Shown here piece by piece: positions 1 to 36,073 of a DNA stretch of 36,073 bases. A program made the translations under genes and the position numbers. The stretch spans positions 1-36,073 of the forward strand of contig JABDQA010000072.1 of assembly GCA_013042475.1 (NCBI GenBank), in the 5' to 3' direction. Positions within the stretch are counted from its first letter, which is position 1, and every line of letters starts with the position of its first letter. The DNA comes from Desulfofustis sp. Its GTDB lineage: Bacteria; Desulfobacterota; Desulfobulbia; Desulfobulbales; Desulfocapsaceae. The notes beneath the pieces were generated by a model that saw only the letters and a list, made by a program, of their open reading frames with translations, ran no database searches and was not told where the DNA came from.

Positions 1-824
1 TGTTCAGAGACAAGGCGGTGCGCCAGGCGATCGGTCTGGCCTTTGATTTTGAGTGGACCAACAAAACTCTGTTTTATGATCAATATGAGAGATCGGATTC
101 CTATTTTTCCAATTCCTATCTTGCCGCTACTGGACTGCCGTCGGATGAAGAACTTGAATTGTTGAACCCGTTGAAAGATCAGCTCCCCAATGAGGTGTTC
201 TCGGCTGAACTGCAACCGCCGACAACCGAAATCCCAGGTGGTCTTCGTACCAATTTAAGACAGGCCATGAAGCTGTTGCAAGAGGATGGGTGGAGCATGG
301 AAAACGGTGTGCTTCAAAAAGAGGGAGTTCGCCTCAGTTTTGAGATTATCTTAGTGTCTTCGACCTTTGAACGGGTTATGGCGGCATATACCGACAACCT
401 CAAGAAGATCGGTATCGAAGCCTCCTATCGTACAATTGATTCGGCGCTCTATACTGACAAGATCAATAACTTTGATTTCGATATGTGTGTCTTCGTCTTT
501 GGTCAATCGCAATCCCCCGGCAACGAACAGATCAATTTCTGGCACTCCAAATCGGCGAACCGTAAAGGTTCGAGAAACCTGGCTGGCATCCAAGACACGG
601 CAGTCGATACGCTGATCGACAAGATTATCTACGCACAAGATGGGAAATCTTTAACTACAGCGGCCAGGGCGCTTGATCGTGTTCTCTGGTACGGCTACTA
701 TGTGGTTCCAAACTGGTATCTGAGCGGTCATCGTCTTGCCTATCACAACAAGTTCGAGCTCCCTTCAACTTTGCCAACATATTATGATCACTTCTCTTTT
801 TTAATGACTTGGTGGCACCAGTGA
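1..824 (+). CDS. YejA-type extracellular peptide-binding protein (ABC transporter), 3' part only
   Basis: The reading frame is open from base 3, before the GTG that the ORF track uses as a start, so this is the C-terminal ~274 residues of a gene cut by the window edge. The frame begins FRDKAVRQAIGLAFDFEWTN, a run typical of family 5 solute-binding proteins (SBP_bac_5), and specifically of the YejA branch that delivers peptides such as microcin C to the YejBEF importer. It continues with 'AATGLPSDEELELL' and ends in a Trp-rich tail (TWWHQ), as in that branch. The protein would act in the periplasm. The permease and ATPase genes expected beside it are not downstream: the next gene is an unrelated cold-shock gene with its own promoter. 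Any transporter partners must lie upstream, outside the window. The family call is strong; the exact substrate is inferred. Confidence 0.85.
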   Translation, partial: FRDKAVRQAIGLAFDFEWTNKTLFYDQYERSDSYFSNSYLAATGLPSDEELELLNPLKDQLPNEVFSAELQPPTTEIPGGLRTNLRQAMKLLQEDGWSMENGVLQKEGVRLSFEIILVSSTFERVMAAYTDNLKKIGIEASYRTIDSALYTDKINNFDFDMCVFVFGQSQSPGNEQINFWHSKSANRKGSRNLAGIQDTAVDTLIDKIIYAQDGKSLTTAARALDRVLWYGYYVVPNWYLSGHRLAYHNKFELPSTLPTYYDHFSFLMTWWHQ

Positions 825-949
825 GGACGATCCCGGGGGCCGAACCGGGTGATGTGCAATACAACGCTATAGCCAAGAAAATCATTCTCCAGATTCTCGG
901 ATGTAGTCCTAACTTATTGTTCTGAGGTCGAAAATTTTTGTTTTTTTTC

Positions 950-978
950 TTGACGCCCTAAAAACCTGCTGCTACAGT
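950..978 (+). promoter_or_regulatory. sigma-70 type promoter of the cold-shock gene
   Basis: TTGACG (950-955), a 17-bp spacer, then TACAGT (973-978) preceded by TGC, giving an extended -10. A T-rich tract lies just upstream of the -35 box. Transcription would start near 985, leaving a leader of about 100 nt before the ATG at 1086. A long leader is common for cold-shock mRNAs, where it often controls stability and translation. Confidence 0.7.
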
Positions 979-1085
979 GCATCTAGATGCTCCGCTTGTT
1001 CGTGAGTATCTGTAATTTCAAGGGACTGGAGTCCCATGTTTGATTTGACGGCAAGACGCCGTCGCATTGTCGGGAGGAGATCAGA

Positions 1086-1301
1086 ATGTCGGAACGTGTG
1101 CAAGGCAAGGTGAAGTGGTTCAACGCAAGCAAAGGGTATGGATTTCTTGAAAGGCCGGATGGAGAAGCTGACGTCTTCGTGCATTTCAGCGCCATCCAGG
1201 GAGAGGGCTTTCGCACTCTTGAAGAAGGGGAGCCGGTCGAGTTTTCAGTTGCGCAAACAGACAAAGGGCTCCAGGCGGAAAATGTGGTAAAAGTCGGTTA
1301 A
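1086..1301 (+). CDS. csp: CspA-family cold-shock protein
   Basis: A 71-residue single cold-shock domain, the normal length for the family. It carries both nucleic-acid-binding motifs: RNP1 as KGYGFLER (near residues 16-23) and RNP2 as VFVHF (near 30-34), with the usual [10 protein letters not shown] start. The protein is a cytoplasmic single-stranded RNA/DNA binder, acting as an RNA chaperone or antiterminator. The start is supported by a GGGAGGAG ribosome site just upstream. The gene stands alone, with its own promoter and an intrinsic terminator. Which paralogue it is (cold-induced or constitutive) cannot be told from sequence. Confidence 0.95.
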
Positions 1302-1323
1302 GCTCGGCGCACGCCGTCCCCAA

Positions 1324-1357
1324 CCCCGAGACGTCCGTTACGTCTTGGGGTTTTTTT
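1324..1357 (+). terminator. intrinsic terminator after the cold-shock gene
   Basis: The inverted repeat CCCCGAGACG / CGTCTTGGGG (one G-T pair), with a 7-base loop, is followed by seven T residues. It ends the csp transcript, so tsaE needs its own promoter or read-through. Confidence 0.85.
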
Positions 1358-1433
1358 ATTTTCTATCTACAATTGTAAGCTCCCCATACCAACTTGGTTA
1401 ACAAATTGTCTCAACCCCTGAACCTCAGGCTAC

Positions 1434-1907
1434 ATGAAAATTCTTTCCTCCTCGCTCGAGACGACAATAGATCTAGGTAAAAAACTTGGTTCAATCTGCG
1501 AACCTGGCGATGTGATTTGCCTGGCGGGCGATCTCGGTGCTGGTAAAACCACCATGGTCCAGGCAATTGCCGCCGGGGCAGGGGTTGATCATAAGGAATA
1601 TGTGAATAGCCCTACCTTCGCGATTCTTCATGAACACCATGGACGCATTCCCATTTATCACATGGATTTTTTCCGGCTTGGATCGAGTGATGATGTTGTT
1701 GAGCTGGGCCTGGAAGACTATTTTTATGGCGATGGATTGACGTTGATTGAATGGTTTGAAAGGGCCGGCGATTTAATCCCTGAATCTGTATTGGTGATAG
1801 AGTTGAACTATATGGATGAATTGACCAGAGAAATTTCGCTGTACAGTGACTCCCCCGGATGGCGGAAAAGAATTGACGATTTCGAGAACCTGGTCGGCCG
1901 CGGTTGA
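1434..1907 (+). CDS. tsaE: TsaE, ATPase of tRNA threonylcarbamoyladenosine (t6A37) synthesis
   Basis: A 157-residue P-loop protein of the usual TsaE length. Walker A is GDLGAGKTT (residues 32-40). The family signatures SPTFAI, 'PIYHMDFFRL' and EWFER follow in order. With TsaB and TsaD it supports transfer of threonylcarbamoyl to A37 of ANN-decoding tRNAs in the cytoplasm. TsaB and TsaD are not in the window. The ATG has no clear Shine-Dalgarno site. The following ycaO-like gene starts 107 bp later on the same strand, so the two could share a transcript, but nothing shows a functional link. Confidence 0.93.
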   Translation: MKILSSSLETTIDLGKKLGSICEPGDVICLAGDLGAGKTTMVQAIAAGAGVDHKEYVNSPTFAILHEHHGRIPIYHMDFFRLGSSDDVVELGLEDYFYGDGLTLIEWFERAGDLIPESVLVIELNYMDELTREISLYSDSPGWRKRIDDFENLVGRG

Positions 1908-2014
1908 TGCGGGCTCCTTCCCGACGCTTGTCTAAATCTGTTTCGAGATTAAATTGAAAGCGTCCGTCTTTCAAGCTGTTACCGCACCCTTAATAACTAC
2001 TGGCAGGAATTCCC

Positions 2015-3769
2015 ATGAGAAATAATTCGATACGTTTTCAAGATTGTCCCAAAACATTTACCCGCGATCAAGATAAGGCCCTGACTCCCGAACAGACCAT
2101 CGATAATTTCTATGAGCGTCTTGAACAGTTCGATATCAAAATTCTCAGCGAAGTTAAAAGGATTGATAATGGACGACTCGATATCCCCGTCTATTTCAGT
2201 GTCTGCACCGACGAAGCCAGGTCGCTGACCGGCACCAAAAAGCAGATGGGTAAGGGGGCCTCACCGATCCAGTCAAAAGCATCCGCCTGTATGGAACTGG
2301 CCGAGCGTTTTTCCTTTTTTGCTTTCAAGGCCGATGAGAAGAATTTTGTCCGTGGAGATTATAGCTCCCTTAAAGATCAGGGCTATCCACTGTTGCCAAG
2401 TTCTTATCTTTTGAAATCGGTAGAAGATACGAAATTGACCGATGAGAAGGTGGAGCTGCTTCTGGAAGGGATACCACTACAGTGGACCTGGGCAACGAAC
2501 ATAAGTCGTGGCGAGCAAGTTTTAATTCCCTTTTCCTGGTTTTATGCGATCAATGAATTTAATGGTCCATCTGCCGGGAATACAATCGAGGAAGCGGCCC
2601 TGCAGGGAATAAGCGAGATAGTCGAGCGGCATGTCTGCTCCCTGATCAATCAATACGAGACTGAAACTCCGGCTATCGATTTGGCAACCATAAATGACCC
2701 GGTGGCCCGGGATTTGCTCGACAAATTTGAGAAAAACAATATCGAGCTCTACCTCAATGATTTCAGCCTCGACACCGGCATGTGCAGCGTCGGAGCGTTG
2801 GCCATTGACCGTTCAACTTTCCCGCAACTCAGCGAAATCGTCTATACCGCAGGCACCACTCCGGGACCTGATAAGGCAATAATTCGAGCGATCACCGAAG
2901 TGGCGCAATTGGCGGGAGATTTCAACACCGGTGCCAATTACGTTGCGTCCGGTCTGCCTAAACCGTTGAGTATGGAGGAGGTACGTTATCTCACCAAAAC
3001 TGGCAAAAACATTGCGGTGGCTGAGATGAATGACCTCGGCGACGATAACATGAAAGTTGAGTTGGAACGCAGTATCGACGCGTTGAGAGCAATCGATATG
3101 GAAATATTCATGATCGATGTAACTCATCCGCGTCTGCGAATACCGGCGCTCTACACAATCGTTCCGGGAGCCCATTTCCGAGAGCGTTCAAGGCGTCGAG
3201 ACGCAGGATTGTTCGCTGCCAAACTGCTCAATGAATTGGTAGAAGAGCCCTGGCTGTTTGAAGCAAAACTCCAGGAGATGGAACAGCTTCTGCCCGAATC
3301 ATACTACCTCTCGTTCTATCGGGGAATAAGCGATTACAATGGAGGCGCCCCTGAAGAAGCACTCGCCTCTTTTGACATGGCCTTGGAACAGGATCCTGAA
3401 ACAGAGGACCTGCCGTATATTTATTCGTATCAAGGCAATTGTCTCAAAGATCTGCAGCGTTATGACGAAGCCATCGAGGTTCTTAAACGTGGCTGCGATG
3501 AAGATGATGAGCGCGAAGATCTGCATAATCTGCTGGGATTCTGTTATTTCAAGAAAGAGGATTACAAGACGGCAATCTCGCATTTCGAGCGGGCGGTGCA
3601 TCTGAATCCTGCCTCGGCAATGGATTATGCCAACCTCGGAGTGAACCACAACCGGCTTGGTAATAGTGAGGAGGCGATTCGATTTTTTACCCTGGCGCTT
3701 ACACTGGATCCGTCGATTGAATTTGCCCAAGCCCAATTGGAGGAACTTTCCCACGGTCAGGAAAATTAA
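2015..3769 (+). CDS. YcaO-domain protein with C-terminal TPR repeats
   Basis: 584 residues. Residues ~60-400 are a YcaO domain, the ATP-dependent fold that activates amide backbones. The ATP/Mg-binding helices are visible as MGKGASPIQSKASACMELAER (about 78-98) and SAGNT...GISEIVER (about 186-205). From ~425 to 580 there are four TPR units ending in patterns such as 'DPE' and 'LNPA'. The length is close to E. coli YcaO (586), which also carries a helical TPR-like C-terminus and has been linked to RimO-dependent methylthiolation of ribosomal protein S12. The Pro-rich (PxPxP) tail of azoline-forming YcaO enzymes is absent, and no TfuA, E1-like partner or precursor peptide is visible nearby, so a RiPP role is not supported. 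It ends only 5 bp before cbiG, suggesting co-expression with cobalamin synthesis. Substrate unknown. Confidence 0.85.
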   Translation: MRNNSIRFQDCPKTFTRDQDKALTPEQTIDNFYERLEQFDIKILSEVKRIDNGRLDIPVYFSVCTDEARSLTGTKKQMGKGASPIQSKASACMELAERFSFFAFKADEKNFVRGDYSSLKDQGYPLLPSSYLLKSVEDTKLTDEKVELLLEGIPLQWTWATNISRGEQVLIPFSWFYAINEFNGPSAGNTIEEAALQGISEIVERHVCSLINQYETETPAIDLATINDPVARDLLDKFEKNNIELYLNDFSLDTGMCSVGALAIDRSTFPQLSEIVYTAGTTPGPDKAIIRAITEVAQLAGDFNTGANYVASGLPKPLSMEEVRYLTKTGKNIAVAEMNDLGDDNMKVELERSIDALRAIDMEIFMIDVTHPRLRIPALYTIVPGAHFRERSRRRDAGLFAAKLLNELVEEPWLFEAKLQEMEQLLPESYYLSFYRGISDYNGGAPEEALASFDMALEQDPETEDLPYIYSYQGNCLKDLQRYDEAIEVLKRGCDEDDEREDLHNLLGFCYFKKEDYKTAISHFERAVHLNPASAMDYANLGVNHNRLGNSEEAIRFFTLALTLDPSIEFAQAQLEELSHGQEN

Positions 3770-3774
3770 GAGCC

Positions 3775-4758
3775 ATGCCAAAAATCGCAATTCTGGCAGC
3801 CACGTCATCGGGGAGGGAAATCGCTCTGCTCCTCAATAAGGAACTGCCCGGATCCGAGCTCATTGATACTACGCTTGGCGTGAGAAAGGCTCTGGAGACG
3901 GCCTGGCACTCCTTTGACTCGATTATTTGTGTAATGGCTACCGGCATCGCAGTGAGATGCGTAAGCGGTTTATGCCGAAGTAAATATTACGATCCCTGTA
4001 TAGTAGTCGTGGACGAACGGGGGGGCCATGCAATCAGCCTCCTCTCTGGCCATATCGGGGGAGCAAACCTACTTGCTGAAAAAGTAGCTGAGATTTCTGG
4101 GGGAACCGCGGTTATCACCACAGCCTCGGATGTTACCGGCCACACTGCGGTGGATCTCTGGGCAGTGGAAGCAAACCTCACCGTGGTGAATCCAGACAAA
4201 ATTGCCTCTACCTCTGCAAAACTGATTCAACAGGGATTTCTAAAGGTTTACCAGCCGTCCGATTTCATAAATTCATTTCCCAAAGACTTTCACCCGTGTA
4301 CAAAACAGCAAGATGCTGATATAGTCATCGCCCTGGTCCCTGATACGGAGTCAGGGCTGAAGCTGATCCCGCGTGTACGATATATTGGGTTCGGCTGCAG
4401 GAGGGGGACCACAATCAATGAATTTAGACAGGCCATAGCCGATTTGGAAACGCAAGACGGTCTCGATCTAAGAAGTGTGGGAGGCGCCGCCAGCATAGAT
4501 TTAAAAAATGATGAACAAGGGCTGCTTGAATTGGCTGCCCTGTTCAATTGGCCGCTTCGTTTTTTCACTAAAGAACAGATCGGCTCTGTGCCCGGAAGCG
4601 AAAAATCTGAGATCGTACATCGGAAGATAGGTGTTTTCGGAGTCTGTGAATCGGCGGCCATTCTGGCCGCATCTGGCAAAAACCAAAGCGGCCGACTTAT
4701 TATTAAGAAGAGGAAATGGGAACGCATAACGGCAGCGGTGGCGGAAACCAAATATTGA
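3775..4758 (+). CDS. cbiG: CbiG, cobalt-precorrin-5A hydrolase
   Basis: 327 residues with all three CbiG regions: an N-terminal part beginning MPKIAILAATSSG, the conserved centre 'HAISLLSGHIGGANLLAEKV' followed by TTASDVTG, and the C-terminal 'YIGFGCRRGTT' segment. In the anaerobic route CbiG opens the lactone of cobalt-precorrin-5A and releases acetaldehyde. The ATG is 5 bp after the YcaO stop, preceded by a short AAGAG. The 3' end overlaps the predicted start of cobJ by 43 nt, which implies translational coupling. CbiG defines the early-cobalt-insertion (anaerobic) pathway. Confidence 0.95.
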   Translation: MPKIAILAATSSGREIALLLNKELPGSELIDTTLGVRKALETAWHSFDSIICVMATGIAVRCVSGLCRSKYYDPCIVVVDERGGHAISLLSGHIGGANLLAEKVAEISGGTAVITTASDVTGHTAVDLWAVEANLTVVNPDKIASTSAKLIQQGFLKVYQPSDFINSFPKDFHPCTKQQDADIVIALVPDTESGLKLIPRVRYIGFGCRRGTTINEFRQAIADLETQDGLDLRSVGGAASIDLKNDEQGLLELAALFNWPLRFFTKEQIGSVPGSEKSEIVHRKIGVFGVCESAAILAASGKNQSGRLIIKKRKWERITAAVAETKY

Positions 4759-5492
4759 GTGTGGTGGGCACCGGCCCGGGAGACTTGGATTACTTGATCC
4801 CAGCTGCCCGCAAGGAGCTGGAGATGGCCGACGTTGTGGTCGGCTACCGTACTTATCTTGAGCTGATCCATGAGATTATCGACGGCAAGGAAACGGTATC
4901 TTCGGCGATGATGCAGGAAGTCGATCGAGTCGGACAGGCTCTTGATCTGGCCGAGCAAGGCAGACACGTGGTCCTCGTGTCAGGCGGCGATCCCGGCATC
5001 TACGCCATGGCCGGGCTGGTCTATGAGGTGGCAGGGCTGCGCGCCAGCAAAGTAGAAATTCGAGTCGTGGCTGGAATTGCAGCTCTCAATAGCTGTGCCG
5101 AACGCCTCGGTGCGCCTCTGATGCACGATTTTGCCACGATAAGCCTATCCGATCTGCTGACCCCTTGGGAAGTGATTGAAAAAAGAATACAGGCCGCAAC
5201 GGAAGCTGATTTTGTCCTGGTAATCTATAATCCACGCTCAAAAAAGCGGGACTGGCAGCTGACCAGAGCAATTGAAATCATGCGATCCGTTCGTGCACCA
5301 ACCACCCCGGTTGGCATGGTTCGCGGCGCCACTCGGGAAAACGAGCAGGTGAGTATCTCCACTCTGGAGACCTTCAAACCCTCGGATGCCGACATGCAGA
5401 CCACCGTGATCATAGGAAATTCGGCAACCTTCATCAATGACGGCAAGATGATTACACCGCGAGGCTACAGCGATAAATATCAATTATCCTGA
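4716..5492 (+). CDS. cobJ: CobJ/CbiH, precorrin-3B or cobalt-factor III C17-methyltransferase
   Basis: A 258-residue tetrapyrrole methylase. SAM-binding signatures are visible: VGTGPGD near the start, VSGGDPGIYAMAG in the middle, and VVAGIAALN and VIYNPRSKKRDWQL further on. It performs the C17 methylation and ring contraction of the corrin macrocycle. With CbiG next door, the anaerobic CbiH role is the natural reading. The ATG at 4716 has AAGAAGAGG very close upstream and overlaps cbiG. A TTG at 4755, overlapping the cbiG stop with GGCGG upstream, is an alternative that would remove 13 Gly/Asn-rich residues and leave the methylase core intact. Confidence 0.94.
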   Translation: MGTHNGSGGGNQILSVVGTGPGDLDYLIPAARKELEMADVVVGYRTYLELIHEIIDGKETVSSAMMQEVDRVGQALDLAEQGRHVVLVSGGDPGIYAMAGLVYEVAGLRASKVEIRVVAGIAALNSCAERLGAPLMHDFATISLSDLLTPWEVIEKRIQAATEADFVLVIYNPRSKKRDWQLTRAIEIMRSVRAPTTPVGMVRGATRENEQVSISTLETFKPSDADMQTTVIIGNSATFINDGKMITPRGYSDKYQLS

Positions 5493-5496
5493 GACG

Positions 5497-6075
5497 GTGG
5501 AAATTTATCTTCTTCGACATGGACAGACTTTGCAACCCGGCACCTACACCGGAAGCACGAATGTGGAACTGTCAGCCGAGGGAAGGCGGCAGATTGCTGC
5601 CCTGTCTCCATTTCTTCAATCCATCAAATTTGATAACTGTTTCTGCAGTCCCCTCATCCGTTGCGTTCAAACGCTGAGTCTTCTGGAGGTCGATTCTGAC
5701 CCCATATTTGATGAAAGTCTGAAAGAAATCGATTTCGGTTCCTGGGAAGGTCTCAGTTTCGAGCAGGTTCATAAAGATTTTCCCGATCAGCTGGCCGACT
5801 GGGGCAGGGAAGGCGGGGAATTCAGCTTTCCCGGTGGAGAAATGATCAGAGTCTTTAATTCAAGGGTTACTGGCTGGTTAGACAACTTGCTGACAAAAGA
5901 GTTTAATCGTGTTTTGATCGTAGCCCATGGTGGGGTGATACGCATCGCTATCTGTCATCTTCTCGGCATCGATACGGCCCGGGCTTTTGCTTTTAACCCG
6001 ATGGAGGGGAGGGTTGCGATGGTACACGTGGTTGATGGCTTCGGTCAGCTGGAAATGTTGAACTGCATAGATTGA
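5497..6075 (+). CDS. cobC: CobC-like histidine phosphatase (alpha-ribazole-5'-phosphate phosphatase)
   Basis: 192 residues of the histidine phosphatase superfamily. The phosphohistidine motif is LRHGQT (residues 6-11), followed by CSPLIRCVQT, the acid region 'EIDFGSWEGLSF', and the second catalytic histidine in AHGGVIR. CobC removes the phosphate from alpha-ribazole phosphate or adenosylcobalamin phosphate in the last loop-assembly steps. Superfamily membership is certain. The specific role rests on its place between cobJ and cobU. The start is a GTG four bases after the cobJ stop. Confidence 0.88.
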   Translation: MEIYLLRHGQTLQPGTYTGSTNVELSAEGRRQIAALSPFLQSIKFDNCFCSPLIRCVQTLSLLEVDSDPIFDESLKEIDFGSWEGLSFEQVHKDFPDQLADWGREGGEFSFPGGEMIRVFNSRVTGWLDNLLTKEFNRVLIVAHGGVIRIAICHLLGIDTARAFAFNPMEGRVAMVHVVDGFGQLEMLNCID

Positions 6076-6084
6076 TAGAGAGAA

Positions 6085-6621
6085 ATGGGAAGAATTATCC
6101 TGATCACTGGCGGCGCAAGGAGCGGTAAAAGTCATTTTGCTCTTCAAAGTGGAGAAAAATTATCAGGCAGCCACTGCTTCATTGCCACCTGCCCGGCCGT
6201 GGATGAGGAAATGGCAGAACGCATCGAAAGGCACAGGAAAGAACGTAGCGCGCAAATCTGGGAGACGATCGAGGAGCCGCTCAATATCGACGAGGTACTG
6301 GTTGAAGGTACCCATGAAGTATATTTGGTGGATTGTCTGACCCTATGGATCAATAATCTTTTAGAGCAGTGTGCAGCAAAAAGCATTGACTGCAGCGAGT
6401 CGTTCCTTGGCACCAAAGCCGAACGAATCGTGAGAACCGTCGAGATGATAGATGCAACGGTCATATTCGTCACCAACGAGGTGGGCATGGGGATCGTACC
6501 CGGCAATGCCCTGGCCCGGCGCTACCGGGACCTTGTGGGGCTGTGCAACAGGCTTGTCGCGGGGGCGGCATCAGAAGTCGTGCTGGTGAGTTGCGGTCTG
6601 CCAATCTATCTAAAAAAATAA
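6085..6621 (+). CDS. cobU: CobU, adenosylcobinamide kinase / adenosylcobinamide-phosphate guanylyltransferase
   Basis: 178 residues, the standard length. The P-loop is GGARSGKS (9-16). The guanylylated-histidine region is ERHRKER (His50). Further signatures are DCLTLWINNLL and NEVGMGIVP. The bifunctional enzyme phosphorylates adenosylcobinamide and converts it to adenosylcobinamide-GDP, the activated acceptor used by CobS. The ATG at 6085 follows the cobC stop by 9 bp, with an AGAGAGAAA ribosome site. All family motifs are intact. Confidence 0.96.
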   Translation: MGRIILITGGARSGKSHFALQSGEKLSGSHCFIATCPAVDEEMAERIERHRKERSAQIWETIEEPLNIDEVLVEGTHEVYLVDCLTLWINNLLEQCAAKSIDCSESFLGTKAERIVRTVEMIDATVIFVTNEVGMGIVPGNALARRYRDLVGLCNRLVAGAASEVVLVSCGLPIYLKK

Positions 6622-6640
6622 TTCAACAAGGATACCGTTG

Positions 6641-7708
6641 ATGAACCTTCTGGAACAAACCTGTAAGGAAATATTTCCCCAGGACAGTGAGTATCGCGAC
6701 AAGGCCGAAGCACGCCTCGAGCAACTCACCATGCCGCATTGGGCACTTGGCGACATCATGGATCTGGCCGTTGATCTGGCCGGAATGACGCGGTCCATGA
6801 CGCCGGATGTAGAGAAGAAAGTAATTGTTACCATGACAGGCGATCATGGGGTCGTGGCCGAGGGCGTCAGTAAGTTTCCCGCTGAGGTGACCCCCCAGAT
6901 GGTCTACAACATTATCTCCGGAGGTGCCGGCATCAATGCTTTGGCCACTCAGGCTGGCACCGATATTGTGGTCGTCGACATGGGTGTTGATGCTGATTTA
7001 TCCGATCTCTCGAAAGCTGGAAATTTCATCTCCAGAAAAATAGCCCCCGGTACCAATAACATTGCTATTGGCCCCGCCATGAGTATTGCCAATGCAAGAA
7101 AAGCGCTGGAAACTGGAATCGAAATAGCTTCTGATTTGGCAAACTCCTACGATGTTTTTGGCACCGGGGAGATGGGTATCGGCAATACCACACCAAGCAG
7201 CGCCATCGCCGCAGTTATCACCGGTCAGTCAGTCAGTGACCTAACCGGCCGGGGAACAGGGCTTGATGATGAGCAGCTGCAGAAAAAAATAGCCATTATC
7301 GATAAGATCCTGGAGGTTAACAAGCCTGATTCTCAAAGCGGCTTGGATATCTTGGCGAAAATCGGCGGTTATGAAATTGGCGGGATTGCCGGTCTGATTC
7401 TCGGGGCCGCTGCTCACCAGAAACCTGTAGTGGTTGATGGCTTTATTTCAACCGCCGGCGCTTTAATAGCCTATAAGCTTGAACCTTTTGTCAGGGATTA
7501 TATCATTTGTTCGCATCGATCGGTTGAACCTGGTCATAAATTTATGCAGGAGACTCTGGGATGCGCCAGGCCGCTTCTCGATCTCAACTTCCGGCTCGGG
7601 GAGGGGACCGGTGCCGCACTCGCCATGAACATAGTCGAAGCAGCGCGCAGGGTACTCACCGATGTCGCGACATTTGAAGAGGCAGCAGTTGCCCAGGCAG
7701 ACAAATAA
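6641..7708 (+). CDS. cobT: CobT, nicotinate-nucleotide-dimethylbenzimidazole phosphoribosyltransferase
   Basis: 355 residues from the ATG at 6641. The ORF track starts one codon earlier at a TTG, but an AAGGA site lies 8 nt before the ATG, which I prefer. Conserved parts include TGDHGVV, the substrate loop GTGEMGIGNTTPSSAI, and the catalytic Glu in RLGEGTGAAL (about Glu321). CobT activates the lower-ligand base as alpha-ribazole phosphate. Whether the base is dimethylbenzimidazole or another benzimidazole/purine cannot be read from the sequence; no bza genes are in the window. Confidence 0.96.
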   Translation: MNLLEQTCKEIFPQDSEYRDKAEARLEQLTMPHWALGDIMDLAVDLAGMTRSMTPDVEKKVIVTMTGDHGVVAEGVSKFPAEVTPQMVYNIISGGAGINALATQAGTDIVVVDMGVDADLSDLSKAGNFISRKIAPGTNNIAIGPAMSIANARKALETGIEIASDLANSYDVFGTGEMGIGNTTPSSAIAAVITGQSVSDLTGRGTGLDDEQLQKKIAIIDKILEVNKPDSQSGLDILAKIGGYEIGGIAGLILGAAAHQKPVVVDGFISTAGALIAYKLEPFVRDYIICSHRSVEPGHKFMQETLGCARPLLDLNFRLGEGTGAALAMNIVEAARRVLTDVATFEEAAVAQADK

Positions 7709-7735
7709 GCGCACCTTTGCATCAATGCGGAAAAG

Positions 7736-8509
7736 ATGAGCAATCTACAGACAGCCATACACCACCCGCTGCGATCTTTTGGTGCAGCCATGAGCTTTCT
7801 GACCGTCTTTCCGGGATTTACAAAAGGCGGTCAGGAGCAGGACAATTTTGGAGCAGCTCTTTATTACTTTACCCTTGCAGGGTTCTTGTTGGGCTGTTGC
7901 GCAGCGTTCTGTGGTTTAGTGCTTCAAAACGTTGCCTCCCCGCTGGTCACATCCGTTGCCCTGGCGATTATACTGTCATCACTCTCCGGTTTTCTCCACC
8001 TGGACGGCCTTGCTGACACTGCTGATGGTTTCCTCAGCGCCAGGGACCGCGAAAGAAGTTTGGAAATAATGAAGGACAGCCGGATCGGTGTCATGGGTGC
8101 GGCGTTGCTTCTTTCCGTCCTGCTTCTGAAATCCGCAGCTCTCTTTTCCATTGGCCCGCAGAAATTGACAGGAGCGCTCATATGTTCAGCTGCAGCAGGG
8201 CGAACGGCCATGGTCATTGTCATCTATTTTCTGCCATATGCTCGCGCCGAAGGAGGATTGGGGCAGCTTTTTATATTGGATGAATGTGGTTATATGGCTC
8301 CATTGATCTCCAGTCTGCTGCTACTCTTCATAATTGCTGTTCTGTTGCCGGCAAAAATGGTTGTGATCATCTGTGTATTTCTTCTGTTGCTGATTGTCTT
8401 TTCATTGTGGTGTATCCGCAAAATAGGCGGATTTACAGGAGACACACTCGGCTGCCTCTGTGAGGTTATGGAGACGGGAATACTTCTTGGAGTGGGGTTA
8501 AATTTCTAA
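7736..8509 (+). CDS. cobS: CobS, adenosylcobinamide-GDP ribazoletransferase
   Basis: A 257-residue integral membrane protein. The signature HLDGLADTADGF and the following 'IMKDSRIGVMGAALL' are diagnostic. Several hydrophobic helices are evident, notably residues ~45-95, ~115-150 and ~185-225. It joins adenosylcobinamide-GDP to alpha-ribazole (or its phosphate) at the inner membrane, completing the coenzyme. The gene follows cobT by 27 bp. Confidence 0.95.
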   Translation: MSNLQTAIHHPLRSFGAAMSFLTVFPGFTKGGQEQDNFGAALYYFTLAGFLLGCCAAFCGLVLQNVASPLVTSVALAIILSSLSGFLHLDGLADTADGFLSARDRERSLEIMKDSRIGVMGAALLLSVLLLKSAALFSIGPQKLTGALICSAAAGRTAMVIVIYFLPYARAEGGLGQLFILDECGYMAPLISSLLLLFIIAVLLPAKMVVIICVFLLLLIVFSLWCIRKIGGFTGDTLGCLCEVMETGILLGVGLNF

Positions 8510-8533
8510 TTTTTTTTCCGGTAGGTGGCTGAA

Positions 8534-11122
8534 GTGACGAAGCCAGGCTCAATCACTGAATTGCATAAGTTCGAACACGGCGGCAATGTACACGGCCTCA
8601 GTGCTGAAATCGATGCCGCTGTTCTCGATTTCAGTGCCAATATCAATCCTCTTGGCCCCCCTGCTTGGCTTCGCTCTCTGATAAATCGCGACCTGCATCT
8701 CATCGCCCATTATCCTGACCCCAAGTGCGAAGAGCTGGTGAGAGGTATTGCCGAGCGTTATAAAGTTGATCGCCGGATGATCGTTCCGGCCAACGGCACC
8801 ACGGAGCTGCTCTATCTGCTCCCAACATTAATCGAGCGTAGAAAACTGATTATACCGGTACCTTGTTACGTTGACTACCTCAAAGTCTTTGAAATACATG
8901 GTTTTGATATTCAATTTTTGAGGGCGGAATCGGGACAGGATCCCTCTTTGACAATAGAGCGATTGGAACGAGCACTCGGTGGCGGCGAAGCGGTTATTTT
9001 CGGAAATCCTGTGAATCCTATCGGCTCAATGATTGAGGATGCCAAGATCATCGATTTCGCCAACCGATTTCCGGACAGCCTCCTTATTGTCGACGAGGCG
9101 TTCCATGATTTTATCGTTCCATTCAACACGGTGGGCGGTCAGGCAGCAAATATTATAAGTCTCAATTCCCTGACCAAATTTTTCGCTATTCCAGGATTGC
9201 GCGCTGGATTTGGTATCTTCCCCGAGCCCTATCGCCAGCGCCTTGAGTCACGGCTGCCACCATGGTCGGTTAACGTCCTCAGCCAGCGAGTGGCGCTTAA
9301 GTGTCTTGAAGACAGCGACTACAGCCAAAAGACTGTGGCGAATTGTTCCGATCTTCGCCAGCAGTTGAAGGAAGGCTTGAGCGGTTTCACTCAATTGAAG
9401 GTTTTCGATTCTCAGGCCAATTATCTGCTGTTGAAACTTGGCCGGGGGCTTACCGGGGAAACGCTTTATCGGCAACTGCTTGACCATGGTATTGTTATCA
9501 GGCGTTGCTCCAATTATCCTGGGCTCGGGGACAATTTTGTCAGGGTCGCAGTCAGGACGCGCGCAGAAAACGATCGATTGATCGAGGCCTTCAACATGGT
9601 GCTGAATTCTTTACCCAAAAGCACCAAACCAGGTTCCCCAAAAGCATGCACTATCATGTTCCAGGGCACCTCTTCAAACGCCGGCAAATCAATTATGTCA
9701 GCAGCTTTGTGCCGCATTCTGGTACAGGATGGCTACCGGGTTTCACCGTTCAAGGCTCAGAATATGTCCTTGAATTCCCACGTCACCGCCGATGGTGGCG
9801 AAATGGGCAGGGCCCAGGTGGTTCAAGCCCAGGCAGCAAAGCTAGAACCTGACTGGCGTATGAATCCGGTGCTTTTGAAACCAAACAGTGATACAGGAAG
9901 TCAGGTGATTGTCAACGGCAAACCGGTCAGGAACATGAATGTTCGCCAATACCATGACTTCAAGGATCAAGCCTGGGATGCCGCCAAGCTCAGTTTCGAC
10001 GAACTCAGATCGGAATACGATGTGATTGTCTTGGAAGGGGCCGGTTCACCAGGAGAGGTGAATCTCAAGCGCCACGATTTCGTTAATATGAAAATGGCTC
10101 GCCATGCAGAGGCTCCAGTATTACTGGTGGGTGATATCGACCGCGGTGGAGTTTACGCTTCATTTGCCGGTATCATGGATGTGCTCGAAGAGTGGGAGCG
10201 ATCCCTGGTGGCCGGATTTGTGGTAAACAAGTTTCGAGGTGATCAGTCATTGCTCGAAGACGCGCATCGATTCGTCTACGACCATACAGGTATTAGGGTA
10301 TTGGGTGTGGTTCCCTATATAACCGATATGGCGATTCCCCAGGAAGATTCGGTCTCTCTCAGGGAAGGTTTCTATCGAGATCGGGGCACAGGTCCCGATC
10401 AGGTCGAGATCGTGGTCATTGACGTTCCTCATATCTCCAATTTCACCGACATCGATCCGCTCTATCACGAGCTCGACGTTAACGTCAGATTCGCTTCCGA
10501 CAGGCACCTGATCGGAAAACCGGACGCTATCATACTGCCCGGATCGAAAAATGTGGCAGGTGACCTCCGTCATATCCGCGAGCGCGGCATGGATCAGGTA
10601 ATCGTTGATTATGCCCGCCAGGGAGGGACAGTAGTGGGAATCTGCGGAGGCTATCAGATGCTGGGCAGAGAACTCAGAGACCCTCATTCAATCGAGACCA
10701 GCGACGGAACCATAGAGGGACTCGGACTTCTTGAGGTAGATACTGTCCTGGCCCCGGAAAAGACTCTGGTTAAACAGCGGGGGATTCATCTCGAGTCTGG
10801 CGAAAAAATAGTCGGGTACGAGATTCATCATGGTAAAACCAGCGGAAATCGCCATCCTGTTTTGCAGTTTGAAAATGGCATGACCTGTGGCAGCAGAACT
10901 GCCGATCGACGGATCTGGGGAGCGTATTTACATGGAATTTTTGATCGGGATAAATTCAGGCGCTGGTTTATTGATCTTCTCAGGGTGCAAAAAAATCTAG
11001 CCCCGAAGGGAAAGGACGGTGCCAGTTACAACGTCGATAAAAGCCTGGACGAACTTGCGGAGTTGGTCAGATCCAGCATCGACGTTGAAAAAATCTATCA
11101 ATTGATGAACCTTGAGCCCTGA
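8534..11122 (+). CDS. cobD-cbiP: CobD-CbiP fusion: threonine-phosphate decarboxylase joined to cobyric acid synthase
   Basis: One uninterrupted frame encodes two enzymes; numbering here follows the ORF track. Residues 1-~360 are a fold-type-I PLP enzyme of the CobD family: N-terminal HGGN, 'FSANINPLG', FGNPVNPIGS, DEAFHDF and the PLP lysine in NSLTKFF (Lys218). It makes aminopropanol phosphate. Residues ~372-865 are CbiP/CobQ: P-loop-like FQGTSSNAGKS (384-394 region), then a GATase-1 domain with nucleophile Cys in GICGGYQ (Cys707) and YLHGIFD. It amidates four carboxylates of the corrin ring. The ORF track starts at GTG 8525; I favour GTG 8534, because AGGTGG precedes it by 5 nt. The linker (around 355-372) is short and Pro/Ser/Lys-rich. 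Confidence 0.93.
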   Translation: MTKPGSITELHKFEHGGNVHGLSAEIDAAVLDFSANINPLGPPAWLRSLINRDLHLIAHYPDPKCEELVRGIAERYKVDRRMIVPANGTTELLYLLPTLIERRKLIIPVPCYVDYLKVFEIHGFDIQFLRAESGQDPSLTIERLERALGGGEAVIFGNPVNPIGSMIEDAKIIDFANRFPDSLLIVDEAFHDFIVPFNTVGGQAANIISLNSLTKFFAIPGLRAGFGIFPEPYRQRLESRLPPWSVNVLSQRVALKCLEDSDYSQKTVANCSDLRQQLKEGLSGFTQLKVFDSQANYLLLKLGRGLTGETLYRQLLDHGIVIRRCSNYPGLGDNFVRVAVRTRAENDRLIEAFNMVLNSLPKSTKPGSPKACTIMFQGTSSNAGKSIMSAALCRILVQDGYRVSPFKAQNMSLNSHVTADGGEMGRAQVVQAQAAKLEPDWRMNPVLLKPNSDTGSQVIVNGKPVRNMNVRQYHDFKDQAWDAAKLSFDELRSEYDVIVLEGAGSPGEVNLKRHDFVNMKMARHAEAPVLLVGDIDRGGVYASFAGIMDVLEEWERSLVAGFVVNKFRGDQSLLEDAHRFVYDHTGIRVLGVVPYITDMAIPQEDSVSLREGFYRDRGTGPDQVEIVVIDVPHISNFTDIDPLYHELDVNVRFASDRHLIGKPDAIILPGSKNVAGDLRHIRERGMDQVIVDYARQGGTVVGICGGYQMLGRELRDPHSIETSDGTIEGLGLLEVDTVLAPEKTLVKQRGIHLESGEKIVGYEIHHGKTSGNRHPVLQFENGMTCGSRTADRRIWGAYLHGIFDRDKFRRWFIDLLRVQKNLAPKGKDGASYNVDKSLDELAELVRSSIDVEKIYQLMNLEP

Positions 11123-12128
11123 GCTGAGCTTCTATTTCCAACTGTTTATCGTTATCGCAGCTGACTATGTCTGGGGAGATCCTCGTCTGTTGCCCCATCC
11201 GGTCAGGTTTATCGGTCGTCTGTGTGTTTTATTTGAACGAGTCACCAGGGAGGGGTTGAGCTTTCTGTCGATGCGGGCCAGAGGCGCTGTTGCATTTTTT
11301 TTTGTTCTGCTGACTACGCTGGCGGCTCTGGCACTCTTCTTTTCGTTATTGTTTTTGATGGGTGAAACAGCCGCGCTTTTCGGCGCCATGGTGATTTGCT
11401 ATTTCAGCATCGCCGCTGGCGATTTGGTCGCTCACAGTAACCGTGTGTACAATCATCTGACGGCAGACGATATTGTCGGATCCCGCCAGGCTGTTTCGAT
11501 GATGGTGGGAAGAGACACCGAATCACTCGATGTGCCAGAAGTTACCAGGGCTTGCGTCGAGTCGGTCAGCGAGAATATGGTTGACGGGATTACGGCCCCT
11601 CTGTTCTGGGCCTTCATCGGCTCTAGCGTCGGGATGATCTTGCTGATTAATCCGCTTATTGGAGCTGCGTTCGGTTCGATGACTTACAAAGCGGTCAATA
11701 CGATGGATTCGATGTATGGCTATAGGAACGAGAAATATATGGATTTCGGCTGGTGTGCCGCACGTATCGACGACCTGGTGAATTTCATTCCGGCTCGATT
11801 GAGTGGATTGTGCTTAATCGGTGCGGCCTATCTGATTGGGTTTGATGGCAGAGGAGCAGCTCGTGTCTACATGAGAGACCGGCGGAAAAGCACCAGTCCC
11901 AATAGTGGCCACAGCGAAGCGGCTGCTGCAGGGGCGTTGAACATTGAATTGGGCGGGACGTCCAGTTACTTCGGTCAGACTTCTATTAAAGATTATATCG
12001 GTCAGGGACTCAACAGAGTGGAACCCGGTGATATAAAAAGAGTGAACAAACTCATTCTCAGCGGCTCGCTGCTCTTTTTTGCAGTCTGCTCTTTTATACA
12101 TTTCTTAGTGGTACATATTCTGCGATGA
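11112..12128 (+). CDS. cbiB: CbiB, adenosylcobinamide-phosphate synthase
   Basis: 338 residues with multiple membrane helices. Family signatures: DYVWGDP and 'HPVRFIGRL' at the N-terminus, MVGRDTESLD, 'ESVSENMVDGITAPLFWA', and NTMDSMYGYRNEKY. It attaches the aminopropanol (phosphate) arm made via CobD to cobyric acid. The apparent start is TTG 11112, overlapping the fusion gene's stop by 11 nt, with no strong Shine-Dalgarno site, so translation probably depends on coupling. The cobD-cbiP and cbiB products act in consecutive steps, which fits their order. Confidence 0.94.
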   Translation: MSPELSFYFQLFIVIAADYVWGDPRLLPHPVRFIGRLCVLFERVTREGLSFLSMRARGAVAFFFVLLTTLAALALFFSLLFLMGETAALFGAMVICYFSIAAGDLVAHSNRVYNHLTADDIVGSRQAVSMMVGRDTESLDVPEVTRACVESVSENMVDGITAPLFWAFIGSSVGMILLINPLIGAAFGSMTYKAVNTMDSMYGYRNEKYMDFGWCAARIDDLVNFIPARLSGLCLIGAAYLIGFDGRGAARVYMRDRRKSTSPNSGHSEAAAAGALNIELGGTSSYFGQTSIKDYIGQGLNRVEPGDIKRVNKLILSGSLLFFAVCSFIHFLVVHILR

Positions 12129-13513
12129 GAGAAAAAGTACCTGCCTTCATTATCGCAGCCGCGAAAAGCGGCAGTGGAAAGACAACCCTTACCCTGGGTA
12201 TTGTTGCTGCTCTTGTTAAGAGGGGGTTAGAGGTGCAATGCTTCAAGTGTGGCCCCGATTTCATAGATCCGACCCTGCACCGCGCAATCACCTTTAAAGA
12301 CTCCTACAATCTTGATCTCAGGATGATGGGAGCGGAGTGTTGCCGGCGCACCTTTGCAGAAAAAAGCAGGGGAGCGGATGCGGTGGTGGTCGAGGGAGTG
12401 ATGGGACTGTTCGATGGCGGAGAAGCCAGTACCGCGGCCCTGGCCAAAGAGTTGGATCTGCCAGTGCTGCTTGTGGTCGATGCCGCGTCGGCAGCCGAAA
12501 GCGCAGCAGCGGTGGTACATGGCTTTCAAACTTTCGATCCGGAACTGGTCATCCGGCAGGTCATCTTCAATAACATAGGGTCACCCAGGCATCGACAGCT
12601 GATTGAGAACGCAGTTACCGCCAGCCGTAGACTTGATTTTGTCGGTTTTTTTCACCGCGACGACAATCACCACATTGCTGAACGCCATCTTGGCCTTCAT
12701 ATGGGAAACGAGCAGCCGCTTGGTGAAGCAGGGCTTGATCTTTTAATTGACGCAGTAGAGCAACAGCTTGATATCGACGAAATCATCTCTCACAGTCTCA
12801 AGGCTGTCGAATCCACGGCTTTTCCCGATGCGACTGCACAACCGGTGGTTGCGAAGAAAGAAGAGAGAACGCTGCGTTTAGGGCTGGCCCAGGACGAGGC
12901 TTTCTGTTTTTATTATCCGCAAAATCTGGAGCTCTTCGAGGCACGGGGATTTGAACTGGTCCGCTTCAGTCCGATTCATGACCAGAACCTGCCCAAACAA
13001 CTCGACATGCTCTATCTTGGTGGGGGCTACCCGGAAAATTACGGGGCAGCCCTTTGTCAGAATCAGACAATTCGCTATGAAATCATCGAAGCCCATCAGC
13101 GGAATCTGCCCATTTATGCCGAATGCGGAGGATTCATGTATCTATGCCGTTCCCTGCAGGACATGGAGGGAGTTGTTCACGAGATGACAGGAATATTTCC
13201 TTTCGACACAGTGATGAACAAGAGGCTCAGAAAGCTAGGCTACCGCCAGGTAACTTTGCTTACCGATTGTATTCTGGGTGCCAGGGGAGACCGGCTCAAG
13301 GGCCACGAGTTCCACTATTCAGATCTCAAGAATGACACTAATAACTGTGAAATAGACAACACACACACGCATCTTTACGCTCTTGATAATAATTCCCACG
13401 AAGGCTATAGTGTTGGCTCCGCGCTGGGCAGTTATGTCCATCTGCACTTTGGCGATTCGGCGTCTGTAATCGACCACATCCATAAATCAATCGCAGGACA
13501 CAGCACCCCTTGA
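12125..13513 (+). CDS. cbiA: CbiA, cobyrinate a,c-diamide synthase
   Basis: 462 residues. The N-terminal ATPase domain has AAKSGSGKTT (12-21) and 'CFKCGPDFIDP'. The C-terminal glutamine amidotransferase domain has the nucleophile Cys in YAECGGFMYL (Cys334) and ends with VGSALGSYVHLHF carrying the catalytic His. It amidates the a and c side chains of cob(II)yrinate. The ATG overlaps the cbiB stop as ATGA, a classic coupled junction. The length matches the anaerobic-type enzyme. Confidence 0.95.
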   Translation: MREKVPAFIIAAAKSGSGKTTLTLGIVAALVKRGLEVQCFKCGPDFIDPTLHRAITFKDSYNLDLRMMGAECCRRTFAEKSRGADAVVVEGVMGLFDGGEASTAALAKELDLPVLLVVDAASAAESAAAVVHGFQTFDPELVIRQVIFNNIGSPRHRQLIENAVTASRRLDFVGFFHRDDNHHIAERHLGLHMGNEQPLGEAGLDLLIDAVEQQLDIDEIISHSLKAVESTAFPDATAQPVVAKKEERTLRLGLAQDEAFCFYYPQNLELFEARGFELVRFSPIHDQNLPKQLDMLYLGGGYPENYGAALCQNQTIRYEIIEAHQRNLPIYAECGGFMYLCRSLQDMEGVVHEMTGIFPFDTVMNKRLRKLGYRQVTLLTDCILGARGDRLKGHEFHYSDLKNDTNNCEIDNTHTHLYALDNNSHEGYSVGSALGSYVHLHFGDSASVIDHIHKSIAGHSTP

Positions 13514-13515
13514 CC

Positions 13516-14175
13516 ATGACCACGATTAAATCTGTCCGGCCCTCAGAAATAGAAGCACGGAGTTTTGCCATCATTGAGAAAGAGTTTGAAGATCAGACCG
13601 GTCTTCAATCTTCACAGATAGATCCCGATTGTTTTCAGGTGATCAGAAGGGTAATCCACGCCACCGGTGATTTTGATTTTGGCCATAGCCTGATTTTCGG
13701 GAATCGTCCCATTGAGGCGGCCATGGAATCAATTCGGTCCGGCAGGGACATATATATCGACGTCTCGATGGGTGCCGCCGGAATCAGTGCCAAGATAATT
13801 AATCAATTTGGTGGCCGGGTAAAATGTCATATCAATGATGCAGACATTTCCGCGATAGCTAAGAACGAGGGTAAAACCAGAACGGAGACCGCACTGGAGA
13901 AGCTTTCCGGCAGCGACGTAGGTTTAATTGCCGTCGGCAATGCTCCAACAGCATTGGTCGCTGCCATGACCCTCATCAAAGAGGGTAAAATCGATCCAGC
14001 GCTGGTTGTGGGGGTACCGGTGGGATTTGTCAACGCCGTCGAATCCAAAAAAATCCTGACCGATCAAAGCTATCCTTTTATTACCAACATGGGGCGCAAA
14101 GGAGGCACTCCTGTTGCCGTCGCCATAGTCAATGCTTTGCTCAGGCTGGCCACCCAGGTTGAAAGTAAGGATTAA
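13516..14175 (+). CDS. cbiC: CbiC, cobalt-precorrin-8 methylmutase
   Basis: 219 residues from ATG 13516. The track begins at TTG 13510, which overlaps the cbiA stop, two codons upstream. The catalytic histidine lies in VIHATGDFDF (His48), and the family motifs DVSMGAAGI, VGNAPTAL, PVGFVNAVESK and GRKGGTPVAVA are all present. It moves the methyl group from C11 to C12 to give cobyrinate, the CbiA substrate encoded just before. This is the last recognisable gene of the cobalamin run; a new promoter precedes ndk. Confidence 0.95.
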   Translation: MTTIKSVRPSEIEARSFAIIEKEFEDQTGLQSSQIDPDCFQVIRRVIHATGDFDFGHSLIFGNRPIEAAMESIRSGRDIYIDVSMGAAGISAKIINQFGGRVKCHINDADISAIAKNEGKTRTETALEKLSGSDVGLIAVGNAPTALVAAMTLIKEGKIDPALVVGVPVGFVNAVESKKILTDQSYPFITNMGRKGGTPVAVAIVNALLRLATQVESKD

Positions 14176-14222
14176 ATTCAGTTTAGACAGCCATCTAATG
14201 AGGTAAAGCAAAGTCTCTGCGC

Positions 14223-14251
14223 TTGACAAACCGGTTCTGTAGTGCTACTGG
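14223..14251 (+). promoter_or_regulatory. promoter of ndk
   Basis: A perfect TTGACA (14223-14228), a 17-bp spacer, then TACTGG (14246-14251) with TGC before it (extended -10). The predicted start near 14258 leaves a ~40-nt leader. The ORF track's proposed first codon of ndk is the TTG of this -35 box, so that upstream extension is not coding. Confidence 0.65.
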
Positions 14252-14297
14252 TTTCGTCCCAAATTATCTCATCAAAATACTTTTAACGAGGACAACA

Positions 14298-14711
14298 ATG
14301 GAAAGGACATTTGCGATTATAAAACCTGATGCGTTTGCAGCCGGCAACGCCGGGAAAATTCTGGCAAGAATCTACCAGGAAGGGTTCGTGGTTGTCGGCC
14401 TAAAAAAGCTTTATCTGAGCAAGGTAGAGGCAGAAGGCTTCTATTATGTACACCGTGAGAGGCCTTTTTTCGACGAACTCACCGATTTCATGAGCAGTGG
14501 CCCTTGCCTGGTTATGGTGCTCGAAGCCGAGCAGGCGATAAAGAAATGGCGTGATTTAATGGGAGCCACAGATCCTGCTGAAGCCGCAGATGGTACCCTG
14601 AGGAAAGAATTCGGCACCTTTGTGGGTGAAAACGCCACGCATGGTTCAGACGCGCCGGAAACGGCAGCGTTTGAAATATCATATTTTTTTGCAGGTATGG
14701 AGTTGTTGTAG
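14298..14711 (+). CDS. ndk: Ndk, nucleoside-diphosphate kinase
   Basis: 137 residues from ATG 14298, within the usual 137-143 range. An ACGAGGA site lies 5-6 nt upstream. The N-terminus is the canonical '[12 protein letters not shown]'. The phosphohistidine is in NATHGSD, and the P-G-Y-loop regions are present. It balances NTP pools by transferring gamma-phosphates. The 25 extra residues in the ORF track fall in promoter sequence and have no family counterpart. Confidence 0.96.
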
Positions 14712-14741
14712 CGGGTTTGCTGGGGTTCGTCAGAGGCGGTG

Positions 14742-15044
14742 ATGGAAATGGGCAAAATTGCTTTGCTTCCGGAAGGCTTGCACGAGAGGGCCGAATACCT
14801 GGAAGGATTAGGTGTCCCCGACAAGTACATGGAGGACTATTCGGTACTCGGCATCGTTGTCGACCGCTATCAAGAATCGCTTGCTCTATTGCATGAGTCG
14901 GGATTTGTCATCGAGAAACTCTCGGCAGGATCGATGGTCAGTCTAGAAAATCGTTTCTCTCTTGGTATGATACTTGGGCTGTTGAACGAGAACCAGATTC
15001 GCTGCGACTACAAGGATATCGCCGATACGTTTTATCAGGCATGA
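14742..15044 (+). CDS. small unknown protein after ndk
   Basis: 100 residues from ATG 14742; the track's GTG is one codon earlier, and AGAGG lies 5 nt before the ATG. I do not recognise a family. The composition is that of a folded cytoplasmic protein, with no signal peptide, membrane helix or low complexity. Residues ~30-65 alternate strand-helix-strand (VLGIVVDRYQESLALLHESG) and faintly recall ACT-like regulatory folds, but this is only an impression. It begins 30 bp after ndk and ends just before a strong hairpin, so it probably shares the ndk transcript. Confidence 0.65.
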   Translation: MEMGKIALLPEGLHERAEYLEGLGVPDKYMEDYSVLGIVVDRYQESLALLHESGFVIEKLSAGSMVSLENRFSLGMILGLLNENQIRCDYKDIADTFYQA

Positions 15045-15052
15045 TAAAACGG

Positions 15053-15082
15053 TGCCGTCAGGCTGACGGCATTTTAAGTTTT
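15053..15082. terminator. terminator between convergent genes
   Basis: A perfect 8-bp stem TGCCGTCA / TGACGGCA with a 3-base loop, followed on the plus strand by TTTTAAGTTTTC. On the minus strand the same stem follows the xseA stop and is succeeded by CCGTTTTA, so it can serve both directions. Confidence 0.75.
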
Positions 15083-16426
15083 CTTCCGCACCACGCGGCA
15101 GTCCATTGCTCCCTTATGCAATTTGACTTCCACCTCTTCACTTTCCGCCACCTGACTGGTGCTGGTAATGATATTGCCGGAATCATTCGATGTGGGTAAT
15201 TTTTTGGAAACGATGCCGTATCCCCTGGCGAGTGTTTTGAGCGGGCTCAACGTGTCGAGCACGGCGGCAGACTGTTCGAGTCTTGCCTGTCTGGCTTGCA
15301 CAAACCGATCAGTTTTTTCCAGCAGACGCTTACTGAGAAAAGTCAGCCTGTCCTGATGTCGAATGATTGCCGTGTCTGGGGCTAAGTGCAGGAGAAGCGA
15401 GTGCAGATTGGAGAAATGCGACCTTTTCTGCTCGATAGTCATCGCCATTGAATTGTGCAGTTTGGTGAAGAGATGTTCCACTGCAAAAGTATGGTGACTG
15501 AAGGCCTTGTCGAAGGTTGACAGCATGTCGGCCATCCGGTTAAGTCTGACTTCGTATGCATCGAGAACCAGGGTTATTGAGCGGAGTAACCGGGAGAAAT
15601 AATAGGCGGTCTTTTCCTCATTCGCCAAAGGATCTGTAGTGATCAATTCAGCTGCTGCAGTGGGCGTCGCGCACCTGAGGTCGGCACAGAAGTCAGCGAT
15701 AGTAAAATCGGTCTCGTGGCCAATCCCCGTGACCAGCGGTATCGTCGCTTCATATATGGTCCTGGCAACGATCTCTTCATTGTAGGACCAGAGGTCTTCT
15801 ATTGATCCTCCTCCCCGACATAAGACTATGACATCGGGTGAGAGGCTGTGAGCCGTTTCAATGGCCCTGCAGATCTCATCTGCTGCCCCCTGACCCTGAA
15901 CACGGACAGGAAGAATTTGTATCGACAGAGCGGCACGCCTCGATGTACATACAGAAATAAAGTCATGTACAGCCGCACCGGTGGGTGAAGTGACCACCAC
16001 AACATGATTGATCTCAGGGGGCAATGCTACTTTGTGTTCTTGGTCGAAGAGTCCCTCCTCTTTTAGTTTCTGCTTGAGTTGATCAAACAGAATTCGCAAC
16101 TGGCCGGTACCGTCAAAATCTATTGTATCGACTATGAGCTGGTATTGGCCGCGAGGTTCGTAAACACTTATTCGACCGTCGCAGACAACTTGTTGACCTT
16201 CTTTCAGTTCTCCTGCGAGCCAGCGCCGTTGATTTTTAAACAACACCGCTGGTAGCTGGGATTGGTGGTCTTTGAGAATGAAGTAGGTATGGCCGGAAAA
16301 GGGCTGTCTGACAGTGGATATTTCACCCCGAACCCGCACAAATCGAAATTCGCTGTCAAGTAGATGACGAATCTCGGCGTTGATTTGTGAAACCGATTTG
16401 ACCTGGCCTAGCGATCCTATACTCAT
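15074..16426 (-). CDS. xseA: XseA, exodeoxyribonuclease VII large subunit
   Basis: 450 residues, the usual length. The N-terminal OB-fold (about 1-105) includes VRGEISTVRQP and 'GHTYFILKD'. The catalytic region has VVTSPTGAAVHDF, LCRGGGSIEDLWSYNEE, GIGHETDFTIADF and CATPTAAAEL. A long helical region (about 280-400) and a C-terminal barrel follow. With XseB it digests single-stranded DNA from both ends in mismatch repair. The partner xseB, often adjacent, is not here. It is transcribed divergently from the YfgM-like gene and convergently with the small ndk neighbour. Confidence 0.96.
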   Translation of the reverse strand: MSIGSLGQVKSVSQINAEIRHLLDSEFRFVRVRGEISTVRQPFSGHTYFILKDHQSQLPAVLFKNQRRWLAGELKEGQQVVCDGRISVYEPRGQYQLIVDTIDFDGTGQLRILFDQLKQKLKEEGLFDQEHKVALPPEINHVVVVTSPTGAAVHDFISVCTSRRAALSIQILPVRVQGQGAADEICRAIETAHSLSPDVIVLCRGGGSIEDLWSYNEEIVARTIYEATIPLVTGIGHETDFTIADFCADLRCATPTAAAELITTDPLANEEKTAYYFSRLLRSITLVLDAYEVRLNRMADMLSTFDKAFSHHTFAVEHLFTKLHNSMAMTIEQKRSHFSNLHSLLLHLAPDTAIIRHQDRLTFLSKRLLEKTDRFVQARQARLEQSAAVLDTLSPLKTLARGYGIVSKKLPTSNDSGNIITSTSQVAESEEVEVKLHKGAMDCRVVRKKT

Positions 16427-16460
16427 AATCTTTACTTCACATAGCAGCGCGGTTTACGGA

Positions 16461-16489
16461 TGGACACCTTATCGCTTTTGTACTATATA
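16461..16489 (+). promoter_or_regulatory. likely promoter of the yfgM-like/panC operon
   Basis: TGGACA (16461-16466), a 17-bp spacer and TATATA (16484-16489), in the divergent region upstream of xseA. The predicted start near 16496 gives a ~50-nt leader before ATG 16546. Confidence 0.5.
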
Positions 16490-16545
16490 TGACTCGCTGA
16501 TTTCTAAAACAATAAAATAACCGTTGAGTATTGAGGAGAATCCGT

Positions 16546-17235
16546 ATGGCGAAGGAAGATATCTTCGATAAGGAGTTCGTTGACGAGAGAGATAAAAACA
16601 ATCTCGAAGGCTTACTTGAACAACTCAATCTCCCGCCGGCGGCGGTGAAATTTGTCAAAGAAAACAAAAAAATGGTACAAGCTGGGATCGCCATTCTGGT
16701 TATCTCTGTTGTCGCCTGGGCTCTGTATAGTTCTTACCGGGATAATCAGATCAAAAAGAGCTCTGAGGCTCTCTTTGCAGCCCAGGAACTGAGTGGACAG
16801 CAGATGCTCGATAAACTCGCCGAGGTGGAGGAAGATTTCGGCGGGACTGATGCTGGACTCTGGGCAGGTGTCAAAGCTGCCCAGGAACTCATGAAGAATG
16901 GAAAAACGAGCGAGGCGCAACAGAAATTCATTGGAGTCAGGGCCGAACTCGCCACTTCATCAGCCTTGTGGCCGCTGGTGACGGTGGGAATTGCCCAAAC
17001 GGCAGAAGCAGCTGGTGATTTTCTGCTTGCGATTAGCGAATACGAATCCCTGATTGACCTGGAAGGGTACAAAGATATCGGCTTTCTGGGTTCAGCGCGG
17101 GTGCTTGAATTACAGGGAAACCGCGAGCGGGCGCTGGAACTGTATGAAAGATACCTGGTGGAGCTCGGTCCGTCCGCAGCGCTGCAGAAAGTGATAGTTG
17201 AAGAAAAAATCGCCAGGCTCAAGGCGGAACAGTGA
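16546..17235 (+). CDS. YfgM-like membrane-anchored TPR protein
   Basis: 229 residues from ATG 16546, chosen because GAGGAG sits 7 nt upstream; the track's start adds five residues. A charged N-terminal cytoplasmic segment (1-43) precedes one membrane helix (about 44-62, 'MVQAGIAILVISVVAWAL'). The rest is a periplasmic helical TPR-like domain with units such as 'GNRERALELYERYLVELGPS'. This is the layout of YfgM (TPR_21), an ancillary SecYEG-associated protein that hands exported proteins to periplasmic chaperones. The YfgL/BamB gene that often accompanies it is absent; panC follows with a 4-base overlap. Function is inferred from architecture. Confidence 0.75.
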   Translation: MAKEDIFDKEFVDERDKNNLEGLLEQLNLPPAAVKFVKENKKMVQAGIAILVISVVAWALYSSYRDNQIKKSSEALFAAQELSGQQMLDKLAEVEEDFGGTDAGLWAGVKAAQELMKNGKTSEAQQKFIGVRAELATSSALWPLVTVGIAQTAEAAGDFLLAISEYESLIDLEGYKDIGFLGSARVLELQGNRERALELYERYLVELGPSAALQKVIVEEKIARLKAEQ

Positions 17236-18083
17236 TAATAGTCACTTCGGTAGCAGAAGCGCGCGCAGCGATTTCCCGCTGGCGTGGGGATGGCTGTTCC
17301 ATCGGTCTGGTGCCGACCATGGGTTATTTTCACGACGGCCACCTGGAACTTATGCGGGCTTCCGTGCGACAAACAGATAAGACGGTTGTCTCACTTTTTG
17401 TTAATCCAACTCAATTCGGGCCGGAAGAAGACCTTGAGGTGTATCCTCGAGACTTGGAAGGTGATTGTGCTAAAGCCAGTCAAGTCGGCGTCGATCTTGT
17501 GTTCCGCCCGCAGCCCAATGAGATATATAGTCCTGGTCATCAAACAGAGGTTTCGTTAGCTGGGTTGGCCTCCGGGCTCTGCGCTGATGACCGGCCTGGG
17601 CATTTTACCGGGGTGGCCACGGTGGTCGCGAAGTTATTTAACATTGTACTTCCTGATTTTGCGTTTTTCGGGGAAAAAGATTTCCAGCAACTGCGCATCA
17701 TCAGGCAGCTGACTGAAGACCTGAATTTTAGTATTGGGATTGTCGGTGTTCCTATTGTCAGGGAGGCTGACGGGCTGGCGATGAGTTCCCGAAACTATTA
17801 TCTGAGCGAATCTGAACGCTCCGAGGTTCTTGTGCTCTATCGGGCATTGCATCACATCAGGCACAAGGTGCTTGAAGAGCAAGTGGCAAAGGCAGATGAG
17901 CTGATCAACCAGGGCGCCGTCATGATAAAAAAGTGTGTTTCCTGTACTCTCGAGTATTTATCCATCGTCGACGAAAAGAGTCTACAGGCGGTTTCTGACA
18001 TCGAGGGAAAATGTCGCGTGCTTGGTGCGATCCGGGTAAATCAGCGGATAAGACTTATCGACAACATGGCGCTTTACAGGTAA
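17232..18083 (+). CDS. panC: PanC, pantoate-beta-alanine ligase
   Basis: 283 residues, the standard length. It shows the nucleotidyl-transferase HIGH-type motif as HDGH (34-37, in VPTMGYFHDGHLEL). Other conserved parts are VNPTQFGPEEDLEVYPRD, FFGEKDFQQL and 'READGLAMSSRNYYLS', the KMSKS-equivalent region. It condenses pantoate with beta-alanine using ATP, completing pantothenate for coenzyme A. The start is a GTG overlapping the previous gene's stop (GTGA), so the two are coupled. panB and panD are not in the window. Confidence 0.96.
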   Translation: MIIVTSVAEARAAISRWRGDGCSIGLVPTMGYFHDGHLELMRASVRQTDKTVVSLFVNPTQFGPEEDLEVYPRDLEGDCAKASQVGVDLVFRPQPNEIYSPGHQTEVSLAGLASGLCADDRPGHFTGVATVVAKLFNIVLPDFAFFGEKDFQQLRIIRQLTEDLNFSIGIVGVPIVREADGLAMSSRNYYLSESERSEVLVLYRALHHIRHKVLEEQVAKADELINQGAVMIKKCVSCTLEYLSIVDEKSLQAVSDIEGKCRVLGAIRVNQRIRLIDNMALYR

Positions 18084-18149
18084 TGTTCACCGTTGATTGA
18101 TTCGACTAAATTTCAGATAGACAGGTAAAGAAGACAAGGAGGAAGGAGT

Positions 18150-19352
18150 ATGCCTGGTTTTGAAATATTTGGTGATGAAGAGAAACAGCAAATACTCGAA
18201 GTGCTCGATACAGGGGTATTGTTTCGCTACGAATTTGGCGAGCAGCGTCGGGGGATATTCAAGGTCAAGGAGTTTGAGGAAAAATTTGCCGCTTACACAG
18301 GAGCTGGCTATGCCCAGGCGGTGAGTTCGGGCACTGCTGCGGTAAAAGTCGCGCTCAAGGCTTTGGGAGTTGGGCCGGGAGATGAAGTCATCACCCAGGG
18401 ATTCACTTTTGTTGCTACCTGGGAGGCGATACTCGATGTAGGTGCGATTCCAGTATTCACTGAAATCGACGAGACGCTGAATATGGATCCCGACGATCTA
18501 AAGCGCAAAATCACTGATAAAACATCGTGCATTGTCCCCGTGCACATGCTGGGAACTGCAGCACGCATCCAGGAGATAGTTGATATTGGTGACCAGGCCG
18601 GTATCCCTGTGCTTGAGGATACCGCACAGGCAGCTGGCGGCCATATTAACGGGAAATTTCTGGGCACCTTTGGAAAATGCGGCACCTTCTCCTTCGATTC
18701 AGTCAAAACAATAACCACCGGAGAGGGTGGGATGATCATAAGTGATGATCAGAAGCTATATACAGAGATGTCCGAATATCATGACCACGGTCACGATCAT
18801 GCCATTAATCCTGGCGGACGTGGCGGAGAGGGGCGCTCATTCATCGGCTTTAATTATCGGATGATGGAATTGCAGGGTGCGATCGGCATTGCTCAGCTGG
18901 GTAAGCTGGGTTCGATGATCGCAGCCCAGAGGAACAATAAGAACAGGCTGAAAGAATGTCTCAGTTATATTCCGGCGGTCAGGTTCAGGGAACTCATTGA
19001 TCCCGCAGGTGACAGCGCGACCTTCTTGTCTTTTACGCTTGAAGACTCCGATCATCGCAGACGAGTGGGGCGGGTTCTGCGGGAAAATGGTGCACCACCA
19101 ATTTGTTGGGCAGAGAACACCTGGCATTTTTATCCTAAATGGGAGCATTTACTCGCCGGTTCTACCCAGGCACGAAGCGGCTGGCCATTTGCCGAACCTG
19201 GAGGCAAAAGAAGGGTCGTCTATGATCCCGAAGCCTTGCCGGCTTCGGCTGACCTGTTAGACCGGACCTTGGTCTATCCCATTTCAATCAGAATGTCGGA
19301 GACCAGGTTGCAGGATATGGAGGATGCGATCAAGAAGGCTGCTGAAGCCTGA
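18150..19352 (+). CDS. DegT/DnrJ/EryC1/StrS-family aminotransferase
   Basis: 400 residues of a fold-type-I PLP enzyme. Signatures: SSGTAAVKVALKALGVGPGDEV, QGFTFVATWEAI, EDTAQAAGG, and the PLP-binding lysine in SFDSVKTITTGEGGM (Lys186). A His-rich insert HDHGHDHA follows. Relatives transfer an amino group to keto-sugars for surface polysaccharides or antibiotics, or aminate inositol. Here there are no sugar-nucleotide or glycosyltransferase neighbours, so the substrate is open. A very strong AAGGAGGAAGGAG ribosome site precedes the ATG. It follows panC by 66 bp and ends at a strong terminator. Confidence 0.88.
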   Translation: MPGFEIFGDEEKQQILEVLDTGVLFRYEFGEQRRGIFKVKEFEEKFAAYTGAGYAQAVSSGTAAVKVALKALGVGPGDEVITQGFTFVATWEAILDVGAIPVFTEIDETLNMDPDDLKRKITDKTSCIVPVHMLGTAARIQEIVDIGDQAGIPVLEDTAQAAGGHINGKFLGTFGKCGTFSFDSVKTITTGEGGMIISDDQKLYTEMSEYHDHGHDHAINPGGRGGEGRSFIGFNYRMMELQGAIGIAQLGKLGSMIAAQRNNKNRLKECLSYIPAVRFRELIDPAGDSATFLSFTLEDSDHRRRVGRVLRENGAPPICWAENTWHFYPKWEHLLAGSTQARSGWPFAEPGGKRRVVYDPEALPASADLLDRTLVYPISIRMSETRLQDMEDAIKKAAEA

Positions 19353-19375
19353 AAGAAAATTCTCAGGTGGAGATC

Positions 19376-19416
19376 AAAAAGGGGGTCATCGCGGCACGCG
19401 GTGCCCCCCTTTTTTA
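19376..19416. terminator. strong bidirectional terminator
   Basis: An A-tract, GGGGG, an inner stem (ATCGCG/CGCGGT), CCCCCC and a run of six T. The A and T tracts on both sides let it stop the aminotransferase transcript on the plus strand and the hydrolase transcript on the minus strand. The hydrolase stop codon lies within it. Confidence 0.85.
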
Positions 19417-19779
19417 TTGCTTATAGAACTTATGGGAGCCAAACTGAGCTACATAAGTAAATCCTGAGGCCCAGTGTGGGGTAATGGAATCAAGATGGTA
19501 ATGGGTCGCCCCATTGGTAAAGTCAGGAGTTTGCAGGGCAAGATAAACTGAATGCAAACACTCCAGAAATGCATCTGGATCATCGGGTAGATAGGAATCC
19601 TTCTGAAAAGTCCAGCTGAACTGATAGGGCTGATTAATGACCTCTTTTAGAGGCAGTTGTGTTTCTGACGCTCGGTTAAGGGTGACATGGGCAACGGCCA
19701 CCTGCCCAATCTGTGGTTCTGATCTTGCCTCATGGTAGACATTTAGTGTCAACCAGAGCAATCCTTCCAATAGCGTCAT
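19414..19779 (-). CDS. small cell-wall hydrolase (SleB/Hydrolase_2 domain)
   Basis: 121 residues that are essentially one SleB-type domain. The catalytic glutamate lies in NVYHEARSE (Glu17), followed by IGQVAVAHVTLNRA, GATHYH and a C-terminal GSHKFYKQ. Members cleave peptidoglycan as lytic transglycosylases or amidases (spore germination SleB, CwlJ, and similar housekeeping or phage enzymes). No signal peptide or membrane segment is present, and a stop codon lies immediately upstream of the ATG, so it cannot be extended. That is odd for an envelope enzyme unless it is released by lysis or uses another route. No clear ribosome site. Confidence 0.8.
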   Translation of the reverse strand: MTLLEGLLWLTLNVYHEARSEPQIGQVAVAHVTLNRASETQLPLKEVINQPYQFSWTFQKDSYLPDDPDAFLECLHSVYLALQTPDFTNGATHYHLDSITPHWASGFTYVAQFGSHKFYKQ

Positions 19780-20199
19780 TTAATTTTTCTTATTCCAGAA
19801 TCTGCTGGTAAAGCCCTCTGTATTATTTTTACTTGTTATTTCAACCCCATACTTGTCAGGATGGAGCTTGACCTCGACGCGCGGTGTAAGTATCTGTAAT
19901 CAATAGCGAATTAAGAACTGAAAATTAGTGCTACAGAGCCTGGTTAGGACCACTATAAAGGTGTTTTCCAGCTAGTCAAGAGACAAAATTTTGTACTTTT
20001 TTACCCTCATCAGAATTGGGAATAAATCTCAGATGGTTAGCGATTGGACAGGGAAGAATTTTTTTTTAAAAGGGTTTTTAGCGCACATGAGCAGAAGGGA
20101 AGCTTGGAAAGCTCCCAGATAATTATTTATAAATCAGCAAAAGCTCTGGTATAATCTAGTAGTCAAGATGGAAAAGGCTTTCAGATAAGGAGAGCTTCA
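19780..20199. other. 420-bp AT-rich intergenic region
   Basis: No coding frame of note. Close to its right end lies an extended -10 promoter for the small membrane protein (listed separately). A second TGCTACAGA, resembling the -10 of the csp promoter, occurs at 19929-19937 but lacks a convincing -35. There are several A/T runs (for example at 20059-20068). I see no tRNA, riboswitch or repeat structure. Confidence 0.5.
20147..20155 (+). promoter_or_regulatory. extended -10 promoter of the small membrane protein gene
   Basis: TGGTATAAT: a perfect TATAAT (20150-20155) with the extended TGn element. No good -35 box is present (TTATAA at the right spacing). The start near 20162 would give a ~38-nt leader carrying the AAGGAG ribosome site. 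Confidence 0.55.
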
Positions 20200-20460
20200 A
20201 TGCAGGCTATCGAGCAGTTCCTGTTTAATATATATACTTTTTTTACTACCAATTACATTGCTGCCGGCATACTGGTTCTTGTAATCGTCATCGCCGCAGT
20301 GAAAAAGCCCAAAGAGCTATTTAAGGTCAGCGCCCTGATCATCCTCTTTGTTGGCGTACTCTACATTATGATTTACCTGGAAAAATCGATGTTCTCGGGA
20401 GTGTCATCCGGGCAGAAAGCCTATAACGAAGAGCTCCGTACAGGGGGCAAACAACTCTAG
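20200..20460 (+). CDS. small two-helix membrane protein, unknown
   Basis: 86 residues with a good AAGGAG site and its own promoter. Two hydrophobic helices (about 17-34 and 42-60) are joined by a short basic loop, KKPKELFK, which by the positive-inside rule should face the cytoplasm. A hydrophilic tail of ~25 residues would then be periplasmic. It resembles no family I can name. It stands alone between the hydrolase and the lipoprotein, both on the other strand. After it, TGGGAAAAATCCCA can form a hairpin but has no T-run. Confidence 0.7.
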   Translation: MQAIEQFLFNIYTFFTTNYIAAGILVLVIVIAAVKKPKELFKVSALIILFVGVLYIMIYLEKSMFSGVSSGQKAYNEELRTGGKQL

Positions 20461-20624
20461 CCGGGCGTTGATGGGAAAAATCCCACCCTGTGGGCGAGTC
20501 GGATTTTACTTCAGACAAGTTTATATCAATACAGACCGGCCGATACAGCCTTTATTGCGCTGCCTAATTCAACTAAGGTTGCCCGGCGTAAAGGTCCCGC
20601 ATTTCTCAATGAGCGTCTGATTGC

Positions 20625-21182
20625 TCAATCATCGCTTACGCCATTTGGGTTCCCGTTTCTGAAAAAATCATCAACCACCGCCTGCTTCCACTGGGCTTCG
20701 ACCAGTTTCCAACCATCGTTTTCTTGCGCAAGAGTTATGTCGAACCAGTAGATATCTGCCTGGATCCGTCCGAGTATTGATCGATCTGAGATGGGCCGCG
20801 CGGTAAAGGCACCAAGTACTTTTGCCTGGATATGTTCTTCAGCGTTAACGGCCGAATCGAGATCTGTAAACAGATAAATTGACTTCGAGCTCCGTATGTA
20901 CGCTGCCGCAATGGAGACGACATCGCCTGCCGTTCTGTTCTGAGAATCCCGGTATTGGGGGGAAATGAGTTTCTTCAGCCCAAGGATGTCGCGCTCCTCA
21001 AATGCTTCCTCGCTCTCTCTGATGAACTGCGTGGCTATTTCTTCTGGAGTGGTTGGAGAATTGCAGGACACCGCCAGAAGGGGCAGAATAAACAGAAAAG
21101 CGACATAGGGCCTCAAGTAGAGAGCCGAAAGTATAATAGTCCCGATGAATTGAGCAGAGTTTTCGATATTACGGATAGACAT
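20625..21182 (-). CDS. putative lipoprotein, last gene of the flagellar run
   Basis: 185 residues from ATG 21182; the track's start is a TTG eight codons earlier with no ribosome site. A hydrophobic stretch ends in LPLLAVSC, an acceptable lipobox with Cys at position 40. The long N-region (about 23 residues before the core) is unusual, so the true start could be further in, for example at the TTG before RPYVAF. The mature part is ~145 residues and looks like a compact alpha+beta domain, perhaps NTF2/SnoaL-like ('AWW'-type core absent). It starts 40 bp after the PilZ gene's stop and may belong to the same transcript. Function unknown. Confidence 0.65.
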   Translation of the reverse strand: MSIRNIENSAQFIGTIILSALYLRPYVAFLFILPLLAVSCNSPTTPEEIATQFIRESEEAFEERDILGLKKLISPQYRDSQNRTAGDVVSIAAAYIRSSKSIYLFTDLDSAVNAEEHIQAKVLGAFTARPISDRSILGRIQADIYWFDITLAQENDGWKLVEAQWKQAVVDDFFRNGNPNGVSDD

Positions 21183-21222
21183 GGCGCATAGATGAGAACC
21201 GAACAAGAAGAAATGTCACCGT

Positions 21223-21912
21223 TTAATTTGTCACATCCACCTTGAGTCGAAGCAAGCGGCGTTGAATTTCAAAACAGCAGCCCATGATTCGGTCTCTGTC
21301 TTCCGAGGAAATATCCTGGAAATGATAGGCGGTCTCCCATTGGTTCTCATCAATCTGGTGGCTCCTTACCGTTCGGGCCAGCAACTTGATAATTTGAGAA
21401 TTACGCTCGGGAAGGGAAATCTCCAAACGGACGAGATCATCTTCTGGGGGGTTTTCGGAAAAACTGGCAAGAATACCATTTCCACTTATGTCGATAGTCT
21501 TACCTCTGATTGACCAGGCGCGACCCTGGCTGTCAAAAAATTCAGGTTGAAATGATTTGGATATCACCTCAGTAACGGCGTCAACCCTGAAAAATTCGCG
21601 CATTTGCGCATGACTGATTAGTTCTTCCGCTTTCATTTCCAATGCTTGGGGTGTTGCTAAGGCAATCGAGGCTTCCATTGAAATATTGGGTCCGCCGAAA
21701 TCGACATTAACGAGGCAATTTTTACCAAGATCGAGGTTCTCTAAAGGCAGGATTCCCGGTTGAAAGCGCAGTTCAAATCTCGGAGGGGAGACCAATTTGT
21801 AGACCGCCTGAGTCCGGTAACGTTGATTGTTGTTCTTGATCGGCAGGTAAATTCTAACCGGTTTGAGATCCGGTATATCTCTCAAAGGTGATAAGTTGTC
21901 CATAAAGCGCAT
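21223..21912 (-). CDS. PilZ-domain c-di-GMP receptor (YcgR-like)
   Basis: 229 residues with a beta-rich N-terminal domain (about 15-100) and a C-terminal PilZ domain (about 104-225). Both c-di-GMP-binding motifs are intact: RxxxR as REFFR (Arg105, Arg109) and D-x-S-x-x-G as DISGNG (141-146). The two-domain form matches YcgR/FlgZ-type flagellar brakes, which bind the motor switch or stator when c-di-GMP is high. Its place behind fliM, fliN and flhG supports that role. It starts 64 bp after flhG on the same strand. Confidence 0.85.
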   Translation of the reverse strand: MRFMDNLSPLRDIPDLKPVRIYLPIKNNNQRYRTQAVYKLVSPPRFELRFQPGILPLENLDLGKNCLVNVDFGGPNISMEASIALATPQALEMKAEELISHAQMREFFRVDAVTEVISKSFQPEFFDSQGRAWSIRGKTIDISGNGILASFSENPPEDDLVRLEISLPERNSQIIKLLARTVRSHQIDENQWETAYHFQDISSEDRDRIMGCCFEIQRRLLRLKVDVTN

Positions 21913-21976
21913 CTGGTTATGAGATTTTGCAATGATTGAGTAATTATAACGTAATTTTAGCTTAAAGCCAGACGGT

Positions 21977-22807
21977 TCAGCTCACATCTGTTTGTACCAG
22001 CTGCTTCCAAAAAAACTGAACGCTGCCTTTTGGATATCGTCGGGTGACCATGATTGCCAGGCGCTCCGCAAGAGCATTAAAAGAAGCAGCCGAGCTGGAG
22101 TTTGGAAACAGTTCTACAATAGCTTGCTGCTTTCTTATGGCTTCAGTCATCTGCTGGTCAGTGGGTATGGAGCCCAAATAGTCAATAGAGAAATCAAGAT
22201 AGCGATTCGATACGATGCTTAATTTTCGATATACATCCAGGGCTTCATCCTCGTGTGCGACCAAATTTACCACGAGATTAAAATGCTTTTCATGATACCT
22301 GGTTGAAAGCAGTTTCATAAGGGCATATACGTCGGTGATTGCCGTTGGATCCGGTGTCGTCACCAGAATGATCTCCTGGGCGGCGGTATTGAAATAGGTT
22401 ACGTTTTCCGAAATTCCTGCTTCGGTATCAATAAGCAGGTAGTCAAAATTAATTTTCAGAGAATCGAGACCGTCGAGTAATTTAAGCTTTTGGTCGCTTT
22501 CGAGCTGGATAAAAGACTGCAAACCTGAACCCGCGGGTAAAATGTGAATGTCATATGGGCCTTTTACCATGATGGATTCCAGGTCTGCTTCACCTGAGAA
22601 AAAATGATTTAGATTGTAGGCTGGGGTGAGTCCAAATACTACGTCTATATTTGCCAGACCAAGATCGGCATCGAGAATAAGCACTTTGCTTCCCGCTCTG
22701 GCGAGACAGATACCAATGTTGGAAACCACAGCAGTCTTCCCGACGCCGCCTTTTCCACTGGTTACCGAAATAACTTTGGTGGTCAGATTTGGGTGACCAG
22801 TTGTCAT
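21977..22807 (-). CDS. flhG: FlhG (FleN/YlxH), MinD-like flagellar number ATPase
   Basis: 276 residues of the ParA/MinD family. The deviant Walker A is KGGVGKT (19-25), switch I is DADLGLANIDVVFG, and Walker B is LLIDTEAG. The C-terminal part (about 245-276) could hold the membrane-targeting helix. FlhG limits flagellar number and positions assembly by acting on the GTPase FlhF and on FleQ-type regulators. The N-terminal DQAxxLR helix that activates FlhF in polar-flagellate FlhG is not visible, and a stop lies ten codons before the ATG with no intervening start. flhF is not in the window. Confidence 0.88.
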   Translation of the reverse strand: MTTGHPNLTTKVISVTSGKGGVGKTAVVSNIGICLARAGSKVLILDADLGLANIDVVFGLTPAYNLNHFFSGEADLESIMVKGPYDIHILPAGSGLQSFIQLESDQKLKLLDGLDSLKINFDYLLIDTEAGISENVTYFNTAAQEIILVTTPDPTAITDVYALMKLLSTRYHEKHFNLVVNLVAHEDEALDVYRKLSIVSNRYLDFSIDYLGSIPTDQQMTEAIRKQQAIVELFPNSSSAASFNALAERLAIMVTRRYPKGSVQFFWKQLVQTDVS

Positions 22808-22932
22808 CTTTTTAGTTGTCTTGATGGTCGGCTTCTCTCATCACGTCTGATCAACACGTGTTGAATTAACATATTGAAATAGTTGTTAGGCTGGTAACTC
22901 AGGGCTCCATTTTAAAGTAAAAGAGACGGGGA

Positions 22933-23322
22933 TCAACCTAGTTTCTCAATTCGGTCGCTGGCACTGATAACTTCAGTCAGCTTGATACCAAATTTATCTC
23001 CGACCAGCACCGGTTTTCCTTTGGCGATCAATCTGGAATTTACATAAAGATCAAGCGGCTCATCGGCAGATTTATCGAGCTCGATAATCTGGCCAGTTCC
23101 CATTTCTAGAAGATCCTTGAGAAGCAGTTTACAACGCCCGACCTCTACCGAGATCTGAAGAGGGACATCGTATAAAAACTGGAGTCCTCGACTTTGAGAA
23201 GCATCTTCGGGCGCGGACATCTCACCTGGCGTTGCCGGGTCATCAAAGCTCTCTTCGAGGAGATCTCTCAATTCTTCCGGGTCGGGACGGGGATTTTTTT
23301 GTGGGGTATCGGTCGGATTCAT
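22933..23322 (-). CDS. fliN: FliN, C-ring switch protein
   Basis: 129 residues: a Pro/Asp/Glu-rich N-terminal tail (1-~45) and a SpoA domain (about 50-125) with 'YDVPLQISVEVGRCKLLLKDLL' and IELDKSADEPLDLYVN, the FliN hallmark. FliN forms the base of the cytoplasmic C ring and binds FliH. GAGGAA precedes the ATG. It lies 16 bp after fliM. Confidence 0.93.
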   Translation of the reverse strand: MNPTDTPQKNPRPDPEELRDLLEESFDDPATPGEMSAPEDASQSRGLQFLYDVPLQISVEVGRCKLLLKDLLEMGTGQIIELDKSADEPLDLYVNSRLIAKGKPVLVGDKFGIKLTEVISASDRIEKLG

Positions 23323-23338
23323 GGTGTCAGTTCCTCAA

Positions 23339-24325
23339 CTACTGGTATGCATTTAATATTTTTACATTTTTGTTGTGATTCTGTTGTCCGGGAAGGCCTG
23401 AGAATTTGGGAACTCCTTCCACAAGGATTTCAACGGAACTGTCAGGATCATGCGGTATGGGCAGTATGTCGCCTACGCTGAGATCCAATATCTGTTGAAT
23501 GCTGAGGTCTATTGAACAAGTTTGTGCTATAACCGTTACTGGCGTGGCGGTAAGACCTTTCCTGATGTTTTCCGGCCAGTTCTTGTTTTCAAATTTTTGC
23601 AGTTGGGTGAGTTTTTCAAGTGAAGAGCGGTGGGGTACGAGCGAATCAATGGGAAATACTAGTTCGAGTACACCGGCGTCCTCCTCGATTACAGCCTGAA
23701 ACCGATAAATTGCCATTAACGCATCTGATGATGCAAAGGAATGCACACGCTCTTCACTTGCAGTATCGATCACCCTGCTGCGGACTTGCAATATAGGGAT
23801 AAAAGCTTGTTCTATGGCCCGGCAGGCAAGCTCCATTGAGGCTTTGAGAAGACTCAATTCGAGTCTGGTGGGTGACCGATCTGACGGGTTGCTGGCCGCA
23901 CCGCTGAAACCACCGAGCAATTTTTCAAGCACTAAAAACCAGAGATGAGAGTCATAGTTCAGCAGGCAGCCGCTGCTCAGAGGTTTCAGGCTGAGTAAAC
24001 CTGTGGTCTTATGGGGGTCTTGATCCGGTAGATAAGCGCTGAACGGCAGCTGATGGAAATCAATAATTTCAAAGGAGACTCTCTTCTGTAGATAGTGGGA
24101 TAAGGATCTGCCAAATGAGCTGCGGAACCGATCGATAATAAGATTGAAATTGGGTATATCCAATTTCTTTTGTGAATCTGCTGGTAGCTCAAGAAGGTTG
24201 ATCTCGACATGCGCTGAAATGATTTCCTGAGCTCTGGCAGGCTCTGGTCCGGGATAAACCGCTCCATCTTTTTGCAGAGTACGCAGGAGATCAGCGATTT
24301 CCTGTTTTGAAAGAATTGGCTCCAT
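23339..24325 (-). CDS. fliM: FliM, C-ring switch protein
   Basis: 328 residues, the usual size. The N-terminal CheY-P-binding peptide is recognisable as ILSKQEIADLL (4-14). The central CheC-like domain and the C-terminal SpoA domain ('LSVGDILPIPHDPDSSVEILVEG') follow. FliM links FliG to FliN and sets rotation direction. The retained CheY-binding peptide implies a chemotaxis-controlled motor, although no che genes are in the window. Confidence 0.92.
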   Translation of the reverse strand: MEPILSKQEIADLLRTLQKDGAVYPGPEPARAQEIISAHVEINLLELPADSQKKLDIPNFNLIIDRFRSSFGRSLSHYLQKRVSFEIIDFHQLPFSAYLPDQDPHKTTGLLSLKPLSSGCLLNYDSHLWFLVLEKLLGGFSGAASNPSDRSPTRLELSLLKASMELACRAIEQAFIPILQVRSRVIDTASEERVHSFASSDALMAIYRFQAVIEEDAGVLELVFPIDSLVPHRSSLEKLTQLQKFENKNWPENIRKGLTATPVTVIAQTCSIDLSIQQILDLSVGDILPIPHDPDSSVEILVEGVPKFSGLPGQQNHNKNVKILNAYQ

Positions 24326-24352
24326 ATCCTATATCCCGGTAAAGAAATTCGG

Positions 24353-24847
24353 CTATTGAACCACGAAATCCGTAAAATATATCGCCACGGCCTCTCCTTT
24401 TGTCAGCATTTCATTGAGTTCGATGAGCAGCTCTGCTTTAAGCTGCTTCTTACCGTGGACATCGTACAGCTCCTCGAAGGTTTTACTGCTTGCCAGCATG
24501 AGAATGGCATCTCTGATTTTAGGCATGCCTTTATTGATCTCATCATATGCAGCCTGGTTTGACAACTCTATTGTCATTGAGGTCCTGAGATAATGACTGT
24601 TGTCATCGCTGATAATGTTGACAATAAACTCACGTATATCAACCATAGGCCCCATGTTCACCTCAGAGTCAACCTGTGGCCGCGCTGATTCTGATGGACC
24701 AGATACGCTTTTTTTGCTGGTGCTGCTGTAATAGAGCCATCCGCCAATAATTGAACCGGCGACCAGGAGAAGGACCACCACAAATCCTATGGCTTGGTTG
24801 CGGACTGCACCGGTAACGTCTGGATTGTATTTTTTGTTGGCAGCCAT
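24353..24847 (-). CDS. fliL: FliL, stator-associated membrane protein
   Basis: 164 residues: a short cytoplasmic start, one membrane helix (about 20-41, 'AIGFVVVLLLVAGSIIGGWL'), a Ser/Pro-rich linker and a periplasmic domain with VDIREFIVNI, 'HYLRTSMTIEL' and a C-terminal IYFTDFVVQ. FliL rings surround stators and increase torque or stability. AGGA precedes the ATG by 7 nt. The position directly after motB is typical of a stator-linked FliL. Confidence 0.92.
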   Translation of the reverse strand: MAANKKYNPDVTGAVRNQAIGFVVVLLLVAGSIIGGWLYYSSTSKKSVSGPSESARPQVDSEVNMGPMVDIREFIVNIISDDNSHYLRTSMTIELSNQAAYDEINKGMPKIRDAILMLASSKTFEELYDVHGKKQLKAELLIELNEMLTKGEAVAIYFTDFVVQ

Positions 24848-24887
24848 TTTTGATCCTGTCTTTTGCCAAGGACAGGTGTCAAAATTT

Positions 24888-25676
24888 TTACAGAGGAATT
24901 GTACTTTTCTGTTCTTTTGCAGAAGTTGTGCCTGATGCGAAGTCAGCTTTAAGAATGATATCGACGCGTCGGTTTAGGTGGCTTTTACTGTCGCCTGGGT
25001 CCTTCGAAACTGGTCGTTCAGCCCCATACCCGACTGCTGACATCCGTTCGACACCTAACATTTTTTGCTCAACCAGGTGACGCAGTACGCTTACTGCTCG
25101 AGCAGTTGAGAGTTCCCAGCTGTTCTCAAACTGGCTCGACTCGACTGCTGACTTATCGGCGTGACCTTCGATGCGCACATCAATTGGGTGATGCCGGATG
25201 CTTTCGGCAATGGTCTCAAGAAAGGCATGTGAGCCTGATCTTAAAGCTGCACTGCCAGGGCTGAAAAGTAGCGTTTCATGGATACGCACAAGCAGGGTGT
25301 CTGAATCGGGAGTAAAAGTTTCAATAGCTGAAACCTCACCATCGAGTTTTTCAAACCTAAGCTTCAAGGAGTGTTGCAAATTGTTTATGAGTGAACGGCT
25401 ATAAGGGTCGAGTTCCGCGGAAGGAGCTGGAAAGACGGGAATAATTACATCCGTGCCCGGTGGCTGCTGACGAATTCCGAAGGCGCCCTTCAATGAATTC
25501 GAGGCTTCATTAAACCGAACCGGATCCAGGTCGGCCATGGACATTAGCAGAACAAAGAAGGTCAAAAGCAGGGTGATGAGATCTGAGTAAGTGATCAGCC
25601 AGGGGGGAAAGCGAATTCCCCAGGCTCCATACCTGCGCTCATCTGGCTGTTGCAAATTGTCGTCACCTTTCAACAT
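24888..25676 (-). CDS. motB: MotB/PomB stator subunit
   Basis: 262 residues. The single membrane helix (about 29-48) carries the ion-binding aspartate in TYSDLITLLLTFFVLLMS (Asp32). A plug/linker region follows, then an OmpA-like peptidoglycan-binding domain (about 125-245) with RIEGHADKSAV and NRRVDI. The YSDL...FFVLLMS pattern is closer to PomB than to E. coli MotB, hinting at sodium drive, but ion choice cannot be fixed from this alone. It lies 13 bp after motA. Confidence 0.93.
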   Translation of the reverse strand: MLKGDDNLQQPDERRYGAWGIRFPPWLITYSDLITLLLTFFVLLMSMADLDPVRFNEASNSLKGAFGIRQQPPGTDVIIPVFPAPSAELDPYSRSLINNLQHSLKLRFEKLDGEVSAIETFTPDSDTLLVRIHETLLFSPGSAALRSGSHAFLETIAESIRHHPIDVRIEGHADKSAVESSQFENSWELSTARAVSVLRHLVEQKMLGVERMSAVGYGAERPVSKDPGDSKSHLNRRVDIILKADFASGTTSAKEQKSTIPL

Positions 25677-25689
25677 GGCGTCGCACTTA

Positions 25690-26457
25690 TCATTGCTCGA
25701 AGGTAGTGGCCCTCAGTTTCGGAGAGATATATGCGTGCAGCTTCTGTTCTATTATCCGAGGGTTTTCTCCTGATAAAATGGACTGCATGCCCTCTATAAT
25801 CAAAGTTTTAACCAGTATCTCCGAATCTGATCGATTGCGCAGTTTACCGGCAACCGGCAAACAGATTACGTTGGCGATCACCGCCCCATAAAAGGTGGTG
25901 AGCAGGGCGACAGCCATGGCGGGACCGATTCGCGACGGATCATTCAGATTCTGCAGCATTTGTACAAGACCAATGAGGGTCCCCACCATCCCCATGGCCG
26001 GTGCATAGGTGCCAATGGAGATGAAGATGCTGGCTCCTTTCTGGTGGCGCTGCTTGATATAGTCAATTTCAGTGGTGAGCATGGCCCCCAGCGTTGTCGG
26101 TTCCTGCCCGTCGATTGCCATCTGTACGCTTCTGGCCAGAAACTCGTCTTCTATGGAATCCAGTTCGCCCTGAAGACCGAGTATCCCTTCCTTTCTCGCC
26201 TTGTTAGCAAATCCCATTATTTGGATGATGTACTCATTTATAGGGGTCTCGCGGTGAAAGACCGCCTTTTGGGCGACCTTGAATGCTTCGAGAAGATCCT
26301 TGAACGGATAGTGAATGAAAGCTACTCCGGTGGTTCCGCCAAGAACGATTAGCAGGGCAGGGATATTGAAAAAAATAGTGATCGGACTTCCGTGGAGAAT
26401 AGCCGCAAGCATCAAGCCAAACGCAGCAATCACTCCTAAAATCGTTGACAGATCCAA
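25690..26457 (-). CDS. motA: MotA/PomA stator subunit
   Basis: 255 residues with four membrane helices. Conserved parts: 'IVLGGTTGVAFIHYPF', the cytoplasmic loop, 'GTYAPAMGMVGTLIGLVQML' and 'GPAMAVALLTTFYGAVIANV', the last two lining the channel. The short length and these motifs are PomA-like. MotA5MotB2 complexes convert ion flow to rotation. GAGAGGGAAG lies about 10 nt upstream. A 221-bp gap separates it from the gene before, with no strong promoter I could recognise. Confidence 0.95.
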   Translation of the reverse strand: MDLSTILGVIAAFGLMLAAILHGSPITIFFNIPALLIVLGGTTGVAFIHYPFKDLLEAFKVAQKAVFHRETPINEYIIQIMGFANKARKEGILGLQGELDSIEDEFLARSVQMAIDGQEPTTLGAMLTTEIDYIKQRHQKGASIFISIGTYAPAMGMVGTLIGLVQMLQNLNDPSRIGPAMAVALLTTFYGAVIANVICLPVAGKLRNRSDSEILVKTLIIEGMQSILSGENPRIIEQKLHAYISPKLRATTFEQ

Positions 26458-26678
26458 AACTTCCCTCTCTTTGCCCAGCGCCCTAAATTTCAGGCTCCTA
26501 ACTGATCAGCGGTTGCTCTCTTTTATCATAGTTCATTGGTAATTAAAACAAAAGCTTGCCTGATTGTTGACCGATGGTGGGCGGAACGTGTGAGTGATTT
26601 GGTAGAAGAATGCAACTTCGGTTTTGCTGACTGGATGAACTTCTTGAAGTGCCTTATAAAGAAACTGCTTTTAACTAG

Positions 26679-27218
26679 TTATTGGGCTGGCATTTCGAGA
26701 AACAATTTGCTTATTTCGGCAGCCTGCTGTCGACTCAGCCCATCCAGAATTTTAGCTGCAGATCTGGGTTTCATTGAAGCCAGGATGGCGGCAGCAACCT
26801 GCCGGTCGAGATCTGAGACAGCCTCGGCAGCCAAGAGCGGATCCATGTTTTCGTAGATTTTTCCGAGGTTTTCGATTCGCTGCTGCTCATCTCTCTGTTT
26901 CTCTTCCAACAATGCTTCAAGAACTTTTTTCTGAGCTTCCATTTGAGCAAGTTTACTATCTATTTCAGTAAGCTTTGCATCGATTTCAGCTTTCAGTTTC
27001 TCGAGTCTGGCTTCCTCAAGGACAAGTGCTTTCTTTTCATCGATTAGGCTATCCTGGTCTTCAATAATACGCACATGAAGCCGCCGTTCTTCAACGGAGG
27101 AGAATTCACTGTTGGGAGGGGATTCCTGGGCAGCACCGCTAGATGTCTGGTAACCGAGGGAGGCAAACAGCGAGATGGCCAAGATGATATGAAGAGCTGT
27201 AGGGTTATGATATGACAT
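26679..27218 (-). CDS. MotE-like periplasmic coiled-coil protein with MgtE-N-type domain
   Basis: 179 residues from ATG 27218; the track's start at 27248 is ten codons upstream, within fliG. An N-terminal signal or anchor (about 8-25, 'ALHIILAISLFASLGY') is followed by a charged coiled coil (about 50-105) and a C-terminal helical domain (about 110-178) with 'DPLLAAEAVSDLDRQVAAAI' and 'PRSAAKILDGLSRQQAAEI', the MgtE-N pattern. This is the layout of alphaproteobacterial MotE, an export chaperone for the stator partner MotC, and of related proteins near stators. It overlaps the fliG end by 14 nt and precedes motA, so a stator or motor role is likely. Confidence 0.75.
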   Translation of the reverse strand: MSYHNPTALHIILAISLFASLGYQTSSGAAQESPPNSEFSSVEERRLHVRIIEDQDSLIDEKKALVLEEARLEKLKAEIDAKLTEIDSKLAQMEAQKKVLEALLEEKQRDEQQRIENLGKIYENMDPLLAAEAVSDLDRQVAAAILASMKPRSAAKILDGLSRQQAAEISKLFLEMPAQ

Positions 27219-28206
27219 GGTCACTGGCATGATCAGCCGATAGAACACTTTCTTCCTGAAGCCTCATGGCTGTTTTTACGATGGCCTGCTGCATAGCCTC
27301 AACATCTGAAAGCCTCATGGGGCCCAGAGCCTCGAGATCGTCGCGGATCATTTCTGCGGCGCGAGGTGACATGTTTGAAAAAAACCTCTGTTTCAGCTCA
27401 TCGGAAGCGGTTTTAAGGGCCAGTGCCAGAGAATCTTTATTGATTCGTCGAAGAATCGATTGCAGGATGCGGTCATCGAGGTCGCCCAAGGCTTCAAAGG
27501 TAAACATTTTCTTTTTGATTTTCTGAACCAGCTCATTATCCGTCTCTTCGAGCTTTCCGAGAATAGTGGTGTTGAGGGTGTGTTTCATTTTGCTCAACAA
27601 TTTTACCGCCTGATCAAACCCTGCTATTTCCTGCTGTGTACCATGCCCCATCTTGCCTATCTCCTCAAGGAGGTAAGCTTCAAGAGTTTCGAGAACCTCT
27701 TGAGAAACATGTTCGAGCTTGGCAATCCTGTAAATGATGTCTGCCTGCATTTCGTCAGGCAATAATGAAACCACTTCTGAAGCATAGCTCGAATCCTGGG
27801 TAGAGAGAATTAGGGCAATGGTTTGAGGATGTTCTCCCTGAATGATATCTGCCACCAGTTGTGGGTTAATGGCTGACAGCATCCCCAAAGGTTTCGATTC
27901 CACGCTGAGGTGCTGATTCAATAGTGATTCTGTGCGCTCTTTTGAGTGGGATGCAATGATCGAGTTTCTGGCAAACTCATCGCCACTGATAAAGAGGCCT
28001 TCAGATTTGTGCTGGTCTTCGATAAATCGCTGTAGAACAGAATTTTTCATGGACAGTGGAATATGATCAATAGCGGTCATTGACCAGGCAATGCGCTGGA
28101 TTTCTTCGTCGGTGAGCTGATTGAATACCCGGGCCGTTGTATCTTCCCCAAGACACATGAGCAGCACTGCGGCTCTCTGTACACCTGATATTCTGTCGCT
28201 GCTCAT
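27205..28206 (-). CDS. fliG: FliG, motor switch/rotor protein
   Basis: 333 residues, the standard length. The N-terminal FliF-binding domain begins 'SGVQRAAVLLMCLGED'. The middle domain has 'GEHPQTIALILS' (the EHPQ motif), and the C-terminal torque domain contains 'FEALGDLDDRILQSILRRI' and RFFSNMSPRAAEMIRDD with the charged residues facing MotA. CAGGAGG, overlapping the fliF stop, is the ribosome site; the gap to fliF is three bases. Confidence 0.95.
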   Translation of the reverse strand: MSSDRISGVQRAAVLLMCLGEDTTARVFNQLTDEEIQRIAWSMTAIDHIPLSMKNSVLQRFIEDQHKSEGLFISGDEFARNSIIASHSKERTESLLNQHLSVESKPLGMLSAINPQLVADIIQGEHPQTIALILSTQDSSYASEVVSLLPDEMQADIIYRIAKLEHVSQEVLETLEAYLLEEIGKMGHGTQQEIAGFDQAVKLLSKMKHTLNTTILGKLEETDNELVQKIKKKMFTFEALGDLDDRILQSILRRINKDSLALALKTASDELKQRFFSNMSPRAAEMIRDDLEALGPMRLSDVEAMQQAIVKTAMRLQEESVLSADHASDHVIS

Positions 28207-28209
28207 CGC

Positions 28210-29742
28210 TCAGGCCTCCTGAATCCATCTTTTGATGATATGTGCAGCCGCAAGTGGGTTGCTGTGTACTTCATTTTTCAGTTTGACAGCAATGTCTTCT
28301 TCTTGCCGATCAGGCCCATGGTCTACACTATTGCCTTCTTCAGGGGGCGGACTGTCGCTGCCGGTCAAATCCATTTCTGCGCGCAGTAGCCCAATTATTG
28401 GTTTGAGCAGGAGCAAGTAGAAGAGTAAGAATATAGACAATATCAGGATGATTTTGCCAACCGGAATCAGGTCGAAGATTTCATAAAGCGGCGATATCTT
28501 CGCCGGGCTTTGTGGCACATTCAGACGGTCTGCTGGCATACGTCTCAAATTGATGATATCTCCTCTTTCGGGTTTGAGAGAGAGTACACCAGCAACCAGC
28601 GATCGAATTGCTTCAAGTTCTTCGTCGCTGCGCGGTTGAAAAGAAACGGTGCCATCGCCTCCAATCCTTTTTTCATCTGCTACCAGAATGGTAACCGATA
28701 TTTGTTTGAGTGCGCCGACAGGGTTGATTGTTTTACTGGTCGTTTTGCTTATCTCGTAATCGACCTTTGAAGAAGTGGTAACCGATGATCGGTAACGAGA
28801 GCCTGCATTCTGTGAAGAAAGATCTTCAGATCCGGCATCGGGTAACGGTTGCCGCTCAATTTGTTCGCTCTTCACCACTGCGTCATCCGGGTCATAACTC
28901 TCAGAAGTGGTCTCATTGCGGGAGAAATCAAGCGAGGCTGATATTTTTATCAAAGTTTGACCTTTGCCGATCATGGCATCCACAAGATCTTGAGCTTTTC
29001 TCTCGAGGTTGCGCTCCACTGAGGTTTGGTAAGACAAGGTAGAATCAGGAAAGAGTAAAGCGTCCCTTAATCTGGATTTACCGGATAGAAGATTACCTGA
29101 GCTGTCAAAAACTCTGACATTGCTTGATTCCAGGCTTGTAACAGACGTTGCAACCAGGTGAATCACGGTTTGCAGCTGATCTGCAGTCAGGGGGCGGCCC
29201 GGAGCAAGGGAGAGCAGCACGGTCGCACCCGGTATGCTGTTTAGTGAAGAATCTTCCGGAGCAGACTCGAGATGTACTCGTGCCGAACGGATTTGATCCA
29301 GGGCAGACAAGGTACGGGATAATTCGTGCTGGATGACAATCCGGGGGTCTCCGCCAGTCAGTGATTGGAAGGTTGCCAGTGGTTGGCTGCCCACAAGATC
29401 ATTGCCGTTGTTAAAAGAGGGGAGCTTCTGCTTGGCCAATTCCAGTCTGGTCAAGTCTACGCTGTCTGCCGGTATATAAATGGATCGCTGTGCCGGGTTT
29501 TCTTTAAAGTTAATATCACTGAGTTTAAGAAAATTGCTGATGGCTAAATAATCTTCAGTGATCAAGTTGGCATAAAGCAGCCGGTATTCATCATCGTCAA
29601 TCAAGGTATGGAGGACGATCAATAACGCCAGTGCTACAATGATCAGCAGTCCACCGAACAGTGCCTTTCTCTTTGTTGTCCACTGCATAAACCGCTCTTT
29701 CAAATTTGAGAGCAGGGATGGGTGTCGTTGTTCATCAGCCAT
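28210..29742 (-). CDS. fliF: FliF, flagellar MS-ring protein
   Basis: 510 residues. Two membrane helices (about 28-46 and 428-447) flank the periplasmic ring-building region with 'YRLLYANLITEDYLAI', 'QHELSRTLSALDQIRSARVHL' and PGATVLLSL. The cytoplasmic FliG-binding tail ends NPLAAAHIIKRWIQEA. It forms the inner-membrane base of the flagellum. No Shine-Dalgarno site is obvious before the ATG, 70 bp after the preceding TPR gene. Confidence 0.96.
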   Translation of the reverse strand: MADEQRHPSLLSNLKERFMQWTTKRKALFGGLLIIVALALLIVLHTLIDDDEYRLLYANLITEDYLAISNFLKLSDINFKENPAQRSIYIPADSVDLTRLELAKQKLPSFNNGNDLVGSQPLATFQSLTGGDPRIVIQHELSRTLSALDQIRSARVHLESAPEDSSLNSIPGATVLLSLAPGRPLTADQLQTVIHLVATSVTSLESSNVRVFDSSGNLLSGKSRLRDALLFPDSTLSYQTSVERNLERKAQDLVDAMIGKGQTLIKISASLDFSRNETTSESYDPDDAVVKSEQIERQPLPDAGSEDLSSQNAGSRYRSSVTTSSKVDYEISKTTSKTINPVGALKQISVTILVADEKRIGGDGTVSFQPRSDEELEAIRSLVAGVLSLKPERGDIINLRRMPADRLNVPQSPAKISPLYEIFDLIPVGKIILILSIFLLFYLLLLKPIIGLLRAEMDLTGSDSPPPEEGNSVDHGPDRQEEDIAVKLKNEVHSNPLAAAHIIKRWIQEA

Positions 29743-29812
29743 GAATACAATGTTTAGTAGTTACTCAGATAATATAAGCTTGCAGTTTCCTGTCTGCACT
29801 GTTTCAGTCTCT

Positions 29813-32203
29813 TTACAGATTTGAAATCAGTTGACGATACCGTGAATCCTGTACTGCGAATCTGTGCCATGGATCACTGTCAGTTTTTTCGGCAAGAAAT
29901 AATCTATTTAGTTCTGAAATATGTTGTTTTCCGTGCCAGCCGGAAATTAGTACGATCCGGTGACGTGCAGTCCGGCGATATTTCTCCGTTTCAGCGAGCA
30001 GAACGAAGAGCTCCTCGCTTTTAGTGAATTCCCCCAGTTCATAGAGGCTTTCAGCAAGTATATAAATGGTGTCGGATGAGAACTCTTTTCTTTGTAATTG
30101 ATACACTGGGAGGAGTATGTCGGCGGCACTCTGGTACCGCCTTTTCTGAAAATTCAGTGTTGCACCAAGAAACCGAAAATCTAAGCGCTGCGGCAGGGGG
30201 ACGGGTAACAGCAGCAAGGCTTCATCTATCTGACCCACTGCATACATGCAGTCAAGCCTGAAGTAGAGAACATCAAGTTCATGCACTCCTTCCGGGTATC
30301 TATAGGTGTATTCAGAGGCCAAGTCCTCAACCAGGTGGTGAGCACCAAGGGCATGGGCGGTCCGAATTGTGGCAAAGAGTAGGTCTTCCCCGTAGAGACC
30401 GGTGGATCCGTTTTTCAGATAAAGAAATAGCTGCAGGGCTTCTGGATGCATGGCCAGCCTCTCAAACGCCAGACCGATATCAAATAAAAGGGCGTCATCG
30501 AGCCAGCCCTTCTCGAAAAGGGCACGATTCTGTTGAGCCAGGGCGATGGCTTCGATGTCCAGCCCTGCATCCAGGAGACGTTCAATTTCACTGGGAATGA
30601 GCTGAATAAGCAAGGCTTGGGCTTGATCTTGCAACTCGCCGCTCTGATAGGTTCTGAGCATCTTCTGTAACAATTCGATGCTTATGGATGGTTGTCCTTC
30701 AAGGAAAAGGACGAGTGCTTCTTTGAAAGTAGCCGACTCAGCGACAGCCCTGGACGCAGCTCTACCGGCGATTCGGCGAAACCACTGGCTTGCATTTTCT
30801 GCACACTCATCTTGTCTCAGCGCACAGATATCGGCCTGTTTCATCTCAGCCAGCAGCGCTGCCTCGGTCCCGGGGAAACGTTCAATTATCGTACCAAACT
30901 GAATCTCAGGGTTGACTGATAATTTTTCTGCTTTCAGTTCTGCCAGGGTGGCCAGATAGTGTGCAGATCCAGCTGTATTGAACTCATTGAGCATAGAGGC
31001 CAGGTCAAGATAGCAGCGTCTACTTTTATCATAAGCCTGCCGGTTGAAAATCATGGAGCAGTAGTGGTTGATGCTGAGGGGCTTAGCTGCCATGACTTCT
31101 GAGCCGTAGAACTTGTCGTAGGTGGCAAAGGCCTCGTCAAAACGTCCGGTCCCATAGGCATGATCAGCTCTACGCAATTCGACCGACTCGTGCAGTGATG
31201 GCGGAAAGTCTCCAAGGTCAAGAAGCTGGTTCATCTGCTCGTATTGTCCCGTAGCCAAATGAGTCTCAGCAATAGCAAACCTTACAAGGGGGATGAGAAG
31301 ATGGCGCGCCGGTAATCGATCAAGCAGTTTTGTGAGCCTGACCTGGGCGAGGTGAAATTTGTGTGTGCCTATTTCGATGAGCGCCGCAGCATAGACAGCA
31401 AGATTCCCCGCGTCGTCATATCCATAGGTATCGGCGAGGAGTTTGTATTGAGTGAGTGCGGCTTCAACGCTACCCAGCCTGAACAAAATATCGGCGTGGG
31501 TTATGGCGTAATATTTCCTCTCTTCTTCTTTGTTTATCGATTTAAGCTGCTTCTGGATCCGCCGCAGCGACTCGAACATATTTTGTTTGTCTAATTCTTC
31601 GATGATCGGCAAAATTGGGGCTTCACCTGAAGAGAGGAGGGACGTCAGGGGAAAAGGCGGAAATAGTGGTGCAGGATCAGGGGTGAGGATCGGAGTGTCT
31701 TCAAAATCGGCAAAAAAAGAGCGCCAGTTATTTTTATATGGCGTGAATGCAAGCGGGCTGATCAGGGTTTCCTGCCTCTGCTCCACAGGCACCATCAGGC
31801 CGAGACTCGATCCAAGCTCACGGAAGCTTCCGGTAAACCGATTTCCGGGTATCAGATCGATAATAAGGGTACTATCAGAAGTGCTGGAAATGGAAAGGCC
31901 CTGGGGGGCGTAACGGAAAAATATTGATAATCTGGTATCTTCTTGCTGCTGAACAACAAGTGTCTTGATTATGACATCATCGGGTTCCGGCTGAACCAGG
32001 AATTCCATTGCACGCGTGTCTATGAGGGTAAGATCAAGACGCCGGTCTGAAAGCCGCTCCTGGTAAAGCGGCAGCTCATCAAAATGAGCATAGATTTGAG
32101 TCGAGGTGGCTGACTCAGATGTTGAAATCCTGGTAAGCTGCGCACCTGACCCTTCACTTATTGAAACGATAAAAAAAAGCAATGTCAAAATTAGCGATCT
32201 CAT
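29813..32203 (-). CDS. large periplasmic protein: beta domain plus TPR superhelix, PflA-like architecture
   Basis: 796 residues. A signal peptide (1-~21, LILTLLFFIVSISEGSGA) is followed by a beta-rich, AMIN-like domain (about 22-125), a Pro-rich linker with LTPDPAPLFPPFPL (about 180-195), and a long array of helical hairpins (about 205-796) with TPR units such as 'LGSVEAALTQYKLLADTYG' and 'LYELGEFTKSEELFVLLAE'. No catalytic motif is seen. It is the first gene after a sigma-54 promoter and lies directly before fliF, in an operon that also holds the stator genes. Signal, beta domain, linker and TPR superhelix at ~790 residues match what is known of PflA, the periplasmic stator-scaffold protein of Campylobacter. 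Homology is not established; the gene structure is certain. Confidence 0.8.
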   Translation of the reverse strand: MRSLILTLLFFIVSISEGSGAQLTRISTSESATSTQIYAHFDELPLYQERLSDRRLDLTLIDTRAMEFLVQPEPDDVIIKTLVVQQQEDTRLSIFFRYAPQGLSISSTSDSTLIIDLIPGNRFTGSFRELGSSLGLMVPVEQRQETLISPLAFTPYKNNWRSFFADFEDTPILTPDPAPLFPPFPLTSLLSSGEAPILPIIEELDKQNMFESLRRIQKQLKSINKEEERKYYAITHADILFRLGSVEAALTQYKLLADTYGYDDAGNLAVYAAALIEIGTHKFHLAQVRLTKLLDRLPARHLLIPLVRFAIAETHLATGQYEQMNQLLDLGDFPPSLHESVELRRADHAYGTGRFDEAFATYDKFYGSEVMAAKPLSINHYCSMIFNRQAYDKSRRCYLDLASMLNEFNTAGSAHYLATLAELKAEKLSVNPEIQFGTIIERFPGTEAALLAEMKQADICALRQDECAENASQWFRRIAGRAASRAVAESATFKEALVLFLEGQPSISIELLQKMLRTYQSGELQDQAQALLIQLIPSEIERLLDAGLDIEAIALAQQNRALFEKGWLDDALLFDIGLAFERLAMHPEALQLFLYLKNGSTGLYGEDLLFATIRTAHALGAHHLVEDLASEYTYRYPEGVHELDVLYFRLDCMYAVGQIDEALLLLPVPLPQRLDFRFLGATLNFQKRRYQSAADILLPVYQLQRKEFSSDTIYILAESLYELGEFTKSEELFVLLAETEKYRRTARHRIVLISGWHGKQHISELNRLFLAEKTDSDPWHRFAVQDSRYRQLISNL

Positions 32204-32235
32204 CAGCTATATATCACGAATATTTAAACTCATTT

Positions 32236-32251
32236 TGCAATTATTGTTCCA
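32236..32251 (-). promoter_or_regulatory. sigma-54 promoter of the fli-mot operon
   Basis: On the minus strand: TGGAAC-AATAA-TTGCA, matching TGGCAC-N5-TTGCA in all but one base, with GG and GC exactly 10 bp apart. The start would fall near 32225, leaving a ~22-nt leader before the ATG at 32203. A sigma-54 activator of the FleQ type is encoded 2 kb away. Confidence 0.75.
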
Positions 32252-32401
32252 ATCAGAATTGAAAATTGATCAAGTATTTCTAGACAGTTGCCATTCTAGG
32301 CTGGAAAACATTATTGGCCCGGTGTCAAAATCGCGACGCATCATCTATACAGACAGTTTCTTTCGTCACCTGGGTAATTATACCTCTATAATCTCTCGGG
32401 A

Positions 32402-32430
32402 TTGAACATTATTTTTACCAGTGCTATAGA
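32402..32430 (+). promoter_or_regulatory. sigma-70 type promoter of the double CheX-like gene
   Basis: TTGAAC (32402-32407), a 17-bp spacer, TATAGA (32425-32430) with TGC before it. It faces away from the sigma-54 promoter. The leader would be about 62 nt. Confidence 0.6.
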
Positions 32431-32498
32431 TGGTTATCAACCTAGATGATCCGAAACCCTGTGTACAATCCTCAGATTAGCAGAGAGCTGAAACTAAA

Positions 32499-34223
32499 AT
32501 GCAAAGCACCATAGAACGACTCAGCATGGCAGCGTTTGCGCAGATAGAGAAAGAGGTCGGTGCGCTGATCGGCACTGATCTGGAGCTCTCATTAGTGTCG
32601 GCCTCCTTGACAAAGAAGCAGGGTTTTCTGGAGAATCAAGACGGCAGCAACAGTATCATCGGTTTGCAGTTGAGAGGACGATACGAGGGAGAGGGGTGTC
32701 TTGTAGTTGCGGAAGACTGTGCCGTTCGTCTGGCCGGCAAAATGCTCATGCTGCCATCGACCGAACTCAACGATATAATCTGTGAGGGCAACTATGCTGA
32801 TGAGGAGGAACTAAGCTACGCCTTTGATGATATAGCCAAATGTCTTGTAGTTGCTTTTTTAGATACTTTTCAACGCAGTTCAAACTTTATTTCAACTATT
32901 ACCTGCCAGAGCCAGAGATTTACCGAGGGCAGAAAAGAAGTGGCCGAAATTCTCAGTCACCTGTCTACGGATCAGACATACTACCAGGTGAGCGGTACGA
33001 TGACCCTGGCCGGCGTCACTACAAACACCTTGTCGCTGTTGCTGCCTGCTTTCGTTCTTGTCTGCAGTGAGCCTTTTAAAAAACACACAGGTCAGCAAGT
33101 TGTCACAAATTCGGTTACGTCTGATATCCAAAATCATGAACAGGCCGGACTTGTTTTAGGCGAAACTCCACTAACCATTATTGAAAACGAGAATGATCCG
33201 CTTCTTCCCCATCTGAGACCGGCACTGCAGAAAGAATTGTCAAATGTGCTGGGCATCACTGTTCAAGTAAGAGTAAAAGGCAGCTTTTCCGGCCCACTTT
33301 TTGAGTTAATCAGAGGGACCGATACCAGTCCCCAGCTGCGCAGCCGCATCACTATTTCAGGCCCTGGTCAGAATCACGGCTGGCTGATCACCACAACCAG
33401 TGATGCAATGAAGCTCGGTCTGCTGCTGACCGAGGGAACTCCCGGTCTAACGATACCCGGCTCTCTGGCGGGAGGTTTCAATGCTGATTGTCAGGATGGA
33501 TACCAAGAAGTCTGTTCAATTTTTATGGATGTGATCGATCTGGTCTGTAATGATTTGTCAGAAGATGATCTTTTCATGCAGAAGGACACCGATATAGAGG
33601 AAATCGATTTAAAAACTGAATCGGTTGATCGGATAGACGACAAAGAACAGACTTTTATGCTGACATTGCTTGAAATTGTAGCCGACACCATTGCGTGCGG
33701 CACCATGCATATTCTGCTTCCAATCGAATTGTATGAGACTCTCAAAACAGTTGAGCCTGATCGTTCGCTGGAAAGCATTGTGAGCCATGGACAGGAAGTG
33801 ATTGATGAAAAGCCAATCATTGACGCGTCGAACACTACCAGCCTGACGGAGCTATCTCATCATGCAGATGTGATTCTGCTAATTGAGGATTCACCAGCTT
33901 ACGGGCCTGAAATTTTAAACTCCTTTAAAGAAACTGGAATAAAAGCAGAGAGTATCTCACTGGCCGATGAGTTCAGCACAGCCGACATGGATTCGTATCT
34001 TGCTGTTCTTCTCGTGCAGGAAAGACTTGACGAGATCGGGCTTGGAGTAGTGATCAAAATTAAGTCGACATCATCAGTCCCCCTGCTTGTGGCCGCCTCA
34101 CTATGGACCCAAACCGATGTGATGAAAGCGTTGCGCTATGGCGTGGACGATATAATTATGCTCCCGGTGGAGAGCGATGAATTGCTGCGTAAGCTCAGAG
34201 GTAAAGAACCGCTGAGTGTCTGA
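32499..34223 (+). CDS. two CheC/CheX-like segments plus a pseudo-receiver domain
   Basis: 574 residues, no signal or membrane helix. Two segments (about 1-195 and 225-420) share a pattern seen in CheX/CheC/FliM-type folds: GCLVVAEDCAVRLAGKMLMLP with FDDIAKCLVVAFLDTF in the first, and GWLITTTSDAMKLGLLL with EVCSIFMDVIDLVCNDL in the second. The CheC/CheX phosphatase motif ExxN is not kept (DIAK and EVCS at the matching places), so CheY-P hydrolysis is doubtful. Residues 456-574 look like a response-regulator receiver ('VILLIEDSPAYGPEILNSF' ... YGVDDIIMLPVESDELL), but the phospho-accepting Asp, the Thr/Ser and the Lys are all replaced. The gene is divergent from the fli-mot operon and convergent with the fleQ-like gene. 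Probably a flagellar or signalling scaffold; function unknown. Confidence 0.75.
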   Translation: MQSTIERLSMAAFAQIEKEVGALIGTDLELSLVSASLTKKQGFLENQDGSNSIIGLQLRGRYEGEGCLVVAEDCAVRLAGKMLMLPSTELNDIICEGNYADEEELSYAFDDIAKCLVVAFLDTFQRSSNFISTITCQSQRFTEGRKEVAEILSHLSTDQTYYQVSGTMTLAGVTTNTLSLLLPAFVLVCSEPFKKHTGQQVVTNSVTSDIQNHEQAGLVLGETPLTIIENENDPLLPHLRPALQKELSNVLGITVQVRVKGSFSGPLFELIRGTDTSPQLRSRITISGPGQNHGWLITTTSDAMKLGLLLTEGTPGLTIPGSLAGGFNADCQDGYQEVCSIFMDVIDLVCNDLSEDDLFMQKDTDIEEIDLKTESVDRIDDKEQTFMLTLLEIVADTIACGTMHILLPIELYETLKTVEPDRSLESIVSHGQEVIDEKPIIDASNTTSLTELSHHADVILLIEDSPAYGPEILNSFKETGIKAESISLADEFSTADMDSYLAVLLVQERLDEIGLGVVIKIKSTSSVPLLVAASLWTQTDVMKALRYGVDDIIMLPVESDELLRKLRGKEPLSV

Positions 34224-34243
34224 GAACTCCCTGGGGGATCAGG

Positions 34244-35728
34244 TCATTCGTCCCACCTTCCGTCAATTTCTTTCTTTTTTATTTTTTCAAGAAGGGTGGT
34301 GCGCTTCAGGCACAGCATCCGGGAAGCCTCTTTCTTGTTTCCGGAAGTGAACTTCAGGGCTTTGATGATCAGATCTGTTTCGAATTCATTGATCAAATCG
34401 TTGAAATCGATCGGACCGTTTTGAAAATCGACAGACGGGGTGGGTGGAGTGGACAGGGAGAATAGAGCCGCCCGCTCTGCACTGATATCGTTTTCTGAAC
34501 GGTAGACTGGCGGATTTTGGCTGACCTGCAGCTCTACACCAGTCTCCCGATGGACGGTGAATTTTACTGGCAGGTGATGAGGGTAAATCCTTTTTCCGCT
34601 ATAGAGAATTGCCATGTGCTGAACTAGATTTTCAAGCTCCCTGACATTGCCACACCATGAGTGCTGACTGAGGATTTCCATGGATTCGGATGAAAAGACG
34701 ATCTTATCCCTGCCTCTATCGACAGTGTGGCGTTTTATAAACTCACTGAGCAGTAGCGGAATATCCTCTGATCGAGACCTCAGTGGCGGAACCTCGAGGG
34801 GAATTACACTTAAACGATAATAGAGATCCTCACGGAAGCGACCTTCTTTCACAAGTTCTTCCAGGTCACAATGGGTAGCTGCTACAATTCTGGTATTTAT
34901 CGGTGTTGCCCTGAGAGAACCCACCGGCTCGAACTCTCGTTCCTGAATTACTCTCAGCAATTTGGCCTGGAGGTTGGGTTTCATATCACCAATTTCATCG
35001 AGAAACAGGGTGCCGTTGTCGGCATATTGAATCCTTCCCGTTTTGTTCTGACCTGCCCCGGTGAATGAACCTTTAAGATGTCCAAAAAGCTCGCTTTCCA
35101 ATAATTCATCTGGGATTGCGGCGCAGTTTACCGGGACGAAATTGTGTTTGCGTCGACCGCTTTTCTGATGAATGGCCTTGGCCACAAGCTCTTTTCCCGT
35201 GCCTGATTCACCTCTTATCAAAACAGTTGAGTAGTCATCTTCAGCCACCCGTCTTATTATCTCGAACAAATCCTTCATCGCTCGACTTTTGCCGATGAAG
35301 CCTGAAATAGAAGATGTTTTAGGTTTTGAGTTGGGAGGTTGGTTTCTACCGTTGAGCAGAGTAAGACAATGGTTGACGCAGAAATTAAGCTCGGCAGGTT
35401 GAACGGGAAACGTGAGCTGGAAGAAAGGTCTACCGCTCAAATCCGCATGCAGGTGTCCTTGGGGTTGGTTGTCAACTAAAAGGATGATAGCCAGATTTTT
35501 GGACTCTGCACTGATTTCTTTCAGTAACTGACTGAGTGGATAACCCGATTTAATCCTGCTGTCCAGCAATAGAATTGCACAGGGTGCGCGGCGCAGTTCG
35601 ACGATCACCGCCTCAGCGTCAACCCGTTTTTGAATTATATCTGGAAAGCGGTTGGCGATAGTTTCGACGAGCGCGTCGCCATCAGACTGGTCGGCCAACG
35701 CAATAAGAATATTGATGGACTGGCTCAT
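34244..35728 (-). CDS. FleQ-like sigma-54-dependent transcription activator
   Basis: 494 residues. The N-terminal receiver-like domain (1-~120) keeps an Asp at the phosphorylation place (LLLDS, Asp56) but lacks the usual Thr and Lys, so it may not be phosphorylated, as in FleQ. The AAA+ domain (about 142-385) has Walker A GESGTGKE (173-180), the sigma-54 loop as GSFTGA (220-225, usually GAFTGA), Walker B LFLDEIGD, and 'REDLYYRLSVIPLEVPPLR'. The C-terminal Fis-type helix-turn-helix ends 'CLKRTTLLEKIKKKEI', close to FleQ. The LFRS c-di-GMP motif of Pseudomonas FleQ is not conserved before the AAA+ domain. It is the natural activator for the sigma-54 promoter at 32.24 kb. Confidence 0.88.
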   Translation of the reverse strand: MSQSINILIALADQSDGDALVETIANRFPDIIQKRVDAEAVIVELRRAPCAILLLDSRIKSGYPLSQLLKEISAESKNLAIILLVDNQPQGHLHADLSGRPFFQLTFPVQPAELNFCVNHCLTLLNGRNQPPNSKPKTSSISGFIGKSRAMKDLFEIIRRVAEDDYSTVLIRGESGTGKELVAKAIHQKSGRRKHNFVPVNCAAIPDELLESELFGHLKGSFTGAGQNKTGRIQYADNGTLFLDEIGDMKPNLQAKLLRVIQEREFEPVGSLRATPINTRIVAATHCDLEELVKEGRFREDLYYRLSVIPLEVPPLRSRSEDIPLLLSEFIKRHTVDRGRDKIVFSSESMEILSQHSWCGNVRELENLVQHMAILYSGKRIYPHHLPVKFTVHRETGVELQVSQNPPVYRSENDISAERAALFSLSTPPTPSVDFQNGPIDFNDLINEFETDLIIKALKFTSGNKKEASRMLCLKRTTLLEKIKKKEIDGRWDE

Positions 35729-35811
35729 GGTTTTAAAATACCGGGATAATCGACAAGGGTCTTTCTAGATGTGGTAATGTCAAAAAACAGACACGCTAAC
35801 TTTAGAAATAA

Positions 35812-35841
35812 ACTATAGCACAGAGATTAACCACCCAACAA
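35812..35841 (-). promoter_or_regulatory. likely promoter of the fleQ-like gene
   Basis: Minus strand: TTGTTG, an 18-bp spacer, TATAGT with TGC before it. It leaves a leader of about 75 nt to the ATG at 35728, which itself lacks a clear ribosome site. Confidence 0.5.
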
Positions 35842-35986
35842 GTAAATAACGGCAATTATATATAAATCGGAATATGAATTAGATGTTTTACCTATATAAT
35901 GATCAAAAAGTGTTTTAAATTAACAAAAATATGACACAAATATTTAAAGCTATAAACAAACCAGATCACACTACTTAAACAGACAG

Positions 35987-36073
35987 ATGATCAGAACAAT
36001 TGGAGAGGTTTCAAGTTTTCAAACTATCGTCTTTTACTCATTTGTTTTACTTATCTTTTTCCTTGCCGGCGAG
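35987..36073 (+). CDS. possible start of a membrane or exported protein, cut by the window end
   Basis: An ATG opens a frame that stays open for 29 codons to the last base. It reads a short polar start then a hydrophobic stretch (IVFYSFVLLIFFLAGE), as in a signal peptide or first membrane helix. No good ribosome site precedes it. The 258 bp between it and the fleQ-like gene are very AT-rich with several TATAAT-like sequences (for example 35895-35900). Too short to name, and it could be chance. Confidence 0.35.
   Translation, partial: MIRTIGEVSSFQTIVFYSFVLLIFFLAGE

Follow-up and report, generated by a model that had tools for sequence, protein, structure and literature searches.

A PflA-like spoke protein heads an operon for a flagellar torque generator in a genus of Desulfocapsaceae that may run its motor without a propeller

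The closest described counterparts of the protein considered here are the PflA spokes of Campylobacter and Helicobacter, in which a signal peptide, an AMIN-like beta-sandwich, a long linker and a superhelix of 16-17 TPR motifs follow one another over about 800 residues. Mature PflA spans residues 16-788, and its AMIN domain was so named for its likeness to PilQ (PMC11870540). In Campylobacter, the MotE homologue FlgY forms the E-ring and contacts the PflA spokes through a helix (PMC11870540, PMC13023049), whereas PflB is held by the PflA domain and linker (PMC12222027). The sequence of PflA is not conserved across phyla; a survey of 1,365 flagellated species places a TPR protein close to flagellar genes in about 52% of them and finds a FlgY homologue in 66% (PMC11870540), so that the view taken in an earlier, sequence-only reading of this DNA, that such scaffolds are described mainly from Campylobacterota, is outdated. 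Likewise, large periplasmic TPR proteins encoded in or near flagellar genes occur in Bdellovibrio (WP_011165745.1), in alphaproteobacteria (MotC/MotK and CC_2058) and in spirochaetes (FlcB), paired, where studied, with a MotE/FlbB homologue (PMC5758724, PMC13023049). They serve motors that drive flagella, and are likened to the present protein by description, not by sequence. As PflA-like proteins are already on record beside the flagellar genes of about half of the flagellated species, the pflA gene reported here adds a member to a published kind; what is new is that the operon of the genus encodes a whole torque generator with no detectable propeller genes.

The window, that is, the whole stretch of DNA analysed, covers 36,073 nucleotides of contig JABDQA010000072.1 of a Desulfofustis sp. 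genome (GCA_013042475.1). Its PflA-like open reading frame starts at an ATG, and full-length homologues of about 800 residues lie at the equivalent place in dozens of related genomes, which sets the frame beyond chance. These homologues measure 796-810 residues, have conserved starts and share 26-54% identity with the query. The AlphaFold2 model, built with 30 homologues (mean pLDDT 84 for the full-length protein), bears out the architecture proposed from the sequence: a signal helix, the signal peptide itself having been called by reading the sequence, is followed by nine strands (residues 21-118), a disordered stretch (residues 125-144), the linker at about 148-198 and some 18 helical hairpins (residues 199-795). 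The N-terminal domain modelled alone reaches a pLDDT of 96, and five linker positions (P150, Y156, W160, F184 and P185) are invariant among the 30 homologues. Pfam detects only weak TPR matches in this protein, and clear ones, down to 4e-12, in its relatives.

A fold search of the full model against 350,542 PDB chains placed at rank 1 a 773-residue chain, 9hmf_K, from the periplasmic scaffold of C. jejuni (E 4.5e-16, 837 alignment columns). Second came a TPR chain from an elongation complex of RNA polymerase II (E 6.4e-10), and the other large scaffold chain, 9hmf_L, was at rank 28. We take 9hmf_K to be PflA 16-788, since its length equals that of mature PflA in PMC11870540. The TM-score between the model and this chain is only 0.40, as is expected for two flexible solenoids that probably differ in domain orientation and curvature. 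The N-terminal domain resembled AmiC (TM 0.66), the PilQ B domain (TM 0.72) and, less closely, the N-terminal domain of PflA (9leq_A, TM 0.55), with E-values (1e-3 to 0.03) that must be called modest, because small heat-shock proteins also appear among the matches. A protein of the FlgT/MotY type, considered as another candidate, was rejected, neither being among the fold matches listed. On the other hand, sequence searches reached no PflA: the single protein and the profile of its N-terminal domain found no PflA or AMIN family match among PDB sequences, and the full profile retrieved generic TPR chains with no PflA among them. The lack of a sequence-level match and of a recognised PflB homologue counts against the PflA-type reading, which is supported by the fold, the domain order, the gene context, the co-occurrence with fliF and the linkage to an E-ring gene. 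Homology to Campylobacter PflA is likely, as judged from the predicted structure. The two share the order of parts, the length, the flagellar gene context and the E-ring partner (FlgY/MotE), and the long linker and superhelix of PflA correspond here to a conserved linker and about 18 hairpins. They differ in that the N-terminal fold is nearer to AmiC and PilQ than to that of PflA, that no PflB was noticed near the locus, and that the genomes of the genus show no flagellum genes.

Among 93 Desulfocapsaceae genomes, the pflA-like gene (E below 1e-20) and FliF occur together in 70 and are both missing in 17, with only three genomes showing the gene alone and three (G013, G042 and G105) FliF alone. 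The former three are 72-84% complete; among the latter, one (G042) has its FliF at a contig end, and one, the sister-genus genome G013, is a real absence of pflA. The gene lies directly before flgBC-fliE-fliF or before fliF, and the order in flagellated members is pflA-flgB-flgC-fliE-fliF-fliG-fliH-fliI-fliJ-motE. In most of the other families of the order examined, a protein of about 700 residues with a signal peptide and TPRs, but with no AMIN domain, is encoded upstream of flgB (eleven loci, L036 to L046). Its solenoid is co-linear from end to end with that of the PflA-like protein (hhalign probability 98.3, 551 columns), whereas the AMIN domain and the linker have no counterpart in this shorter form. 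The split of the FliG tree matches the two forms of the spoke gene, and the genus makes up a single clade (support 100/99) inside the flagella of Desulfocapsaceae type. Two loci of two other families (L047 in G068 and L048 in G050) carry a fliG, pflA and flgBC cluster of Desulfocapsaceae type and group there in the FliG tree, a pattern suggesting that the entire flagellar locus was transferred.

All five genomes of the genus (drafts, 85-94% complete, four at 90% or more) share a single cluster, pflA-fliF-fliG-motE-motA-motB-fliL-fliM-fliN-flhG-PilZ, with the CheX-like and NtrC genes adjoining (Table 1). The sequence-only reading had rightly put pflA first in an operon with fliF, fliG, motA, motB and fliL, names that Pfam and NCBIfam uphold, and had left motE, fliM, fliN and flhG unmentioned. 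The same genes keep the same relative order in the Desulfocapsaceae genome G009, where fliHIJ, fliK, flgDE, fliOPQR, flhBA and others are interposed; the cluster of the genus is therefore a flagellar cluster from which the export, rod, hook and filament genes have been taken out. Just upstream of pflA, a sigma-54-like site with 1-3 mismatches, starting 27-70 nt before the start codon, is present in 26 of 26 regions, including those of all five genus genomes, and is better than in shuffled sequences (p <=0.04) in 24 of them. Across the window, sites with two mismatches are no commoner than chance, so that what is conserved is the position, and such a conserved site indicates that pflA leads the transcription unit. 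The NtrC-type activator is the likely regulator of the operon. The motE family scores against MgtE_N and collar_FlbB lie both below the curated cut-offs, and the true start of this gene is probably at about 27218. The motA product is 86-91% identical to those of three congeners and 80% to that of the fourth. As for the surroundings, the gene for a CheX/CheC-like protein with a degenerate receiver is kept beside pflA family-wide, although the genus has no CheA. A cell-wall hydrolase gene (PF07486, 19414-19779, minus strand), whose product is 82-95% identical in three congeners, lies near the end of the motor cluster, and an 865-residue fusion of a CobD-like aminotransferase with the cobyric acid synthase CobQ is encoded at 8525-11122 (plus strand). 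One of the five motor contigs, that of G002, stops inside the NtrC gene, and the longer ones run on into housekeeping genes.

Table 1. Motor operon of the window and its neighbours, with the basis of each assignment
Feature	Position	Strand	Basis
PflA-like periplasmic spoke protein, 796 aa	29813..32203	-	ORF, homologues, AlphaFold2 model, fold search, co-occurrence
AMIN-type beta-sandwich domain, residues 21-119	31847..32143	-	model pLDDT 96; Foldseek to AmiC, PilQ B domain, PflA N-domain
Conserved linker, residues 148-198, P..PY..W.SF and PFP motifs	31610..31762	-	30 homologues
TPR solenoid, ~18 hairpins, residues 199-796	29816..31609	-	AlphaFold2 model, Pfam
Sigma-54 (-24/-12) type promoter TGGAACAATAATTGCA of the operon, TGGAAC-N5-TTGCA	32236..32251	-	one mismatch to TGGCAC-N5-TTGCA; ~33 nt before ATG
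fliF, MS-ring, divergent; C-terminal FliG-binding motif kept	28210..29742	-	PF01514, PF08345; alignment
fliG, rotor; torque-helix charged residues kept	27205..28206	-	Pfam; alignment
motE/flgY/flbB, E-ring protein: signal sequence, coiled coil, MgtE_N/ARM-like head	26679..27248	-	MgtE_N 1e-4; NCBIfam collar_FlbB 1.5e-7; family-wide orthologues
motA, stator	25690..26457	-	PF01618 1.3e-30
motB, stator; retains the channel Asp (TYSDLITLLL) and the peptidoglycan-binding domain	24888..25676	-	Pfam; alignment
fliL	24353..24847	-	PF03748 6.7e-25
fliM; N-terminal ILSKQEIADLL motif kept	23339..24325	-	PF02154, PF01052; alignment
fliN	22933..23322	-	TIGR02480 1.1e-27
flhG/MinD-like ATPase	21977..22807	-	family matches; flhG position in G009
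PilZ protein	21223..21912	-	PF07238 4.7e-9
Short secreted protein or lipoprotein; its gene closes the conserved cluster	20625..21206	-	genus 46-67%, G009 39%
Divergent CheX/CheC-like and receiver-like protein, conserved neighbour	32499..34223	+	CheX 4.5e-8 in G009 orthologue; synteny
NtrC-type sigma-54 activator, likely operon regulator	34244..35728	-	PF00158 1e-70

An ordinary flagellum had been assumed for this organism, an assumption that does not agree with the genome or its congeners, in whose assemblies no genes for the export gate, rod, hook or filament were detected. PF00460, the family of rod and hook proteins, has no member in this genome (G000) or in the congener G001, and six in G009. 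A concatenated query of the FlhA, FliP, FlhB, FlgE, FlgI, FlgC, flagellin and FliG proteins of G009 found FliG alone in four genomes of the genus (G000, G001, G003 and G004), whereas four flagellated controls matched it throughout. With a second query (FlhF, FliD, FlgK, CheA, FliR and MotA), the genus genomes other than G002 returned MotA only, besides matches of about 29-34% in the GTPase region of FlhF, which resemble FtsY/Ffh. Taking the Pfam search for FlhA and the concatenated queries together, the export gate (FlhA, FliP, FlhB and FliR) is absent from the five genomes, as are FlhF, FliD and CheA by concatenated query, and FlgE, FlgC and FlgG gave no match in any of them.

A sister genus helps to decide to which module PflA belongs. 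The equivalent locus of G013 (L032, 6160-12000) retains fliF-fliG-fliL-fliM-fliN and has lost pflA, motE, motA and motB, with no MotB found anywhere in the genome, and that of a second genome, G028 (L070, 9792-13555), holds a FliG of 237 residues together with fliM, fliN and flhG; no remnants of pflA, motA or motB were seen at either locus. Since the genus keeps pflA with the stator and G013 lost it with the stator, PflA goes with the stator module. Presence of the gene in non-flagellated relatives, which had been expected to speak against a PflA-type protein, is literally what was found, yet it points the other way, because pflA is retained with stator and rotor and lost with the stator. Provided that the P- and L-ring genes are truly absent, the partner of the PflA linker in the genus cannot be either ring, and MotB, MotE, FliL, a second PflA or the peptidoglycan remain as candidates.

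The visible decay of the sister-genus loci is also what would be expected if flagella had been lost and the compact motor operon of the genus persisted with no function, slowly decaying, and FliF and FliM are indeed the least constrained of its motor genes. However, such a relic is unlikely. The ten structural and positioning motor genes are open in all five divergent genomes, which share one operon arrangement, and over such distances neutral genes would lose their open frames, which argues for purifying selection. Nei-Gojobori estimates for the three closest members, wherever dS allowed one, gave dN/dS values of about 0.04-0.24, which are rough because dS is near saturation (above 1): about 0.04 for motA, 0.09-0.10 for fliG, 0.10-0.16 for motB, 0.15-0.22 for fliF and pflA, and 0.20-0.24 for fliM, as compared to 0.10-0.13 for the housekeeping genes xseA, panC and cobB, so that motA is more constrained than the latter. 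The sigma-54 site is retained, and so are, by alignment, the channel Asp and peptidoglycan domain of MotB, the charged torque helix of FliG, the N-terminal motif of FliM and the C-terminal motif of FliF, which we take to be the functional determinants of these proteins; FliF, FliG, FliM, FliN, MotA and MotB, the set that defines a flagellar rotary motor, are all present with such residues. A decaying linker in the pflA of the genus was considered as well and rejected, as its core motifs are retained, at a conservation slightly below that of flagellated relatives.

It is also improbable, and rather more so than an unlikely relic, that these cells have an ordinary flagellum, its genes for export, rod, hook and filament being located in other parts of the genomes that the drafts do not cover. 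The described genus Desulfofustis, whose name is borne by one of the metagenome-assembled genomes, is listed as motile by flagella (PMC8497536), and a 5.7-kb contig of G002 carries flgI, flgN and a flgK-like gene. Nevertheless, FlgI, FlgK and flagellin-like matches are restricted to G002 within the genus, and the flagellar contigs of about 5 kb on which they lie are likely contamination, since their GC (0.478-0.485, 0.478 for the 5.7-kb contig) deviates from that of the motor contig (0.42), their FlgK has 974 residues and is unlike that of G009 (473 residues), and the reported contamination of G002 is 6%. Hook, P-ring and flagellin-like genes were noted on contigs C20 (L068) and C421 (L069) of this genome, both of deviating GC. 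Moreover, FlhA is absent by Pfam from the five genus genomes and from both sister-genus genomes, and present in 66 of the 67 other FliF-positive genomes, in one as a contig-edge fragment; the chance that five of six FlhA-less genomes among 72 would fall in the genus is about 4e-7. About a dozen further genes, CheA included, are missing too. Finally, a generic periplasmic TPR protein placed beside flagellar genes by happenstance is hardly credible, given that, common as TPR solenoids are and poorly as the single protein scores in Pfam, PflA is the top PDB match by six orders of magnitude and the gene co-occurs with FliF and is lost jointly with the stator.

The reading that we consider probable is that of a PflA-type spoke encoded in the operon of a propellerless motor, which would still be built and ion-driven, its torque being used inside the envelope. 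The sigma-54 operon, with pflA first, encodes the torque generator: stator, rotor rings, FliL, E-ring, spoke and FlhG. If the Campylobacter motor is a guide, the TPR solenoid would touch, with its inner, C-terminal end, the MotE E-ring that surrounds the FliF ring. At the outer end, the AMIN domain and the linker would grip a partner or the cell wall close to the stators, thereby placing MotAB units at fixed positions around a FliG-FliM-FliN rotor. Such a motor is most likely still assembled and driven by ions, and its torque, or a load-dependent assembly of its stators, could be used in the cell envelope, for instance in surface movement or surface sensing. Counted against a propellerless motor are the absence of CheA although FliM keeps a CheY-type motif, the draft state of the assemblies, and the faster evolution of FliF and FliM as compared to FliG and MotA. 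The fuller proposal, that a complete, scaffolded, MotAB-driven rotary motor with neither axle nor propeller has taken on a new cellular output in a genus of sulfate reducers, seems to us evenly balanced.

Agl-Glt of Myxococcus and GldLM of Bacteroidota, both motors of the envelope that use MotAB-like stators in the absence of a flagellum, lack a FliF-FliG-FliM-FliN rotor. By contrast, the stator encoded here is a true MotAB and the rotor genes are present. The so-called half motors, with rotor genes and no filament genes in non-motile species, are alike in that rotor genes are retained with no filament, but the survey describing them includes any species with one rotor gene or more (PMC12199754), whereas the genus has the full set of rotor, stator, E-ring and spoke in one intact operon. 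Among the papers searched on cable bacteria, Desulfofustis and motors lacking a filament, none was found to describe such an operon. Reduced flagella are known in which export is retained and torque is lost, and a flagellar torque generator put to new use within the envelope would, if true, be their mirror image. If real, the motor would be a separable module with a natural parts list (MotA, MotB, FliL, MotE, PflA, FliF, FliG, FliM, FliN and FlhG), PflA would be placed with the stator and not with the axial structure, and the cells of this genus may run a motor without a propeller.
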